A stretch of 64,000 bases of DNA, taken from assembly GCA_003153315.1 (NCBI GenBank), contig PLYA01000040.1, forward strand, positions 1 to 64,000. The letters run 5' to 3'. The notes beneath the pieces are model-generated. The model searched no databases. It saw only the letters and a program-made list of their open reading frames with translations, and was not told the origin of the DNA. Origin of the DNA: Bacteroidota bacterium. GTDB lineage: Bacteria; Bacteroidota; Bacteroidia; B-17B0; Aurantibacillaceae. Every line of letters starts with the position of its first letter. Position 1 is the first letter of the stretch. Made by a program: the position numbers and the translations under genes. Shown here piece after piece: positions 1 to 64,000 of this stretch.

Positions 1-103
1 GAGAATAATTCATTTGTGTCAAAGACATGAACATTTGTGTGGGAAAATAATTCATTTGTTTCAATAAAATGAGCATTTGTCTCAAAAAACAATTTATTGT
101 TGC
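1..103. repeat. 21-bp period imperfect array, locus 1
   Basis: Five contiguous units of 21 bp, the first clipped by the window edge, with phase boundaries after positions 19, 40, 61, 82 and 103. Each unit ends in a core like CATTTGTGT or CATTTGTTT. Units alternate: the first and third share AATAATTCATTTGT, the second and fourth share ATGAnCATTTGTnT, so a 42-bp higher-order period overlies the 21-bp one. There is no spacer between units, so this is not a CRISPR. Three other loci in the window have the same period with unrelated units. The left end is unknown. Confidence 0.75.
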
Positions 104-133
104 CATTAAATCCAAACCGTGTATTAAAAACAA

Positions 134-156
134 AGACATCCTTGCTAAGGATGTCT
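134..156 (-). terminator. Rho-independent terminator of the SPFH gene
   Basis: A perfect 10-bp stem (AGACATCCTT / AAGGATGTCT) with a 3-nt loop. On the minus strand it is followed by a T-rich run (TTTGTTTTT). It lies about 55 bp past the stop codon of the minus-strand SPFH gene. Confidence 0.75.
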
Positions 157-211
157 CTATTTGTTTGGTATTTGTGGTTATTTCTTCTTAAGCAACCCTT
201 ACGATTGCCAT

Positions 212-1168
212 TTATTTGTCATTCATCCGCAGGTTAAGAGGTGTTTTACCGTCGGTAATAATAATCTTTTCGTTCTGTGCCTCAGCCAAAGCTTTCATCA
301 CATCCAATGATTTGTATTTAATCATCATGGGTGTTATGGTAGAGTTTGCCAAATCCTGCACTTTTTTAGCTGCTGTGGCTTCTATCACACTGCGTTCGGC
401 ATCCTTTTTCTGCTTTTCTATAGAAAAATCTATCTGCATACGTTCTTGCTGGATGCTGGTTTCCTTTTCACGTTTTTGTTTTTCAAACGTAAACTCCATT
501 TCCTTTCTTTGTTTCTCTATAGATGCATCGGTGGCCTTTTTCTGTGTTAAAATATCCACCTCCTGTTGTTTTATTTGCTGTTCTGATAGCACTTTCTTTT
601 CAATAGCTCTGTCTATTTCTTCGGGCACATCAATATCGCGTACCAACACCTGGTCTATCACAATACCATAGTGACCAATATCTGCATTAATATTTTTAAA
701 GATAGATAACTCCAGAGAATCTCTCTGCGTCATCAGCTCCATGGCTTTGTAATTTAAACAGGTCTCTCGGGCAATAGCAGAAATGTTATTTATAATAACC
801 TCATTTTCATAGTTCATGCCCAGCGTTAAATATATGCTACGTATGGCATCGGGCTTAACATGATACAACACGGTTAAATTTACTTTTGCTTCCAGACCTT
901 CTTTGGTGGGTAAAAGTGTTTTCAGGGATATTTCCTTTACACGGGTACTGAAACGTATGTAAGTTGTTCTAGGTCCACGGCGGTATCTGCCCGCTATAAA
1001 GTTCTCATCCGATAACTTACCCTTCCGCACCTTCAGCCCAATCTCTCCCGGCTGAATGGTTACACAACTTTGTGTCATTAAAATAATAGCTAAACAAAAA
1101 ACTACGATGCTGCTGCGTTCAATAGAATTCATGATTCTATGTTGAACTTCTTTAATGATTGTTTTCAT
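212..1168 (-). CDS. SPFH/prohibitin-like (Band 7) membrane protein
   Basis: A 318-residue protein with an N-terminal hydrophobic stretch ending in a lipobox-like LMTQSC around residues 31-36, then a beta-rich SPFH/Band 7 region at about 37-200 (TIQPGEIGLKVRKGKL, later VRDIDVPEEIDRAIEKK), then a long charged helix at about 190-275 rich in E, K and Q with repeated EKQ(R/K) segments typical of the coiled coil of prohibitins and flotillins. Such proteins form oligomeric membrane scaffolds. Here the lipobox suggests anchoring by lipid rather than by a type II helix; that is inference. An alternative start is Met13 (position 1132), which would give a standard-length lipoprotein signal. I kept the upstream start because the preceding AAATCAAATG context is typical of this genome. 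It appears monocistronic, with its own downstream hairpin. Confidence 0.8.
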   Translation of the reverse strand: MKTIIKEVQHRIMNSIERSSIVVFCLAIILMTQSCVTIQPGEIGLKVRKGKLSDENFIAGRYRRGPRTTYIRFSTRVKEISLKTLLPTKEGLEAKVNLTVLYHVKPDAIRSIYLTLGMNYENEVIINNISAIARETCLNYKAMELMTQRDSLELSIFKNINADIGHYGIVIDQVLVRDIDVPEEIDRAIEKKVLSEQQIKQQEVDILTQKKATDASIEKQRKEMEFTFEKQKREKETSIQQERMQIDFSIEKQKKDAERSVIEATAAKKVQDLANSTITPMMIKYKSLDVMKALAEAQNEKIIITDGKTPLNLRMNDK

Positions 1169-1400
1169 TTGATTTACGATTTAAATTTGAATTACTCCGT
1201 TAATTATTGGTGGTAATTCATTTAAAAACATTTACCGGTGCTTTGTTTTCAAACGGACTATCATCCTTAGCAACACTCTAACAAAAGTCGTGCCAAAATT
1301 TTAACAATTGAATTGTTTTAACAAGAGTTAACGATTGAAGGGTAAAACTTCTTTCGTTTCGAGCGAAGCGAGAAATTTAAAAGATAGTATAGTTATTATA

Positions 1401-1434
1401 GGGATTGCTTCGTCGTTCCTCCTCGCAATGACGA
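1401..1434. repeat. REP-like palindromic repeat (CGTCATTGCGAG type)
   Basis: The minus strand reads CGTCATTGCGAGGAGG then AACGACGAAGCAATCCC, an imperfect palindrome in which ATTGCGAG pairs with the GAAGCAAT side. The same CGTCATTGCGAG...GAAGCAATC signature occurs twice, in opposite orientations, at 31986-32058. This is a recognised dispersed palindrome type in bacterial genomes. The rest of the gap between the SPFH and metallo-hydrolase genes shows nothing else I can name. Confidence 0.6.
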
Positions 1435-1452
1435 GCTCAATAAAAAGAAAAG

Positions 1453-2307
1453 CTATTTCTGCTTTGCTTTATCTTTAAACACGCTGATGGTTCTGCCCGG
1501 AGACATGAGTACAGGTATTTGAGCCCAGTCTTTATATTTGGCAACCAATTCATCTTTTTTAGATTCATCTGTTGCTGCAGTTTTCATATCAAGAAAATAC
1601 TGGCGGAAATTATCTATTATCTCAATACCCCCCATAGGGCCATGCCCTGGTACTATATATTTGATATCAAATCGTTTGGGCAACATATCAAGGGCATATA
1701 AATAACCCTCGGGGTCTGCCACACCAAAAAGTGCAGGTACCTGTTTGTTTAAGATTATATCTCCACCAAACAACATTTTTCTTTTGTGCAGATACACCAT
1801 CACATCACTGGCAGTATGTATATTTTGGGCAAGGTTAATAATAGTAGCGGTATCATCCCCCATTTTAATATCCATTTTGTCTTTTAACCACATTGTTGGC
1901 AAGGTCTCTTTGTCCACGTCTTTTATCCAAAACTCTTTGGTGTAATTGCCGCCTACAAGTATGTTTTGTCCTTTATAATATTTATTTCCTTTGGTATGGT
2001 CGGGGTGGTAATGTGTATTAATAACCAAAATAGGTCTGTTACCCGCTAGTTGTACTACCTGTTTAGATAGTTGTTCGGCTGCTTCATCCTGCTTGGTATC
2101 AATAACAATAACCAAGCTATCAGAAACTAATATACCACTGTTGCCACCGCCACCTAAAACAAGAGTAAGCTCTTTATCATACTGCACGGTGGTTACTTGT
2201 TTCATTCTTTGCATAAAGGGGCGCAGGTATATCATATATAAGGTTGCGCCTATGGCTACTACTGCCAAAACAAGTATGCCAATCCATTTAAATATTTTCT
2301 TAATCAT
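1453..2307 (-). CDS. Membrane-anchored metallo-beta-lactamase-fold hydrolase
   Basis: 284 residues. Residues 5-27 form an N-terminal transmembrane helix, so the domain probably faces the periplasm. The metal-binding motif THYHPDH is at 98-104 (His99, His101, Asp103, His104). Downstream come GGDIILN (the second-sphere Asp) and VPGHGPMG, the third His ligand, all in the usual order for a binuclear zinc MBL hydrolase. This layout covers lactamases, lactonases, thioesterases and sulfatase-like enzymes; the sequence alone does not choose a substrate. It is not close enough to classical subclass B1-B3 enzymes to claim antibiotic hydrolysis. The gene is divergent from the barrel protein that follows, separated by about 130 bp. 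Confidence 0.85.
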   Translation of the reverse strand: MIKKIFKWIGILVLAVVAIGATLYMIYLRPFMQRMKQVTTVQYDKELTLVLGGGGNSGILVSDSLVIVIDTKQDEAAEQLSKQVVQLAGNRPILVINTHYHPDHTKGNKYYKGQNILVGGNYTKEFWIKDVDKETLPTMWLKDKMDIKMGDDTATIINLAQNIHTASDVMVYLHKRKMLFGGDIILNKQVPALFGVADPEGYLYALDMLPKRFDIKYIVPGHGPMGGIEIIDNFRQYFLDMKTAATDESKKDELVAKYKDWAQIPVLMSPGRTISVFKDKAKQK

Positions 2308-2439
2308 AATGTGTATTTAATTTGAGTGCTAAAATAGTAATTGTTAGTTGTAAGAGGCTATTAGTTAACGTTAAAAAATATACGCTTTCTTTTGTGCATA
2401 TTGCCTAAGCATTTGTTTACTTTGTACCCCGTTAAAAGA

Positions 2440-3237
2440 ATGAGGAAATTAATAGTGCATATAACGCTTGTATTTATAAGTTATACTGCTTTTGCACAAG
2501 ATACTATACCCGTTGCACCCATTTCTAAAAAAGATTCTGTTAAAACACGTAATTATTCTATAGGCATTATGGGTGGTTATACATACTTGATGGGTAATCT
2601 TTCAGGGATAAATTATGCTGATTCAAAATCGGGATATTCTTCTTTTGAAGGATACAATATGGCCGCAGAAGGAACCTGCTGGTTAAATAAACGCGTTGGC
2701 ATTGGAGCCATGTTATCACATTCGTCTTTTTATGCCGCACAAACAGGTTTAGCCGATTTGGCAATTGGCTATCAGCAAAGTATGGGTGCCGATAGTGCCA
2801 AAGCATCATCCATAACCAAATACAATTTTTTTAATTTGTTTGTTGGGCCTTATTTTTCATTCCCTTTCAAAAATAAAAAATTCAATATCGATGTGCGTGC
2901 TGTTGGCGGACTTACCTATGCAAACACACCCGATTTTAATATAGTGGTTATTGTGGCGGGAGTACCTCATCCGTTTTCACAAAATGCTTCGGCAGCTTTT
3001 TCTTACGGTTTTCAAGGGGGCGCTGGCATTCGCTATGCCTTTGGCCCGCATTTTGGCATAAAACTAAATGTAGATTATTATTACACCAACCCTGATATTA
3101 AAATAATTAATTCAAACTTCCCCGCTAATTCGGGCAGACAAATATCAGATTATCATCAGCCTATAACTATGCTTCATTTTAATTTTGGTGTCGTGTATAA
3201 ATTAAATACGGGGCCAAAGAACCTGGCTAAATATTAA
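2440..3237 (+). CDS. Outer-membrane beta-barrel protein with signal peptide
   Basis: 265 residues from the chosen start. MRKLIVHITLVFISYTAFAQ is a clear signal peptide with an Ala-Gln cleavage site. I chose this Met because the 16 residues upstream of it in the open frame are not signal-like. The mature protein has alternating aromatic/polar strands (YSIGIMGGYTYLMGNL; FNLFVGPYFSFPF; KLNVDYYYTNP) and ends in a strand (HFNFGVVYKL), matching OmpW/outer-membrane beta-barrel families of about 10 strands. Function unknown. A TACTTTG box at 2418-2424 lies 15 bp before the start and may be the -7 element. The next gene begins 3 bp after the stop, so the two are probably cotranscribed. Confidence 0.8.
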   Translation: MRKLIVHITLVFISYTAFAQDTIPVAPISKKDSVKTRNYSIGIMGGYTYLMGNLSGINYADSKSGYSSFEGYNMAAEGTCWLNKRVGIGAMLSHSSFYAAQTGLADLAIGYQQSMGADSAKASSITKYNFFNLFVGPYFSFPFKNKKFNIDVRAVGGLTYANTPDFNIVVIVAGVPHPFSQNASAAFSYGFQGGAGIRYAFGPHFGIKLNVDYYYTNPDIKIINSNFPANSGRQISDYHQPITMLHFNFGVVYKLNTGPKNLAKY

Positions 3238-3240
3238 AGA

Positions 3241-3462
3241 ATGAAAAAAGTAATTCTATCGCTTATGGTATATATAGTTTTATGTACATCGTGTAGAAAA
3301 CCTCATACCTGCGTATGTACCACATTACAACCTAATATAAACCCGGTTACCAATTCGGTGGTTATTGATAATAGAGAAATAAAAGCTTTTTCTATCTGCA
3401 CATCTATGAACTTAACAATTATAAATACAGCTACCACTACCTGTTCTATTATAGAAAATTAA
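3241..3462 (+). CDS. Small cysteine-rich lipoprotein
   Basis: 73 residues. The signal peptide ends in a lipobox LCTSC (Cys18). The mature part begins CRKPHTCVCTT, and two more Cys occur later (SICTS, TTCSI). A very similar layout, CRKNYQCTCVSTF plus two late Cys, is found in the 74-residue lipoprotein at 30073-30297, so the two look like paralogues of one small family: lipidated Cys, an Arg-Lys pair, a CxC pair and two C-terminal Cys that could form disulphides in the periplasm. Function unknown. It follows the barrel gene by 3 bp. Confidence 0.7.
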   Translation: MKKVILSLMVYIVLCTSCRKPHTCVCTTLQPNINPVTNSVVIDNREIKAFSICTSMNLTIINTATTTCSIIEN

Positions 3463-3473
3463 GTTTTTAGATT

Positions 3474-4067
3474 TTAATACGTTATTCCAAAACCAATTAA
3501 CGCATTTAAGGTATTAATCCCTTTATTGGGATAACGTGTGTTGGCGTTGCTCATGTGTCTTATTTTAAACATAGTGTTTATGTAAAAGTTCTTGGGCAAA
3601 TGAAACCAACAGCCTGCGCCCATATTATCAGAAAAAATAAATCCTTTTGCTTGCCTTATGGTGGGCGTATTAAAATAATGCGGGCCTGCACTAATATAAG
3701 TATATACCGAAAGAAATTTAGTTAGATGCAAAATGGGTTGATACCCGAAGTTTATTCCGGCTTCCTGATAGAAGGAATTTTCTCCGTTCTTTTTTGAAAG
3801 AATAACCAAATTAAATTGAGGCTCGGTAAATAGTTCAAAATCCATTCTCTTTGATTTGGTAAAGTTTAGCTTAGGATGTGTAACGCCAATTCTGTAATTT
3901 AAAAACAAGGGGTGATAATTTCCTTCAGGTAAGTTTAAACTGTCTTTGCCCCAACCCCAGCCTACCAAAAAACTTTGCTCATATAACTTCCATTTATCTT
4001 GCGCAAATACTTTTGCTTCACAAAGTACACTTAAGAATATAGTTAGTATGACTGATTTTAAAAACAT
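3474..4067 (-). CDS. PagL-like acyloxyacyl hydrolase (lipid A 3-O-deacylase family)
   Basis: 197 residues with a signal peptide ending VFAQ. The C-terminal part contains KIRHMSNANTRYPNKGIN followed by a final strand ALIGFGITY, matching the PagL signature where a catalytic His and Ser lie two apart (here His-Met-Ser) on a barrel strand, followed by the conserved P-N-x-G-I-N turn. PagL is an 8-stranded outer-membrane barrel that removes the 3-O acyl chain from lipid A. Function is inferred from the motif; the family is divergent and the acidic member of the triad is not obvious by eye. The gene overlaps the preceding barrel-like gene by 10 bp, so they are translated from one message. Confidence 0.7.
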   Translation of the reverse strand: MFLKSVILTIFLSVLCEAKVFAQDKWKLYEQSFLVGWGWGKDSLNLPEGNYHPLFLNYRIGVTHPKLNFTKSKRMDFELFTEPQFNLVILSKKNGENSFYQEAGINFGYQPILHLTKFLSVYTYISAGPHYFNTPTIRQAKGFIFSDNMGAGCWFHLPKNFYINTMFKIRHMSNANTRYPNKGINTLNALIGFGITY

Positions 4068-4807
4068 ATTCCAATAAATGCACGAACAGAAAAGTTATTT
4101 ACCGTACGGATATGATCGGCATCAAAAGACATGTTGTTTACCGAAAAATAAGAAGCGCGTATGCCGTACAGAGTTCCTTTATGCTGGTATTTTATACTTA
4201 AGGTTGCCTGCAGCGGGGCACTGAGCGATTTAAAACTAGCTAAGCCTGCAACCCAACCAAAAAACAATTGTTCCTGAGATTCGAGTGCGGGTTCAAATAA
4301 CATGCGTTTATATTTATACCGAAGCACAATGGCAGAGCCTGAAATATTTGCCATAATACCCGTATGTGTAAATTTTAATAAGATGATATGCATGCCAAAC
4401 TGATGGTTAGTACTTGGCCGCCAAAGCAAACTGGTTCCATATTCAAACCTGTAGCCCGCCCATCCATTTAAGGGTTTTTCAGAAAGATATTTATTACCCG
4501 CATTTAATTCTGTAGCCAGAAAATCGGCCACATTAAATTTATGTTTCTTCTTCCAGAGTTTTTCCAATAAAGAGGATTGCATTCTTATGGATATACTCTG
4601 TGTGCTCACTTGTATCGTATTGGGGTTATAGGTTCTGCCAACTAAATTATACTTATCAATCCCCATGGTTTGATAATCCAGTCCGGCAGAATATTCGTTT
4701 ACCACCATAGAATCTTGCTGAGCAAAGCAAAAACAAGTAGCCATAATCAGACAGCAGGTAATATGATACCTGATACTTGAAAAATCATACTTGAAAAAAT
4801 TCCTCAC
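4058..4807 (-). CDS. Predicted outer-membrane barrel protein, upstream partner of the PagL-like gene
   Basis: 249 residues. The N-terminus has a hydrophobic segment ending CFCFAQQ, a signal peptide, although 13 charged/aromatic residues precede it and Met22 could be an alternative start. The rest has many amphipathic strands (GYRFEYGTSLLWRP; FGMHIILLKFTH; SAIVLRYKYKRMLF; LYGIRASYFSV) and ends in VRAFIGICF, a terminal aromatic that is usual for outer-membrane barrels. I do not recognise the family. The overlap with the downstream PagL-like gene suggests a shared role at the outer leaflet. Confidence 0.6.
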   Translation of the reverse strand: MRNFFKYDFSSIRYHITCCLIMATCFCFAQQDSMVVNEYSAGLDYQTMGIDKYNLVGRTYNPNTIQVSTQSISIRMQSSLLEKLWKKKHKFNVADFLATELNAGNKYLSEKPLNGWAGYRFEYGTSLLWRPSTNHQFGMHIILLKFTHTGIMANISGSAIVLRYKYKRMLFEPALESQEQLFFGWVAGLASFKSLSAPLQATLSIKYQHKGTLYGIRASYFSVNNMSFDADHIRTVNNFSVRAFIGICF

Positions 4808-4896
4808 GCAACAAACAATTTACAACAAGGCAAAAATGCAAATAAATAAAAGAAAGTAATTATGCTTTCTTTTTCCTTGAAGGCAAGTAGTTATGG

Positions 4897-5064
4897 TCAA
4901 TTTTTGCTGTTTTAAAAAAGCTTTACACAAGCTTATGAGAACCTCTCACAACACTATTTGGAGCTTTGATAAGCTTATGTCACGCTATTTTAAGCTTATT
5001 TCAACCTTTTGGAATTGCTTTGCTGCCACAAAAAGAATTAATAGTAGCTTTGCTTTAGGCCTTA
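4897..5064. repeat. 21-bp period imperfect array, locus 2
   Basis: Eight contiguous 21-bp units starting at 4897, with phase boundaries at 4917, 4938, 4959, 4980, 5001, 5022 and 5043. The consensus is roughly nnaGCTttnnnnAAGCTTATnn, best preserved in the units at 4918-4938, 4960-4980 and 4981-5001. The AAGCTTAT half is nearly palindromic with the GCTTT half. Because 21 is a multiple of three, the frame of the following HNH gene stays open through the array, producing a spurious N-terminal extension. The unit is unrelated to those at 1-103, 10462-10692 and 32217-32468. Confidence 0.7.
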
Positions 5065-5072
5065 GCCGAGCA

Positions 5073-5840
5073 ATGATATTCGAGGGATTACTTAATTTAT
5101 ACTCTAATACTTTGAAAAATCCTTTTAGCGGATTAGACTATTATTTAATCGCATTAAAAAACGAAGATAAAAATTCAATTATTGGCATATTTTCATCTTG
5201 GGTCGATTTTGCTAAAGAAGACAATAATAAAGAGGTCCGTCGAATAGATTTAGTTATTCCAGAGGATGTGAAAAAAGACTTAATACTCTTAGAGAAGTAT
5301 CCTCTTATTGTTAATAATAAGGAGGAGTTGACATCGTTTTTGAAATTTGGAGGTTATGCTTTAGTTGATAAAAAATTAATCCAAAGCCATTTAAATGAAA
5401 TTGCAACTCCAATAGTTTGTTCAAGTTCAATAGATAAAGGATTTGTTCAATATGAAACACTTCCTTTAAAAAATAAAAATAGATTCGCTAAGGACAAATT
5501 CAGAGCGGAAATTATTGACAGAGACAATTATCAATGTCGAGTTTGTGGTAGTTCGCCTGATGATTCTGTTCATGTTAGATTAGAGGTTCATCATATTAAA
5601 CCTTGGGAGGAAGGAGGATTGACCTTAAAAGAAAATCTAATTACCCTTTGTAATGCTTGTCATCTAGATGCTGAGAATTTTGATAGACGGGAATTGTATA
5701 AAAAAATTGGAATACGTTCTTATTACCAAAACAGTACTTTTTTCGCTCCGCTTGAAAAGTATACCAGCAAGCAGTTTCAAAAGGCAATATACCTTGCAAG
5801 CAACATTGTTGAAATAATGGTGGAAAATAAATATCGCTAA
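5073..5840 (+). CDS. HNH endonuclease-domain protein
   Basis: About 255 residues from the chosen ATG at 5073. The C-terminal half carries an HNH module: RDNYQCRVCG (first Cys pair), LEVHHIKPWEEGG (the HH), then LITLCNACH (Asn and second Cys pair), so the zinc-binding CxxC pairs and the catalytic His are all present. The N-terminal half (about residues 1-120) is not recognised; it may be a recognition domain. I placed the start after the 21-bp array, because the longer open frame from 4893 simply translates the array. It stands alone between minus-strand genes, as is common for mobile or defensive HNH nucleases. Its target is unknown; restriction and homing are both possible. Confidence 0.75.
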   Translation: MIFEGLLNLYSNTLKNPFSGLDYYLIALKNEDKNSIIGIFSSWVDFAKEDNNKEVRRIDLVIPEDVKKDLILLEKYPLIVNNKEELTSFLKFGGYALVDKKLIQSHLNEIATPIVCSSSIDKGFVQYETLPLKNKNRFAKDKFRAEIIDRDNYQCRVCGSSPDDSVHVRLEVHHIKPWEEGGLTLKENLITLCNACHLDAENFDRRELYKKIGIRSYYQNSTFFAPLEKYTSKQFQKAIYLASNIVEIMVENKYR

Positions 5841-5881
5841 AAATAGCTGACTCGGCAATCGAGCAATGTATATAATAGAGC

Positions 5882-7123
5882 TTACTCCCTAAAAAAATTT
5901 AACTCTTTAATATCTATCAGGTGTACGTTTTGGTAATAGAAACTCACTATGTCTTTATAGCTATAACCTAATCTGGTCATACGCATAGCACCTTCCTGGC
6001 ACATACCAATACCATGTCCAAAACCTCTTCCAACAAACACCACGGAATCGCCAACGGGTTCTAAAGAAAAAAAGGTTGATTTTAGTTGTAAATCATTGCG
6101 TACATTTTTTAACGGAACTTTTATACCATAGTATTCTAAATTTGCTTTGCGGGTATCTTGCCTGAAATGGGTTGCTGCCCAACGCGCAGAACTATCCTCG
6201 ATAGGATATTTATGTTTTATCTTAAGATACGAAAGCCAATCTTGTGTAGACATTTTGCGTTGCCATCTGGCATTAGGCATTTTTAAACTAAAGGTATCTT
6301 TGATAGAACGCAGGTACGACATGGGTCTGCCCCACACATCTTCAGAATTTGCGGTTTGCCCGCCACTGTTAGAATGAAATGCAGCATCAATTAAATTCAT
6401 GTCTTCATCTACCACTACTTTGCCTTTGGTGGCAACAACAGCTTGCAGTATATCGGTTTCAGAAGTTCTTCCAAAAAAAGCCTGACAATGCGTTTGGTCG
6501 CATAAATTAAATCCCTCTGCCTGGTGTTTACCAATATGCCCCAATGCATAGGTACGGGCAAGTATAGCTTGTACTTTATAAAACTCAACCGTAGAACGGG
6601 AACCTGCCTCAGCTTCTGAAACACCTGCTATATAATTATCTAATTTACTTTCGTTAATTAAACGCAGCAATCCGTTTTCAATAGATATAGAAAGATTATC
6701 ATTAAAGAAACGAGATTTTCTATCAGGGTCTGTTGATTTTATTCTGAAAGACTTTTCCTCTTCAAATGAAATTAATCTGACAGAAGAATACTTGCCTAGC
6801 TTTTTTTCAAAACTCTTTAACTCAATAGAATCATTAATAATGGTAGCCTTTAAAGCATTTTGCGCATCTATGGAAATTAGGTTCTTTCCATCGGCTATAA
6901 CCATGTATGTTCCCTTTTCGGGAGCAAATAAAAGTTCTTTTACTTTGGTCTGGCTAAGTATTTTAACCGAGATAACTTCTCTTTCTGAAAAGGATTTCTT
7001 CTCAACCTTTTTAGGAGGAGTTTTTTTAGTGGGTTTTGTTTTTGAAAAAGGAGTTACGCCCGATATTGCCGCCAAAGTTATTAAGGCGAGTACTAAACAA
7101 AGTATGTTAGCTATGCGGCGCAA
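5882..7123 (-). CDS. SpoIID/LytB-domain protein (amidase-enhancer/lytic transglycosylase-like)
   Basis: 413 residues with an N-terminal hydrophobic segment and a KKTPPKK-rich linker. The SpoIID core begins YIAGVSEAEAGS, continues KVQAILARTYAL, then FHSNSGGQTANSEDVWG, and ends with GRGFGHGIGMCQEGAMRMTRLGYSYKDI, the hallmark GHGxGMxQ(x)GA motif followed by the I(L)xYY segment. SpoIID enzymes cleave denuded glycan strands; outside spore formers the domain is found in cell-wall remodelling proteins. This organism is not a spore former by any sign here, so a role in peptidoglycan turnover is inferred. It overlaps lpxB by 17 bp at the end of the surE-lpxB operon. Confidence 0.85.
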   Translation of the reverse strand: MRRIANILCLVLALITLAAISGVTPFSKTKPTKKTPPKKVEKKSFSEREVISVKILSQTKVKELLFAPEKGTYMVIADGKNLISIDAQNALKATIINDSIELKSFEKKLGKYSSVRLISFEEEKSFRIKSTDPDRKSRFFNDNLSISIENGLLRLINESKLDNYIAGVSEAEAGSRSTVEFYKVQAILARTYALGHIGKHQAEGFNLCDQTHCQAFFGRTSETDILQAVVATKGKVVVDEDMNLIDAAFHSNSGGQTANSEDVWGRPMSYLRSIKDTFSLKMPNARWQRKMSTQDWLSYLKIKHKYPIEDSSARWAATHFRQDTRKANLEYYGIKVPLKNVRNDLQLKSTFFSLEPVGDSVVFVGRGFGHGIGMCQEGAMRMTRLGYSYKDIVSFYYQNVHLIDIKELNFFRE

Positions 7124-8246
7124 TAGTTTTTAATCGGGTATAAATACTATTTGCAATCTTAGTGGAAATATTTTCATCCTGCAACAATGCAATCAGTTTT
7201 TTATACTCATCCAGTATTTCATATCTTTTTTCGCCCTCGTTAATGGCTTTTAATTCTTCTACAATTTTTGGTATGGTAAAATTCTGCTGAAGAAGCTCCG
7301 TTACAACAAGTTTGTTTGGAATGATATTTACCAGCGAAACATATTCTAAACGGCTACCCACCAGTTTTTTAGCTATGTAAAAAGAAGTGCCGTTACCCAA
7401 ATAACAAACCACGTGGGGTAAATTAAATAAAGCCGCTTCCAACGATGAAGTACCTGATTTAATTAAACCTGTATGCGCATGTTGCATAATGCTATAGCTG
7501 TCATTAGTAATAATAGTTACGGGATAGCCTTTGGTGGGCTCTTCATAAATTTGTTTGGGTAAAGAAGGCATGGCAGATACTACAAACTGATAATCGGGAA
7601 AGTACTTTATAATCTCCATCATTACCGGTAAGATGTGTTTAACTTCCTGTAACCTGCTACCGGGTAGTAAAGCAATAATGGGTTTTTCAGAGAGATTGTA
7701 TTTCTTTAAAAAATCCGCACGCGAGATTATTTTTTGCTGCTCTTGTCTTAATACATCTGCTAAGGGGTGTCCGTAATATTCTACCTCAACACCCCTGTCG
7801 GCATAAAACTTTTTCTCAAAAGGGAGTATCACATACATCCGCTCCACGCATTCTTTAACTATTTTGATGCGGTTCTCTTTCCATGCCCAAATGGTAGGAG
7901 ATATATAATAAAACACCCTGATATCTTGCTGCTTAGCCCATTTAGCAATGCGGAGATTGAAGCCAGGATAGTCAATTAGAATAAGTGCATCGGGTTTATG
8001 TTGTAAAATATCTTCTTTACAAAAAGATATGTTCTTAAGAATGGTTTTCAGGTTAACAATTACCTCCACAAAACCCATAAAGGCCAGGTCTTTGTAGTGT
8101 TTTACAATTTCAGCACCTTGTGCCTGCATTAAATCACCACCCCAGCAGCGAAAAGTTGATTGTGAATCAACTTGTTTTAAAGCCTTAAGTAAATTAGAAC
8201 CATGTAAATCGCCCGAGGGCTCTCCGGCTATAATGTAATAGTTCAT
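7107..8246 (-). CDS. lpxB: Lipid-A-disaccharide synthase
   Basis: 379 residues, the usual LpxB length. Starts MNYYIIAGEPSGDLHGSNL, the classic LpxB N-terminus (AGExSGDxxG). Further family segments are LIDYPGFNLRIAKWAK, YYISPTIWAWKENR, YGHPLAD and LLPGSRLQEV, and the C-terminal nucleotide-binding half has SGTSSLEAAL. The enzyme joins UDP-2,3-diacylglucosamine and lipid X to make the lipid A disaccharide on the inner face of the inner membrane. The start overlaps the stop of the upstream small membrane protein (TGATG), and its 3' end overlaps the SpoIID gene, so the genes are coupled. Confidence 0.97.
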   Translation of the reverse strand: MNYYIIAGEPSGDLHGSNLLKALKQVDSQSTFRCWGGDLMQAQGAEIVKHYKDLAFMGFVEVIVNLKTILKNISFCKEDILQHKPDALILIDYPGFNLRIAKWAKQQDIRVFYYISPTIWAWKENRIKIVKECVERMYVILPFEKKFYADRGVEVEYYGHPLADVLRQEQQKIISRADFLKKYNLSEKPIIALLPGSRLQEVKHILPVMMEIIKYFPDYQFVVSAMPSLPKQIYEEPTKGYPVTIITNDSYSIMQHAHTGLIKSGTSSLEAALFNLPHVVCYLGNGTSFYIAKKLVGSRLEYVSLVNIIPNKLVVTELLQQNFTIPKIVEELKAINEGEKRYEILDEYKKLIALLQDENISTKIANSIYTRLKTIAPHS

Positions 8247-8563
8247 CAGTAACTCCAGCTATGTTCTACCCAGGTTTTTACAACCACAATAATAAAACCA
8301 TATACAATAGTAGATAGAATAATACCACGTGTGGTTTTATAATATTCTTTATTAACGAATATAAAAAACAATCCTAAATTTGGAATTAAACAAAGGCTTA
8401 AAACAGCCGACAATACACGTCCTAAAACTAAAAATCTAAAGAACTGAGGTGTAAAACTCATGTACTTATAACTCAAAAGCCAATAAATAAGTATAGAAAT
8501 GAAAGGGAGTAGGAGTCCTGAAATTATTCCGAAGATAAAATTATTAAGTTTAGTTCTGGGCAT
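8246..8563 (-). CDS. Small three-helix membrane protein in the surE-lpxB operon
   Basis: 105 residues. Three hydrophobic segments at about 10-30 (FIFGIISGLLLPFISILIYW), 40-68 and 78-96. No conserved motif that I recognise. It sits exactly between surE (ATG directly abuts the surE stop) and lpxB (TGATG overlap). This tight placement between surE and lpxB suggests an inner-membrane role tied to lipid A or stationary-phase nucleotide metabolism, but this is inference from position only. Confidence 0.7.
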   Translation of the reverse strand: MPRTKLNNFIFGIISGLLLPFISILIYWLLSYKYMSFTPQFFRFLVLGRVLSAVLSLCLIPNLGLFFIFVNKEYYKTTRGIILSTIVYGFIIVVVKTWVEHSWSY

Positions 8564-9328
8564 TTAAAATAAATTTGATAAAGCAGGTATTTGATTATGC
8601 TTTGTCATATCAAAACCAACGGGAACAACCGTTACATAACCCTGTTCATTTAAATGTAAGTCTGTCTCGGGGTGGTTTTTTTCAAAATTTACGAGGTTAC
8701 CCGTAAGCCAGTAATAAGGAACTCCATAAGGGTCTCTGCGTTCATCAAACTCTTCTACCCAATTGCTTTTGGCGCCTCTGCAAACTTTAATTCCCTTTAT
8801 TTCGTCTGCTTTAAGGTTTGGAATATTTACATTTAAACAAGTTGTTTCTTCAGACTTATGGGTAAGTAATTTCTGAATGATTTCTTTTATAAATTTCTCT
8901 CCATGAGAAAAATCTGCTTCGATAGAATAATTACATAAAGAGAAGCCGATTGAAGGAATTCCCTCCATGGAGCCTTCGATGGCAGCACTCATGGTACCGG
9001 AATAAATTACATTAATAGATAAATTAGAGCCATGATTAATACCCGACAAAACCAAATCTGGTTTGCGGGGCAGAATTTTATTGATAGCAAACTTAATACA
9101 ATCTACAGGGGTGCCACTACACGCATGTTCAAAATCTACCTGATGAAGTTTTGTTTTATGGGCACGCAAGGTAGAGTTAATAGTGATAGCGTGCCCCATG
9201 CCTGATTGAGGTTTATCGGGTGCCACCACACATACTTGCCCGAATTGTTTGGCGATATTGCTTAAAAATAAAATGCCCGGTGCGGCAATACCATCATCAT
9301 TGGTAACTAAAATAAGTTTTTTATGCAT
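8564..9328 (-). CDS. surE: 5'/3'-nucleotidase SurE
   Basis: 254 residues from the chosen Met. MHKKLILVTNDDGIAAPG is the standard SurE start, with the metal-binding Asp-Asp pair at 10-11. Other family blocks are VVAPDKPQSGMGHAIT (with the metal-binding Ser), CSGTPVDCIKFA and SGINHGSNLSINVIYSGTMSAAIEG. SurE dephosphorylates nucleoside monophosphates and may act on polyphosphate in stationary phase. A 12-residue longer open frame exists, but it lacks the motif and I consider it untranslated. A TATCTTTA sequence about 12 bp upstream of the start resembles the -7 box. First gene of a four-gene operon. Confidence 0.95.
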   Translation of the reverse strand: MHKKLILVTNDDGIAAPGILFLSNIAKQFGQVCVVAPDKPQSGMGHAITINSTLRAHKTKLHQVDFEHACSGTPVDCIKFAINKILPRKPDLVLSGINHGSNLSINVIYSGTMSAAIEGSMEGIPSIGFSLCNYSIEADFSHGEKFIKEIIQKLLTHKSEETTCLNVNIPNLKADEIKGIKVCRGAKSNWVEEFDERRDPYGVPYYWLTGNLVNFEKNHPETDLHLNEQGYVTVVPVGFDMTKHNQIPALSNLF

Positions 9329-9421
9329 AGTAAAGGCGGTAAAGATACAGTTTTCAGTTATCAATTAAATAGGATGTAAACAATAAAGAACTTAAGAAGG
9401 AGTCGTAATTTTTGTATTTTC

Positions 9422-10411
9422 GTGGCATTGAAAAATATAGAGAAATATATTAGCGAATTACTTTTTGAACATGATTGTGTGATTGTGCCTGCTTTGGGAG
9501 GCTTTGTTGCAAGGAGTTCTTCATCGTATTTTGCAAAGACCGGAAATGCTTTGTTGCCTCCTTATAAATCTATTGTGTTTAATAAAAACCTATCTAATAA
9601 TGATGGTTTACTGGCGGGCTATATTATGCAGAAGGAAAGTGCAACATACCAGCAGGCAAACACTATTATTGAAAACTTTGTAAGTAATTGCAGGCATCTG
9701 TTGGAAACACAGAAACGTTTTGAAATACGCGGCTTGGGTGTACTTTATAAGAACAACGAAAATACCATATTGTTTGAGCAGGATGTGAGAATTAATTATA
9801 ACCCAAATGCATTTGGGTTGCCTGTTGTAAGTGCTATTAAAATTGTTCAAGAAGAAAAAGTTGTTGCTTTAAACCCTGAATTGCAATACCGACAAATTGC
9901 TCCTGCTGAAAAGCCAAAAACCATGAGGCGTGTTGTTATTGCGGCATCAATAGCTGGATTGATAATTACCATACTATTTGTTTTTACCAAGCAAAACCCC
10001 ATTGATAATGCGATGGCTACTTTTAGTCCGTTTATGACAAAAAACAGGAATGTTTTTGTAGAAACGAAGATAAATGCAGCGATAAAACCTGTTGCAATAA
10101 AAGTTAAACCAACTGCGGTGCCTGATACTACCATTATTGACAAAACCAATGTGGTAAAACCAACTAAAGTGGCAGAAGATTGGTATAAACAACCGTACCA
10201 GATTGTGGTTGGTTGTTTTTCAGTGAAAAAAAATGCATACAAGCTCATTAATCAGTTGGAAGAACAACATTTAACCGCAAATATTGCGGGACAAAATGCC
10301 AAAAATCTTTATGTGGTGAGTGTTGCAGGTTATGAAGATGAAAAAGCAGCAAGAAAAAAATTAACCGAAATGAAAAAGCAGTATCCTGCTGCGTGGTTGT
10401 ATAAGAGATAA
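9422..10411 (+). CDS. HU-CCDC81/SPOR domain protein
   Basis: 329 residues with a GTG start. Residues 1-135 match the Bacteroidota HU-CCDC81 domains (YISELLFEHDCVIVPALGGF, then FEIRGLGVLYKN), which have an IHF/HU-like fold. A transmembrane helix lies at about 167-187 (VVIAASIAGLIITILFVF), and the C-terminal 75 residues are a SPOR domain (YQIVVGCFSVKKNAYKLINQLEEQ). SPOR binds denuded septal glycan, so the protein probably spans the inner membrane with the HU-like part in the cytoplasm and SPOR in the periplasm. A role linking nucleoid or cytoplasmic factors to division is inferred. Divergent from surE, with about 90 bp between. Confidence 0.88.
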   Translation: MALKNIEKYISELLFEHDCVIVPALGGFVARSSSSYFAKTGNALLPPYKSIVFNKNLSNNDGLLAGYIMQKESATYQQANTIIENFVSNCRHLLETQKRFEIRGLGVLYKNNENTILFEQDVRINYNPNAFGLPVVSAIKIVQEEKVVALNPELQYRQIAPAEKPKTMRRVVIAASIAGLIITILFVFTKQNPIDNAMATFSPFMTKNRNVFVETKINAAIKPVAIKVKPTAVPDTTIIDKTNVVKPTKVAEDWYKQPYQIVVGCFSVKKNAYKLINQLEEQHLTANIAGQNAKNLYVVSVAGYEDEKAARKKLTEMKKQYPAAWLYKR

Positions 10412-10822
10412 GACTTTCTTTTATTTTTTATTGTAGAAGATGAGTGCTTATATTTCTTTAAGCTCCTTGAAAGATACTTGCTAAAGGGGAGAAAATTTTT
10501 GAGAAAAAACCGCAGATAAATTATGAACTATTCCCCCCAACTTGTAATTTACGCATCGGTAATTATGAATTAACGGTAGATAACTGCGCAGTACAGATAG
10601 ATAATCAGGAGTTACGCATCGGTAATTGAGCATTACCGATAGATAATTGAACAGTATAGATAGATACTTGGGCAGATGCGATACAACCAATGGGAAAAGT
10701 CTAGTTTTAGTATATTTAAAGCTAAATGTGAGTAAGGGGTTAATGATTTGTAATAAAAAGCAGCTTATTTTGCTTTTATATATATGTTTTTTTATGTAAC
10801 TTGCAGAATTAGGGTTTTGAGC
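10412..10822. other. 411-bp gene-free gap dominated by a 21-bp array
   Basis: The gap between the HU/SPOR gene and the first giant adhesin has no convincing gene. Its centre is the 21-bp array described separately (10462-10692); the last 130 bp are AT-rich leader. A 69-codon open frame on the minus strand covers the array only because 21 is divisible by three; I do not call it. Confidence 0.6.
10462..10692. repeat. 21-bp period imperfect array, locus 3
   Basis: Eleven contiguous 21-bp units. The clearest run is 10546-10692 (seven units). A 63-bp higher-order pattern is visible: the unit at 10546 (TTACGCATCGGTAATTA) recurs at 10609 (TTACGCATCGGTAATTG), the one at 10567 (GGTAGATAACTG) pairs with 10630 (CGATAGATAATTG), and the one at 10588 (CAGATAGATAATC) pairs with 10651 (TATAGATAGATACTTG). 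Outlying units at 10462 keep the phase (AGATACTTG). Units abut directly, with no spacers. Confidence 0.75.
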
Positions 10823-13800
10823 ATGAAGAGAATATACATAGCGACATTAGTTTCTTTTTTATTGACATTTGTTTATTCTGTTTCTGCCCAAGAAACTGTA
10901 AATAAAACTCATTACCGGATAATTAATGAAAATTTTGAATCTACTTTAAATTATGAGAAAGCTCTTGAGCATACTCAACTAGATAACCTTCGTTATTTTA
11001 ATAAAAGAAGGCAAATACCTATAGAAGGTACCGGGATAATTATAGAATTATTTTCGGCCGAAGAGTTGTTATACAGCTATGGAAAGCCAATTAGTCCTTT
11101 AACGATAAAGGATATATCCAATGCTCCGTTTGTAAAGTTTCAGCTTGCATCAAATAAGTATTCATTGGAAACCTTACCAAAAATGCCTTTGGAGGTAAAC
11201 ACATACATAACACAAAAAGAAAACAAAAAAAAGGATGTAGCAACAAATTTTGGCAGTGTATTATTTGATTCGGGTGGTTTGGAAGGAAATTATTCGAGCA
11301 ATGAAGTTTATACTAAAACGATATATTCTGATAATGAAGAGTCTCCGTATTTGAATTTTACTTCATTTTCTGTTGAGAATCATTTTGACTTTATATACAT
11401 CTATGACGGACCGGATATGCAATCAAAATTGATCGGAGTTTATAGTGGAGGGAATGATCCAAAAATAGTAAAAGCCACGGGTGCATATCTTACGATAGTA
11501 TTTATGAGTGATGGAAGCAAAACAGGTGGGGGTTGGAATGCAATTGTTGGGAGAGGAACGCCTCCGCCTCCTCCAAGCCCTATGTCTGCAGCTACTTGTG
11601 CAACATCGGATCCTTTTTGCACAGGTACTACCTATACTTTTCCTGCCACCACAGGAAACGCTCCTTCTGAAACAGGTCCCAGTTATGGTTGTTTGACAAC
11701 TCATCCTAATCCAGCGTGGTATTATTTGCAAGTAGCCAATTCCGGTAATATAGTTCTTAGCATTGCAGGTAGCGGAGGGAATGATGTTGATTTTGTTTGT
11801 TGGGGTCCTTTTACAACTGCAACAGGGGCTTGTGATGCAGGTTTATCAGGGAGCTGTAGTGGCGACCATAATTGCTCTGGCAACATTGTAGATTGCAGTT
11901 ACTCAACTTCGGCAACAGAGACCTGTACAATTCCTAATGGTATTACAGGCCAGTTTTATATGGTGCTAATTACTAATTTTGCAGATGTAGCTCAAAACAT
12001 AATTTTTAATCAAGTAGGGGGGTCAGGTTCTACCAACTGTGCTATTGTTGCGCCCTGTACAATATCAGCAACTAATACAGGGCCTTATTGTGCAGGTCAA
12101 ACTATAAGTATTGCTGCTACTTCTACTGCTACAGGAACTTATTCTTGGGCGGGTCCAGGGGGCTTTACGGGAACGGGTGCAAATGTTACCATTCCTGCTT
12201 CTACAGCAGCCATGAGTGGTACTTATACGGTTACACTTGTTGCAGGGACTTCGACGTGTACAGCAACAACTATTGTGACGGTTAATTCACCTCCTACGCC
12301 CAGCATAACAGGTGCCAATATTATTTGTAATGGTGCTTCTACCATACTTACAACTGGTGGTGGGGGTACCTATCTCTGGAACACAGGGGCTACTACCGCA
12401 GCTATTACAGTAAATCCGACCAGTAATACAACTTATACGGTAACGGTGACAGCAGCTAATACTTGTACGGCTATAGCTACGCAATTAGTTACTGTTAATT
12501 CGTTGCCAACAGTAACTGTGAATAATGCCACGATATGTCCGGGAGGTACAGCAACTCTTACTGCAAACGGTGCCACGACTTATAATTGGACTGCGGGAGT
12601 TACGCCTACAACAGGCGGTATTGTTACCGCAAGCCCAAGTGTGACTACTTCATACACAGTAACAGGAACTACGGGTACTTGTACTAATTCGGCGATTGCG
12701 ACTATAACCATTGGCGCCGGAGTGGGAGTAACAGTTAATAATGCCACTATGTGCGCCGGAACATCTACTGTATTAACAGCGGGTGGGGCAACTACATATA
12801 GCTGGGCGCCTGCAGCGGGTTTAAGTGCTACTATAGGGACTACTGTAACAGCAAATCCCGGAACTACAACTACTTATACAGTAACCGGAAATACAGGAGG
12901 ATGTATGGGAACAGCAACATCGTTAGTAACTATTAATCCTAATCCAATAGTAACAGCTTCCAGTACTTCTGTGTGTGCAGGAAATGCAGGAACTATTACA
13001 GCAGGCGGGGCAACTACTTATAGCTGGAATACGGGAGCAACGACAACAGCAATTACAGAATCACCCACAACAACTACATCTTATACAGTAACAGGAACTA
13101 CAAACACTTGTACAAATACTGCTGTTGGTATAGTGACGGTAGTTCCTAATCCGACGGTGACGGTAAATAATTCTACGATTTGCACAGGAACAACAGCTAC
13201 GCTTACGGCAACAGGAGCAACAACTTATAGTTGGAATACGGGAGCAATTACTAATCCTATCACAGAATCACCACCGACCGGAATTACATCTTATACCGTT
13301 ACCGGAACAACGAACACTTGTACAAATTCTGCTGTTGCTACAGTAACCGTAGTTCCTTCTCTTACAGTTACTGCAAGTAATTCTACTATATGCATAGGTT
13401 CAACAGCCACCTTAACAGCAAATGGTGCGGCTACTTACCTTTGGAATACAGGCGCTACAACAAACCCTATTACGATATCTCCTATTGTAACAACAACTTA
13501 TACGGTGTTAGGAACAGCAGGAACCTGTACAGCAAGTGGTACAGGAGTGGTTACCGTAAATCCTTTACCAATCATAACTGCCAATACAGCAACGATATGT
13601 ATTGGGCAGCAAACAGCCACATTAACTGCTGCGGGAGCTAATACATATGTGTGGGCTCCGGCTATAAATATAGTTCCTACTATAGGAGCTGTTGTAGATG
13701 CAAATCCTCCTGCTACACAAAATTATACGATAACGGGTACTGATGCGCATGGTTGTGTAAACACTGGTACAACAAGTGTATCAGTAAATTCTTTGCCTAC

Positions 13801-16378
13801 TATTACCGCAACATCAACCTCTGTTTGCCCTACTTTTGCAGGAACAATAATAGCGGGTGGTGCAAATACTTATACATGGAATACAACAACAACGGGAGCT
13901 GCATTAACACAAACACCTGTTGCCACAACAAATTATACGGTTTTAGGTACAGATATGAATGGTTGTGTAGATTCTGCTTTTGGAACGATATATGTTTTTC
14001 CTACTTTAGCTATTACTGTAAACAGTTCGACTATTTGCGCCGGACAACAGACCGCTACTTTATCAGCTAGTGGGGCAGTGAATTATGCCTGGAATCCTAT
14101 CATAGATTTAACACCTACTGCGGGTAGTATTGTTGCAGCCACTCCTGCAGCCACTACCATATATACCGTTACAGGTAGTGTGGGAACATGTACTGCAAAT
14201 GCTACCGCCACTGTTACAGTAAATGCACCACCTATTCTAACGATAACAGGTAGCACGATATGTGTTGGGCAACAAATAGGAACGTTAGGGGTAAGCGGTG
14301 CCAGCACATATACTTGGTCAGGCGGTGGAATAACCGGAAGTAATGCTACTAATCCAACGGATAATCCGATCAATACAACAATATATACTGTAAACGGTAC
14401 GGATGTTAATACTTGTACTGCTATAGCTACGGGAATTATTACCGTAAATCCTTTACCTATAGTAACTGCTACATCGGGTACGGTATGTATTGGGCAACAA
14501 ACGGTTACTATAACAGCAAATGGTGCCAACACCTATGCATGGGCTCCGGCAACTGGATTATCAGCTACTACGGGAAGTTCTGTTTTAGCTAGTCCACTTT
14601 CTACACAAAATTATGTTATAACCGGTACGGATATTAATGGTTGTACAAGCACAGCTAATAGCAGTGTTTTGGTAAATCCTTTACCTATAATAACTGCTAC
14701 ATCGGTATCCGTCTGCCCTACTTTTGCAGGAACCATGACTGCAAGCGGCGCAAACACCTACACATGGAGTACATTTGCAACAGGTGCCATATTAACACAA
14801 GCACCTACTGTAACAACCTCTTATACGGTTGCAGGCACGGATATTAACGGCTGTTTGAATGCAACTACTGCAACCATTACAGTATATCCATCTCCATTAC
14901 CTGTGGCCACAAGTAATACCCCTTGTGCAAATCAGACATTGAATTTAGCTTGTACGCCGAATGGCTTAGTAAGTTATAATTGGACAGGGCCTAATTCTTA
15001 CTCTAATTCAACACAAAACCCAAGTATAACAGGAGTTACAGCCACTACCGCGGGTATATATACCGTAATTGTAGTAGATGGAAATGGTTGTGTAAATTCT
15101 AACACTATTAATGTAATAATTAATCCCCTACCAATGGTTACTGTAACGGGTGCCACTGTTTGTGTAAATCAAACCATCACTTTAAGTTGTCTGCCTAACG
15201 GAGATATCTATTCATGGTCGAATGCAGGCATAGCATTCTCTAATTTACAAAATCCATCTATACCTAATGCTACAGTAGGCATGTCGGGTAATTATGTGGT
15301 AACTGTAACAGATGGAAACGGTTGTACAAATGGAAATGTGGCAGAAGTATTAGTACATCCGTTACCTATTATTACAGCTGCATCGGCTACGATATGTGCT
15401 GGGCAACAAATAGCTACTTTAACAGCCAGTGGGGCAAATACATATAACTGGGCTCCAACAACCGGGTTAGCACCTGTTACAGGAAGTGTTGTATCTGCAA
15501 ATCCATCATCTACCCAAGATTATACCATAACAGGTACAGATATTAATGGTTGTGTAAATACAACTACCACAAATGTATTGGTAAACCCACCGCCTATAGT
15601 TATTACAAATACTATATCTCCGGATTGTATTCCCTTATGTCCAACATTTTCAGCCACCTCAATACCTGCGGCAAGTTCTTATAATTGGAGTTTTGGTAAT
15701 GGGCAATCTTCAACACAAGCTATCCCAACAACGTGTTATACCATCTCAGCTAACTTTCCTGTTAGGCTTATCGTAACAGACATACAGGGTTGTGTTGGCA
15801 CAGCCAGTACAACTGTTACTACATTTGCTATTCCGGTTGCTGATTTTGATTACGGCGAGCAACCTGTAAGTATTTCAGCCCCTGAAGTACAATTTTTTAA
15901 TGAATCGACGCCGGGTTTACCACATTATGATTGGAATTTTGGAGATATTTATTCTTCTCTTGCCAATGACACATCTATGCTCATAAACCCTTCTCATTTG
16001 TATTCTGTTGTAGATACCTTTTTTGTTAAGTTAACTGTGTCAACAGCCAGTGGATGTTCTGCTAAAGTTACAAAACCAATTGTTATAAATGAAATGTATG
16101 CTTTATATGTACCCAATGCATTTACACCAAATAGCGATGGAAAGAATGAGGTTTTTAAAGCAGAAGGTGAGGGTATAAATAATTTTAAAATGTATATATA
16201 TGATAGGTGGGGTCTTTTAATCTTCTATACAGAAGATATTAATAAGGGGTGGGATGGTACTTATCAGGCTAAGGGCTCTCAAATATTGCAAGAAGATTTA
16301 TATGTATGGAAAATACAGGCAACTGATTTTAAAAATATGCCCAGAAACCTACATGGCACAGTTACTTTAATAAAGTAA
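10823..16378 (+). CDS. Giant T9SS-secreted adhesin-like protein: CUB, about 15 Ig-like modules, PKD, gliding-motility C-terminal domain
   Basis: 1851 residues from the signal-peptide Met (MKRIYIATLVSFLLTFVYSVSAQ); a start 13 codons earlier gives no signal-like sequence. Order: unknown N-region 24-145; CUB domain about 146-240 (FDFIYIYDGPDMQSKLIGVYSG); a Cys-rich domain about 250-405 with DVDFVCWGPF; about 15 Ig-like modules of 70-85 residues, 410-1590, each beginning like (T/S)ICxGxxATLTAxGAxTYxW and ending YTVTGT...C...V(T)V; two PKD-type domains about 1593-1756 (YNWSFGNGQ; YDWNFGD); and the gliding-motility-associated C-terminal sorting domain 1760-1851 (LYVPNAFTPNSDGKNEVFK). Family knowledge says this domain directs export by T9SS and surface attachment. 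It is nearly all Thr/Ala/Gly-rich and probably adhesive. It is followed by a shorter relative. Confidence 0.9.
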   Translation: MKRIYIATLVSFLLTFVYSVSAQETVNKTHYRIINENFESTLNYEKALEHTQLDNLRYFNKRRQIPIEGTGIIIELFSAEELLYSYGKPISPLTIKDISNAPFVKFQLASNKYSLETLPKMPLEVNTYITQKENKKKDVATNFGSVLFDSGGLEGNYSSNEVYTKTIYSDNEESPYLNFTSFSVENHFDFIYIYDGPDMQSKLIGVYSGGNDPKIVKATGAYLTIVFMSDGSKTGGGWNAIVGRGTPPPPPSPMSAATCATSDPFCTGTTYTFPATTGNAPSETGPSYGCLTTHPNPAWYYLQVANSGNIVLSIAGSGGNDVDFVCWGPFTTATGACDAGLSGSCSGDHNCSGNIVDCSYSTSATETCTIPNGITGQFYMVLITNFADVAQNIIFNQVGGSGSTNCAIVAPCTISATNTGPYCAGQTISIAATSTATGTYSWAGPGGFTGTGANVTIPASTAAMSGTYTVTLVAGTSTCTATTIVTVNSPPTPSITGANIICNGASTILTTGGGGTYLWNTGATTAAITVNPTSNTTYTVTVTAANTCTAIATQLVTVNSLPTVTVNNATICPGGTATLTANGATTYNWTAGVTPTTGGIVTASPSVTTSYTVTGTTGTCTNSAIATITIGAGVGVTVNNATMCAGTSTVLTAGGATTYSWAPAAGLSATIGTTVTANPGTTTTYTVTGNTGGCMGTATSLVTINPNPIVTASSTSVCAGNAGTITAGGATTYSWNTGATTTAITESPTTTTSYTVTGTTNTCTNTAVGIVTVVPNPTVTVNNSTICTGTTATLTATGATTYSWNTGAITNPITESPPTGITSYTVTGTTNTCTNSAVATVTVVPSLTVTASNSTICIGSTATLTANGAATYLWNTGATTNPITISPIVTTTYTVLGTAGTCTASGTGVVTVNPLPIITANTATICIGQQTATLTAAGANTYVWAPAINIVPTIGAVVDANPPATQNYTITGTDAHGCVNTGTTSVSVNSLPTITATSTSVCPTFAGTIIAGGANTYTWNTTTTGAALTQTPVATTNYTVLGTDMNGCVDSAFGTIYVFPTLAITVNSSTICAGQQTATLSASGAVNYAWNPIIDLTPTAGSIVAATPAATTIYTVTGSVGTCTANATATVTVNAPPILTITGSTICVGQQIGTLGVSGASTYTWSGGGITGSNATNPTDNPINTTIYTVNGTDVNTCTAIATGIITVNPLPIVTATSGTVCIGQQTVTITANGANTYAWAPATGLSATTGSSVLASPLSTQNYVITGTDINGCTSTANSSVLVNPLPIITATSVSVCPTFAGTMTASGANTYTWSTFATGAILTQAPTVTTSYTVAGTDINGCLNATTATITVYPSPLPVATSNTPCANQTLNLACTPNGLVSYNWTGPNSYSNSTQNPSITGVTATTAGIYTVIVVDGNGCVNSNTINVIINPLPMVTVTGATVCVNQTITLSCLPNGDIYSWSNAGIAFSNLQNPSIPNATVGMSGNYVVTVTDGNGCTNGNVAEVLVHPLPIITAASATICAGQQIATLTASGANTYNWAPTTGLAPVTGSVVSANPSSTQDYTITGTDINGCVNTTTTNVLVNPPPIVITNTISPDCIPLCPTFSATSIPAASSYNWSFGNGQSSTQAIPTTCYTISANFPVRLIVTDIQGCVGTASTTVTTFAIPVADFDYGEQPVSISAPEVQFFNESTPGLPHYDWNFGDIYSSLANDTSMLINPSHLYSVVDTFFVKLTVSTASGCSAKVTKPIVINEMYALYVPNAFTPNSDGKNEVFKAEGEGINNFKMYIYDRWGLLIFYTEDINKGWDGTYQAKGSQILQEDLYVWKIQATDFKNMPRNLHGTVTLIK

Positions 16379-16613
16379 ATGGCTTGTATTATACCATACC
16401 GTTAACCTTTTCACAGCTCGATTTGCGTATCTTGCTTCTATATTAAACACTGAAATAACTATGAGAATTGATCTTTCTTATGATATTTTTGATCTAACAG
16501 GCTTGATTTTTACCCCAAGCTATCCTAAAATGTTAAATATTAACCCTAAAATTATAGATAATAGCCTAATTTATGTATATCTGTAAATTAAAATGCTTAA
16601 TTTTGATTATATA

Positions 16614-19600
16614 ATGAAAAGACTTTTACTTTATATAGTAGTACTTCTATCTTTTAGAAATGTTTATTCTCAAGGTGTGCCTTATAAAATAAGCAGCGAT
16701 AATTATCATAAGCTAAAAAAAGAAGGTAAACTTACGGGCGGAGAGCGTATTTATAATGCCACCGGTGCCACTCAAGAGCTGCATATAACTAATACATCAA
16801 AAGAAAGTGCGCGTAATAATACTAACAATAGTGTAATGGCAACACCTTGTAATTGCTGGATACCACGCGATGGCACTTTTTCGGCAGTTCCCTTTGACTT
16901 AGGTAGCCCACCATATTATAGTAATGATGATGGTTCTACTGTAGGAATAACCCTACCTTTTAATTTTTGTTTATATGGCAATACAGTTGGAGGTGCGAGC
17001 AACCAGATGTATATTAATAATAATGGAAATATTTCGTTTGGGTCTTCTTATTCAACTTTTTCTCCGGTTGGCTTTCCCAGTTCTTTGTATACAATGATAG
17101 CTCCTTTTTGGGGCGATGTTGATACAGAAAATCCTCCTACCAATGGAGGGGTTGTGTATTATAAACTAACCCCTACTTATTTAATAGTTCAGTGGGACAG
17201 CGTAGGCGTATTTGATCATACCGGGCAGGTAAATACTTTTCAATTAATTATTACTGACGGAACAGACCCTATACTGCCTGCCGGAAATAATATTTCATTC
17301 TGTTATGGAGAAATGCAATGGACTACCGGAGATGCTTCTAATGGAGGAGGTACTGGTTTTGATGGAACACCTGCCGATCCGGCTACCGTGGGATTAAATA
17401 AAGGAGACGGCACTACATTTACCCAAATAGGTCAGTTTGGTGTTCCCGGCAGTACTTACGCTGGTTCTACCGGAATCAGTGGCGTTGGTTGGCTTGCCGG
17501 GCAATCTTTTTATTTTAATTCTTGTGGCGCGGGAGGTAATTTGCCGCCTGTAGTAACCAGCGGAGGTCCTCCTTCTGCCTGTGTGGGAGATACATTAACC
17601 ATTTGTTCCATAGGCGGTACATTGGTTCACACAGTTAGTTTTATTCCTCCCTCAACCAGCGGAAGTGTATCCGTGACTGCCACTTCACCCAGCGTAGGGG
17701 CTGACTTTTCGGTAACAAATTCTACTTCCGGGGCAAGTGCTTCGTTAACTTTTCAGGTGAATAGCACTGGCTTAACAGCAGGATATTATACGGTAACCGT
17801 AACAGCAACCAATGACGTTCCTTTAAGTACCACAATTAATTATATTATTCATGTAGTAAATGGCACCTCCTTTCCAAGTCCCGCTATAGTAGTAACTCCT
17901 TCGGTTAATTGTGGTAGCACTCCTTCGGTAGTTACCTTAACTAATAGCAGTAGTTATACTACTTATACGTGGAGTACAGGGGCAACTACCCCTAGTATTA
18001 CGGTGGCTAACACAAGCACCGTTCAGGTTGCTGTTTCGCAAGCTGGTTGTGTAAATACGGGTTCGGTAGCTATACAAATATCTCCCTCTCCAACCATTAC
18101 TGTGAATAGTCCTACGATATGTGTGGGCACCACAGCTACTTTAACGGCAGGTGGCGCAGTTACTTATACATGGAACCCTTCGGCAACGCTAAGTAGTGAT
18201 ACCGGAACTATTGTAACGGGTACACCTACCGCAACCACTCATTATACTGTTACTGGAAGAGATGGAAATGGTTGCAAAGACTCAACAATCACAACTATTG
18301 CTGTAAATACCTCACCAACTATAACCGCTACAAGTTCCACGATATGTGTAGGACAACAAACAGCCACTTTAACCGCAGGCGGCGCAGTTACTTATATATG
18401 GAATACAGGGGCAACCACTTCCACTATAACGGCAAGCCCAATAACTACTACAAGTTATACAGTTACTGGAACAAGTGCAAGTTCTTGTACGGCAATAGCC
18501 GTTGGAACAATATCTGTTACTCCTTTACCTACCACAACAGTCAATTTGGGTACAATATGTCCAGGGAATACGACTACCTTAACAGCTGGTGGAGCAACCA
18601 ATTATACCTGGACTCCAAATACAGGACTTACTTTTACCTCTAATTCGGTGGCAGTTGCCAACCCACCTACTACAACTGCCTATACCATTATAGGAGCTAT
18701 AGGTACTTGTACATCATTAGCAACAACAACCGTAAGTATTATTTCTGCTATTACACCAACAGTAACCAGTAGTACCCCCTGTGCAAATCAAACATTAACT
18801 TTAACGTGTACTCCTGCTACTTATACAAACTATGCCTGGTCAGGACCTAACCTATATACCTCAGCCGTTCCAAACCCAATTAGAACAGGGGTAACAGCAG
18901 CCGATGCCGGAACTTATACTTTACATGTTACTGATGCCGGTGGTTGTACCAATGTTGCTATGGTAAATGTTGTAGTTAATCCACTTCCGGTTGTTACCGC
19001 AAATGCATCACCTGCCTGTTTGCATCAAACGGTTAATTTAAGTTGTACTCCAAATGGAGATATTTATTCATGGTCGTTTGGAGGCGTGGCATTCTCTAAT
19101 TCACAAAATCCGTCTATAGCAAATGTAACAATAGCTGCAACAGGGCAATACGAAGTAACTGTAACCGATGGGCATGGTTGCTCAAATGGAAACACTATAC
19201 AGGTTTCTGTTTATCCATTACCCATAGTAACAGTTGCCTCACCACTATCAATATGTATATCTTCTACCGGAACATTGACTGCTTCCGGAGCACTTAATTA
19301 TATATGGAATCCTGTTACTGATTTAAATTCCAACGTAGGAAATCAGGTTCTGCTAACTCCTACCTCTATGCCGATTCATACATATACTATAACTGGCCAA
19401 GATGCAAATGGTTGTGTGAATACAGCTATTACAAGTATAATAATAAATGAATTACCTATCGTAAGTATAGCTCCTGATTCAACTAAAGGATGTACACCAC
19501 AGTGTGCAACATACACCGTTATGAATAATCCGGCAGCTAAAAGTTATAATTGGAATTTTGGAAACGGACAGACCAAAATGTTTTTACCCCCAAACAATAC

Positions 19601-20249
19601 TGCAACGATATGTTATACCACATCGGGTAATTATTTGATACAACTTACATTAACAGATATAAACGGATGTGTGAATACGGCAACAGCTAATGTAATAACC
19701 TATCCGATTCCTGTTCCTGAGTTTGCTTATACACCAAATCCTGCAATGATTTTAACACCTAATATACAATTCCTTAATCAGTCGTCTGGAGCAATCATAA
19801 CAAGTTATAATTGGAACTTTGGCGATGCTTCGGGTATGGGTTCCACGTTATATAACCCTAATTATACTTATTTAGATACGGGAACTTATTATATTACTTT
19901 AACAGATACTTCTATTAACGGGTGTTCAGCAAGTATTGTAAAACCTCTTGTAATAGAACCTGATGTTACTTTATATGTACCTACTGCTTTTACGCCAAAC
20001 GGTGATGGAAAAAATGAAATTTTTAAAGCACAAGGTGATGGAATTCTTGCATTTAAGATGTACGTTTTTGATCGGTGGGGCAATACTGTTTTTACAACTA
20101 CTGATATTGATATTGGTTGGAATGGAAGGCGCAATAATACAGGAGGAGAAACAGTACAAGAAGATATATATGTTTGGAAGATAGATTTAAGTAATGTGAA
20201 TAATAAACAGGGCAGGTCTTATACAGGTATTGTTACCTTATTGAAATAA
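16614..20249 (+). CDS. Giant T9SS-secreted adhesin-like protein: NIDO, Ig-like modules, PKD, gliding-motility C-terminal domain
   Basis: 1211 residues from MKRLLLYIVVLLSFRNVYSQ, the signal-peptide Met; a possible TAATTTTG -7 box is at 16598-16605. Residues about 80-305 resemble a nidogen-like (NIDO) domain (GNISFGSSYSTFSP; MIAPFWGDVDT; YLIVQWDSVGVFDH; FQLIITDGTDP). There follow Ig-like modules of the same kind as in the previous gene (TICVGTTATLTAGGAVTYTW), two PKD-like domains (YNWNFGNGQ; YNWNFGDASG) and the gliding-motility-associated sorting domain about 1116-1211 (LYVPTAFTPNGDGKNEIFK). The last third aligns with the last third of the upstream gene even at the DNA level, for example around 15203 versus 19060, indicating duplication or gene conversion. 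It ends 2 bp from the convergent mpl stop. Confidence 0.9.
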   Translation: MKRLLLYIVVLLSFRNVYSQGVPYKISSDNYHKLKKEGKLTGGERIYNATGATQELHITNTSKESARNNTNNSVMATPCNCWIPRDGTFSAVPFDLGSPPYYSNDDGSTVGITLPFNFCLYGNTVGGASNQMYINNNGNISFGSSYSTFSPVGFPSSLYTMIAPFWGDVDTENPPTNGGVVYYKLTPTYLIVQWDSVGVFDHTGQVNTFQLIITDGTDPILPAGNNISFCYGEMQWTTGDASNGGGTGFDGTPADPATVGLNKGDGTTFTQIGQFGVPGSTYAGSTGISGVGWLAGQSFYFNSCGAGGNLPPVVTSGGPPSACVGDTLTICSIGGTLVHTVSFIPPSTSGSVSVTATSPSVGADFSVTNSTSGASASLTFQVNSTGLTAGYYTVTVTATNDVPLSTTINYIIHVVNGTSFPSPAIVVTPSVNCGSTPSVVTLTNSSSYTTYTWSTGATTPSITVANTSTVQVAVSQAGCVNTGSVAIQISPSPTITVNSPTICVGTTATLTAGGAVTYTWNPSATLSSDTGTIVTGTPTATTHYTVTGRDGNGCKDSTITTIAVNTSPTITATSSTICVGQQTATLTAGGAVTYIWNTGATTSTITASPITTTSYTVTGTSASSCTAIAVGTISVTPLPTTTVNLGTICPGNTTTLTAGGATNYTWTPNTGLTFTSNSVAVANPPTTTAYTIIGAIGTCTSLATTTVSIISAITPTVTSSTPCANQTLTLTCTPATYTNYAWSGPNLYTSAVPNPIRTGVTAADAGTYTLHVTDAGGCTNVAMVNVVVNPLPVVTANASPACLHQTVNLSCTPNGDIYSWSFGGVAFSNSQNPSIANVTIAATGQYEVTVTDGHGCSNGNTIQVSVYPLPIVTVASPLSICISSTGTLTASGALNYIWNPVTDLNSNVGNQVLLTPTSMPIHTYTITGQDANGCVNTAITSIIINELPIVSIAPDSTKGCTPQCATYTVMNNPAAKSYNWNFGNGQTKMFLPPNNTATICYTTSGNYLIQLTLTDINGCVNTATANVITYPIPVPEFAYTPNPAMILTPNIQFLNQSSGAIITSYNWNFGDASGMGSTLYNPNYTYLDTGTYYITLTDTSINGCSASIVKPLVIEPDVTLYVPTAFTPNGDGKNEIFKAQGDGILAFKMYVFDRWGNTVFTTTDIDIGWNGRRNNTGGETVQEDIYVWKIDLSNVNNKQGRSYTGIVTLLK

Positions 20250-20251
20250 TC

Positions 20252-21610
20252 TTATTTAATTAATTCATTGGATAGAGTGGCAAAATCTACTCCGTCAAAG
20301 TTACCCGAAGTCATCATTAAAAGGTTTTTGTTTTTCCAACTGATTGCCTTCAAATAATCGGTTACCTGTTTCGATTGGGTAAATACTTTTAGCTTCTCAT
20401 CACCAAAAGATTCTTTTACCTGCTCAATAGTAATGGATTTTAGTTTCTTATGTTCTATTGTATGTGGATTAAAATATACAATAGCATCATCTGCATGTTT
20501 CATACAATCTTTATATTCTTTCAAAAAATTCTCATTCAAACTGCTAAAGGTATGTAACTCCATACAAGCCACTAAATGTCTGCTGGGGTATTGAGCCTTC
20601 ATAGCTTCTATAGTGGCTTTTAGTTTCGAAGGCGAGTGTGCAAAATCTTTATAGAAAGCAAAGTTGGGAGTAATTTTTACTTGCTCTAGTCTTTTTGCTG
20701 CACCGGTAAAACTTTGAATGGCTTCATAAAACAAATCGTTGTTGATCCCTAATTTTTCACAAACCAAACGCGCGCCTTCTAAATTCATCAGGTTATGGTC
20801 GCCAAATATTTTAAGCGAGATTTTCTTGTCGTTATGAATCAGGTAGGTTGTTCCGTTTTCAATGCTATATGGAGGAACTGCATAAGGCGTTTTACTTATT
20901 GGAGCTTGCGTTGTTTCTACTAGGTTTTTTAATTCAGTATCTGCTGCACAATACATAAGACTTCCATTAGGTTCTATTAAATGAATGAATTTTTCGAACT
21001 GTTCTACATAACTTTTATAAGTAGGAAACACATTAATATGATCCCAGGCTATACCGCTAATGATGGCAATATTGGGTTTATATAAATGAAACTTGGGGCG
21101 TTTATCTATAGGTGAAGCCAAATACTCATCTCCTTCAAAAACAGCTATGGGGGCTTCTTTGGTGAGTTTCACCATGGTGTCAAAGCCTTGTAATTGTGCG
21201 CCTACTAAATAATCAAAATCCTTTCCGGCATGTTTAAGCACGTGAAGAATCATAGAAGTAATAGTAGTCTTGCCATGACTACCGCCTACCACAACCCGTA
21301 TCTTATCTTTGGTTTGCTCATACATGTATTCGGGATACGAGAAAATACGTAGACCCAATTCCTTTGCCCGAATCAATTCAGGATTGTCTTCTCTAGCATG
21401 CATTCCTAAAATAACGGCATCATAACTCTTATCTAATTTCTCGGGAAACCAACCATCCTTTTCCGGCAATAAACCTTGCTTTTGCAAACGTGTGCGTGAG
21501 GGTTCTTTAATTTCATCATCAGAGCCTGTAACTATATAACCCTTGTTTTTCATGGCAAGCGCCATGTTGTGCATCACGCTTCCGCCAATAGCAATAAAAT
21601 GAATTTTCAT
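20252..21610 (-). CDS. mpl: UDP-N-acetylmuramate:L-alanyl-gamma-D-glutamyl-meso-diaminopimelate ligase
   Basis: 452 residues. Rossmann-like start MKIHFIAIGGSVMHNMALAM, ATP-binding P-loop GGSHGKTT at 109-116, substrate and Mg segments (VFEGDEYLASPIDKRPKFHLY, IISGIAWDHINVFPT) and the C-terminal domain with FYKDFAHSPSKLKATIEA. This is a Mur ligase of the Mpl branch, which re-attaches the recycled tripeptide to UDP-MurNAc instead of building it stepwise; MurC differs in the region between the P-loop and the central domain. It implies meso-DAP peptidoglycan and muropeptide recycling. Monocistronic, convergent with the adhesin gene. Confidence 0.92.
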   Translation of the reverse strand: MKIHFIAIGGSVMHNMALAMKNKGYIVTGSDDEIKEPSRTRLQKQGLLPEKDGWFPEKLDKSYDAVILGMHAREDNPELIRAKELGLRIFSYPEYMYEQTKDKIRVVVGGSHGKTTITSMILHVLKHAGKDFDYLVGAQLQGFDTMVKLTKEAPIAVFEGDEYLASPIDKRPKFHLYKPNIAIISGIAWDHINVFPTYKSYVEQFEKFIHLIEPNGSLMYCAADTELKNLVETTQAPISKTPYAVPPYSIENGTTYLIHNDKKISLKIFGDHNLMNLEGARLVCEKLGINNDLFYEAIQSFTGAAKRLEQVKITPNFAFYKDFAHSPSKLKATIEAMKAQYPSRHLVACMELHTFSSLNENFLKEYKDCMKHADDAIVYFNPHTIEHKKLKSITIEQVKESFGDEKLKVFTQSKQVTDYLKAISWKNKNLLMMTSGNFDGVDFATLSNELIK

Positions 21611-21770
21611 ATGTCGTTATCGTATTTTTTTAATTGTCATAAGGTATAGCCTTGTTATCCATATTTATTGTTTTTTGGAAACAAGGCTATTTCATACTTC
21701 TAAGTAAGCTTTAAATAAAAAGCAATTCAAGCAAAGCACTTCCTAATTATTCACATATTTTTGTTGACAC

Positions 21771-22364
21771 ATGTACAGCTACTTTATTATTTACAAGCCA
21801 TACAAAATGTTGTCGCAGTTTGTGCGCATACCTAAAAAGAAAGTATTGGCAGATTTGGATTATACGTTTCCCGAAGGAACAAACGCCTTAGGAAGATTAG
21901 ATGAAAACAGCGAAGGCTTATTAATTTTAAGCAACAACAAACAACTCACCCATTTATTGCTAAAGCCTGAGAACCTGCATACCCGTGTGTATTGGGTGCA
22001 AGTGCATGGAAAAGTTGCTACTGAAACCTTGCAGAAATTAGAAGGAGGCATTACTATTCGCATGCATAAGGAAGATTATTTTACCAAACCTTGCCTGGCT
22101 AAAGTAATTGATACCCCAACTAACTTAGCTAAACGAGGACACCCGGTTAGTGAAGATAAAATTACGACCTGGATTGAGCTGGTACTAACCGAAGGTAAAT
22201 TCCATCAGGTGCGCAAAATGACGGCTGCAGTTGGGCACCAAACTATGCGACTGATTAGGGTAGCTATTGAAGACGTTCTTTTAAACAATATGAAACCCGG
22301 CGAAGTAAAAGAGATAAAGCAGGAAGAACTTTATAATAAATTGAAAATTAATTTGCCAAAATAA
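21771..22364 (+). CDS. rluE: 23S rRNA pseudouridine synthase, RsuA/RluE family
   Basis: 197 residues without an S4 domain. MYSYFIIYKPYKMLSQF is the RluE-type start, and NALGRLDENSEGLLILSN carries the catalytic Asp44. Later blocks are YWVQVHGKV and LTEGKFHQVRKMTAAVGHQTMRLIRVAI, which match the RsuA-family GxxRQVRxMxxxxGxxxxxLxR motif. In E. coli RluE modifies U2457 of 23S rRNA; same target here is by homology only. TATTTTTG at 21756-21763 could be the -7 box, which would leave almost no leader. The shared hairpin at 22369-22395 ends the message. Confidence 0.88.
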   Translation: MYSYFIIYKPYKMLSQFVRIPKKKVLADLDYTFPEGTNALGRLDENSEGLLILSNNKQLTHLLLKPENLHTRVYWVQVHGKVATETLQKLEGGITIRMHKEDYFTKPCLAKVIDTPTNLAKRGHPVSEDKITTWIELVLTEGKFHQVRKMTAAVGHQTMRLIRVAIEDVLLNNMKPGEVKEIKQEELYNKLKINLPK

Positions 22365-22368
22365 AAAA

Positions 22369-22395
22369 GAGGAAGCAATTAGTTATTGCTTCCTC
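22369..22395. terminator. Bidirectional terminator between rluE and the T9SS gene
   Basis: A perfect 11-bp stem (GAGGAAGCAAT / ATTGCTTCCTC) with a 5-nt loop sits between the convergent rluE and T9SS genes. It has A-tract flanks on the left, so the minus-strand transcript gets a T-run. It serves both genes. Confidence 0.8.
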
Positions 22396-22417
22396 TGTTG
22401 TTAATAAAAACAATTTA

Positions 22418-23854
22418 TTAGTTAAAACTTACAATAACTTTTTGCATAGTAATTCTTCCACTTGAGTTTACTTGTACAAAATAAGCACCTGCTGTATTTA
22501 TTTTTATGTTAGCATAGTCTGCCTGCTTTATAATTTGCGCGCTTACTTCTTGCCCATATATATTATATACACGAATTAAATCAAATGTTTTGATATTACT
22601 TACTGTAAACAAACCATCATTAGATGGATTAGGGAAAACGCTTATGCCCGCATTAGCATTATATAATTTAATACCCGCAAATGGTTGAGATTTAAAGTGA
22701 GCCTCATCTACCTTAAAATCAGAACCAATAAAACTAAGCGCGGAATCTCTATAAGATGATGATTGAAAAGAAACAATAACAGTATCAATAAGGTTAAAAG
22801 TATTAAAAGGAATTTCTACATATTTATATGTTGCAGAGGCTAAAAGAGGTGAGCCGGTACTCCAAACACTATTTCCGTTCTTTTTAAAATTTAAACCTGC
22901 TGAAGCGGTATCATTTCCCGAAGGGAAATATTTATAATAAAATGCCAAAGTATCTATTTGGTTAGTAAAAGGGTAACCGCCTCTTTGACAGTTGGGTCCG
23001 CCGCAATTATTTAAAGAATATCCTGTACTAATTCCTGCGGAATTGGCGGCGGGTATATTATTATTACCCTTGCCTCCCAGAAATGTTTTTAACTCCATCG
23101 CATAAGTACCCGCTTCTTTATCGGTAGTTTGAAGAATACCACTACCCTGATCGTCAGTTTGCATATACCAGTTATTAGGTTTATTAGCTGTTTGGCTTTG
23201 CCAGTTCTCAAAATCACCGTTAAAATCAACCGGCTGGCTTACACCTCCTGTAAATGAAAGACTGTCTAACTGCAACATGCTTCCGTTTTTTTGAATATTA
23301 TCAAAAACATCACTTGATATAGCTGCTAATATCATCGTATCCGGTGTTCCGCTTATTGAGGGAGAAAAAGTAATTGAGAATGGCGTATAGGTACTGTGCA
23401 CCCCATAAAATTTATGCATGTATAAGCCAAGGCAGCTACCTGCATGTTTAAATGCAACTAAAATACCAGCAGAATCGCCTGCAACCACATTAGACTTGTA
23501 ATATCCATGTAAACCTGTTGGGATTTGGTTATATGGAATTCCACCTGACCATTGGCAAGGGTTGTTTCCATTAGGATTACTGGCATTCATTATATAACCA
23601 AGACAAGTATCGGTTCCAACATTTGTAGTTAATTGAACAGCATAACTACCATGATAAGCATCGGTAGTTTTTATACAATTAATGGCAGAATTACATTTGA
23701 AAAATGTACTAGGGTTAGACCCTATATAAAATTGAGGTACATTGTAGGTAGTAGATGTCCAACTTTCAAAATTCCCATTTGGAATTGCATTTTGTGCTTG
23801 CATGGTAACATTATTAATTATACCAACACAGATTAAGTAAATAATTTTCTTCAT
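22418..23854 (-). CDS. T9SS type A sorting-domain protein with two tandem carbohydrate-binding-like domains
   Basis: 478 residues. The signal peptide ends at about residue 20 (NNVTMQAQ). Two similar domains follow, about 24-205 and 210-395, each opening with a NGNFE(S/N)W segment and containing YHGSYAVQL / EAGTYAMEL, GYYKSNVVAGDSAG / FYYKYFPSGNDTAS and a final strand set, like PCMD/CBM-type jelly rolls. The last 80 residues, GISVFPNPSNDGLFTV through YGQEV and the terminal INTAGAYFVQV, are the type A T9SS sorting domain. The protein is therefore predicted to be exported and probably glycan- or surface-bound; the ligand is unknown. It is monocistronic. Confidence 0.82.
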   Translation of the reverse strand: MKKIIYLICVGIINNVTMQAQNAIPNGNFESWTSTTYNVPQFYIGSNPSTFFKCNSAINCIKTTDAYHGSYAVQLTTNVGTDTCLGYIMNASNPNGNNPCQWSGGIPYNQIPTGLHGYYKSNVVAGDSAGILVAFKHAGSCLGLYMHKFYGVHSTYTPFSITFSPSISGTPDTMILAAISSDVFDNIQKNGSMLQLDSLSFTGGVSQPVDFNGDFENWQSQTANKPNNWYMQTDDQGSGILQTTDKEAGTYAMELKTFLGGKGNNNIPAANSAGISTGYSLNNCGGPNCQRGGYPFTNQIDTLAFYYKYFPSGNDTASAGLNFKKNGNSVWSTGSPLLASATYKYVEIPFNTFNLIDTVIVSFQSSSYRDSALSFIGSDFKVDEAHFKSQPFAGIKLYNANAGISVFPNPSNDGLFTVSNIKTFDLIRVYNIYGQEVSAQIIKQADYANIKINTAGAYFVQVNSSGRITMQKVIVSFN

Positions 23855-23931
23855 GTTTAAATGGTTTTAGAATTTATTAATGTAAAGATAATTAATTTTT
23901 AAAAACCGAGCCGGAAACTTAATAATCTTGG

Positions 23932-24786
23932 TTAACTATTTTGAAGATGATAGTTTATCAAGCCCTCCATAGGAGATTGTAATATAATTCCCTGCTTTAA
24001 ACCTCGCTCTTGCATTACCTGATATAATTGCTCTTTAAAATGCAACGCAACCGATCCTACAAAATTTATTTCAACCTGTTTGTGTAAACTGTATTTTTCA
24101 ACCTGATGCGTAAAGAAATCGGCAAAGCATTGTTTAATTAAATTTTGTATAAAAGTATGTTGCCGGTAATTAGCAATAACTTTTGTATAAGAAGCCAGAA
24201 ACCTTTGAGGCATAGGCTTTTTATACACATTCTCCAAGATAGTTTCTTTATCAAACTCTGGCAGAGCAGATAAAGCTGTTTGTAATTCTTTAGGCAACCC
24301 ATCCTCCAGATAATACTGAAGCAGTGCTTTACCAATATGCGCACCGCTTCCGTGGTCGCCAAAAAAATAACCTAAAGATAAAAGGTTCTCTTTAATTTGT
24401 TTTCCATCAAAATAACAACTGTTGCTACCTGTACCCAAAATGCAGGCAATACCGGGTTTGTTTCCGCAAAGCGCAATGGCTGCTGCATACAAATCGTGGT
24501 TAACGGTTATGTGTGCCTTAGTAAAAACAGCTGCTAAAGCATCGTGCATTAGCTGTATCTTCCCTTCGGTAGAACAACCCGTTCCGTAGTAAAAAACCTG
24601 AAGTGTGTTATTGTTTTGTTGCTGCAAAACTTCTGCACTTAATTCTGACAGCATAATTTTTGTCATCGCCTCAGCCGTTTGAAAAGAAGGACTAAAGCCT
24701 TGTGTATGGTTTTCGGCAATTACTTTTTTGTTATTGGTTAAAGTCCAGGTTGTTTTGGTACTTCCGCTATCGGCAATTAAAATCAT
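23932..24786 (-). CDS. BadF/BadG-type ASKHA kinase, N-acetylglucosamine-kinase-like
   Basis: 284 residues. MILIADSGSTKTTWTL carries the phosphate-1 motif DSGSTKT at residues 5-11, followed by GIACILGTGSNSCYFDG (phosphate-2 motif GTGSNS) and FGDHGSGAHIGK, and NFVGSVALHF near the C-terminus (adenosine motif). These are the motifs of BadF/BadG/BcrA/BcrD-family ATPases, whose short single-domain members in Bacteroidota are annotated N-acetylglucosamine or glucosamine kinases. The role in amino-sugar recycling is inferred and would fit with the Mpl recycling gene nearby. TAGCTTTG on the minus strand at 24818-24825 is a possible -7 box. Confidence 0.8.
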   Translation of the reverse strand: MILIADSGSTKTTWTLTNNKKVIAENHTQGFSPSFQTAEAMTKIMLSELSAEVLQQQNNNTLQVFYYGTGCSTEGKIQLMHDALAAVFTKAHITVNHDLYAAAIALCGNKPGIACILGTGSNSCYFDGKQIKENLLSLGYFFGDHGSGAHIGKALLQYYLEDGLPKELQTALSALPEFDKETILENVYKKPMPQRFLASYTKVIANYRQHTFIQNLIKQCFADFFTHQVEKYSLHKQVEINFVGSVALHFKEQLYQVMQERGLKQGIILQSPMEGLINYHLQNS

Positions 24787-24832
24787 TTTTAAGTTTTACT
24801 TTTATCGCTCAGTTTACAAAGCTAAATATATT

Positions 24833-25300
24833 ATGCAAAAAATATTGTTTGTGTGTTTGGGTAATATTTGCCGTTCTCCTTTAGGTGAAGGAATTATGTT
24901 GCATTTTATTAAGGAAAAGAATCTACATCATAGCTTACAGGTAGATTCTGCAGGTACTGCCGGTTATCATATCAATGAAGCACCCGACCACCGAACCATT
25001 GCCAATGCTAAAAAGAATGGGGTCGACATCAGTAAATTACGGGCTCGTAAATTTAATACAGAGGATTTTGATGCCTTTGATAAAATATATGTGATGGATA
25101 CCAATAACTATAAAGATGTATTAGCTCTTACAAAAAATACGGCACATAAAAATAAAGTGGATTATTTGTTGAATGTATTACAACCTCATCAAAACAAACA
25201 CGTGCCCGACCCCTATTATGGAAATGAAGAGGATTTTGAAGAAGTATTTCAGTTGGTGTATAAAGCCTGTGATAAAATACTGGAAGATATAAAGCCTTAA
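24833..25300 (+). CDS. Low-molecular-weight protein tyrosine phosphatase
   Basis: 155 residues from MQKILFVCLGNICRSPLGEG. The active-site loop CxxxxxRS is at Cys8-Arg14-Ser15, and the general-acid segment VPDPYYG occurs at about 124-130 with Asp126. Both are complete. These enzymes dephosphorylate phosphotyrosine, including tyrosine-kinase autokinase domains of exopolysaccharide systems, though many act as house-cleaning phosphatases. A longer open frame upstream to 24728 has no signal of being coding and overlaps the divergent kinase gene, so I discard it. Confidence 0.92.
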   Translation: MQKILFVCLGNICRSPLGEGIMLHFIKEKNLHHSLQVDSAGTAGYHINEAPDHRTIANAKKNGVDISKLRARKFNTEDFDAFDKIYVMDTNNYKDVLALTKNTAHKNKVDYLLNVLQPHQNKHVPDPYYGNEEDFEEVFQLVYKACDKILEDIKP

Positions 25301-25366
25301 TATTGTTGAAAGTATTAATAGCATAAAAATAAATTAAAAATTACTTTTACCAAAAACTAAATAAGT

Positions 25367-26014
25367 ATGAAATTTTTTATTGATACAGCAAACTTAGCAC
25401 AGATTAAAGAAGCACAAGATATGGGTGTGCTTGACGGAGTAACTACCAACCCCTCTTTAATGGCTAAAGAAGGCATTAAGGGACAAAACAATATTTTGAA
25501 ACACTATGTGGATATCTGCAATATTACCACCGGTGATGTAAGTGCCGAAGTAATTGCTACTGATTTTGAAGGTATGGTAAGCGAAGGTGAATCTCTTGCT
25601 CAACTACACGAGCGCATTGTGGTAAAAATACCGATGATAAAAGACGGTATAAAAGCCATCAAATATTTTACCGAAAAAGGAATTAAAACTAATTGCACCT
25701 TGGTATTCTCTGCCGGACAAGCCTTATTGGCTGCTAAAGCGGGTGCAACTTATGTTTCTCCGTTTATAGGAAGATTAGATGATGTAAGTACCGATGGTTT
25801 AAGTTTAATTGATGACATCAGGCTTATTTACGACAATTACGGTTTTGAAACACAAATATTAGCCGCTTCTATACGCCACCCTATGCACATAATAGATTGT
25901 GCTAAATTGGGTGCTGATGTGGCTACTTGTCCGTTAAGTGCTATTATGGCTTTACTTAATCACCCATTAACTACCAGTGGTTTGGCTCAGTTTTTAGCTG
26001 ATGCTAAAAAGTAG
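25367..26014 (+). CDS. fsa: Fructose-6-phosphate aldolase / transaldolase (FSA-TalC family)
   Basis: 215 residues. MKFFIDTANLAQIKEAQDMGVLDGVTTNPSL is the FSA/TalC signature, with the TTNP block at 26-29 and the Schiff-base Lys87 in RIVVKIPM. Also present are TNCTLVFSAGQALLAAKAGATYVSPFIGRLDD. The short FSA/TalC subgroup contains both true transaldolases and fructose-6-phosphate aldolases; the sequence by eye does not separate them, so the gene symbol is tentative. Monocistronic, about 65 bp after the phosphatase gene. Confidence 0.85.
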   Translation: MKFFIDTANLAQIKEAQDMGVLDGVTTNPSLMAKEGIKGQNNILKHYVDICNITTGDVSAEVIATDFEGMVSEGESLAQLHERIVVKIPMIKDGIKAIKYFTEKGIKTNCTLVFSAGQALLAAKAGATYVSPFIGRLDDVSTDGLSLIDDIRLIYDNYGFETQILAASIRHPMHIIDCAKLGADVATCPLSAIMALLNHPLTTSGLAQFLADAKK

Positions 26015-26030
26015 TTTGTAGCAGGTTTAA

Positions 26031-27638
26031 TTATAACCCTCTGTCAACCCTTTTTATAATCTTTCTTACGTAATCGCCTTTCTTTATATGTGAAACACAT
26101 ATTACAGCAGACATTAATCCGCCTGCTACGCCCGCTGTAACAATATCCTGTCCGGCAAGGTAAAGACCTTTTATGGGTGTTTCCGGTTTAAGCATGGTGT
26201 TATTAAACCTATCCGTAGTATGATCTAATCCATATAGCTCTCCGCGTGGGTGTGCACCAAAGTGTTTTGCCGATAAGGGGGTTGAAAGTTCCCAATAATC
26301 AATCTTTCCTTTTATTTGTGGAAGGTATTTATATAAATACGCTAACAGGTTATTGCTAAATGCTTCTTTTCGTTTATCATATTCTTCTCCTCTGTGCCTC
26401 CATTTTTCATTTTCCCAAGGTTTGAATATATCATAATCTACCAAAGCAATTATCTCAATGGTACATTTACCGGGGTAACGTTTTTCAAAATCGGGGTCTT
26501 TTGCACCCGGAAAAGAAATATACACCACTGGTAAATCTTTAGTAATCCCTTTTTTATAATCATCCATGTTTTTATCATGGTCGTATCGCTCAGGAAATAT
26601 CCAGAAATTAGATTTGGGTATATTTAATTCTGCAGCTGTGTTTTTCAATCCTAAGTATAAACAGCAATAAGAAATGGAATTAGTTAATCCCTTCATTTTT
26701 TCAGGTAATCCTAATTCCTGTTGAACCTTTAGCGGCAACAACTTTCTATAAGTAATATCTAAACCAACGGTACTGATAATTGTTTTTGCCAATATGATTT
26801 TACCATCACTCATTTTTACTCCCGTAGCCCTTCCGTTCTCTACCAGAATTTCAGAAACCTCAGCCCTTACCAATATTTCTCCGCCTGCCTTTTTAATAAC
26901 AGGGGCAATCTTTTCGAAGAACATAGCTGAGCCTCCAACCGGATAATACCCACCTTCCAAATAATGTCTGGTAACTCCCGCATGCATAGCAAAAGAACAG
27001 ATAGCGGGAGGTAAACCCATATCTCCGTATTGCGATGTTAAGATGGCCTTTAATTTATCACTCGTAAAAAGTTCATCCAATACACTCTTGGTAGTTCTGC
27101 CTGCATAGGTCAGGTATTTTCTACGCATCAGTTTACCCAAAAGCTTACTGATAAAACCAGGCACTACTTTTTCAGCATAATATCCCATGCCGTATTTTTC
27201 CATGGCCATTAAAAGCTCTACGTACTTTTCAATGCCTTTCTTTTCTTCGGGAAATAGCTTACTAAAGTATTCTGTAAATTGTTTTCTCCCTTTTCTGAAT
27301 TCAAATCGTTCATTTCCAAAATAAGCGCAATCATATACCTCGCCCATATCAGCCCACTCTATAGGCGTATCACAAACATAATCATATACTTTTTTAATCA
27401 TGGTTGGGCTGCCAACCTCACCCACATAATGCACACCCACATCCCACTCATACTCGTTTCTTTTAAAGGTGTGGGTCATTCCACCGGGGGTATAATGCTG
27501 CTCCAGCAAAAGCACACGCTGTCTTTCTTTAGATAAAATAGAGCCTAAAGCCAGTCCGCTTATTCCGCTGCCTATAATAATGGTATCAAATGTTTTATCT
27601 GATTTAAAGTTTTTATAGGAAGAAAAAAGCTTGTTCAT
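26031..27638 (-). CDS. FAD-dependent CrtI/RetSat-family oxidoreductase (phytoene desaturase-like)
   Basis: 535 residues from the ATG at 27638; a TTG five codons upstream overlaps the -7 promoter box and is not the start. The dinucleotide-binding motif is DTIIIGSGISGLALGSILSKE, followed by the second FAD/substrate block LLEQHYTPGGMTHTFKRN and VGVHYVG. The C-terminus has KGLYLAGQDIVTAGVAGGLMSA, the FAD-binding hallmark of the CrtI/retinol saturase superfamily. Members act on carotenoids, retinoids or other polyenes; no carotenoid operon is seen nearby, so the substrate is unknown. It is controlled by a clear promoter at 27651-27682 on the same strand. Confidence 0.82.
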   Translation of the reverse strand: MNKLFSSYKNFKSDKTFDTIIIGSGISGLALGSILSKERQRVLLLEQHYTPGGMTHTFKRNEYEWDVGVHYVGEVGSPTMIKKVYDYVCDTPIEWADMGEVYDCAYFGNERFEFRKGRKQFTEYFSKLFPEEKKGIEKYVELLMAMEKYGMGYYAEKVVPGFISKLLGKLMRRKYLTYAGRTTKSVLDELFTSDKLKAILTSQYGDMGLPPAICSFAMHAGVTRHYLEGGYYPVGGSAMFFEKIAPVIKKAGGEILVRAEVSEILVENGRATGVKMSDGKIILAKTIISTVGLDITYRKLLPLKVQQELGLPEKMKGLTNSISYCCLYLGLKNTAAELNIPKSNFWIFPERYDHDKNMDDYKKGITKDLPVVYISFPGAKDPDFEKRYPGKCTIEIIALVDYDIFKPWENEKWRHRGEEYDKRKEAFSNNLLAYLYKYLPQIKGKIDYWELSTPLSAKHFGAHPRGELYGLDHTTDRFNNTMLKPETPIKGLYLAGQDIVTAGVAGGLMSAVICVSHIKKGDYVRKIIKRVDRGL

Positions 27639-27650
27639 TTTACCGGCGGC

Positions 27651-27682
27651 CAAAGATACCGTACTTTTTTATGCCCACACAA
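27651..27682 (-). promoter_or_regulatory. Promoter of the CrtI/RetSat-like gene
   Basis: On the minus strand TTG (27680-27682), a 21-bp gap, then TATCTTTG (27651-27658), the Bacteroidota sigma-A pattern TTG-N19-21-TAnnTTTG. The start codon lies 12 bp after the -7 box, giving a very short leader. Confidence 0.6.
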
Positions 27683-27775
27683 TTTTCCCTGATGATTACC
27701 GTTAATACAATTAATATTAGGTATATTAGATGAATAGATGAAAGCTCAGAAAATTAAACTAAAAATTATAATTCC

Positions 27776-30040
27776 ATGTTTAACGATCATTCTACAGAAG
27801 CAGCAGGCTTATTTGGTAAAGTAAAGCAAGTGCAACAAATTTGCTATAAGGCGCATAAAAAAGGGGGGCAAATTGTGCAGGGTAAAATACAGTTGGGTTA
27901 CCACCATACCACCGAAAACTATATTATAAACTACAATGAAAAAGGTTTAAAAATAAGCGACGAACAATTTGCACAAAATGGCAAATATATAAATACCTAT
28001 AATGATAAGTTTTGTCCTATTGAAACCCTGCATTACGACAAGGATGGTAAGCTGTATCAAACACACACTTTTACGTATACCAAACAAGGTATGATGCTTA
28101 CTAATGTGGTGCGTAATGCGGACGGGACTTTATATTACAGAGTCGAAGATAAATATGATAAGGAACGTATACTTGAACATGTTCACTACATGGGGGAACA
28201 AGAATGGATACTTTCGAAAACAATTTATACTTATAATAAAGATGGAAACAGGCTTTCAGTTATTGAATACGACAAGGATGGAAAAATAAAATGCGAAGAT
28301 ATTAGTAAATATAACGAACAAGGTAAGCAGATAGAAAACACGCGCACCTATCCCGATGCAGCTTCGGCTCGTTTTAATAAGCGAACTATACAAAAATATA
28401 ACAAGCAGGGAGATTGCATTGAACACACTTTTTATAATGCAGATGGTAGTGTAGATATGAGTTTTTCATATAGCCACAAATACGATAAACAGGGTAAATG
28501 CATTGAGACTACAAATTATGACGCTAACGGGAATGTTTCAGCTATTATTGCCCACGAATATGATGCGGAAGGAAAAAAAATTGTACCTACCCCTGTACCT
28601 TATATACCACCTAAACCCGAAGGGCAAACTGAGGTATGCGAATATGATGAACACAACAACTGGGTTAAGAAAACTACGCTCTATAATAACGTGCCACATA
28701 ATATATATATCAGGCAGATAACCTATTATGGAGAAAAAGCAACAGAGAACAAAGTTGCTGATACCTTAAATACAATGGATCTGAAAGAAGATGCCGAGGC
28801 TGTTATCAGTCATGAAGAAGAGTTATCGGCAGAAGAAGCCAAATGGTTGGCAGAAGCCACCCACATAAACGATCCCTTTCCTATTTTTCGCTATTATGCA
28901 CTAATAAATAAAATTCCTCCGGCTTTAGTTACCTATAGTGGCCCATATATTGAAGCCATTGCTTTATTGGAAGAGTTAAAAGAAAATATGGGGGCCAAGT
29001 TGATTAATTTTTATAAAACCTACTGGGATGGATATGAAAGACTGCAACGCTACACACTTAGGTTCTCAACTAACGGATATTTGTTGCATGCCATGCAAAT
29101 AACAACCTCAAGTGATGAAGAGTTTGATGTGCCTGCTTTTATAACCAAAAACATAGACCATCCGGATGACGGATATGTTTATACCAGTCAATTCCAACTG
29201 CTTTGTCCAACCGATGCTTCGGGCAGGCGCGATGAAATATTTGAAGAAGAACTGCAGGAGTATATAGATAAGTGTTCGCTTAAGAAAAAGCCCGACAAAC
29301 CAACTATACAGATGATAGAAACTACTTCTAATGGTTTCTGTATGGAAGAACACCCTGTTAATGATGATTTTGAAATTAAAGACCTGGATGTAAATTACGG
29401 ACATGGTTTTAGTCAGTTTCATGATGAATTGATGCTACGCTTTAATACCCAAACCAAAGGCCTGGTATTGTTTCACGGAGAACCCGGCACAGGTAAAACC
29501 TATTATATAAGGCACCTGCTTCGCAAAATGGCTTCGGGCAATAAAATAGTTATTTACATGCCACCCAATATGGTTGACCATTTGGTAGAACCTGCTTTTA
29601 TGACCTTCCTCTCTACCGAAGTTAAGGAGTGGAGTGCTGAAGGTAAATTTTGTGTATTGTTGATTGAAGATGCAGAACCTTTGCTTGCCCGTCGTCAGCA
29701 AGGGGTACGTATACAGGGCGTTACCAACCTGCTTAATATGAGTGATGGTTTATTGAACGATATGCTTAACCTGCAAATCATTTGTACTTTTAATGTTGAT
29801 TTAAAAAAACTGGATAGTGCCTTGCTTCGCCCCGGAAGGCTTATTGCACGGAAAGAGTTTAAAGCATTAAGCGAGTTAGATGCTAATTTGTTAGCGCAAC
29901 GTTTAGGCATTAAACATCATTTTAAAGGGCCGGCTACACTAAGTGAAATTTATGCTATGCAAAAAAACAAAAGCACACTTATACATGATGTGGAACCTGA
30001 TAAAGGCGCTTCCGATAATATTCTTGATGATTTGTTGTAA
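27776..30040 (+). CDS. YD-like repeat protein fused to an AAA+ ATPase domain
   Basis: 754 residues with no signal peptide or transmembrane segment, so cytoplasmic. Residues about 30-290 form about eight antiparallel repeats of 23-27 residues of the form (K)YxxQGKxI...TxYDxDGK, similar to RHS/YD or MORN-like strand repeats. Residues about 340-560 are an unrecognised middle region. The AAA+ domain then has Walker A GEPGTGKT at 568-575, Walker B VLLIEDAE at about 626-633, sensor I ICTFN and the arginine-finger LLRPGR at about 682-687, the pattern of classical AAA unfoldases/BCS1-type proteins. A repeat domain of this kind on a cytosolic AAA+ protein is unusual. I would expect a peptide- or partner-binding head on a chaperone-like ring. 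Function unknown. Confidence 0.8.
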   Translation: MFNDHSTEAAGLFGKVKQVQQICYKAHKKGGQIVQGKIQLGYHHTTENYIINYNEKGLKISDEQFAQNGKYINTYNDKFCPIETLHYDKDGKLYQTHTFTYTKQGMMLTNVVRNADGTLYYRVEDKYDKERILEHVHYMGEQEWILSKTIYTYNKDGNRLSVIEYDKDGKIKCEDISKYNEQGKQIENTRTYPDAASARFNKRTIQKYNKQGDCIEHTFYNADGSVDMSFSYSHKYDKQGKCIETTNYDANGNVSAIIAHEYDAEGKKIVPTPVPYIPPKPEGQTEVCEYDEHNNWVKKTTLYNNVPHNIYIRQITYYGEKATENKVADTLNTMDLKEDAEAVISHEEELSAEEAKWLAEATHINDPFPIFRYYALINKIPPALVTYSGPYIEAIALLEELKENMGAKLINFYKTYWDGYERLQRYTLRFSTNGYLLHAMQITTSSDEEFDVPAFITKNIDHPDDGYVYTSQFQLLCPTDASGRRDEIFEEELQEYIDKCSLKKKPDKPTIQMIETTSNGFCMEEHPVNDDFEIKDLDVNYGHGFSQFHDELMLRFNTQTKGLVLFHGEPGTGKTYYIRHLLRKMASGNKIVIYMPPNMVDHLVEPAFMTFLSTEVKEWSAEGKFCVLLIEDAEPLLARRQQGVRIQGVTNLLNMSDGLLNDMLNLQIICTFNVDLKKLDSALLRPGRLIARKEFKALSELDANLLAQRLGIKHHFKGPATLSEIYAMQKNKSTLIHDVEPDKGASDNILDDLL

Positions 30041-30072
30041 AACCAATCTTTTCTTACAAGCGGATTTATACG

Positions 30073-30297
30073 CTAGTTAAGCGTACAAATAGTGCTTATA
30101 CCGGGCTGTACGTTTGCGCTTTGAAAAGACGAGCACCAGTTTTGGGCATCCTTTTTTGAAGATTTTGCACCCGCATAAAAAGTATAGTTTCCACCGGTAA
30201 AAGTAGATACACAGGTACATTGATAATTTTTTCGGCAAGATGTGGTGGTTAGCAACAGCACAAAAACAACCACAAACAAAACAACAGTTCCTTTCAT
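30073..30297 (-). CDS. Small cysteine-rich lipoprotein (paralogue of the 3241-3462 gene)
   Basis: 74 residues. Signal peptide with lipobox TTTSC and mature start CRKNYQCTCVSTF, with later Cys at NWCSS and STICT. The CRK-x-x-x-C-x-C-x-x-T layout and the two late Cys match the small lipoprotein at 3241-3462. The ATG overlaps the stop of the upstream di-haem peroxidase gene by one base (TAATG), so it is cotranscribed with it. This suggests an electron-transfer or redox-linked accessory, but that is inference. Confidence 0.75.
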   Translation of the reverse strand: MKGTVVLFVVVFVLLLTTTSCRKNYQCTCVSTFTGGNYTFYAGAKSSKKDAQNWCSSFQSANVQPGISTICTLN

Positions 30298-31469
30298 TAA
30301 TGTTTAAATGGATCTGAGTAACGTATATCCGTTACCAAACTGTTATCCGTTAATGTTTGTAAAAATGCAACCAGATTATTCTTTTCAGTTGCAGTAAGCC
30401 CCAAACGAATTGCTGTGCCGCCGGAAGAGAGTGTGCCGCTTAAATTGGGACTGTTTTGTATATTATCGCTAAAAAAATCAACCACCTGGTTCAGGTTTGC
30501 AAATCTTCCATCGTGCATATAAGGTGCAGAAAGAGCCACGTTTTTTAAAGACGGCACATGAAACTTTCCATTATCCTGAGAAGAATTAGTTATAGCACCC
30601 CTTCCTTTATCATTACCATATACTGCATCAAGTCCGATATCTTCAAACTGACCACTGGTGCCTGCAAAGCTTTGTGAAGCAATATGGCAATCTGCACACT
30701 TGCCCTTTCCGTTAAAAATGGTCATCCCGGCTTGTTCCTGTGGACTTAATGAAATTGACCCCGACGCACCATTGGAAGGAAAAGCCTGATCAAAGCGGCT
30801 GTTAGATACGGTTATGGTTGCAATAAAACTACCTATAGCCTGTTCAATCTGATCAATGGATACCGTGTTGCTTTGAAAAGCCTTATTAAAAAGATACGGA
30901 TAGTAAGGCAATGCCGATAATTTAGAACAAAGTACATTTCCATCCGGCATATTAAGTTCTACATGGCTTTGAAAAGGAACCGTTAGTATGGGTGTTGCCT
31001 GTGCACCACCATATCCGCCATCGCCTCCGGGAATTATGCCTCCGGGAGTTGCACCGCCACCGCCATCTACTTTACCGTCCCAAAATTTAGAGTCGTTGGT
31101 GTTGCACAAACTGTGTGCATTGCGTGGTGTTTGTTGTGCGCCAAAACCGGTGCTAAATGCTTTGTTATCGGCAAAACCGTTTGCCTGCTGGTGGCAAGAA
31201 CCACATGCTACCGAGTTATCTGCAGACAGGTTTTTATCATAAAACAATACTCTGCCAAGTGTAATTATATCATTATTTGACCCATTTGCGTTTGGGTAAA
31301 TATAAGGTGTAGATGGTAGCCTGGGGCCGCCGGGCATAGGTTTTAATCCTTCGTTATAAGAGTATGCATACGGTGTTTTATTACAGGCTATTGCAACAAA
31401 AAGCAATACTGCAAAACCAATGAACGAGAAAAGAAATGACATGCGATGGCGAAAAAAAATGTTTTTCAT
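30297..31469 (-). CDS. Di-haem cytochrome c peroxidase family lipoprotein (CCP/MauG)
   Basis: 390 residues from MKNIFFRHRM, the chosen start, since the 15 residues upstream are not signal-like. Signal peptide ends VAIAC, a lipobox with Cys29. The first haem motif CGSCH is at 89-93, the second CADCH at about 257-261. Between and after them are the CCP blocks LGRVLFYDKNLSADNSVACGSCH, KFWDGK, VELNMPD and KFHVPSLKNVALSAPYMHDGRFANLNQVVDFF. This is a periplasmic peroxidase that reduces hydrogen peroxide with electrons from c-type cytochromes. It is the first gene of a two-gene operon with the small Cys-rich lipoprotein. Confidence 0.93.
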   Translation of the reverse strand: MKNIFFRHRMSFLFSFIGFAVLLFVAIACNKTPYAYSYNEGLKPMPGGPRLPSTPYIYPNANGSNNDIITLGRVLFYDKNLSADNSVACGSCHQQANGFADNKAFSTGFGAQQTPRNAHSLCNTNDSKFWDGKVDGGGGATPGGIIPGGDGGYGGAQATPILTVPFQSHVELNMPDGNVLCSKLSALPYYPYLFNKAFQSNTVSIDQIEQAIGSFIATITVSNSRFDQAFPSNGASGSISLSPQEQAGMTIFNGKGKCADCHIASQSFAGTSGQFEDIGLDAVYGNDKGRGAITNSSQDNGKFHVPSLKNVALSAPYMHDGRFANLNQVVDFFSDNIQNSPNLSGTLSSGGTAIRLGLTATEKNNLVAFLQTLTDNSLVTDIRYSDPFKH

Positions 31470-31610
31470 GGCTTGAATTTTAATGCAAGCTAAATAAAAA
31501 AAGGAACTTTTCAAAATTCAGCTTAAAATTAATATAATTTAACTATTAAGGAAAAAAGAAAGCAAAACATAAAACCCTATTAAGCTCTTTCATAAAAAGG
31601 AAAAAAACAA

Positions 31611-31644
31611 AAGCCAACCTTATTTAGGCCGGCTTAGTTTTTTT
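31611..31644. terminator. Orphan bidirectional terminator
   Basis: AAGCCAACCT/TATTT/AGGCCGGCTT is a 10-bp stem with a central mismatch, followed by AGTTTTTTT on the plus strand and by T-runs on the minus strand. No gene ends at it on either strand. Confidence 0.5.
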
Positions 31645-31661
31645 GTTTCGCACTTCAGAGA

Positions 31662-31776
31662 GGCCTTACGGGGCCAGCTTCCTGTTGTTTCCATGATAGG
31701 CCTTGGAGGGCCTGCTTAATAGAAGCCTTACGGGGCTTCCTCATGTCATTTTCAAACGATAGACCTTACAGGGTCT
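31662..31776. repeat. Cluster of four short GC hairpins
   Basis: Four near-palindromes occur in 115 bp: GGCCTTACGGGGCC (31662), GGCCTTGGAGGGCC (31699), GAAGCCTTACGGGGCTTC (31722) and AGACCTTACAGGGTCT (31761). All share CCTTnnnGGG as the loop side, and the flanks also match (CATGATA / AACGATA before hairpins two and four). They look like the same mobile hairpin copied in tandem, with compensating changes in the stems. Confidence 0.6.
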
Positions 31777-31985
31777 GCATTCAGTGCTTGTTTAATGATA
31801 GGCTACTTTTTCGCCAGTGCCTCATTAAACCCGAACTCTATTTGAATTCAACAATACAAACATACATACAGATACCCGCAACAGATATGATGGGTATCAG
31901 TTTTCGCATTGATTAATATCAGAAACTTTAAAAGCAGGCTGTTGTAAATAAATCACCAACAGTTTGCAAGCCCTGCACAATACAG

Positions 31986-32058
31986 CGTCATTGCGAGGGC
32001 TTTGCCCGAAGCAATCTTTGCATTAGAAACAGATTGCCGCGCTGCGCCCGCAATGACG
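31986..32058. repeat. Inverted pair of REP-like palindromes
   Basis: CGTCATTGCGAGGGC followed by CGAAGCAATCT, then a 13-bp spacer, then the reverse arrangement AGATTGCCGCGCTG and GCAATGACG. The same CGTCATTGCGAG...GAAGCAATC unit occurs singly at 1401-1434. Paired inverted REPs are typical of BIME-like mobile repeats. Confidence 0.6.
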
Positions 32059-32165
32059 AGTACGTTCCTCACAGCTTGCAGGCGGTCGTCGGTGCTGCCA
32101 AGGTAGGGGTTAAACTTTTTGGGGCTTAAAGAGATGCGGGGTTCTTGTTTTTTTGCTGCTGTCAT
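32058..32165 (-). pseudogene. Possible 5' fragment of a gene broken by a REP-like repeat
   Basis: The minus-strand frame gives a protein-like start (MTAAKKQEPRISLSPKKFNP then YLGSTDDRLQAVRN) for about 35 codons, with an AT-rich leader upstream. The frame then runs into the REP-like repeat at 32058. The first 35 residues look like a real protein N-terminus, but I do not recognise the family with certainty. It may be a remnant truncated by insertion of the REP pair. Confidence 0.3.
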
Positions 32166-32216
32166 GTGTTCTTTTGTTTTTAGAGTTATTATTAAAGATT
32201 TAAGGTTTATTTAATT

Positions 32217-32468
32217 AATATTTAAGAGCCTTAAAGAAATATTCAAGCGCTTGAAATAAATAGTTAAGTGCTTGAATAAAATATTCAAGTGCTTGAAATA
32301 AATAATTAAGTACTTGAACAAACTATTCAAGTACTTGAATAAAATAATCAAAGGCTTAAATAAAACATTCAAGGGCTTGGAGGAAATATTTAAGCGCTTA
32401 AATAGAATATCCAAGCTCTTTAATAAATTATTCAAATGGCTGAATATTTTACCGAAATCAATTTTAAA
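32217..32468. repeat. 21-bp period palindromic array, locus 4
   Basis: Twelve contiguous 21-bp units from 32217, with phase boundaries every 21 bases (32237, 32258, 32279 and so on). Each unit contains a palindrome of the form TTCAAGnnCTTGAA set in an AT-rich linker (consensus AATATTCAAGTGCTTGAATA). Paired substitutions keep the palindrome: TTCAAGCGCTTGAA, TTCAAGTACTTGAA and TTTAAGCGCTTAAA all occur. The last unit is degenerate. Minus-strand translation gives a leucine-rich heptad, which is a by-product of the period. Confidence 0.8.
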
Positions 32469-32787
32469 GTTTGGCAGGCAACAAGCAACATGTTGCAGTT
32501 GTTTTAAAACTATGTAAGCTAATGGCATTTGCATAAAGCAAAATTATACCGCCTTTACGCTTTGCGCAATAGGTGTAAACACCTGTTTTTAAAAACGCAA
32601 ATCAGGTATAAACACCTATTGTTTATTTCAATTATAATTCTATCCCCCCGATGTATGTTTTTTGCGGTTTTGGAAAAGATTTGGGCAATTGAAGGGATTG
32701 GGTTAGATTTGGTATGACTTTGTAACAATTTTCAAATAGTTATATCTAAACAAAGTTGATGGTTAAACAGAATTTTAACGAATTAGA

Positions 32788-33960
32788 TTGAGACGAGATA
32801 AAATATATGAAGACTTATTATTTTCCGATGAATTTTCGGTAAGTGATTGGAATACTTTAATAAAATTAAAATTAGGTTCTTACTTTATAAACGATTCTCT
32901 TTTTGAAAAAAACAAAGAGATACTTAGAACGGAAATAATAAATTATATAAGGTTTTCTGAAAAGTCTGATTATTTGAGATTATTTGAATGGACTTACAAT
33001 TTATTGAAAGAGTGCATTAGCATTGATAAACAAGAAGCAATAAAAATATTTGCTAACTCATTTCAAGACATGTCAAATACTGATTTGAAGTGGATGACAA
33101 ATGTTTTAACCCAACCAGACACAACACACTTTTCAGAAAGAGACAAAATAAGTTACTATTTTAAAATTATTGACGAAACTATTGAAGGCGCATTTAAACC
33201 AAGGTTTAAGTTGTTAGACAAGCTAGTCAACCTCAAATTAAGACAGCCCATAATAGATAATTCAAGCTTTGACTTTGGAAAACTAATTAGAGATTTTCCA
33301 ATTCAATTCAAAAATCATATTTGTTTATTTCTTAAGGATCCCATTTTTTCTGTATCAATAAATCAATGGAGAAATATTGCGGCACATAAATCATATACAA
33401 TAAACAAAAACAATATAATAGTTGAATATGGTAGGTCAAATATTCAGACACTTACTATTTCAATAGAAGACTTCTATAAAATAGTTTATTGGACGCAAGA
33501 CATATACAGGGTAATTCGTTTAGCACAAGTACTTACCGATTTGAATTATATTGAAGAAATAGTTGCTGAATTGGGTGGCACAGAGAATATCAATGTACGA
33601 TTTGAATCTTCATTATTGCACATAGTACACAACATGCAGATTGTAGGGTTTGAATTTGTTTCAACCGAGGAGCTCTCTGATACTTTCAGTTTGAATATGA
33701 AAGGGAAGAAAAATCATAATATAAAATCATCGCTTATACATGCTTCACAGTGTTTAGATCAGTTATCTTGTGCTATTTATGATGACAAATTTGTTAGAGA
33801 TAATTTTAAAAACACTCAAATAAATATTGTTGACGATGAATTAAATAAAGTGGGTTCAGCTATAATTCCAATCGAAATAGCTTTAAAGAAAGCAAAAAAT
33901 GAAATAAGCTTAGACGAATACATTGGTAGTATGAATTTTGAAATAAAAAATAGTATTTAG
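32788..33960 (+). CDS. HEPN-like protein with an RNxxAH motif
   Basis: 390 residues, with a TTG start because no ATG lies in the frame after the upstream stop at 32776 until residue 93. It is almost all helical, with no signal peptide. Residues 192-202 read NQWRNIAAHKS, in which R195 and H200 form the Rx4H signature of HEPN RNases (RNIAAH), and it sits at the end of a helix-rich region of about 140-235. HEPN domains of this sort are found in toxin and phage-defence proteins. The rest (about 240-390) is not recognised, and no partner gene such as an MNT nucleotidyltransferase is seen. A lone defensive or toxin-like ribonuclease is inferred from the motif and from its place beside a repeat island. 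It has no obvious operon. Confidence 0.6.
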   Translation: MRRDKIYEDLLFSDEFSVSDWNTLIKLKLGSYFINDSLFEKNKEILRTEIINYIRFSEKSDYLRLFEWTYNLLKECISIDKQEAIKIFANSFQDMSNTDLKWMTNVLTQPDTTHFSERDKISYYFKIIDETIEGAFKPRFKLLDKLVNLKLRQPIIDNSSFDFGKLIRDFPIQFKNHICLFLKDPIFSVSINQWRNIAAHKSYTINKNNIIVEYGRSNIQTLTISIEDFYKIVYWTQDIYRVIRLAQVLTDLNYIEEIVAELGGTENINVRFESSLLHIVHNMQIVGFEFVSTEELSDTFSLNMKGKKNHNIKSSLIHASQCLDQLSCAIYDDKFVRDNFKNTQINIVDDELNKVGSAIIPIEIALKKAKNEISLDEYIGSMNFEIKNSI

Positions 33961-33989
33961 AAATGCCCTGCTAATCAGAATGCCCCCGC

Positions 33990-34340
33990 CTAACTAAAAA
34001 TATAATAAAGGCCAATAAACATAATAATAAGGCCTGCGCTGGTTAGCCCATACATGGCAAAGTGCACCGATTGGTTTTTGTAAATATTAAAAAAAGTAAA
34101 CACAAAGCCTGCCAGCAAAAAAACCGCCCCTGCTATAATAAGCAACCTGCCCAGGTGGTGGTCTTTATCGTGCTTTAGTTTTTTGGCGTGTTTTATCAGT
34201 TGCTCCAGTTCGGTTTCGGCAATGGGGTTTTCTTTCAGCAGTTCTTCTTTTATTTCGTCGGTAGTGCGGCGGTCGTTTACCAGTTGGCTTACTTTTTGGT
34301 AAACAGCGGGGTGCTTTTCAAAAGGCTGTGTGGCATGCAT
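33990..34340 (-). CDS. Small membrane protein with a helical N-domain
   Basis: 116 residues. The first 65 are charged and helical (HPAVYQKVSQLVNDRRTTDE), then two transmembrane helices at about 66-85 (LLIIAGAVFLLAGFVFTFF) and 93-114. No motif is recognised. The lack of a signal peptide and the two-helix hairpin suggest an inner-membrane protein with a cytoplasmic head. Function unknown. Confidence 0.65.
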   Translation of the reverse strand: MHATQPFEKHPAVYQKVSQLVNDRRTTDEIKEELLKENPIAETELEQLIKHAKKLKHDKDHHLGRLLIIAGAVFLLAGFVFTFFNIYKNQSVHFAMYGLTSAGLIIMFIGLYYIFS

Positions 34341-34508
34341 ATGCGCTTGTTTGGTACAACTAAGTTATATTAATTTTCTTAGCCCGTATAAATCTTTTTC
34401 ATGAATACATGTGCCGATAGTTTGAAACGCAGGTATGGCAAGCGTTTAAGGGCAAAGTGATTGTTATCACTTGTGGCAATAATCATTTTTTATGAATGGT
34501 TCAATCAG

Positions 34509-35228
34509 CTACGCAGTCATAGGCACATCCATTAACAGCAGTTCTGCATCGGGGCTGTTGGCAGTAATGTTTATTTTATCCGTATCCCAAATGCCAAGGC
34601 CGTCTCTTTCATTCAGGCTTTGCCCGTCTATGCTTATATCACCTTTCAATACAAAGGCATAAACCCCGTTGCCTTTCTTTTTTATTTCATAGGTTGTACT
34701 AAAGCTCTTATCAAAGGTACCCATGCTAAACCAGGCATCTTGCTGTATCCACACACCTGCATCATCGGCATTAGGCGATACTATTTGCTGCAGTTTGTTG
34801 TGGCGGTCTTTGGCATCCAGGGTTATCTGGTCGTAGCGTGGCGTTACATTCTTTTTGTTGGGTATCACCCATATCTGTAAGAATTTAGTAAGCCTGTCTT
34901 TATTTCGATTATACTCGCTGTGCTGTATGCCTGTGCCGGCGCTCATAACCTGTATGTCTCCTTTTTTTATAACGGCTATGTTGCCCATACTGTCTTTATG
35001 CTCTATGTCTCCCTCAAGCGGTATGGAAATTATTTCCATGTTATCGTGCGGGTGCGTGCCAAAGCCCATGCCGGCTTCTACCCGGTCGTCGTTCAAAACC
35101 CGCAATACACCAAAGTGCATTCTTTCGGGGTTGTAATAATTAGCAAAGCTAAAGGTGTGGTAACTGTCTAACCAACCGTGGTTAGCGTGTCCGCGTGTGT
35201 TTGCTTTGTGCAATACCGTATTTGCCAT
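34509..35228 (-). CDS. Pirin-family (YhhW-like) bicupin
   Basis: 239 residues. The N-terminal cupin contains GTHPHDNMEIISIPLEGDIEH and AGTGIQHSEYN, which carry the metal ligands: two His in HPH, a Glu or a third His, and the later His of IQHSE. This is the pirin/quercetin 2,3-dioxygenase family. Function in Bacteroidota is not settled; YhhW has quercetinase activity in vitro. It is divergent from the 35350 gene. A minus-strand TATTTTTG at 35254-35261 may be its -7 box. Confidence 0.9.
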   Translation of the reverse strand: MANTVLHKANTRGHANHGWLDSYHTFSFANYYNPERMHFGVLRVLNDDRVEAGMGFGTHPHDNMEIISIPLEGDIEHKDSMGNIAVIKKGDIQVMSAGTGIQHSEYNRNKDRLTKFLQIWVIPNKKNVTPRYDQITLDAKDRHNKLQQIVSPNADDAGVWIQQDAWFSMGTFDKSFSTTYEIKKKGNGVYAFVLKGDISIDGQSLNERDGLGIWDTDKINITANSPDAELLLMDVPMTA

Positions 35229-35312
35229 AATATAGAATGCCTTGTATTTAATTCAAAAATATACATTTATATATAGCAGGCATTAATTTAATATAGATTT
35301 AACATGGCGCGT

Positions 35313-35343
35313 TTTGAATTTAAATGTATGAATTCTATATTTG
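35313..35343 (+). promoter_or_regulatory. Promoter for the 35350 gene
   Basis: TTG at 35314-35316, a 19-bp gap, then TATATTTG at 35336-35343 match the Bacteroidota consensus exactly. The first in-frame ATG (35350) follows the box by only 6 bp, so the message is leaderless or nearly so. An in-frame TTG at 35341 overlaps the box and cannot be the start. Confidence 0.65.
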
Positions 35344-35349
35344 AAAAAT

Positions 35350-35781
35350 ATGGGAGAGATACTTGAAACGAAAACCGCTACATATAGCCTGCTTGAAAAA
35401 AACATATTGCTGGTGGTGATGAAGGAAGATGCCGTGGTAGATGTGCCGGAAGTGGAAGAAAATTATACCACCGGTATGAGACTAACAGGCGAAAACAGGT
35501 ATGCCGCACTGGTAGACGGACGTAAATACGCCACCCTTACAAATGAAGCCAAAGAATATTCTGCGCAGCCAAAAATGTCGGTGAAGTTAATTGCACAGGC
35601 AATTGTTGTTACATCACTGGCAAGCCGTTTATTGGCTAACTTTCTTATAAAATTTCTGAAGCAAAATAAATATGTGCAAATTCAGCTGTTTACTGATTAT
35701 GACGCAGCGTTAAACTGGCTGAGAGAAAAAATAAAAGAAGAGAAAAAAAGTAAAAAGATTTCTTCGCCCTTATCTATATAA
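35350..35781 (+). CDS. STAS/SpoIIAA-like small protein (DUF7793-like)
   Basis: 143 residues. Beta-alpha pattern: ATYSLLEKNILLVVMKEDAVVD, then a helix EVEENYTTGMRLTG, a strand YAALVDGR, helix KMSVKLIAQAIVVTSLASRLLANFLIKFL, strand YVQIQLFTDYDAALNWLREK. This is the layout of short STAS-like Bacteroidota proteins linked to signalling. Partner unknown. A leaderless start after the promoter at 35313-35343 is expected. Charged Lys/Glu-rich C-tail. Confidence 0.6.
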   Translation: MGEILETKTATYSLLEKNILLVVMKEDAVVDVPEVEENYTTGMRLTGENRYAALVDGRKYATLTNEAKEYSAQPKMSVKLIAQAIVVTSLASRLLANFLIKFLKQNKYVQIQLFTDYDAALNWLREKIKEEKKSKKISSPLSI

Positions 35782-35870
35782 TGGCTGCTTAATTATAAAA
35801 GAGGTGCGTTTATAAAAATCTTTCGCGCTGGTAAACCAACACTACGTTAAGGCAAGACGCGTGTTAATCA

Positions 35871-35896
35871 AAATGCCCCGTCGAAACAGGGCATTT
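35871..35896. terminator. Hairpin between the 35350 gene and the beta-flower gene
   Basis: AAATGCCC and GGGCATTT form a perfect 8-bp stem with a 10-nt loop, located between the two convergent genes. It has only a short T-run on the minus strand, so termination is plausible but not certain. Confidence 0.45.
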
Positions 35897-35921
35897 CTAA
35901 TTAATACGGCAAAGTTTTTCT

Positions 35922-36344
35922 TTAGTTAAACTGAAAGAAGAAAAACACCACCGCAGCCCAGCTTTTGTTCACTCCGTTGGCGCTGCCTATGCTGCTACCC
36001 GAACTGTTGCGCACCGTTCCATCAGAATCTATTTTACCGATGCTACTGCCCGAGCTATTTCTAACGGTACCGTCAGAGTCAAGCTTACCAATGCTGCTGC
36101 CCGAGCTATTACGGATAGTTCCGTCAGAATCTATTTTACCAATGCTGCTGCCTGAACTATTGCGTATAGTTCCGTCTGAATCTATTTTTCCTTTGCTGCT
36201 ACCCGAGCTGTTGCGGATAGTTCCGTCTGAATCTATTTTGCCCGTGCTGCTGCCAGATGAGCTTCTTAATTCTTGTGCCTGCAAAGTTGCCATACCCACA
36301 AACAGCATAGCTGCAAGTGTTACATTAGCGATTAATTTTTTCAT
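35922..36344 (-). CDS. 5-fold beta-flower repeat protein
   Basis: 140 residues with a signal peptide ending LQAQ. Five tandem 17-residue repeats (SSGSSxGKIDSDGTIRN) cover about residues 30-120, encoded by a 51-bp DNA repeat that gives near-identical blocks on the minus strand. It ends in AAVVFFFFQFN, a hydrophobic tail. The repeats match the known 5-fold beta-flower family of Bacteroidota secreted proteins, where the number of repeats is five, as here. Function unknown. The first block is SSGSSTG and the second SSGSSKG, showing slow drift between copies. Confidence 0.8.
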   Translation of the reverse strand: MKKLIANVTLAAMLFVGMATLQAQELRSSSGSSTGKIDSDGTIRNSSGSSKGKIDSDGTIRNSSGSSIGKIDSDGTIRNSSGSSIGKLDSDGTVRNSSGSSIGKIDSDGTVRNSSGSSIGSANGVNKSWAAVVFFFFQFN

Positions 36345-36456
36345 GATGTTTTTGTTTTTTTATTGCCGCCCAAGTTTAAAGGTTTGGGCTTTCCTGTTTT
36401 TTTTGATAAAGCGAATGTAGGCAAGAAAATTAGTATCTTTAATTAAAATTTAGTTT

Positions 36457-37686
36457 ATGAAAAAGTCTATACTAACCGAAGCCGCAGAAAGGTTTGTAAA
36501 CACCTATCGCGAAAGCGAAAAGCTGGCTATAAACAACAGAAAGCTGGCCGAAGAAATTAAAAAAGACTTGCTGGATAATTTTGTTCACTTACGCGAATAT
36601 TTTTATGACTACGAACCCGCGAGTGTGGTAAATCTGCTTTTTGGTATGTATCCGCACATGCGTTTAAAATATACTAACGACCGTGCATTTTATGAAACCC
36701 GTGCTGCCGAAATAGAAATGCCCTTCAGGCAGGAAGCTGAGTTATGCCTGATGGCTATTCAGCATAAAAAGTTGTTTAATATGCAATGCCTCTGGCGCGC
36801 CGAAAGAATAAAACCCAAAGGTGCAGATATTGTATATGATTTTCAGTTTTGGGATGAGAACCCATATAACTGCCCGTTCTTACCCCCTATTGAAGAAGAA
36901 GAAGTGGATATACTGTTGCGTTTCTTAAGGGAAAGTCCTTCTGAACTATTAACGGATAGTAATTTAATTCAGTTTCATAGCTGGCAGCATTACGAAGCCT
37001 TTAAAATACAATACGCCGAGGACGAAGGAATTGAACTGGAAGATTTTTATAAGAACTACATCCTGATATCTGAAGAGCGTATGCCGCCCTGGTATGAATT
37101 TTACGATACCTACATGGGTACCACCGGGCTATTGGCATTACCCGATTTAAGGGGCCCGAAAGAATCGCATTACCGTGTTTTAGTAATGAAATATAAGGAA
37201 GCTAAAAAAACAGAGAAAAAAAGAATAGCCGATAACAGAAGGAGTAACCGAGAGCGCAAAGACTGGCTTGGCATTGGTAGTTATTACGAAGACCTGGAAG
37301 AAATGGTGGAAGCCTTTGAAACCCCGGAAAACAAAAAGCTTTTTGCTAACTATATAAAATCAGAAATCAATGAAAGAGAAGGCCGTTTGAAAGAAGACGT
37401 GGAATATGCTCTTTACCATTTATGGGCAGCACGTGAACCTGTACCCATGGATGCCGGAGATGATTGGAAAACAGCCATTATGCAATGCTACCATAAATAC
37501 AGAGCTAAAAAAATTATAGAAGCTATTCCTTTGGTGTTTGAAGAATATAGAATGTGCATAGAAAGCAATATTGCCTTACCACCACCTGAAAATCTTATTT
37601 ATACGCCCGAATGGATAAACGGACAAAAACAGGAAATTCTTTTAGGGCGTAAGTTGGCGGGCGAGCCTGAAGATTTTAATTATTGA
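36457..37686 (+). CDS. Conserved hypothetical cytoplasmic protein, charged and helical
   Basis: 409 residues, no signal peptide. Helical and highly charged throughout, with aromatic clusters (LREYFYDYEPASVVNLLFGMYPH; DIVYDFQFWDENPYNCPF; MPPWYEFYDTYMGT) and a Lys/Arg-rich stretch about residues 250-265. I do not recognise the family, and no catalytic motif is visible. It starts about 110 bp from the divergent beta-flower gene. A TATCTTTA sequence upstream may be a weak -7 box. Confidence 0.6.
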   Translation: MKKSILTEAAERFVNTYRESEKLAINNRKLAEEIKKDLLDNFVHLREYFYDYEPASVVNLLFGMYPHMRLKYTNDRAFYETRAAEIEMPFRQEAELCLMAIQHKKLFNMQCLWRAERIKPKGADIVYDFQFWDENPYNCPFLPPIEEEEVDILLRFLRESPSELLTDSNLIQFHSWQHYEAFKIQYAEDEGIELEDFYKNYILISEERMPPWYEFYDTYMGTTGLLALPDLRGPKESHYRVLVMKYKEAKKTEKKRIADNRRSNRERKDWLGIGSYYEDLEEMVEAFETPENKKLFANYIKSEINEREGRLKEDVEYALYHLWAAREPVPMDAGDDWKTAIMQCYHKYRAKKIIEAIPLVFEEYRMCIESNIALPPPENLIYTPEWINGQKQEILLGRKLAGEPEDFNY

Positions 37687-37760
37687 TTATTTAATTGAGC
37701 CTTTACCTGATGCCAATTAGAACTACTTACTATCAATGTGGCTTTCGTGGTACACTTTCT

Positions 37761-37800
37761 TTGCTTCATTTTCTTGGGCAAGCAAAAAAACGAAGGGCAA
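37761..37800. repeat. Imperfect palindrome upstream of the TPR gene
   Basis: TTGCTTCATTTTCTTG and a diverged complement CAAGCAAAAAAACGAAGGG (plus CAA) form an imperfect hairpin in the 170-bp gap before the TPR gene. It is like other dispersed palindromes in Bacteroidota intergenic DNA, but I saw only this copy in the window. Confidence 0.4.
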
Positions 37801-37855
37801 GTTTGTTTTTTAAATAAAATCCCTATATTTATTCACCCATCAATACATAAAAAAG

Positions 37856-38905
37856 ATGAAAAAAACATTTATAACACTCTTACTTCTTGCATCTGGTTTC
37901 TTGCTTAATGCACAAGATACGGTAAAAGTAAAAACCAATTTAACGCCCGAGCAGGAGGCGGAGAACGCATACAACCTGGCTTTAGAGATGATGGGCAAAA
38001 AAGATTACAATGCCGCCATTGATAATTTTACCAAAGCGGTAACGCTTAATCCCAACTTTGATAAAGCTTTTGTAAACCGTGGTTTTGCCAAATACGAAAC
38101 TAAAAAGAATGACGATGCTATTGCCGATTTTAATCAGGCAAATGCTTTAAAACCCTCTGCTGATGGGTATTTCGGTAAAGGCGAATGTTTTTATGTCATG
38201 AATAAAAAAGATTCTGCAAATCAGAATTTAACTAAAGCTGTTGCGCTTGACAACAGATATGCCAAAGCTTTTTACCTGCGCGGACAAATAAAATTTGAAG
38301 CAAAAGAATACAAAGAAGCTATTGAAGATTATGATAAGGCTATAGCCGCCAAACCCGATTATGCGTATGCATACAACGACAGAGGCTCTGCCAAAAAACA
38401 AAACGGAGATGCCGCAGGTGCTATTGCCGATTATGAAAAAGCAGTTCAACATGATAGTAAATTGTTTTTTGCATACAACAACCTGGGTTCAGCCAAACGC
38501 GATAAAGGTGATAACACCGGTGCTATAGAGGCCTATAACAAAGCCATTGCTTTAAAGTCTGACTATTATATAGCCATAAACAACCGCGGTTCGGCCAAAT
38601 TAAACAAGGGTGAGATTGCGGGAGCCATTAATGATTTTGAAGCCGCCCTTGAAATAAAAAAAGATTATGTACTGGCTATGAACAATATGGCTTCGGCTTA
38701 CATAAAAAAGAAAGATTTTACCAAAGCAGCTGAATGGTGCAACAAAGCCTTGGTAATTGATGAAGATGCAGCTGCCTGTTATATAAACAGAGGTATTGCC
38801 AAACAAATGCTTAAAGATGAAGAAGGCGCCTGTGCCGATTGGAAACAGGCCGCTAAGCTGGGTATGGCATTAGGCAAAAGTTATTCAGCCGGTTTGTGCG
38901 ATTAA
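37856..38905 (+). CDS. Periplasmic TPR-repeat protein
   Basis: 349 residues with a signal peptide ending FLLNAQ. It contains about eight tetratricopeptide repeats from residue 36 to about 330 (for example YNLALEMMGKKDYNAAIDNF; AYNDRGSAKKQNGDAAGAIADYEKAV), which serve as a protein-interaction scaffold. The last Cys-rich repeat (CYINRGIAKQMLKDEEGACADW) resembles the Sel1-like end of many Bacteroidota TPR proteins. It precedes a PorE-like gene by 34 bp, and shared TPR architecture suggests the two work together at the envelope. Confidence 0.85.
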   Translation: MKKTFITLLLLASGFLLNAQDTVKVKTNLTPEQEAENAYNLALEMMGKKDYNAAIDNFTKAVTLNPNFDKAFVNRGFAKYETKKNDDAIADFNQANALKPSADGYFGKGECFYVMNKKDSANQNLTKAVALDNRYAKAFYLRGQIKFEAKEYKEAIEDYDKAIAAKPDYAYAYNDRGSAKKQNGDAAGAIADYEKAVQHDSKLFFAYNNLGSAKRDKGDNTGAIEAYNKAIALKSDYYIAINNRGSAKLNKGEIAGAINDFEAALEIKKDYVLAMNNMASAYIKKKDFTKAAEWCNKALVIDEDAAACYINRGIAKQMLKDEEGACADWKQAAKLGMALGKSYSAGLCD

Positions 38906-38939
38906 TAATTAGAATAGACAAAAATTAAAAAATCAGTAT

Positions 38940-41099
38940 ATGAATCCTATAAAAATACTTTTCGCTGCTATGTTTTGCTTGTTGCTAAGTACAACAACAA
39001 AAGCACAAAGCATTCCGTTTGACAAAGCGCATTTTCCTAATCAAAAAGATCAGATGAAGGATGCCAAGAAAAACTTTGAAGACGGTAAAGATGCTTTTGA
39101 GTTAGGTAAGAAAGAATATGATTATTTATTGCAGCAATACGTTGCCGTACACAAATTCTTTCCGGTAAGCCGGCACGATTATGGGCACTCAGGTGATATT
39201 TATTTTAAACAAGCCATGCCTTTGTTAGAAAGAGCTCAGGCTTTTAACCCTAATAATGATGAGCTTAATTTTATGCTGGGTTTTTGTTATTTTGTGTTAG
39301 AGCCCCGTTCAGAGAAAGTAATTAGCTGTTTAGAAAAATCATACGCTCTTAACCCAACTGCCAACGAACCTGACGATACCTATGCATTGGCTTGGTCAAA
39401 TCAATTAAATCTAAAGTGGGATGAGGCTATAAAGTATTATCAGATAACACTTACATACGTAAACACCAAAGGAAAAGACAACCTGGCTTTCATAGAAGAA
39501 GTAAATAAAAAAATAACCGAATGTAAAAACGGAAAAGAATTCGTAGCACATCCGGTACGCACCTTTGTAGATAATTTAGGCCCTAACATAAACACAAAAT
39601 ATGCTGAGTATAGCGCCTTTATTAATGCGGATGAATCAACTATTATTTTTACTTCTTGCAGAGATAATTCAGTGGGCGGCAAGATAGACCCGGATAATGG
39701 TGACTACTTCGAAGACGTATATATATCTAATAAAGAAAATGGGAAATGGAAGCCTGCTCTAAATATGGGTGCTCCTATCAATACCGAAGACCATGATGCT
39801 ACTGCAGGTTTATCTGCAGACGGAACTACCATGTTTGTTTACCGTTTTAAAGAAAAAGATGGTGGAGATGTGTATGTGAGTCATTTGAATGGCAGTACAT
39901 GGACTAAACCGGAGCATTTAAGTAAAAACATAAACTCTAAAGCACACGAAACTTCGGTGAGTGTATCTTACGACGGGAAACAACTTTATTTTATTAGTAA
40001 CAGAGAGGGCGGTATTGGAGATGGAGATATTTATGTTTGTAATTTAGATGCTAAAGGAGATTGGGCAATGGCTCAAAACATTGGCCCTTCTTTAAATACC
40101 AAATATGCAGAAGAAGGTGTGTTTCTTCACCCTGATGGCAAAACACTTTACTTTAGCTCTAAAGGATATAACACTATGGGGGGTTATGATATTTTTAAAT
40201 CTGTTTTAGAAAACGGTAAATGGAGTACCCCCGAAAATTTAGGATATCCTATTAATGGCCCCGAAGATGATGTATTTTTTGTAGTTAGCGGAAGTGGGTA
40301 TCACGGTTATTTTGCATCGGCAAAAGCAGGTGGTTATGGTAAGACAGATATTTACCGTATCACTTTCTTAGGGCCCGAAAAACAACCTTTGTTAATGAAT
40401 GAAGATAATTTGTTGGCAAGTGTGGCTGCACCTGTTAGTGATTTTAAAGCAGAAAAGATTGTAAGCAAAGGCCCTAAAATGACCATGCTGAAAGGTGTTA
40501 TTATCGACGAGCAAACCAAACAACCTTTAGAAGCGCAGATAGATTTAATAGATAATGATAAGAATGAATTACTGGCTACCTTTAAATCAAACAGTGCAAC
40601 GGGCAAATATTTAGTATCGCTTCCATCCGGAAAGAACTATGGTATTGCCGTTAAAAAGGATGGGTACTTATTCCACTCAGAGAACTTTAATTTGCCTGCT
40701 ACTGCCGATTTTCAGGAGGTAGAAAAAAACATTGAGTTGAAGAAAATTGATATTGGTAAAACCATTGTGCTGAGAAATATTTTCTTTGATTTTGATAAAG
40801 CAACCATTCGCTCTGAATCGGCTAATGAGTTAGATCGTTTAATAAAACTCTTAACCGATAATCCGGGTATACGCATTGAGTTGGGCAGTCATACTGATAG
40901 CAAAGGAAGTGATGCTTATAACATGAAATTATCGCAACAACGTTCTGAATCAGTAGTAAACTACCTAATTGGTAAAGGCATTGCTTCATCCCGTTTAGAA
41001 GCCAAAGGGTACGGAGAAACCGTACCTATTGCCACCAACGATACCGATGAGGGCAGACAACAAAACCGCCGCACAGAGTTTAAGATTTTAAGTAAGTAA
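38940..41099 (+). CDS. OmpA-family protein with TPR, PD40 propeller and CRD domains (PorE-like)
   Basis: 719 residues with a signal peptide ending TTKAQ. TPR-like helices at about 30-200, PD40/WD40-like beta-propeller blades at about 215-475 (DATAGLSADGTTMFVYRFKEKDGGDVYVS; GKTLYFSSKGYNTMGGYDIF), a carboxypeptidase-regulatory-like domain about 505-590 (KGVIIDEQTKQPLEAQIDLI) and a C-terminal OmpA domain about 605-719 (NIFFDFDKATIRSES...IELGSHTDSKGSDAYNMKLSQQRSESV) that binds peptidoglycan. This is the order seen in PorE of Porphyromonas gingivalis, a peptidoglycan-linked lipoprotein component of the T9SS. Other OmpA/PD40 proteins share it, so the identity is likely but not proven. Fits the several T9SS substrates in the window. 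Confidence 0.75.
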   Translation: MNPIKILFAAMFCLLLSTTTKAQSIPFDKAHFPNQKDQMKDAKKNFEDGKDAFELGKKEYDYLLQQYVAVHKFFPVSRHDYGHSGDIYFKQAMPLLERAQAFNPNNDELNFMLGFCYFVLEPRSEKVISCLEKSYALNPTANEPDDTYALAWSNQLNLKWDEAIKYYQITLTYVNTKGKDNLAFIEEVNKKITECKNGKEFVAHPVRTFVDNLGPNINTKYAEYSAFINADESTIIFTSCRDNSVGGKIDPDNGDYFEDVYISNKENGKWKPALNMGAPINTEDHDATAGLSADGTTMFVYRFKEKDGGDVYVSHLNGSTWTKPEHLSKNINSKAHETSVSVSYDGKQLYFISNREGGIGDGDIYVCNLDAKGDWAMAQNIGPSLNTKYAEEGVFLHPDGKTLYFSSKGYNTMGGYDIFKSVLENGKWSTPENLGYPINGPEDDVFFVVSGSGYHGYFASAKAGGYGKTDIYRITFLGPEKQPLLMNEDNLLASVAAPVSDFKAEKIVSKGPKMTMLKGVIIDEQTKQPLEAQIDLIDNDKNELLATFKSNSATGKYLVSLPSGKNYGIAVKKDGYLFHSENFNLPATADFQEVEKNIELKKIDIGKTIVLRNIFFDFDKATIRSESANELDRLIKLLTDNPGIRIELGSHTDSKGSDAYNMKLSQQRSESVVNYLIGKGIASSRLEAKGYGETVPIATNDTDEGRQQNRRTEFKILSK

Positions 41100-41936
41100 T
41101 TACTTCCTGTACTTTACTTCTAAAGCATGGAGTTCTATTAGTGGTTTTAGAAATTCTTCTAAATCATAAACGCATAATTGGGAAGCTGCATCGCATAGAG
41201 CTTTTGCAGGATCGGGATGTGTTTCAATAAAAATACCATCCACACCACTTGCAACGCCTGCTCGGGAAAGTACAGGTAAAAACTCTCTGGCGCCACCTTT
41301 AGCATCCGAACTAGGAATACCATATTTTCGCACACAATGGGTAATATCAAACACTACCGGGTAACCTAGATTATTCAAATGAAAAAAGCTGCGTGGGTCA
41401 ACAATCAAATCATTATAGCCAAAGGTATAACCACGTTCGGTAAGAATAACATTATCATTTCCAGCCTCGATACATTTTTGCAAAGGATGTTTCATATTAT
41501 CAGGTGCTAAAAACTGACCGTGCTTAATGTTTACCACTTTCCCTGTTTTTGCAGCAGCCACCAATAAGGTAGATTGCATACAGAGATAAGCCGGAATTTG
41601 TAACACATCACAAACAGCGCCTGCAGCGGCAGCCTGATCAGGATAATGTATGTCTGTTAAAATAGGGAAACCAAACTGTTCTTTTACTTTGGCAAGCAAC
41701 TTTACTCCTTTATCTAATCCGGGACCATCATAATATTTTAAACTGCTACGGTTATCTTTTTGGAAAGATGATTTGTAGATGATTTTTATTTTCATGCGCT
41801 CAGAAACTTCTTTTAGTTTCTCGGCAGTTTTCATCATAATAGATTCTTCTTCTATCACGCATGGGCCGGAGATTAAAAACAAGTCTTTACTACCACACTC
41901 AATGTTTCCAACTTTTACTATTTTTTTGTTTATCAT
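41100..41936 (-). CDS. kdsA: 3-deoxy-8-phosphooctulonate synthase
   Basis: 278 residues. FLISGPCVIEEESIMM, FKASF-like KSSFQKDNRSS, and GFPILTDIHYPDQA, QIPAYLCMQSTLL, VNIKHGQFLAP, ITERGYTFGYNDLIVDPRS and FIETHPDPAKAL are all present in KdsA order. Cys26 in GPCVIE marks the metal-dependent class of the enzyme (E. coli has Asn). It condenses arabinose-5-phosphate with PEP to make Kdo-8-phosphate. Its ATG overlaps the kdnB stop (ATGA), so the three genes form one operon. Its stop abuts the convergent PorE-like gene directly. Confidence 0.95.
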   Translation of the reverse strand: MINKKIVKVGNIECGSKDLFLISGPCVIEEESIMMKTAEKLKEVSERMKIKIIYKSSFQKDNRSSLKYYDGPGLDKGVKLLAKVKEQFGFPILTDIHYPDQAAAAGAVCDVLQIPAYLCMQSTLLVAAAKTGKVVNIKHGQFLAPDNMKHPLQKCIEAGNDNVILTERGYTFGYNDLIVDPRSFFHLNNLGYPVVFDITHCVRKYGIPSSDAKGGAREFLPVLSRAGVASGVDGIFIETHPDPAKALCDAASQLCVYDLEEFLKPLIELHALEVKYRK

Positions 41937-43012
41937 AACCTTCTGAATAAATCTTTAATGTAATTTAAATTAACTTTTTGTTGCCAGTTGTCGCCAAAGG
42001 CATGATACCACATAAAAGGTAAATTGTAAGAAACGGTTGCCATTGCGGTTAGGGTTTCTTCGTTCCAATCTTTACTTAAATTTTGTGGTAATACAATTTT
42101 ATGTTTGGCGATCATTTGCATAAACTCGCTATGCCCTTTTAAATAAATATCGCCAAGGTGTTGGAAGATTATACAATTTGCATAACAATGGCGCGTACCT
42201 AATATTTTAGATAAGCCATAACTCAATGCATGACAAACACCCACCTCGCTATAGGTTAAACTTAAACCACCCATTAAAGAAGCAACCATCAGTTTATCGT
42301 TGTTCTCAGGAGTTTGTCCGGCTTTATCTCCTAAATAAATATCCCTGCATAGCTTTAATGATTGCTCGCCATAGGCTAAACTAAATGCATTATTACGAAT
42401 ACCTGTTTCGCTTTCTATGCAATGTATATACGTATCCATACCCGTATAAAACCACCAATCGGTTGGTACGCTGGCAATTAATTCGGGGTCTAAAATAACC
42501 TGGTTGAAAACTGTCCAATCGCATTTTAAACCTAATTTTTTTTCAGGGCCAGTAAGTACAGCCGTCATAGATACTTCAGCGCCTGTGCCAGAAATAGTGG
42601 GTACGCCCAAATGATACACACCTGCTTTTTTGATGAGGTTTAATCCCTGGTACAAGGTAGAAGAACCTTCATTGGTTAGCATTAATGATAGTGCCTTAGC
42701 AATATCCATAATACTACCCCCGCCAATACCAATAACACCGCTGGGCAAACCTTTCTTTGTTAAGATTTCATCGCGCAGGGTATCTATCTGCTCCGTAGTT
42801 GGCTCATGTGGGTCAACATCTATATAATAAACTAAATCTTCAGGTTTGTTTTGCAGCTTGGTTGATAAGGGCTTTCCTTTAAAATAATTATCAACTACAT
42901 AAACAAAATACTGCTTGTTCTCTTTACGAACAGGCTCAATAGTTTCTGCTAATTGTGCAAACGAACCACGGCCATAGGTAACCTTATCAATGTTCTTAAA
43001 GTTCTTATGCAT
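41933..43012 (-). CDS. kdnB: 3-deoxy-D-manno-octulosonate 8-oxidase, Kdo8N pathway
   Basis: 359 residues of the iron-containing alcohol dehydrogenase superfamily. GIGGGSIMDIAKALSLML is the nucleotide motif, followed by VPTISGTGAEVSMTAVLT, with metal-binding His residues in the segments DTYIHCIES, GVCHALSYGLSK and TRHCYANCIIF. Family placement and its neighbours (a kdnA-type aminotransferase upstream and kdsA downstream) match the KdnB of Shewanella, which oxidises C8 of Kdo. Together with KdnA it makes 8-amino-3,8-dideoxy-octulosonate. Function is by homology and gene order. It overlaps kdnA by 8 bp. Confidence 0.85.
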   Translation of the reverse strand: MHKNFKNIDKVTYGRGSFAQLAETIEPVRKENKQYFVYVVDNYFKGKPLSTKLQNKPEDLVYYIDVDPHEPTTEQIDTLRDEILTKKGLPSGVIGIGGGSIMDIAKALSLMLTNEGSSTLYQGLNLIKKAGVYHLGVPTISGTGAEVSMTAVLTGPEKKLGLKCDWTVFNQVILDPELIASVPTDWWFYTGMDTYIHCIESETGIRNNAFSLAYGEQSLKLCRDIYLGDKAGQTPENNDKLMVASLMGGLSLTYSEVGVCHALSYGLSKILGTRHCYANCIIFQHLGDIYLKGHSEFMQMIAKHKIVLPQNLSKDWNEETLTAMATVSYNLPFMWYHAFGDNWQQKVNLNYIKDLFRRL

Positions 43013-44213
43013 GCACCGGCTTCATAGCTTTAGTAACACAGTCAGAAATTTTTGAAGCCAGTGTTTTCATATCTTCTTCCATCCATTTGTATTTTATGCC
43101 AAAAGAAATCAGGCGGCCAATTACTTCCTGTGTTTTAGGTAACTGTAAGTTCTTATAATCCTGCGGTGCACCTAAAATTTCTATGGGAAGTTTAGATACC
43201 GTGCGCATTTCTTTGATATGATCCCACTGATTGATGAAGTGATACATATTTTTAAACCAATAATCAAAACCAACAATTCCGATAGCTTTCATTTCATCTA
43301 CTACACGCTGAGCGGTTGATGTATCCGGTAATAATAAATTTAAACAAGTTGCAGAATCTCCATCAGGGTCGGCCAGTTTTGCAAAAGATATACCAGGTGT
43401 TTTAGCCAATAAATCCTGTATAAACTTTTTGTTCTTGCGGTTTTTCTCTTTAATCATAGGCACTCTGCGCGTTTGTGCCACGCCAACCGCAGCATGCAAT
43501 TCAGAGATGCGGTAATTAAACCCTAAGTATGGGTGTTGCTCCATGCCGCGCACCGCACCAATATGGTCGTGCCCGTGGTCGCTATACACATCGGCTTTTT
43601 TATAGGTTGTTTCGTCGTTGGTAACAAGTACACCACCTTCTCCTGCAGTAGCAATTTTAAAGAAATCAAAAGAGTAACATCCGGCTTTACCAAACAAACC
43701 TGTAGAAGTCCCTTTATAAGAAGATGCAAACGATTGCCCCGCATCTTCCACCAAAATTAATTTATGCTCGTTCACCACTTTCATAATGCTATCCATATCA
43801 GCCATACCGCCGCACATGTGCACCAAACAAACTGCTTTGGTTTTTGGTGTTATAGCTTTTTTAATTCCTTCTGCACTTAAACAAAGTGTTTCATCAATCT
43901 CGGCAAATACGGGCAAAGCGCCAATAAACAAAACGGCTTCAATAGTTGCCATAAAGGTAAACGGAGGCACAATAACCTCATCGCCCGCACCAATGCCACT
44001 TGCAGCAAGGGCAGTAGCAACAGCCGTAGAACCGCTGCTCATGGCATGCGCAAACTTAGCGCCCGTTATTTTTTTTACTTCTGTTTCAAAATCTTTTGCT
44101 TTCCAATGGTTGTTGCGCAGCGCATCGTGGTTATAACGAAACAACACTCCGGTTGACAACACATCATCTATTTCTTTGCGCTCTTCAGCGCCAAATAATT
44201 CTGTTCCTGGCAT
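43005..44213 (-). CDS. kdnA: 8-amino-3,8-dideoxy-octulosonate transaminase, DegT/DnrJ family
   Basis: 402 residues. PLP-fold type I aminotransferase of the DegT/DnrJ/EryC1/StrS group: SSGSTAVATALAASGIGAGDEVIVPPFTF, LVEDAGQSFASSYKGTSTGLFGKAGCYSFDFFK with the PLP Lys at about 184 followed by IATAGEGGVLVTND, and HPYLGFNYRISELHAAVG. Adjacent kdnB and kdsA point to the KdnA role: transfer of an amino group to the 8-oxo Kdo. First gene of kdnA-kdnB-kdsA, with a possible TATCTTTG -7 box on the minus strand at 44232-44239. Confidence 0.85.
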   Translation of the reverse strand: MPGTELFGAEERKEIDDVLSTGVLFRYNHDALRNNHWKAKDFETEVKKITGAKFAHAMSSGSTAVATALAASGIGAGDEVIVPPFTFMATIEAVLFIGALPVFAEIDETLCLSAEGIKKAITPKTKAVCLVHMCGGMADMDSIMKVVNEHKLILVEDAGQSFASSYKGTSTGLFGKAGCYSFDFFKIATAGEGGVLVTNDETTYKKADVYSDHGHDHIGAVRGMEQHPYLGFNYRISELHAAVGVAQTRRVPMIKEKNRKNKKFIQDLLAKTPGISFAKLADPDGDSATCLNLLLPDTSTAQRVVDEMKAIGIVGFDYWFKNMYHFINQWDHIKEMRTVSKLPIEILGAPQDYKNLQLPKTQEVIGRLISFGIKYKWMEEDMKTLASKISDCVTKAMKPVHA

Positions 44214-44231
44214 GGTTAAAAAATTAGGCTA

Positions 44232-44239
44232 CAAAGATA
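44232..44239 (-). promoter_or_regulatory. Probable -7 box of kdnA
   Basis: TATCTTTG on the minus strand matches TAnnTTTG, 18 bp upstream of the kdnA start codon. No clear TTG is seen at the -33 distance. Confidence 0.4.
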
Positions 44240-44346
44240 GTAATTTTAGTGCCTCTGCTTTTTGATGGAGTTCTCTATCTTAAAAACAACATGATGCATG
44301 GTTTTTGTCTGTTTTTGCTTATTTTTGACAAAACTATTTTACCTAA

Positions 44347-44982
44347 ATGAATTATAACACACAATTACCGCATCTTATTATATCTGAATATGGAAGAAAT
44401 GTACAAAGTATGGTAGAACATTGTTGCACTATTGAAGTGCGTGATGAGCGAAACCGTTGTGCAAAAGCCATTATACAGGTTATGGGACAACTAAATCCAC
44501 ATTTGCGCGATATACCAGATTTTACACATAAACTTTGGGACCATTTGTTTGTTATTTCTAAATTCAAATTAGATGTAGATAGCCCTTATCCAAGGCCATC
44601 TGAAGAAACTTTTGATACCAAACCCAAAAATGTTCCGTATCCTAAGGGAAAAATAAAATACCGCCATTATGGAAAAATTATAGAAGATATTATTGAGAAA
44701 GCCAAAGATTATAAAGAGGGCGAAGAGAAAGAGGTTTTAAAACGTGTAGTGGCTACCCAATTAAAAAAATCATATTTAATCTGGAATAAAGATACTGTAT
44801 TGGACGAGGTTATATTTAAAAACTTAGCCGAGCTTTCCGGTGGGGCACTTAAAATGGATGAATCTCAAAAATTATTAGAAGCCAGCGATTTAATTAAACG
44901 CGGGCCGCTTAATATAAACACCAGTCTTGGGCCTAAAAAACATAGCAAGAATTTTAAACGCAAAAACTTTAAACGCAAATAA
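44347..44982 (+). CDS. DUF4290 family protein
   Basis: 211 residues, cytoplasmic, very basic C-terminus (KNFKRKNFKRK). It matches the Bacteroidota-specific DUF4290 family by its N-terminus (MNYNTQLPHLIISEYGRNVQSMVEHC) and by its fixed place 6 bp before murA, a conserved arrangement in this phylum. The tail would suit RNA or nucleic-acid binding, which is inferred. A TATTTTTG box is at 44320-44327. Confidence 0.85.
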   Translation: MNYNTQLPHLIISEYGRNVQSMVEHCCTIEVRDERNRCAKAIIQVMGQLNPHLRDIPDFTHKLWDHLFVISKFKLDVDSPYPRPSEETFDTKPKNVPYPKGKIKYRHYGKIIEDIIEKAKDYKEGEEKEVLKRVVATQLKKSYLIWNKDTVLDEVIFKNLAELSGGALKMDESQKLLEASDLIKRGPLNINTSLGPKKHSKNFKRKNFKRK

Positions 44983-44988
44983 GGCTGT

Positions 44989-46290
44989 ATGATTTTTGAA
45001 GTAACCGGAGGTAAGCATTTAAAAGGAGATATTATTCCTCAAGGTGCAAAAAACGAAGCTTTACAAGTTATTTGTGCGGTATTACTTACCGGAGAGAAAG
45101 TTACCATTGGCAATATTCCTGAGATTGTTGATATACTCAAACTTATTGATTTACTAAAAGACCTTGGCGTTAAAGTTGAAAAAATAGGACACGAAGAATA
45201 TACTTTTCAGGCGGATGATGTAAATGTTGATTTTATTGTTTCGCCCGAGTTTAAAAAGAAAGGCGGCAACCTGCGTGGCTCTATTATGATTGTGGGGCCT
45301 ATGTTAGCCCGTTATGGCAAAGCATACATGCCTAAACCTGGTGGGGATAAAATTGGCAGAAGAAGAGTAGATACGCACTTCTTAGGTTTCGAGAAACTGG
45401 GTGCCAAGTTTATTTACGATGAGGCAAATGAGATTTTTAAAGTAGAAGGAAAAGACCTTAGGGGTTCTTATATGTTATTAGATGAAGCCTCCGTTACGGG
45501 TACTGCCAACATTGTAATGGCTGCTGTTTTAGCCGAAGGAATTACTACGATATATAACGCCGCTTGCGAACCCTATCTGCAACAACTTTGTAGTATGCTT
45601 AACAGGATGGGTGCAAAAATCACAGGCGTTGGTTCTAACCTGCTGACTATTGAAGGAGTAAAAAAACTTGGGGGTACCAAACACCGTTTGTTGCCCGATA
45701 TGATTGAGATTGGTTCTTTTATAGGACTTGCTGCTGTTACCCAATCTGATATTACTATTAAGAATGTGGCTTATGACAGACTAGGTATTATTCCACAAAC
45801 TTTTGAACGCTTAGGGATTAATTTAATTCGGAAAGGAGAAGATTTGCACATACCTCCGCAAGAACATTATGAGATTGATACCTTTATTGATGGCTCTATT
45901 CTTACAGTTGCTGATGCCCCTTGGCCCGGTTTTACACCCGATTTGATAAGCATTGTTTTGGTTACCGCTATACAGGCAAGAGGCAATGTACTCATTCATC
46001 AAAAGATGTTTGAAAGCCGTTTGTTTTTTGTAGATAAACTGATTGACATGGGGGCGCAGATTATTTTAAGCGACCCGCATCGTGCTGTTGTAATGGGCTT
46101 AGACAGGAGAACCCAATTGAAAGCCATTCAAATGGCATCGCCTGATATACGTGCCGGAGTTTCTTTATTAATTGCTGCACTTAGCGCTAAGGGTAAGAGC
46201 ACTATATTTAACATCAATCAAATAGACAGAGGCTATCAACATATTGATACCCGCTTGAATGCTATTGGGGCGGATATTGTGAGGAAGTAA
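44989..46290 (+). CDS. murA: UDP-N-acetylglucosamine 1-carboxyvinyltransferase with Asp in place of the catalytic Cys
   Basis: 433 residues. Family blocks: GGKHLKGDIIPQGAKNEALQ at the N-terminus (KN pair for substrate binding), RGSIMIVGPMLARYGKAYMPKPGGDKIGRRRVDTH, and the C-terminal VADAPWPGFTPDLISI and SLLIAALSAKG. The PGGxKIGxRxxDxH loop holds Asp120 where E. coli has Cys115. That exchange is known to make MurA insensitive to fosfomycin. MurA adds enolpyruvate to UDP-GlcNAc, the first committed step of peptidoglycan synthesis. It is coupled to the DUF4290 gene, with 6 bp between. The next DNA is the left flank of the integrative element. Confidence 0.95.
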   Translation: MIFEVTGGKHLKGDIIPQGAKNEALQVICAVLLTGEKVTIGNIPEIVDILKLIDLLKDLGVKVEKIGHEEYTFQADDVNVDFIVSPEFKKKGGNLRGSIMIVGPMLARYGKAYMPKPGGDKIGRRRVDTHFLGFEKLGAKFIYDEANEIFKVEGKDLRGSYMLLDEASVTGTANIVMAAVLAEGITTIYNAACEPYLQQLCSMLNRMGAKITGVGSNLLTIEGVKKLGGTKHRLLPDMIEIGSFIGLAAVTQSDITIKNVAYDRLGIIPQTFERLGINLIRKGEDLHIPPQEHYEIDTFIDGSILTVADAPWPGFTPDLISIVLVTAIQARGNVLIHQKMFESRLFFVDKLIDMGAQIILSDPHRAVVMGLDRRTQLKAIQMASPDIRAGVSLLIAALSAKGKSTIFNINQIDRGYQHIDTRLNAIGADIVRK

Positions 46291-46452
46291 CAATCATCGT
46301 CCTATTTGTTGTTCTTGAAAACTAGACCTAAGCTATAGTCAAAAATTTGATCGCTAAGAGATGTATTCTTATTTCTTGCTATTTCAGTTTACGGTACTCA
46401 AACTTGTATAATTTGATCTACTAAATTGAAAAAGTGACTCCCAAAAACACCG

Positions 46453-46483
46453 ACCCCCTGTTATAGTTGGAATAACAAGGGGT
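46453..46483 (-). terminator. Hairpin left of attL, probable ancestral terminator of the tRNA-Met
   Basis: ACCCCCTGTTAT and ATAACAAGGGGT form a stem of about 11 bp with one mismatch. On the minus strand it is followed by GTTTTTGG. It lies just beyond attL on the side where the tRNA transcript would have ended before the element entered, so it probably was the original tRNA terminator. Confidence 0.6.
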
Positions 46484-46497
46484 TTGAAACAGTGATA

Positions 46498-46512
46498 GTG
46501 CTCCCACTTGGG
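46498..46512. repeat. attL, 15-bp copy of the tRNA-Met 3' end
   Basis: GTGCTCCCACTTGGG is identical to 60967-60981 (15 bp), which is the 3' end of the minus-strand tRNA-Met gene. It is the left boundary of the integrative element. Confidence 0.8.
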
Positions 46513-46638
46513 ATATTTTGTCTTTCATACTAATTCTTTCATTTTCCTTTATATTCTTGTATCTGTTTGTATTTTAGTTATTTATACAAATTCAAAATGT
46601 TTCTAAAAGATTTTAAAAGAATCAAAATGAATAATAAC

Positions 46639-46658
46639 TTTACCCCGAAGTTTACCCC
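46639..46658 (+). other. Candidate integrase arm sites, left end
   Basis: Two TTTACCCC copies with their starts 12 bp apart (46639 and 46651), in direct orientation, about 130 bp inside attL and just before the integrase start. The same pair, TTTACCC twice with 12-bp spacing and the same GAAG linker, occurs near attR (60892-60910). Confidence 0.5.
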
Positions 46659-46672
46659 TAATAAAATCTAAT

Positions 46673-47875
46673 ATGTCGTCCATAGCACTCGTTTTCAGAA
46701 AAGACAAACTTAACAAATCAAATAAAGCACCGATAAATATACGCATTACCAAGCAAAGCCGGATCAGGTATTTATCCACGGGGCATTCCGTAAGTCTAAA
46801 AGACTGGGATTTTAAGAATAATAAAGTTAAGACATCCTATCCAAACAGTGCTCGGTTAAATAATATCTTATCGAACTTATTGGTAGATTATGATAACAAA
46901 CTATTGGATGTAGAATCAAAACGTAAACATATCACAGTAGATTCCATTAAGACTAAAATTAAAAGCAAAGACACTACACTGTTTTTTATCTATGCGAAAA
47001 AATACATTTCGAGATATGAAGCTAAAGGGAAAATTAGTTCACATAGAAGATCCAGTAGTATATTGGGAAAGCTCTCTGCTTACTGTAAGCATGAGGCATT
47101 AGTCATTGAAGAATTAGACTTTAAATTTCTAAACGATTACGAACATTACCTGAGAACAAAACTTAACAATAAAGATTCTACAATTCATACAAATATTAAA
47201 CTTATTAAAACCATCATCCTGAGTTATATTAAAGAAGGAAATATGTCATATGATAAAAATCCTTTTCTTCATTATAAAATAAAGCCTAATGCCCCAGAAC
47301 GGGATTACCTGAGTGAAGAAGAATTGTTGCGGATTGAAAACTTAAACTTAAAAAATGGTAGCGGCTTATACCATCACAGAAACATTTACATTTTTTCAGC
47401 TTATGCCGGAGGTTTAAGAATATCTGATGTTTTGCAATTAAAGTGGGAAAATTTTGACGGCGAAAAATTGTCCTTACGAATTCAAAAGACAAGACAAGCC
47501 TTGTCTATCAAGATACCAGATAAGGCTGTTGGAATTATTAAGCTTTATAAAAATAAAGATTCCGAACCGAAAGATTTTATTTTTCCTTTGTTACGTTGTG
47601 CTGATTTGAATAATGAATTAGAATTGTTTCGGGCCATATCTTCGGCTACTGCATATACGAATGGCGACTTGAAGGACATAGCCAAGCTTGCCAAGATAAA
47701 TAAAAACATCAGTTTTCATACGGCGCGACATACCTTTGCTACAAGGGCATTGCAAAAAGGGATGCGCATAGAATACGTTTCAAAATTCCTTGGGCACAAA
47801 GACATCCGGGAAACACAGATTTATGCGAAGATTATAAATAAAGAACTGGATAAGGCAATAGAAATTTTTAACTAA
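46673..47875 (+). CDS. int: Tyrosine-type site-specific integrase
   Basis: 400 residues, a length typical for Bacteroidota integrases with an N-terminal arm-binding and SAM-like domain. The catalytic residues are all visible: R249 (AGGLRISD), the HxxR block HTARHTFAT with H349 and R352, H375 in LGHKDI, and nucleophile Y384 in TQIYAKI. It lies 160 bp inside attL and reads inward. It is expected to integrate and excise the element at the tRNA-Met 3' end. Its stop overlaps the ATG of the next gene (TAATG), so the two are coupled. Confidence 0.93.
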   Translation: MSSIALVFRKDKLNKSNKAPINIRITKQSRIRYLSTGHSVSLKDWDFKNNKVKTSYPNSARLNNILSNLLVDYDNKLLDVESKRKHITVDSIKTKIKSKDTTLFFIYAKKYISRYEAKGKISSHRRSSSILGKLSAYCKHEALVIEELDFKFLNDYEHYLRTKLNNKDSTIHTNIKLIKTIILSYIKEGNMSYDKNPFLHYKIKPNAPERDYLSEEELLRIENLNLKNGSGLYHHRNIYIFSAYAGGLRISDVLQLKWENFDGEKLSLRIQKTRQALSIKIPDKAVGIIKLYKNKDSEPKDFIFPLLRCADLNNELELFRAISSATAYTNGDLKDIAKLAKINKNISFHTARHTFATRALQKGMRIEYVSKFLGHKDIRETQIYAKIINKELDKAIEIFN

Positions 47876-48711
47876 TGGATATAACCTCAATTGTGTTTCA
47901 CATTAATAAATTTGAATTAAATTATTTTGGAACTAAAGATTTTGCAACACAATTTAAAAACCAGGATGGTTATATAGATAGCCAAAAATTAAACATATAC
48001 CTGAATAGTTGTCTTTTTGAAGATTTCGGAAAAATGCAAAACCTTTTAATTCATGCTTCCGATGTAGCTCCTGTTGTAAAATTTATTCAATATTTATTAG
48101 ATAAACTTTGGGAACTTGAATATGCATGTGGAGAGACAATAATGGACAAACTTAATCCGGGTGTTAATGATGATATTCAACAAATTGCAAATAGTAAAAT
48201 GTTGGGGAATACATTTGGGGTTTCAAGTATGGAGAAAGATTACAAAAAAAGAGATGCTTTTATATATAGAGAAATTCTTAATAAGGTTTCCGATTATGCT
48301 TTTGATTTTAAAATGAAAATCAAAGGATTACTTTCTCGTTATGAAGATATTCCAATAATTAAAGAAGAACCTGCATTAATTATAGCAAATAATAGTTCTC
48401 AACTGGTTAAGGAAGCAGCAACTGCCAAAGAACCCGAATTGATAATAACAAGTGTTGATGACATTATAGCCATCATGTGTGCTTTAAGAGAGAGAAAAAT
48501 TATTATTACCGGTGAGAATGAAATAGAGCAGCCAACAAGCAAACAGTTAGCCGAGATCATTTTTAATAATTTTAAGGTAAAGAAGGATAAAGGCGAAGGC
48601 TTTTTCCCTTTTGATACTTTAGAAAGGTATTTTGGTTTAAAAAATGACGAAGTTTCAAAAGGCTCTAAGTTTCAAAAGCGTAAAAAGGAATTTTTAAAAG
48701 CTTTAGAATGA
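47875..48711 (+). CDS. Unknown element protein coupled to the integrase
   Basis: 278 residues, with an N-terminal helical domain (about 1-150), a flexible linker, and a C-terminal basic region about 225-278 (FFPFDTLERYFGLKNDE ... KFQKRKKEFLKAL) that looks like a small helical module ending in a Lys-rich tail. No motif I can name. Its ATG overlaps the integrase stop, so it may act in excision or control. The promoter region for the next gene contains a duplicated AACATCTTTC (about 48725 and 48751) that could be an operator. Confidence 0.6.
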   Translation: MDITSIVFHINKFELNYFGTKDFATQFKNQDGYIDSQKLNIYLNSCLFEDFGKMQNLLIHASDVAPVVKFIQYLLDKLWELEYACGETIMDKLNPGVNDDIQQIANSKMLGNTFGVSSMEKDYKKRDAFIYREILNKVSDYAFDFKMKIKGLLSRYEDIPIIKEEPALIIANNSSQLVKEAATAKEPELIITSVDDIIAIMCALRERKIIITGENEIEQPTSKQLAEIIFNNFKVKKDKGEGFFPFDTLERYFGLKNDEVSKGSKFQKRKKEFLKALE

Positions 48712-48810
48712 GGAAGGTAAAATAAACATCTTTCACCGGGACTTTCACTGAACATCTTTCCGCTTTTCGTGTAGCAATCTTTGCATAAATAATCATTTAA
48801 AAACGTTTTT

Positions 48811-49035
48811 ATGCAAACAAATTCACCAAACAGCGCGCAGGTACAAGAACCATTATTGTACACCACAGATGAAGTAGCCAGGATTTTCAGGGTATCCACC
48901 CGAACGATTCAAAACTGGCGGGATAAAGGGCAGATAGAGTTTTTGCAAATCAACCATGTTATTCTGTATAGCAAGAATGATGTGGACGAGCTTTTAAAGA
49001 AATACCATAGCAAAAGCAATTTCGGCAGGAAATAA
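48811..49035 (+). CDS. MerR-like helix-turn-helix protein, excisionase-type
   Basis: 74 residues. LLYTTDEVARIFRVSTRTIQNWRDKGQIEF is the HTH_17/MerR-like excisionase pattern: the recognition helix and the Trp-Arg-Asp-Lys-Gly wing are plain. It is small enough to be a recombination directionality factor. It lies between the integrase unit and the VapE gene and ends in a strong terminator at 49035-49069. The role as Xis is inferred from fold and location. Confidence 0.8.
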   Translation: MQTNSPNSAQVQEPLLYTTDEVARIFRVSTRTIQNWRDKGQIEFLQINHVILYSKNDVDELLKKYHSKSNFGRK

Positions 49036-49069
49036 AAAAGAGCAGCTATTTGCAGTAGCTGCTCTTTTT
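49035..49069 (+). terminator. Strong terminator after the HTH gene
   Basis: A perfect 14-bp stem (AAAAAGAGCAGCTA / TAGCTGCTCTTTTT) with a 7-nt loop and a closing T-run. It overlaps the HTH gene's last base. Confidence 0.85.
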
Positions 49070-49119
49070 ATTTTCTAATCCTATTAACCAATTAGAACTA
49101 TTTCTTATCAGCACATTGC

Positions 49120-50367
49120 ATGGACAAAAGTAATCAAAAGGAAGAAGCTGTTAAAGCTTATCGGGAAACTATTTTTCAGGTAACCGAAAAATACCTGCTC
49201 GAGCGATATGACATCCGGTACAATGAAGTATCCAACGATGCTCAGTATAAGTTAAAAGAAGAAACAGACTTTTACGAACTCAACAGCGATTCCTTGTATA
49301 TAAAACTACAAAACGAACGCATTAACATCTCACAACCTAAATTAATCTCACTATTAAAATCAGGATTTATGGAAAACCACAACCCCTTTAAAAATTATTT
49401 TGACAGAGTGTCAAAATCAGAACAAGTAAGCCAGCAGGATCATATCCAAAAACTGGCAAATTATGTAAAAACCTATAATCAGGAAAGATTCAACAGACAC
49501 TTTAAAAAAATGCTCGTGCGATCTGTTGCTTGTTCTTTAAACAACCATATCGTAAACAAGCAAGCCTTTATCTTAGTCCATAACAAACAGAACAGCGGAA
49601 AGACCACCTTCTTAAACTGGCTTTGCCCGATGGAGTTAAAGAGTTACCTGACAGAAAACATAGGTACCGATAAAGACAGCTTAATTGCTTTATGCGAAAA
49701 CTTCATCATTAACCTCGATGAGCTGGCCACCTTCAGTAAAATGGAAATCAACAGCTTTAAAAGCATGCTCAGCAAAGCCCATGTAAAAGTAAGAAGGCCT
49801 TTTGAGAAGAAAGCCGTTGTTACACCCAGACGCGCCAACTTTGTCGGCTCCACCAACAAAACGGAATTCCTGAACGATGAAAGCGGCTCGGTAAGATGGC
49901 TTTGCTTTGAAATAGACAGCATAGACTGGAACTATTCCAAAGAAATAGACATTGATTTGGTATGGGCGCAAGCATATGACTTATACAAAAACAAATTCCA
50001 TTACGAACTCACCGCGGGAGAAATAGAAGAGAACGAAAAGGAAAACAAAAAGCACCAAAGGCTAACCTTAGAAATGGATTTGATACAACGCTATTATTAT
50101 CCCGGTACTAAAACAGATAACGATGCCTTTTATACCGCTTCTGATTTTATGAAATACCTGCCGGAGAAATTAGGGGCATCTTTAAAAACTTCTGTAGAGA
50201 ATATCGGCAAGGGTTTAAAATCTTTGGGCTTTGAACAATCGCATAAATTCAACGGAGTTTATACGATAAAGGGGTATTATATAAAATTTAATTCTCATAA
50301 TGACCTTACTCAGTTACTCAATAATGATAAACAGATTGAAATTAAAGAACTTATACCGAGTGAGTGA
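49120..50367 (+). CDS. VapE-type SF3-like ATPase, without a primase domain
   Basis: 415 residues. The VapE core: Walker A NKQNSGKTTF with Gly160-Lys161-Thr162, then LTENIGTDKDSLIALCENFIINLDELATFSK with Walker B Asp200-Glu201, and KAHVKVRRPFEKKAVVTPRRANFVGSTNKTEFLNDESGSVRW, the motif C segment ending in the Arg-Trp. VapE proteins are the helicases of phage satellites and other integrated elements; often they are fused to a primase, but here the N-terminal 130 residues show no primase motif. The next 340 bp hold repeats suggestive of an origin. Replication of the excised element is inferred. Confidence 0.85.
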   Translation: MDKSNQKEEAVKAYRETIFQVTEKYLLERYDIRYNEVSNDAQYKLKEETDFYELNSDSLYIKLQNERINISQPKLISLLKSGFMENHNPFKNYFDRVSKSEQVSQQDHIQKLANYVKTYNQERFNRHFKKMLVRSVACSLNNHIVNKQAFILVHNKQNSGKTTFLNWLCPMELKSYLTENIGTDKDSLIALCENFIINLDELATFSKMEINSFKSMLSKAHVKVRRPFEKKAVVTPRRANFVGSTNKTEFLNDESGSVRWLCFEIDSIDWNYSKEIDIDLVWAQAYDLYKNKFHYELTAGEIEENEKENKKHQRLTLEMDLIQRYYYPGTKTDNDAFYTASDFMKYLPEKLGASLKTSVENIGKGLKSLGFEQSHKFNGVYTIKGYYIKFNSHNDLTQLLNNDKQIEIKELIPSE

Positions 50368-50425
50368 GTAAAAAAAATAAATTACTCAGTTACTCTGAAA
50401 ACTGAGTAAGTAAGTGAGCGAGTAA
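50306..50425. repeat. Iteron-like cluster and hairpin at the end of the VapE gene
   Basis: TTACTCAGTTACTC occurs at 50306-50319 inside the VapE gene and again at 50382-50395 just after it. GAGTGAGTGAGTAA (50358-50371) and GAGTAAGTAAGTGAGCGAG (50404 on) are inverted or permuted copies. A 10-bp stem TTACTCAGTT / AACTGAGTAA (50382-50391 and 50400-50409) forms a hairpin with an 8-nt loop. Such direct repeats plus a hairpin next to a replication helicase gene are a candidate origin. The gap up to the next gene at 50710 shows no other feature. Confidence 0.5.
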
Positions 50426-50709
50426 AGCCGTTTTTAAATTTTTTCACTTTATCTTTTTTATACGAAAATAGGCAGAAAGGATGTTTTAGAAATTGCCTGC
50501 GGCAAAGTGTTGGGGAAATAAGAAATGAAAAAAATACCAGATAATTCGACTTTAATGGATAGGTTATAATTAGATAAAATTTGGGTCTATCAAGAAGAGA
50601 ACACGTAAAACATTGGTTTTAAGCGTTCTGAAACAACGGCAGAGCCGATGTTGAATTAAGTGCTTGAATATCACTTGCATTAGTGGGAACTTTTTAATTT
50701 TTAGATAAA

Positions 50710-51564
50710 ATGGAGAAAAAAATAAGACAGCTTGAAAAAACAGATAAGGAATTACGGGAACAGAATTTTACCAAGACCCGGGTATCAAAAGCAGACATCA
50801 AATTGTTCGGGGAATATTGCAAGCAGCAACATATCTCCAAACTGGATGCTTTGCATGAGCTGATTCATTTCCTGCACGAAACGAATATGCCAATTTCCGG
50901 TTTGCATTTACAAAACGTCACCCAATTGGTCAGAAATTACCATAACTATACAGCAGGTGTACTAAAGAATTTTGAGAACAGTTTCCTTGATAAATTGGAT
51001 AAAAACCAAACGGATAATACGAAGTTCATAACCAATATCATGGAATTAATTCTGAAATTTAAAAGCATTGACAGTGTTATCAATGCGCAGAACTTTAAAC
51101 TTTTAAGAGGATTGATTCAGGCAACCATGGATGATGAAGATGCAGACGGCATACTCAAAGAAACCCTTTTGGAAGTTCGGGAAGCTGAACAAAAAGCTTT
51201 GCTCAGTGCAAACACAAATGCCCAACGGGAAACGTTTATTTTAGAAGGTGTGATAAAGGGGCAGATTCCGAAAATTAGCATCTCTGCCAAAGGAAATGCT
51301 TTATACCTCATGTTTACGTTGGCACAAAGTCCGGTAATAAATGCAAAAGTTATTTGGCATACTGTTATTATATGGGAGGGGCCATTAACCCAAGGGTTAA
51401 AACTTTCTACCGAAATCGGCATCAGAAATTACTTTGCAGGATTTAAAATAGGGGATACGGTAAAATTAAAGGGATTTACTATGGAGAGTAAGTACAAAGA
51501 CGAGAAAGACAAAGTATTTTTTAAAACAACCTATGTGGTAATGGAGGTAATAAGCCATAACTAA
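50710..51564 (+). CDS. Element protein with a BfmA/BtgA-like N-terminus and an OB-fold-like C-domain
   Basis: 284 residues. The N-terminal part (KTRVSKADIKLFGEYCKQQ, HISKLDALHELIHFL) is helical and resembles the ribbon-helix-helix start of BfmA/BtgA-type mobilisation proteins of Bacteroidota. The C-terminal half (about 175-284) has a five-strand pattern, PKISISAKGNALYLMFTLAQ through KLKGFTMESKYKDEKDK to FKTTYVVMEV, that looks like an OB fold, as in single-strand DNA-binding proteins. This suggests a DNA-binding role with VapE; both assignments are by eye and tentative. Confidence 0.5.
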   Translation: MEKKIRQLEKTDKELREQNFTKTRVSKADIKLFGEYCKQQHISKLDALHELIHFLHETNMPISGLHLQNVTQLVRNYHNYTAGVLKNFENSFLDKLDKNQTDNTKFITNIMELILKFKSIDSVINAQNFKLLRGLIQATMDDEDADGILKETLLEVREAEQKALLSANTNAQRETFILEGVIKGQIPKISISAKGNALYLMFTLAQSPVINAKVIWHTVIIWEGPLTQGLKLSTEIGIRNYFAGFKIGDTVKLKGFTMESKYKDEKDKVFFKTTYVVMEVISHN

Positions 51565-51695
51565 TTTAAACTAAAAGTAAATCGTTGGCTTTAGCCATTT
51601 TATCCATATATATGTATAACAGGAGAAGAAAGGAGTTTTTTCTTTCCCAATCCTATACCGCAGGTGCTATGTTAGGATATAGAAGCATTTAAGTG

Positions 51696-52481
51696 TCAGA
51701 ATACAATACCTAAAGCTATACGAATAATACTTCCATTTAGATTTAAACTTTTTATAGGAGTATTAATTACAGGTATTTGATGAGCACTATTCCGGCTTGG
51801 ACTTATAGTATACTGTACACCCGTTGACGACACATAGGTGTTTGAATACGAAGATGCAACGTTGCCATTAGTTTGTTGAGTACCAGTATAATAACTTAAA
51901 CCTAATCCACTTTCAGCTAAAATGAAAAGGTGTTTGCGCTCTATAAATTTAATACCTACTCCCATTACCAAGTTAAAGCTATTTATTCGTTGAGTTAAAT
52001 ACATCGTACTATCGTATGAAGTTTGTATATACCCTGAGGGATTATAGGAATTACTATAGGTTGTTGAACCATTTACTCGAAAGGTTTGATAGTAGACATC
52101 GGTAAATAAATAAACACTTGTTTTCTTAAACATGAAAAAAGAATGTTGAAACCCAACACTATATTGTCTTATTTTTTCCTCATTATCATATTGTGAAGCC
52201 CCTTTTGGAGTTTCACCGGCAGGTGAATTACTAAAAGCAAATGCCGACCTAATAGTATTTTTAGTGCTTACATAATACTTACATTCTAAGCCACCTGCAA
52301 AGAAAATACCGTTCTTATTGGTAGAATAATATGGTAAAGTAAATAACGTAACAGGAATTACACCAACCTCAAATTTTGGATTTCGAATCTTTGATAAGGA
52401 ATCTTTTTGGGCATCAGAATATTGACAACCAAATAACAATAATAAAAGAGTGTATCTAAAATTAAAAGCCATAAAATACAT
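51696..52481 (-). CDS. Outer-membrane barrel-like protein, element cargo
   Basis: 261 residues. Met4 (MAFNFRYTLLLLLF...) gives a cleaner signal peptide; it ends at about residue 24 (QYSDAQK). The mature part has alternating strands (KFEVGVIPVTLFTLPYY; FAGGLECKYYVS; YSVGFQHSFFMFKK; VYLFTDVYYQTFRV; SFNLVMGVGIKFIERK) and ends IIRIALGIVF, a terminal Phe usual for barrels. Family not recognised. It ends the minus-strand cargo of the element, 44 bp downstream of the next gene, and is convergent with the OB-fold gene. Confidence 0.65.
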   Translation of the reverse strand: MYFMAFNFRYTLLLLLFGCQYSDAQKDSLSKIRNPKFEVGVIPVTLFTLPYYSTNKNGIFFAGGLECKYYVSTKNTIRSAFAFSNSPAGETPKGASQYDNEEKIRQYSVGFQHSFFMFKKTSVYLFTDVYYQTFRVNGSTTYSNSYNPSGYIQTSYDSTMYLTQRINSFNLVMGVGIKFIERKHLFILAESGLGLSYYTGTQQTNGNVASSYSNTYVSSTGVQYTISPSRNSAHQIPVINTPIKSLNLNGSIIRIALGIVF

Positions 52482-52525
52482 TTGAATATAACGATTAATA
52501 AAATGAATTATTGTGCCAAAAGATG

Positions 52526-54052
52526 CTATCTCACCAACTCCAAAAAGCCTTTTAAATTTTTCTGCCCATTAGTTTTCCCATCCATATAGCTTATTACATA
52601 ATAATAAGCCCCTTCGCTGCAAAATATACCAGCTGTGGTATGCCCATCCCAAGCATCACTAACCATTCCCACATTATCTGTATTAAAGACTTTTGTACCC
52701 CACCTGTCATAAATAGTGCACTTATAATTAAGAATAGATAATTCACCGCTACTAACAATTAACTCCCAAGTATCATTTATACCGTCTCCGTTAGGACTAA
52801 AAATATTCGGTACGGAAATAATAGGGCTTTGGCAATAGTCAATATCTATAGTAACATTGCTGTAAGTAGTAAAGCAACTGTCTTTTACAGATAAAACATA
52901 AGTAGTATTGGCATGCGGGTAAACCAATACCTTAGGATTTTGGCTTTGCACAGGCTGCCAATTATAACTACACCAATTGCATGCATTATAAGTCCCTATT
53001 AATGCGCTATCTCCTATACAAATAGTAGTATCATTGCCTGCTTTGGCTATAATAGATATAGGTATATGTATAGTAAGGGTATCATAGCTAAAAATGCCGC
53101 ATTGCTGCTTTTTCAAAACATACGTAGTAGTTTTTTGAGGTTGTATAAAATTATCCAAGATAGTATCATTTGGCATTATACTGTTACTATCTCCATTTAG
53201 TACGCTCCATGTGAAATTTGCACCAAAAATCTGACTAATACCATTACCTAAAAGTATTGTACTGCCTTTGCATACGGTAGTATCATTACCTGCATAAGCA
53301 TTACTATATTCAACTAAGCTAACATCATCTACATAATAGGCACTTAAATAGTTATTAGGAGCGCAACACCAAAATGAACCCATTCCAGGAACAAAAACAG
53401 TATCAGTATTCACATCATTATAAAAATTACCTATGGTAATATAATTTTCTCCACCATTGGCAGTATAAGTACCCTGTATTGCCGTCCAGTTTGTTTTACT
53501 GGTTATAAAATTATGATAGGGATTTTCTACTTGCGGTGTAACTGAAATTAAATCTTGTGTGTAATTACTAACGGCATTTGGTGAAAAATAGCAACCAATT
53601 CTTGAGGTAGCATAATTTGAGGTAGAATCCTCTAGGCTCACAAAAAATGAAAGGCAATAGGTTTTGTTTTTTTGTAAACTATCTATTAATTGTGTTTGTA
53701 TATACTCTCTTACATTTGAACCGGAAATTGAATTTCCAAATCCCAATGTTTGTATGTTTGTATATCCTTTTCCTGTCTTTGCATATTGCCAACCTTCTAT
53801 ATTGGAAGGGACTGCAAATTCAGGATAAGGTAATGGTAAACATATAACAGTATCAACTTCGTTAAAAATGCAAGGACCATCAACATTTGTTGGATTTACC
53901 CATCCAGTGGCATCAGATATTGGGGCATACCCAGATGAACACGGGGGTGGAAAATTTTGTATGTTTTCAAAACTCCAATTGGGTACTAAATTATTTTGAG
54001 CAATACCTCTCCCTAGCCCCCCAAAAAGGAGAGGGAATAGGGATATATACAT
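52526..54052 (-). CDS. T9SS type B (gliding-motility-associated C-terminal) protein, element cargo
   Basis: 508 residues from the Met at 54052; the 15 residues upstream belong to the terminator hairpin at 54085-54123 and are not coding. The signal peptide MYISLFPLLFGGLGRGIAQ is encoded partly by a REP-like palindrome at 54006-54034. Residues 20-260 form a secreted N-domain with the NLVPNWSFENIQ pattern of carbohydrate-binding-like jelly rolls. The middle is Ig-like with NDTTVCKGSTILLGNG and NDTTICIGDSALIGTY repeats, and the C-terminal 97 residues are the gliding-motility domain ISVPNIFSPNGDGINDTWEL... with YDRWG. It is exported through T9SS. Ligand unknown. Confidence 0.85.
   Translation of the reverse strand: MYISLFPLLFGGLGRGIAQNNLVPNWSFENIQNFPPPCSSGYAPISDATGWVNPTNVDGPCIFNEVDTVICLPLPYPEFAVPSNIEGWQYAKTGKGYTNIQTLGFGNSISGSNVREYIQTQLIDSLQKNKTYCLSFFVSLEDSTSNYATSRIGCYFSPNAVSNYTQDLISVTPQVENPYHNFITSKTNWTAIQGTYTANGGENYITIGNFYNDVNTDTVFVPGMGSFWCCAPNNYLSAYYVDDVSLVEYSNAYAGNDTTVCKGSTILLGNGISQIFGANFTWSVLNGDSNSIMPNDTILDNFIQPQKTTTYVLKKQQCGIFSYDTLTIHIPISIIAKAGNDTTICIGDSALIGTYNACNWCSYNWQPVQSQNPKVLVYPHANTTYVLSVKDSCFTTYSNVTIDIDYCQSPIISVPNIFSPNGDGINDTWELIVSSGELSILNYKCTIYDRWGTKVFNTDNVGMVSDAWDGHTTAGIFCSEGAYYYVISYMDGKTNGQKNLKGFLELVR
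54006..54034. repeat. REP-like CCTCTCC/GGAGAGG palindrome inside a signal-peptide sequence
   Basis: CCTCTCC (54006-54012) and GGAGAGG (54028-54034) flank CTAGCCCCCCAAAAA. On the minus strand it reads CCTCTCCTTTTTGGGGGG then CTAGGGAGAGG, a common type of dispersed bacterial palindrome (CCCTCTCC...GGAGAGG). It lies in codons 7-16 of the T9SS gene's signal peptide (SLFPLLFGGLGRG). Confidence 0.55.
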
Positions 54053-54084
54053 TATAAAAACAACTTTATTCAATGCTACAAAAT

Positions 54085-54123
54085 AAAAGAGTGCCACTCT
54101 TTATACAAAAGTAGCACTCTTTT
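54085..54123 (-). terminator. Terminator after the giant cargo gene
   Basis: AAAAGAGTGC and GCACTCTTTT form a 10-bp stem with a 19-nt loop. On the minus strand it ends in TTTTATTTT. It lies 21 bp after the stop of the 2040-residue gene and before the start of the next gene at 54052. Confidence 0.7.
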
Positions 54124-54143
54124 ATGGGAACTAAAGACTTAAA

Positions 54144-57100
54144 TTATTTTAAAATAATTAGTTTATCTACTTGCATAACTACACCGTTCAACATTACTTT
54201 ATACATATAACTTCCACTATTAAGTGCACTTATATCTATATTATTTACATCCGTAGCCTGTATGGCTTTGCTATATCCAGTCTTTAAAACTAATTGCCCT
54301 ATGCTACTATAAATCTCTATTTCAGCTTTATCACCTTCATTTAGTTTTAAGCCCTGCATATATATCATATTATTGGCTGGGTTAGGATATACCTGTATAG
54401 TAGGTTCACTTACAATGGAAGTTTCAATAGATTCTACACGACTACTACTGCTAGATAAATTAGGTGGGTTAAGCGCTTCGCAGGTATTTATGTAGATTAG
54501 TGTATCATACAGGGTTAGCAGAGCTCGTGCTTTATATACCCCTTCGCCATATTCATAAGGGCAAAGAAGGGCAATAGTTCTTACATCCTGTACCTGTGCT
54601 ATGTTAAGGCGTTTTTTTGCTTTTTTATACGCAGCATACAGGTTGTTTATCTTCTGTAAATAAGCATCGTGCTTTCCTACCGGTATAAAGCTGTTATTTA
54701 TAGCTATGGCCTGATTTATTATACTGCTGTCGGTACCAGCATTCGCTAACAGCGTATCAGTTACTAATAACTTTTCATGTGATGAACCCACCATACTAAG
54801 CATATAGATATTAAGCACCGGATTAGCAGTATAAAAAGCAGCACCTGTATCTATTAATGCACGATATAAATCATGTTGATTACCATATATAGCGGTAGTA
54901 TCATAGTTGCTAAACTGAATAGAATCTAAAGCTATTTTTTGGGCTGTTGCAGGATTTAAAATGGGAGTACCCTTCCTAAAGCCGTTACAGTTAAAATACG
55001 GGGCACCCCTATGCAAGGCATAAGTGAGAATTGCAGCAGTTGGAGGTGCACCTGAATAAACAGATGGTAAAGGAACTTGAGTTCCACTGTTTGTATAATA
55101 AAAAGGAGAATAGTTACCATTGCTTCCATTTCCTGCAAAAAGTGCATCTGTCCAAGTATAAGTATTATCGCGGGTAAAAGTGTTACCACTACCAAGGCTT
55201 GCACTACCCTGCGTCCCAACCATACCATTGTCATCTAACCAAAAATTAAATGGCTGCGCATTATGAAAAGCATTACCTTCTATACTGGATGTATTGTTAC
55301 TGCCCGCGCAATACATAGAAACATCAGGTCCATCTATAGTATTACATAATATTTGACTGTTAGCGCTATTTATCATAACAATACCATCTTGACTATACAT
55401 CCAAGGTACACTTGATGTATTTGGAGCTTTTACAGTATTTAAAATAACCGATGAATTATTACAATTAGTTAATGATATGCCATAGGTAGCATTATTTTGG
55501 TCATTCGGCATACCATCAATTGTATTACTATTAATACTTGTATAGTAGGCAGATTGTACTTGTATACCTTTTTCATATCCATGTATAGTATTACCATAAA
55601 TACTAAAAGATATATAATTGGAACCATAATATGGATTTTCAAGTCCAAAACTTGTTACTGAAATAGCTTGGGGTGCATAAATAAAAGTGGAAGGTGTTTG
55701 AAATAAGGATTGCCAATATGTATTATATGAAGAAGATATGGTAAAATTATTATCAGAAGCACTTATAGAATTAATATCTCCGTAATCTAAAAATATAAGG
55801 TTAATCCCTTGTTGAAAGTGGTCTTTAAACGTATTATTGGTAATAGTTATAGGTTGGGATATTTGACTTGAATTTAAATCATTCATATAAATACCACTTC
55901 CTGTTGTGCCAGAAAAGGAGTTATAAGTAATATTAACCTGAGATTGACCATCTGGTTTTGCAATAATACCGTAATTAGAGTTAGTAAATGTACAACCTGT
56001 AGCAGAGCTTCCTCCTACATTTAATTGGGAACCAAAAAAGTTAATACCCGCCCCCACGGTAGCAGCAGGATTGCCCCCAGAACCTCCAAAATAATAATAA
56101 GGGTAATAAAAAGCTCCACCAACGGGATAACCATTCATATCTTTAACAGCATAAGCATAGTTCGTAATAAAGTTATAGTTGGGAGAAGGATAGGATAATT
56201 GTATACGATTAAAGGAACAAGAAGTAACATTTAAGTTACTAGTTGCTGGGGTATAATAGTCTGTTGCATAAGAAGAAGTATACAAATTATAAGGATTATT
56301 ATAGGAAATTATACCATCCACTAAATTATCGAAGTAACAAGAATTAATGGTATTAGTAGTGCCAAATGAAGTACTATTAGCTGCTATACCGCAAAAAGAG
56401 TAAAAATTAGGAGTATACATATAGTTATGCAAATAGTCTGCTGCAAGTCCGCCCGTGTTGTAATTCGGGGCATTAACCCTGTTCATGGTTATTCCGTTCA
56501 AACAGGAGAAAACACAATTAGAAGCTATAATAACACCAGAATTAAATAATTGATTAGTAGAAAAGTGATCATATGGCGAATCAGCATTTAAATTAAGCAT
56601 AGAATCGGGGTGCAAAGGGTCATAATCAGAAATAATACCTGCTGCACAACGATTAAACCAAGCATTGTTTAAAGTAACAACGGGTTGAGCTGCCTGACCA
56701 TTTGCTAGAAGCTCGCTCTGATAATTACTTATAGGTACACTACCATAAGCTATATTGACTCCATATATTGCATCTTCGATTAGTGAGTTTGTTACATTAA
56801 GATAAGGTGTTTGAGGATTGCCCGATCCAGTTAAAGCATATAACGTATTAAAACTAATTCCCTGCCACATATCACTACAAGCATAAATATGAGAATTAGT
56901 TATGTTTAAAATAGCACCGCCATCTACTACAATACTGGAGCCTGGGTTCATAATAAAGTTAACACCTTCAATGTTTGAGGTGCCTTCAAAGACTAATTGA
57001 CCTGTTACAAAATAATTCACAGTTTCGGCAGGATTTGTATTTATATAATTCACGCTATTTTGTACTGTATAAAAATTATAACCAGCAGGATAAATATTCG

Positions 57101-60100
57101 TGCCAAGATTATAATTTTCATGATGAGCAATATTTCTTCCAGCTGCACAACATTGTTCAATAACGATAGAAGTATTGCTATAACATCCTTGTGACTCAGT
57201 TGTAAGTTCCAATATGACATTTCCGGTTGCATGAGAGCAATTAATTAACACAGTAGGATCAGTCCCACCTGTTTGAATGGTAGCACCATTTGCCGGGTTA
57301 AAAGTCCACGAATAACTCTCATATCCATTAGGTGCTGCTGAGATGCTCACAAGAGAATTGAGAGCCTCGCATTGAAATGCGTATGGAACAGTAATAGCTG
57401 CCGGAGTATAACCAGTTGGATTGCTTATGGTAATACTTTTAGTAAAAGAGCAACCATTGACATCAGTAGCAACTACATTATAAGTAGTTGGAAAACTTGT
57501 TGGTGTTACAGAAATTGAACATGGATTAACACTACTTGCACAAGATTGGGTTACACCACCGCCGGACCAAACATAAGAATATGGAAGACCGCTAGCGCTT
57601 TCTGCTGTTAAAATAGCTGTTGCCCCTGGGCATATAATTGGAGTAGTGGTAGTTAAATTAAAATTAGCGTTGGGATAAACATGAATTACAGAAGTAGCTG
57701 GATTTGCACAGGAAGGAAGAACGCTTGATATAGTATAAACATTATTAATACCAGCAACTGGTGGAGTAATATTAAATGTGAAATTACTGCCTGAACCACT
57801 AATCTGATTATTATCTACATTATCTGTAACTAAGTAGCTATTAGCTCCTGATGCAGAAATCTGCACAGATTGACCATGACATATATAGTCAGATGAAGGA
57901 GTTACAACAATTGAAGATGAGGGACTAATAGGATGTAGTGTTATAATAGCTGGTTGACCAGCGCAGGTACTTCCTAAACCTGGCTCAATACTTATTTGGG
58001 ATACACCAGTAAGTTGTCCCGCACTAAATGTTGCAGAGGAACCTGATACAAGTGGTGGGTCTACCTCACTTCCCCCAATTAAGTTATGAAAATCGTAACT
58101 TGGATAGTTTGGGTCATTTATTGGAGTAATAGTTAATGGGTTTGCTGTACAATATGTTATACTAGTATTTGCAACTTGAACAGGATTTCCACTAAAGATG
58201 GAAAATGTTGTTGATGCAACTATTTGACTAGCAGCATTTACAAATTCTAATTGTATATCTAAATGTGTGCCAGGTGGTGCAGCAACATTTGTAGCATCTA
58301 CGCCAAGATAATAGCTGTTAAGAAGTAATGGTAAATTGAAATTAGTAGAGGTATAGCTTGACTGGGTTATATCCAGTATTTTCGTAGGGACACCATTAGT
58401 TTGGGCTATAATCCAAATTGCAACGTCAGTATGCCATTGGCTAATCGTGGCAGTTGAACTTGATAAAATTTTATAACTAATTCCATACCAATCAGCTGCT
58501 ATATATAAAGGATCTGCCCCAGCTAATCCCCTAGCTAGATTTGTAGATAGCCCTTGCGAAGCGCATTCGTTCTCCATATATAAATTGCCGCTTTGTGTCC
58601 TATAGGATGCATTGATGATCATTGACAATTGGGAGGAATCTGAACTTATGTGTTTTCTATTTAATTGAACATAGTATTGTTGCCCTTCAATCAAATTGGT
58701 TGTTATCACTTCATAAACTGAATCTCCATAAACAGAATTTGCTGTGTAGGATTGAACAAGGTTTAAACTAGAACAGCCCCCCCCATAAATGTTAATTATT
58801 TGGTAATCATCATTTTTATTTTGGTTATTATTAAATATAATAATTCTTGTTGTATCATTTTGAGCAGTAAATGAAAACCAGACATTATTCAAGTTTGTTT
58901 TTCCTGAAAAGGAATTACTATTAAAACTAGAAACATTATTTACTAATATTGGGTTAGCACATGAACTCCCTATTTGTGGATTAGATGCTGGAATTACCAT
59001 ACGCACACGGTTATTACCATAATCTGCTATAAACAGGTTTCCACTTGCATTAACTCCTAAAGCTGTTTCAGCAGGGAAATACAGTTCAGCAGCCGTAGCA
59101 GGCCCCCCATCTCCACTATAGCCCTGTGTGCCATTTCCGGCTATAGTACTTATAATGCCTGATGGATTTATCATGCGTACTACGTTATTATATAAATCAG
59201 AAATGTATAAATTCCCTGTAGCATCAAGGTCTAATCCAAACGGACCATTAAATTCTGCTGAAATCGCTTGCCCTCCATTTCCGGTATAGCCTGCTGTTCC
59301 ATTTCCGGCAAAAGTGTTTATAATGCCTGATGGGTTTACAATGCGTATTCGGTTATTATTACGGTCTGCTATGTATAAATTCCCTGCTGCATCAAAAGCT
59401 ACGCCTACCGGACCTGAAAATGTTGCATTAGTCGCTTGTCCGCCATCTCCACTAAAAGACTGAGTTCCATTACCTGCAAAGGTTGTTATGATACCTGAAG
59501 CATTTACCATACGTATCACATTATTACTATAATCTGCTATATACATATTACCTGTTGCATCAAAAGCTACGGAAGTTGGATTAAATAAGCTGGCATTAGT
59601 AGCCTGTCCACCATCTCCCGCATAAGTAGGGTTTCCATTACCTGCTACCGTAGTTATGATACCTGTACTTACTGTTACCTTACGTATGCGATACGTATAT
59701 TGGTCAGCTATGTATAAATTGCCTGCTGCATCTAAAGTAACTCCGGTTGGAGCTGCTAATTGTGCATTTGTGGCTGGTCCTCCATCACCTAAACTTGTAC
59801 CACCACCGGCTATAGTTGTTATAATTCCAGAAGGGCTTACTTGACGTATAAGATTATTCACCTGATCTGCGATATACATATTACCAGCAGCATCAAAAAC
59901 CACATCAGCTGGTCCGTTTAATGCAGCAGCAGTAGCTTGTCCACCATCACCGCTATAACCACCTGTGCCATTCCCCACTACGGTACTAATAATTCCGCTT
60001 GGTGTTTGTGCATTTGCATTTATACAAAATGCAATTATCACTAATAAGGCTAACAGTTTTTGTTTTAAAGAAAATTCAAAATTGTTTTTGTGTAAACTTT

Positions 60101-60266
60101 TTACACAAGGTGCGGCGGTGCATGGCACAGGCGGCATTGGATGGTTCTTTGTTTCCATAAACGTTTGTTTTTTGAGTGAATAAAATTGAGATATGCTTTC
60201 TTGATTGCTTACGCGAGATGTGTCGCCGTTTGACACTTGCGATTTTGAGGTCGTTACTGTTTCCAT
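54144..60266 (-). CDS. Giant (2040-residue) NHL-propeller/beta-helix T9SS protein, element cargo
   Basis: Signal peptide at about 70-87 (LLALLVIIAFCINANAQ), preceded by about 70 polar residues including MPPVPCTAAPCVKS; Met37 (60158) is an alternative start. Residues about 88-430 hold six NHL repeats of 53-57 residues, each of the form GIIxTxAGNGTxGYSGDGGxATxA...DAAGNLYIADxxNNRIR. Then a Cys/Ser domain, Ig/PKD-like modules about 790-1070, a right-handed beta-helix about 1075-1690 rich in N-x-F and SxxGCxFxNxxYGI turns, and a type A T9SS sorting domain at the C-terminus (IQVYPNPANNMIYM). It is the largest gene in the element and is predicted to be surface-displayed. It could bind or degrade a glycan, but no catalytic motif is seen. 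Its terminator is 54085-54123. Confidence 0.88.
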   Translation of the reverse strand: METVTTSKSQVSNGDTSRVSNQESISQFYSLKKQTFMETKNHPMPPVPCTAAPCVKSLHKNNFEFSLKQKLLALLVIIAFCINANAQTPSGIISTVVGNGTGGYSGDGGQATAAALNGPADVVFDAAGNMYIADQVNNLIRQVSPSGIITTIAGGGTSLGDGGPATNAQLAAPTGVTLDAAGNLYIADQYTYRIRKVTVSTGIITTVAGNGNPTYAGDGGQATNASLFNPTSVAFDATGNMYIADYSNNVIRMVNASGIITTFAGNGTQSFSGDGGQATNATFSGPVGVAFDAAGNLYIADRNNNRIRIVNPSGIINTFAGNGTAGYTGNGGQAISAEFNGPFGLDLDATGNLYISDLYNNVVRMINPSGIISTIAGNGTQGYSGDGGPATAAELYFPAETALGVNASGNLFIADYGNNRVRMVIPASNPQIGSSCANPILVNNVSSFNSNSFSGKTNLNNVWFSFTAQNDTTRIIIFNNNQNKNDDYQIINIYGGGCSSLNLVQSYTANSVYGDSVYEVITTNLIEGQQYYVQLNRKHISSDSSQLSMIINASYRTQSGNLYMENECASQGLSTNLARGLAGADPLYIAADWYGISYKILSSSTATISQWHTDVAIWIIAQTNGVPTKILDITQSSYTSTNFNLPLLLNSYYLGVDATNVAAPPGTHLDIQLEFVNAASQIVASTTFSIFSGNPVQVANTSITYCTANPLTITPINDPNYPSYDFHNLIGGSEVDPPLVSGSSATFSAGQLTGVSQISIEPGLGSTCAGQPAIITLHPISPSSSIVVTPSSDYICHGQSVQISASGANSYLVTDNVDNNQISGSGSNFTFNITPPVAGINNVYTISSVLPSCANPATSVIHVYPNANFNLTTTTPIICPGATAILTAESASGLPYSYVWSGGGVTQSCASSVNPCSISVTPTSFPTTYNVVATDVNGCSFTKSITISNPTGYTPAAITVPYAFQCEALNSLVSISAAPNGYESYSWTFNPANGATIQTGGTDPTVLINCSHATGNVILELTTESQGCYSNTSIVIEQCCAAGRNIAHHENYNLGTNIYPAGYNFYTVQNSVNYINTNPAETVNYFVTGQLVFEGTSNIEGVNFIMNPGSSIVVDGGAILNITNSHIYACSDMWQGISFNTLYALTGSGNPQTPYLNVTNSLIEDAIYGVNIAYGSVPISNYQSELLANGQAAQPVVTLNNAWFNRCAAGIISDYDPLHPDSMLNLNADSPYDHFSTNQLFNSGVIIASNCVFSCLNGITMNRVNAPNYNTGGLAADYLHNYMYTPNFYSFCGIAANSTSFGTTNTINSCYFDNLVDGIISYNNPYNLYTSSYATDYYTPATSNLNVTSCSFNRIQLSYPSPNYNFITNYAYAVKDMNGYPVGGAFYYPYYYFGGSGGNPAATVGAGINFFGSQLNVGGSSATGCTFTNSNYGIIAKPDGQSQVNITYNSFSGTTGSGIYMNDLNSSQISQPITITNNTFKDHFQQGINLIFLDYGDINSISASDNNFTISSSYNTYWQSLFQTPSTFIYAPQAISVTSFGLENPYYGSNYISFSIYGNTIHGYEKGIQVQSAYYTSINSNTIDGMPNDQNNATYGISLTNCNNSSVILNTVKAPNTSSVPWMYSQDGIVMINSANSQILCNTIDGPDVSMYCAGSNNTSSIEGNAFHNAQPFNFWLDDNGMVGTQGSASLGSGNTFTRDNTYTWTDALFAGNGSNGNYSPFYYTNSGTQVPLPSVYSGAPPTAAILTYALHRGAPYFNCNGFRKGTPILNPATAQKIALDSIQFSNYDTTAIYGNQHDLYRALIDTGAAFYTANPVLNIYMLSMVGSSHEKLLVTDTLLANAGTDSSIINQAIAINNSFIPVGKHDAYLQKINNLYAAYKKAKKRLNIAQVQDVRTIALLCPYEYGEGVYKARALLTLYDTLIYINTCEALNPPNLSSSSSRVESIETSIVSEPTIQVYPNPANNMIYMQGLKLNEGDKAEIEIYSSIGQLVLKTGYSKAIQATDVNNIDISALNSGSYMYKVMLNGVVMQVDKLIILK

Positions 60267-60460
60267 AGTTTTTCGTGTAGGGTGTTTATAGGTAAGTTAT
60301 ATGCTCTTATTTATTTTACAACATCTTTTATTTACTTGTGAAATCATCTGAATTTTAACGCAAATTAACTTTTATATTCTGTAAAACAAATTTTTCTCAT
60401 ATTATCAAATTGTTAAGTTTTAGTAAAACGGTATAGCAAATATATGTTTATTTTTTAAAT

Positions 60461-60487
60461 AGCCCATACATGGGCTTTTTCTTTTTT
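60461..60487 (+). terminator. Terminator-like hairpin just upstream of the XRE gene
   Basis: AGCCCATACATGGGCT (6-bp stem, 4-nt loop) followed by TTTTCTTTTTT on the plus strand. No plus-strand gene precedes it, and the XRE start follows at 60504, so it may attenuate or insulate that gene's transcription. Confidence 0.55.
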
Positions 60488-60503
60488 AAGAACAAAGCAA
60501 ATA

Positions 60504-60764
60504 TTGTATGTGCAAAACGTAGTAGATAAAGAGTTTTTAATTGCCCTCGGAAATAGGGTTCGTGAACTACGCTTACAAAAAAATATTACTCAAGAGGAGT
60601 TAGGTTTTTTAATTGGTAATTCCGGTAAACAAATTGGCCGTATTGAACGAGGTGAAAACAATGTAAGCTCCTGCATGCTCTATGCTATATCTAAAATACT
60701 AAAAATTCAGCTTAAAGAACTTTTTGATTTTGAAGTAAAAAAGAAAAGAAAGTCTAAGTCTTAA
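60504..60764 (+). CDS. XRE/Cro-type helix-turn-helix regulator, element
   Basis: 86 residues; the start is TTG at 60504 or GTG at 60510. The HTH is LGNRVRELRLQKNITQEELGFLIGNSGKQIGRIERGENNVSS with the classic Q-x-x-L...IxRxExG pattern. The tail is basic (KKKRKSKS). It is next to attR and is a plausible regulator of the element, perhaps of the giant cargo gene, which begins 240 bp away on the other strand. The A+T-rich sequence between holds no obvious operator palindrome. Confidence 0.75.
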   Translation: MYVQNVVDKEFLIALGNRVRELRLQKNITQEELGFLIGNSGKQIGRIERGENNVSSCMLYAISKILKIQLKELFDFEVKKKRKSKS

Positions 60765-60891
60765 TTGGCACGAGCAAAAAAATCTTAAAATTACTATCAA
60801 AGATTTGTTTGATGCTTTCATTGCGCATTACCTTTTTGTAGTTTTAGAGCTTAAATAGTGGGGTTTAAAATTTTATTTTTTAATAAAATAA

Positions 60892-60910
60892 TTTACCCGA
60901 AAGTTTACCC
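60892..60910 (+). other. Candidate integrase arm sites, right end
   Basis: TTTACCC at 60892-60898 and 60904-60910, starts 12 bp apart, joined by GAAAG. Matches the pair inside the left end (46639-46658) in sequence, spacing and orientation, about 70 bp inside attR. Confidence 0.5.
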
Positions 60911-60922
60911 TTAAAATAAAAA

Positions 60923-60951
60923 AGCCTTGCAAACTATATGTTTACAAGGCT
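60923..60951 (-). terminator. Terminator of the tRNA-Met gene, supplied by the element
   Basis: AGCCTTGCAAAC / GTTTACAAGGCT is an 11-12-bp stem with one mismatch and a TATAT loop. On the minus strand it is followed by TTTTTTATTTTAA, and it is 17 bp from the tRNA 3' end. It lies inside the element and so replaces the one now at 46453-46483. Confidence 0.8.
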
Positions 60952-60966
60952 AATTACATTCTTTAT

Positions 60967-60981
60967 GTGCTCCCACTTGGG
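60967..60981. repeat. attR, 15 bp in the tRNA-Met 3' end
   Basis: GTGCTCCCACTTGGG, identical to attL at 46498-46512. 60968-60981 lies in the acceptor stem and T arm of the tRNA, so the element restores the tRNA sequence. Confidence 0.8.
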
Positions 60982-61041
60982 CTCGAACCAAGGACCCTCA
61001 GATTATGAGTCTGATGCTCTAACCAACTGAGCTATAGGAGC
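60968..61041 (-). tRNA. tRNA-Met (anticodon CAT)
   Basis: 74 nt without CCA. Acceptor GCTCCTA pairs with TGGGAGC, discriminator A. The D arm is GCTCAGTTGGTTAGAGC, the anticodon loop CTCATAA with anticodon CAT (61005-61007 on the plus strand), and the T arm CTTGG-TTCGAGC-CCAAG. Elongator Met is more likely than Ile-CAT from the overall shape, but the latter is not excluded. Its 3' end is the att site of the element, and it has its own promoter at 61056-61086. Confidence 0.93.
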
Positions 61042-61055
61042 TAAAAAATGAGGTG

Positions 61056-61086
61056 CAAAAATACACTTTAGCAGGTAATATTCAAA
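61056..61086 (-). promoter_or_regulatory. Promoter of the tRNA-Met gene
   Basis: On the minus strand TTTG (61083-61086), a 19-bp gap, then TATTTTTG (61056-61063): a full Bacteroidota promoter. Transcription should start about 8-10 bp before the tRNA 5' end. Confidence 0.65.
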
Positions 61087-61131
61087 TAATATTGATTTTA
61101 AATAAAAATGCTTAATGCAGGTTCACAGAAA

Positions 61132-61518
61132 TTAAAAGCTTTGACTTTCTTCCTTGCTTTTATGCCTAGTAAACAGGTCTGTAATAAAGGAAATTATTTT
61201 TTCTTTATTGTTTTTAATAAGCGGAGCCACCAGTTTTTCAATTATAAAGGTTGTTATAACGCCTTTAGCCGAATTACTTTTATTAAATATCTTTCCAACT
61301 ATAAAGTTGGTTGTGGCTTTAAAACCATCTTCTCTAAACTCTTTATCGTTGGCTAAATCTTTTACCGTTCTTTTTATAATATTCTTTAGCCGAAGGCTCT
61401 CATATAACTCTTTTGCATTATTTTTCAGCTCAATCTCCTGCGTATGTTTTAACCCATCAAGTTGAGAAATATGAAGCGTAAGCTCCTCATAAGTATGTAC
61501 TTTAAACCTGCTCATCAC
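61132..61518 (-). CDS. Small helical protein of the YtxH/holin-family operon
   Basis: 128 residues. An N-terminal helical domain, then hydrophobic stretches (VITTFIIEKLVAPLIKN, KIISFITDLF) too short to be clear transmembrane segments. The start overlaps the holin-family gene by 17 bp. Third gene of the operon. Family not recognised; a membrane-peripheral envelope protein is inferred. Confidence 0.6.
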   Translation of the reverse strand: MMSRFKVHTYEELTLHISQLDGLKHTQEIELKNNAKELYESLRLKNIIKRTVKDLANDKEFREDGFKATTNFIVGKIFNKSNSAKGVITTFIIEKLVAPLIKNNKEKIISFITDLFTRHKSKEESQSF

Positions 61519-61867
61519 TCAGAATTTTTTTAATAATACGATTGCGTAATGGGTTGATAAGTAATTTCTTTTTGCCAATCAAAAAGATAATAGTTACCAA
61601 TAGGTAAAAACCCGATATAATAAAAAAGCCCGAATAACTATTTCCAAGCAATGATGAAATATAATATCCAAGCGCCATATTAATAAAGAAGAAAAACATA
61701 CTGATAACAGTAGCTACCAATAAAAACTCAATGCTCTGCGCACTAACATCGGCTACTTTTTGAGTAACTTTAAGCGTAACTAAATCATAACGTGTATTTA
61801 CGTATTCCTTAAGATTTTCTGTAAGTTTTTCAAATGGATTGTTTTCTTCCTGCATAATTTTTAGCAA
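61502..61867 (-). CDS. Phage-holin-family (DUF1469-like) membrane protein
   Basis: 121 residues. An amphipathic N-terminus (FEKLTENLKEYVNTRYDLVTLKVTQKVADVS), then two transmembrane helices at about 45-68 and 80-102, and a basic C-terminus. This Actinobacteria-to-Bacteroidota family is called holin-like but in chromosomes is usually paired with a YtxH gene. Its start is adjacent to the stop of the YtxH gene. A role in envelope stress is inferred. It is outside the integrative element. Confidence 0.75.
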   Translation of the reverse strand: MLKIMQEENNPFEKLTENLKEYVNTRYDLVTLKVTQKVADVSAQSIEFLLVATVISMFFFFINMALGYYISSLLGNSYSGFFIISGFYLLVTIIFLIGKKKLLINPLRNRIIKKILSDEQV

Positions 61868-62152
61868 TTAAGACATATTGTTTTTTATCTGATGCGCCTT
61901 TTCTTCCACCATTTCTTTTGCCTTGTCAAGTCCCTGACTTAAGGTTTGCTCCATTTCACTTACTTTCTTCCTAATGGTGTCAATCACCTCTTTTATTTCT
62001 TCTTCCGCATCGTGCGCCATATCATTCGCATCATCGGCTAATTTTTTACGTGTTTCAGAACCTTTGTCGGGTGCCATTAACATGCCAATTGCTACCCCTA
62101 CTGCCGCTCCTACTAGCAAGGCTCCTATTACTTTTGTTGTGTTATTACTCAT
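61868..62152 (-). CDS. YtxH-domain protein
   Basis: 94 residues. A Gly-rich transmembrane segment GALLVGAAVGVAIGMLMAP (about 10-28) followed by GSETRKKL, the YtxH signature, then a long charged helix of KxxxE heptads. These small membrane-anchored coiled-coil proteins are general stress-linked. First gene of the three-gene operon with the holin-family and helical proteins. Confidence 0.85.
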   Translation of the reverse strand: MSNNTTKVIGALLVGAAVGVAIGMLMAPDKGSETRKKLADDANDMAHDAEEEIKEVIDTIRKKVSEMEQTLSQGLDKAKEMVEEKAHQIKNNMS

Positions 62153-62297
62153 GGTTATTTTATATTTAATTATAAGTAAAAGTATTGTTTCAATAGGATA
62201 ATAGCATTGATAAATGTCATATAAATAGATAACAAAAAACAGATTTTAATTGCAAAAAACGCTATTTTCCATGTCGAAAAAAAGGAAAAAGAATGTT

Positions 62298-63320
62298 TTA
62301 AGCGGACTGAAACTGTTTTAAAAAACGCACATCATTTTCGAAAAACAAGCGTATATCTGTAATTTTATATTTAAGCATGGCTATGCGCTCTATACCCATT
62401 CCAAAGGCAAAACCTGTATATTTAGTAGCATCTATGCCGCAATTAGTAAGTACTTGTGGGTCAACCATACCGCAACCTAAAATCTCTAACCAACCACTGT
62501 GTTTACAAATATTACAACCCTCTCCTTTACAAATAGTACAGGATATATCTACCTCAGCACTTGGTTCAGTAAAAGGAAAGAAGCTTGGACGTAAACGTAT
62601 TTTAGTTTCCTCTCCAAAAAAACGTTGGGCAAAATACAAGATGGTTTGTTTTAAATCGGCAAAAGAAACTTTAGTATCAATATACAAGCCTTCTACCTGA
62701 TGAAACTGGCAATGACTGCGTGCAGAAACAGTTTCATTGCGATATACACGCCCCGGAGAAATCGTGCGGATGGGCGGTTTGTTGTTCTCCATTAAATGTA
62801 CCTGTGCCGATGAGGTTTGGGTACGCAATACTATTTCGGGATTTGTTTGTATGTAAAAAGTATCCTGCATATCACGCGCAGGATGATCTTCGGGAGTATT
62901 AAGGGCCGTAAAGTTATGCCAGTCATCTTCTATCTCTCGCCCCTCGCTTAGAGTGAAACCAATGTCTTCAAATATCTTTATGATTTCCTTTTTTACAATA
63001 TGTATAGGGTGTAAAGAACCTATTTCAGTTCCATGTTCGGCGGGCAAACTTAAATCAATATCCTGAAAAGAGCTTTGGTTTTGTAATTCAAAGACATCTT
63101 TAAAGTGATTTATTTTTTCCTGCGCTTTGTTTTTAAGTTCGTTTAATTTAGCGCCAAACTCACGTTTTAATTCCGGAGCAACGGTTTTAAAGTCATCAAA
63201 CAGGACTGTTATCTCTCCTTTTTTACTAAGCCACTTAATGCGGTATTCCTCTATATGCTCCTTACTCTTCGCCGAAAAGTTTTCTACCTCTTCTAATATT
63301 GCTTCAATTTTCTCTTTCAT
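62298..63320 (-). CDS. pheS: Phenylalanine--tRNA ligase alpha subunit
   Basis: 340 residues. An N-terminal coiled coil (EYRIKWLSKKGEITVLFDDF), then class II catalytic motifs: HPIHIVKKEIIKIFEDIGF, HWNNFTAL-type HNFTALNTPEDHPARDMQDTFYI, and RTQTSSAQVHLM with GRVYRNETVSARSHCQFHQVEGLYID. The Cys-rich insertion CTICKGEGCNICKHSGWLEILGCGMV matches the bacterial PheS zinc-like element, and motif 3 is FAFGMGIERIAMLKY. It charges tRNA-Phe with the beta subunit PheT, which is not in the window. Confidence 0.97.
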   Translation of the reverse strand: MKEKIEAILEEVENFSAKSKEHIEEYRIKWLSKKGEITVLFDDFKTVAPELKREFGAKLNELKNKAQEKINHFKDVFELQNQSSFQDIDLSLPAEHGTEIGSLHPIHIVKKEIIKIFEDIGFTLSEGREIEDDWHNFTALNTPEDHPARDMQDTFYIQTNPEIVLRTQTSSAQVHLMENNKPPIRTISPGRVYRNETVSARSHCQFHQVEGLYIDTKVSFADLKQTILYFAQRFFGEETKIRLRPSFFPFTEPSAEVDISCTICKGEGCNICKHSGWLEILGCGMVDPQVLTNCGIDATKYTGFAFGMGIERIAMLKYKITDIRLFFENDVRFLKQFQSA

Positions 63321-63340
63321 AGAACGCCAGATACAATTCT

Positions 63341-64000
63341 TTATTCTTTAATGATTTTTGTTTGATAAATAAGTTCGCTTCCACTAAGAATGCGTACTTG
63401 ATAAACACCTGAGTTTACATCCAAGTTAATATTGGTTAATTGATTCGTTAATTGTTTTTTAAACACAACTTGTCCCAATTGATTATATATAGTTAGCTGC
63501 ACATTATCAATCAGGTTATCTGTTTTAAGGGTCATATTTCCATTACTTGGATTTGGATAAACCATAAACTGATATTTATTATTACTTATTTGTTTTATCC
63601 CCAATGATTGAGGGCAAATATTAAGTGTTGAAACCCCGCTTTTAAGAACTGTATGGGTGTTGTGGGCTGTTATAGTTGCCGGATTACCTGAAATAGTTGC
63701 CGGATTATTTATAATAGCTACCCCGTTTATTATAGTGGGAACAGGATGTGTTTGATTACAACTATCGCTATTGCCTTTTTTATCAGTTTTTACTAAATAA
63801 AAGCTACTGCTATCCACACTATAGCTTTGCGTATATCCGCTTAAAACAAAACCACTATCTGCTGTTTGTGCAATTGCGTATGCAATATCATCTCCATTGC
63901 CACCAAAAGTGGAGTTAAAAAGCATACTTCCGTTTTTATTGGTTTTAAGTAAATAAAAATCGCTTGCCCCATGTCCAAAACTATAGCTAGAACCGCCAAT
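63341..64000 (-). CDS. T9SS type A sorting-domain protein, 5' end beyond the window
   Basis: The frame is open through the window end; only the last 219 residues are seen. Upstream residues (GGSSYSFGHGASDFYLLKTNKNGS, split across the window edge) and the following FNSTFGGNGDDIAYAIAQTADSGFVLSGYT show a repeated segment (SFG...DFYL(L/V)KTxKxG) of the kind found in delta-60/beta-propeller-like T9SS proteins. The C-terminal 80 residues are the type A sorting domain: FMVYPNPSNGNMTLKTDN, YNQLGQVVFKK and a final GVYQVRILSG. It is predicted to be exported to the surface. Full length unknown. Confidence 0.8.
   Translation of the reverse strand: MGGSSYSFGHGASDFYLLKTNKNGSMLFNSTFGGNGDDIAYAIAQTADSGFVLSGYTQSYSVDSSSFYLVKTDKKGNSDSCNQTHPVPTIINGVAIINNPATISGNPATITAHNTHTVLKSGVSTLNICPQSLGIKQISNNKYQFMVYPNPSNGNMTLKTDNLIDNVQLTIYNQLGQVVFKKQLTNQLTNINLDVNSGVYQVRILSGSELIYQTKIIKE

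Follow-up and report, generated by a model that had tools for sequence, protein, structure and literature searches.

A putative integrative element at a tRNA-Met gene, with genes for T9SS surface proteins as cargo, and its relatives in Bacteroidota

The 64,000-nucleotide stretch of Bacteroidota DNA that we analysed (the window; host genome G000) very probably contains an integrative, non-conjugative element, 14,469 bp long with one core copy included, that has T9SS surface-protein genes as cargo and is inserted at the 3' end of a tRNA-Met gene (Table 1). An earlier sequence-only reading had proposed such an element, and the proposal is supported by the attachment core, by arm-type repeats, by the outcome of joining the flanks and by recurrence of the arrangement in relatives. 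The element with its ends and modules, the sorting signals of its cargo, its recurrence and the SprA of its host can all be read from the DNA, as set out below.

Results

Ends of the element and attachment site

The plus-strand sequence GTGCTCCCACTTGGG equals the last 15 bases of tRNA-Met. Exact copies of this core occur only twice in the 4.14-Mb genome, one at 46498 and the other at position 60967, in the 3' end of tRNA-Met. When up to two mismatches were allowed, the 64-kb window still held two matches, against 0.01 expected from shuffles. Four congeners (G003, G004, G005 and G006) have one exact copy each, at the tRNA. ARAGORN, Rfam and the genome-wide core count thus bear out the 15-bp att repeats and the intact tRNA-Met of the earlier reading.

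The arm-type repeat also has two matches in 64 kb (0.02 expected), one directly before the integrase and its partner directly inside the tRNA end, and in eight related elements an arm repeat is placed similarly to the copy at 46639. When we reconstructed the empty site by joining the flanks, the result was a complete tRNA-Met with a hairpin after it, as is found in G003 and G006; the element brings its own hairpin on the tRNA side. The arm-type repeats, the XRE regulator at 60504 and the terminator hairpins at both ends are features that the sequence-only reading did not mention. The murA-side flank of the window has no synteny to any relative, and the adjacency of murA and the tRNA is not conserved in congeners, in which murA, pheS and tRNA-Met are found in differing arrangements, so that the empty site is not directly readable there. 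The GC content of the element is only slightly below that of its surroundings.

Table 1. Features of the element and its attachment site, in window coordinates
Feature	Position	Strand	Evidence or remark
Displaced-flank hairpin, becomes tRNA-Met terminator on flank joining	46421-46497	-	-23.4 kcal/mol over 77 nt
Distal att core GTGCTCCCACTTGGG	46498-46512	.	Sole second genome copy
Arm-type repeat TTTACCCCGAAGTTTACCCC	46639-46658	+	Repeat search of window
Tyrosine integrase, 400 aa	46673-47875	+	Pfam Phage_integrase 1.6e-23, Arm-DNA-bind_5, Phage_int_SAM_5
Accessory orf, 278 aa (orf278)	47875-48711	+	Family searches without match
HTH_17 excisionase-like protein	48811-49035	+	Pfam HTH_17 2.2e-12; PHROG excisionase 4.6e-10
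VapE-like helicase	49120-50367	+	Pfam PF05272 1.3e-34
GAGT/AAGT iteron-like repeats 3' of helicase	50402-50427	+	Candidate origin; like clusters in relatives
orf284	50710-51564	+	Family searches without match
Exported 261-aa protein, possible outer-membrane barrel	51696-52481	-	N-terminal signal-like sequence, C-terminal Phe
Type B T9SS protein (CHU_C), 523 aa	52526-54097	-	PF13585 1.3e-19; TIGR04131 above cut-off
Giant type A T9SS protein: NHL propeller, beta-helix, Por_Secre_tail	54144-60266	-	PF18962, TIGR04183
XRE/HTH_3 regulator	60504-60764	+	Pfam 3.6e-11
Second arm-type repeat TTTACCCGAAAGTTTACCCT	60892-60911	+	Repeat search of window
Stretch with element-borne terminator hairpin for tRNA-Met	60900-60966	-	-20.2 kcal/mol
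tRNA-side att core	60967-60981	.	Genome-wide and mismatch-tolerant core searches
Intact tRNA-Met(CAT), attachment gene	60967-61041	-	ARAGORN; Rfam 71.3 bits

Genes for integration and replication

The integrase retains its R/HxxR/H/Y catalytic motifs. Together with the Pfam domains and the PHROG excisionase match, these motifs confirm the integrase, Xis-like and VapE genes named previously. An orf of 270–340 aa comes after the integrase gene in many relatives; that of the window, orf278, shares 59% identity with G005 over its C-terminal 118 aa and matched nothing in Pfam, NCBIfam or PHROG. We considered an RteC-like identity for orf278 and dropped it, the family searches being without a match. 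The VapE-like helicase is 89% identical to a copy on contig C14 of the congener G005 and 64% identical to that of L130, the closest outside relative, and a similar cluster of GAGT/AAGT repeats is found at the same place after VapE in both. The repeats are a candidate origin of replication.

Searches of Pfam, NCBIfam and PHROG assigned orf284 to no family, and no relative was detected in plasmids, phages, IMG/VR or the loci that we fetched; its structure model had a mean pLDDT of 37. The XRE regulator adjoins the tRNA end of the element and has relatives in the elements of G005 (32%) and G467 (37%), the latter a metagenome-assembled Cytophagaceae genome from a pond. No phage structural, packaging, conjugation or relaxase gene was recognised among the element proteins with Pfam, NCBIfam and PHROG, in agreement with the earlier statement that the element has no phage or conjugation module, and PADLOC returned no match for the 278-, 284-, 261- and 523-aa proteins.

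Surface-protein cargo

Family searches upheld both T9SS proteins of the sequence-only reading, the NHL/beta-helix protein and the type B protein: the sorting domains of type A (PF18962 and TIGR04183) and type B (PF13585 and TIGR04131) scored above curated cut-offs. In the 2040-aa ORF of the giant protein the signal peptide begins near residue 68, which suggests that the start was called too early; the true start is probably an internal ATG, M37 or M44. The NHL part is most closely related to a 1766-aa protein of the G005 element (67% identity), and the two sequences diverge beyond this domain. Next to kdsB in G005 lies a 5'-truncated relative of the C-terminal part (77% identity), and NHL paralogues with 57–61% identity are encoded elsewhere in the host, which also encodes the T9SS translocon (SprA_N 1.2e-149). 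The idea that the element supplies a "new surface protein" therefore stands as regards a T9SS protein, but its novelty is weakened by these paralogues and by a gene number at chance level.

Type B CTD proteins are known to be paired with PorP-like barrels (PMC9143113), and here, likewise, the type B gene is followed by a gene for a candidate outer-membrane protein. Unlike the PorP/SprF partners, however, this 261-aa protein is short for a 14-stranded barrel and matched no family in Pfam (E 0.01) or NCBIfam, PorP/SprF included. It is 38% identical to an orf on contig C42 of G002, and its structure model (mean pLDDT 36) was unusable. With neither a family match nor a usable model, its earlier description as a barrel protein was not borne out.

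We compared the cargo with the genome background, covering related elements with mapped ends. Genes with type-A sorting domains number at least 150 in G000, 124 in G005 and 15 in G467. By chance, 0.5–0.9 type-A T9SS genes are expected in 14.5 kb of G000 and one is observed; in a genome so rich in these genes the single copy in the element is unremarkable and lies at background density. Recurrence in related elements therefore weighs more than the window element alone. The G467 element has two type-A CTD genes against 0.12 expected (P 0.006), and the G005 contigs have 10 T9SS CTDs against 0.87 expected (P 3e-8, with tandem copies that are not independent).

Related elements across genomes

Close relatives of the integrase were found in 11 of the 87 genomes of the order and in 15 of the 395 genomes of the class. 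Both ends could be mapped for nine elements including that of the window, the other eight integrases being 40–47% identical to the integrase of the window. Their sites are tRNA-Met, tRNA-Glu (two), tRNA-Cys, tRNA-Arg, tRNA-Lys (three, of which one is deduced from the tRNA-Lys sequence of its core) and tRNA-Val. In all nine the core lies 174–202 bp upstream of the integrase gene, and repeats of 10–21 bp are found before this gene and about 50–78 bp inside the tRNA end. The arm repeat (TTTACCC, TGTTTTACC, TGTTGTACC or TGTTTCCCA) varies between elements, yet it matches at both ends of any one element.

The same arrangement, with T9SS cargo, was present in G005 and G467. G467 contains a closed 22.5-kb element in tRNA-Val with the integrase inside and two NHL T9SS proteins, which are 2 of the 15 type-A T9SS genes of that genome. 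Other elements, alike in integrase family, in the position of the core and in their arm repeats, differ from the window element in carrying defence genes in place of T9SS genes: type I R-M in G019 and G216, MmeI in G168 and OLD in G051. G142 has type I restriction-like genes and broken giant T9SS genes, names that come from reading the sequence and not from family searches; we looked for a tRNA end of this element and found none. For L136 the core GTGGTCCCACTAGGA was located at both ends; a 14-bp repeat, CAAAAACCCCATCT, was rejected as att because it falls within a T9SS gene. On G002 C42, which has an integrase at 32% identity and an NHL remnant, no att-like repeat was found.

In G005 the integrase is 90% identical to that of the window and lies on contig C233, where a 14-bp form of the core and a TTTACCCC repeat stand ahead of it. 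Contig C315 holds the tRNA-Met, after which come an arm-like repeat, XRE regulators and several T9SS proteins in a row, and the end of C14, which bears the VapE gene, falls within a T9SS repeat common to C315 (identical over 59 bases at the end of the contig). These contigs hold at least 10 T9SS CTDs. Most simply, these contigs belong to a single large element that occupies the same tRNA in G005 with a different and larger set of T9SS genes, the order of the three contigs being inferred. Close relatives with T9SS genes at this locus but neither integrase nor repeat would have counted against the sequence-only reading; G005 has T9SS genes at this tRNA, and elsewhere in its assembly the 90%-identical integrase is found beside a 14-bp core. 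On the left the window element is flanked by murA and that of G005 by cox, which points either to independent insertions or to a rearrangement of the chromosome there.

Mode of transfer and origin

The order integrase, xis, helicase could suggest a PICI-like phage satellite that replicates with VapE, is packaged by a helper phage and carries T9SS proteins as surface-changing morons. The window element shares an integrase, an excisionase-like HTH protein, a VapE-type helicase and a regulator with the PICI-class satellites that bear VapE; its size and gene order are satellite-like, Pfam recognises a VapE replication module, and VapE homologues are frequent among phages (515 records). Unlike PICI satellites, however, it has no recognised packaging or interference gene, and its regulator is at the far end and not divergent from the integrase. 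Neither a terminase nor a capsid-remodelling gene was recognised with Pfam or PHROG, PHROG gave no match for orf278 or orf284, the relatives of the integrase in IMG/VR are distant, and VapE-type helicases are found on plasmids as well as in phages. We consider a satellite unlikely; of the label "satellite-like" given earlier, the VapE/Pri-Rep replication module is what stands. L130, whose integrase and HTH_17 protein are 58% and 63% identical to those of the window element, weighs against packaging as well: there a MobV (Mob_Pre) relaxase gene lies directly after VapE, at the position of orf284 in the window, which favours conjugative mobilisation, even though the window element itself has no relaxase. 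We give slightly less than an even chance to an integrative mobilizable element whose relaxase was lost, or which has an oriT alone, with a resident conjugative element moving it in trans. Against it, the systematic search for relaxases, which covered the window element, found no such family among its proteins (Pfam, NCBIfam), and no oriT was identified; the fold of the gap at 50368-50709 is only weakly better than that of shuffles (z -1.97).

That the integrase half and the T9SS half of the element arrived separately at the same tRNA, with the core between them lost, so that the T9SS genes would not be cargo of this integrase, seems very improbable to us: the window has no third core, arm repeats are confined to the two outer ends of the complete unit, these modules are all present in the G005 genome along with T9SS genes adjoining this tRNA, and in G467 the T9SS genes and the integrase lie within one closed unit. 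What speaks for accretion is the abundance of T9SS genes in the genus, the relative of the giant protein beside kdsB, and the integrase–VapE identity to G005 (89–90%), which differs from that of the cargo.

Discussion

We propose that the tyrosine integrase of this tRNA-Met element recombines the 15-bp core at the tRNA 3' end and would use arm-type sites (TTTACCCnnAAGTTTACCC) about 50–130 bp inside each element end, while the tRNA-Met gene would be kept working by the copy of the tRNA end and the terminator that the element brings with it. The HTH_17 protein may act as an excisionase that, with the integrase, excises a circle; the VapE helicase would replicate this circle, and a helper would supply transfer. 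The region between helicase and tRNA appears to be a variable cargo bay, loaded here with the giant type A NHL protein and the type B protein. Export of these two to the surface would fall to the T9SS of the host, which has SprA. In relatives the bay is occupied by different T9SS proteins or by defence genes, those for restriction among them.

Islands that have a tyrosine integrase and lie in tRNA genes are already known from Bacteroidota, and the 10K island of Riemerella anatipestifer, in tRNA-Arg with a 53-bp core, and NBU-type elements have been named among them (PMC6764341). The window element resembles these in its tyrosine integrase, its att repeat in a tRNA gene, its small size and the lack of conjugation genes. 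It differs in its T9SS cargo, its 15-bp core in place of 53 bp, its VapE helicase and the lack of a relaxase. We did not find T9SS surface proteins described as recurring cargo on a tRNA-island backbone in the literature that we searched.

The signature of core and arm repeat allows such elements to be delimited exactly in genomes. Bacteroidota surfaces are rich in T9SS proteins, and there is no good account of how this repertoire turns over. With its giant T9SS proteins or defence systems delivered at one cargo position, this integrase family offers a concrete and testable route for the horizontal exchange of surface proteins. We advance only tentatively, and as a doubtful extension of these data, the idea that the family is a lineage of helper-dependent tRNA elements with swappable T9SS cargo that change the exposed proteins of their hosts. 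If true, such "surface conversion" could, for instance, affect attachment or the access of phages, just as other family members change the restriction systems of their hosts.

Relatives of the element and its cargo

Locations of the features described in this section
Feature	Sequence	Position
Giant CHU_C tandem pair	window	10784-20249
Short stretch 3' of VapE	window	50464-50518
Conserved copy of this stretch	L148	1536-1591
Relative of giant T9SS protein residues 1115-2040	G005 C223 (L046)	1551-4307
Partial tRNA-Met duplication	G004 C7 (L110)	~7443-7830
Arm repeat of related element	G142 (L201/L202)	~+19.4 kb

A 5'-truncated relative of the giant T9SS protein (77%) adjoins kdsB in the congener G005, on a short contig where no integrase was found. 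A chimeric origin is possible for the giant protein, with an NHL head from the element and a tail from the chromosome. Outside the element, the window also encodes two further giant proteins of type B (CHU_C), 1864 and 1218 aa long and arranged in tandem.

The short stretch 3' of VapE, read as KIGRKDVLEIACGKVLGK, falls in G005 within a possible 39-aa ORF, and is possibly a small peptide or a remnant of coding sequence.

The related element in genome G142 has a disrupted integrase and carries restriction-like genes and giant T9SS genes with frameshifts; no tRNA was found at its arm repeat. Public records for two loci, L129 and L130 (the closest outside relative), are titled Saccharibacteria and Sphingomonas. 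The contigs themselves are Bacteroidota-type, and the records are likely misnamed or mis-binned.

In the congener G004, part of tRNA-Met is duplicated ~300 bp apart, and different genes, among them a possible integrase, lie on its 3' side. These are a further sign of recombination at tRNA-Met.
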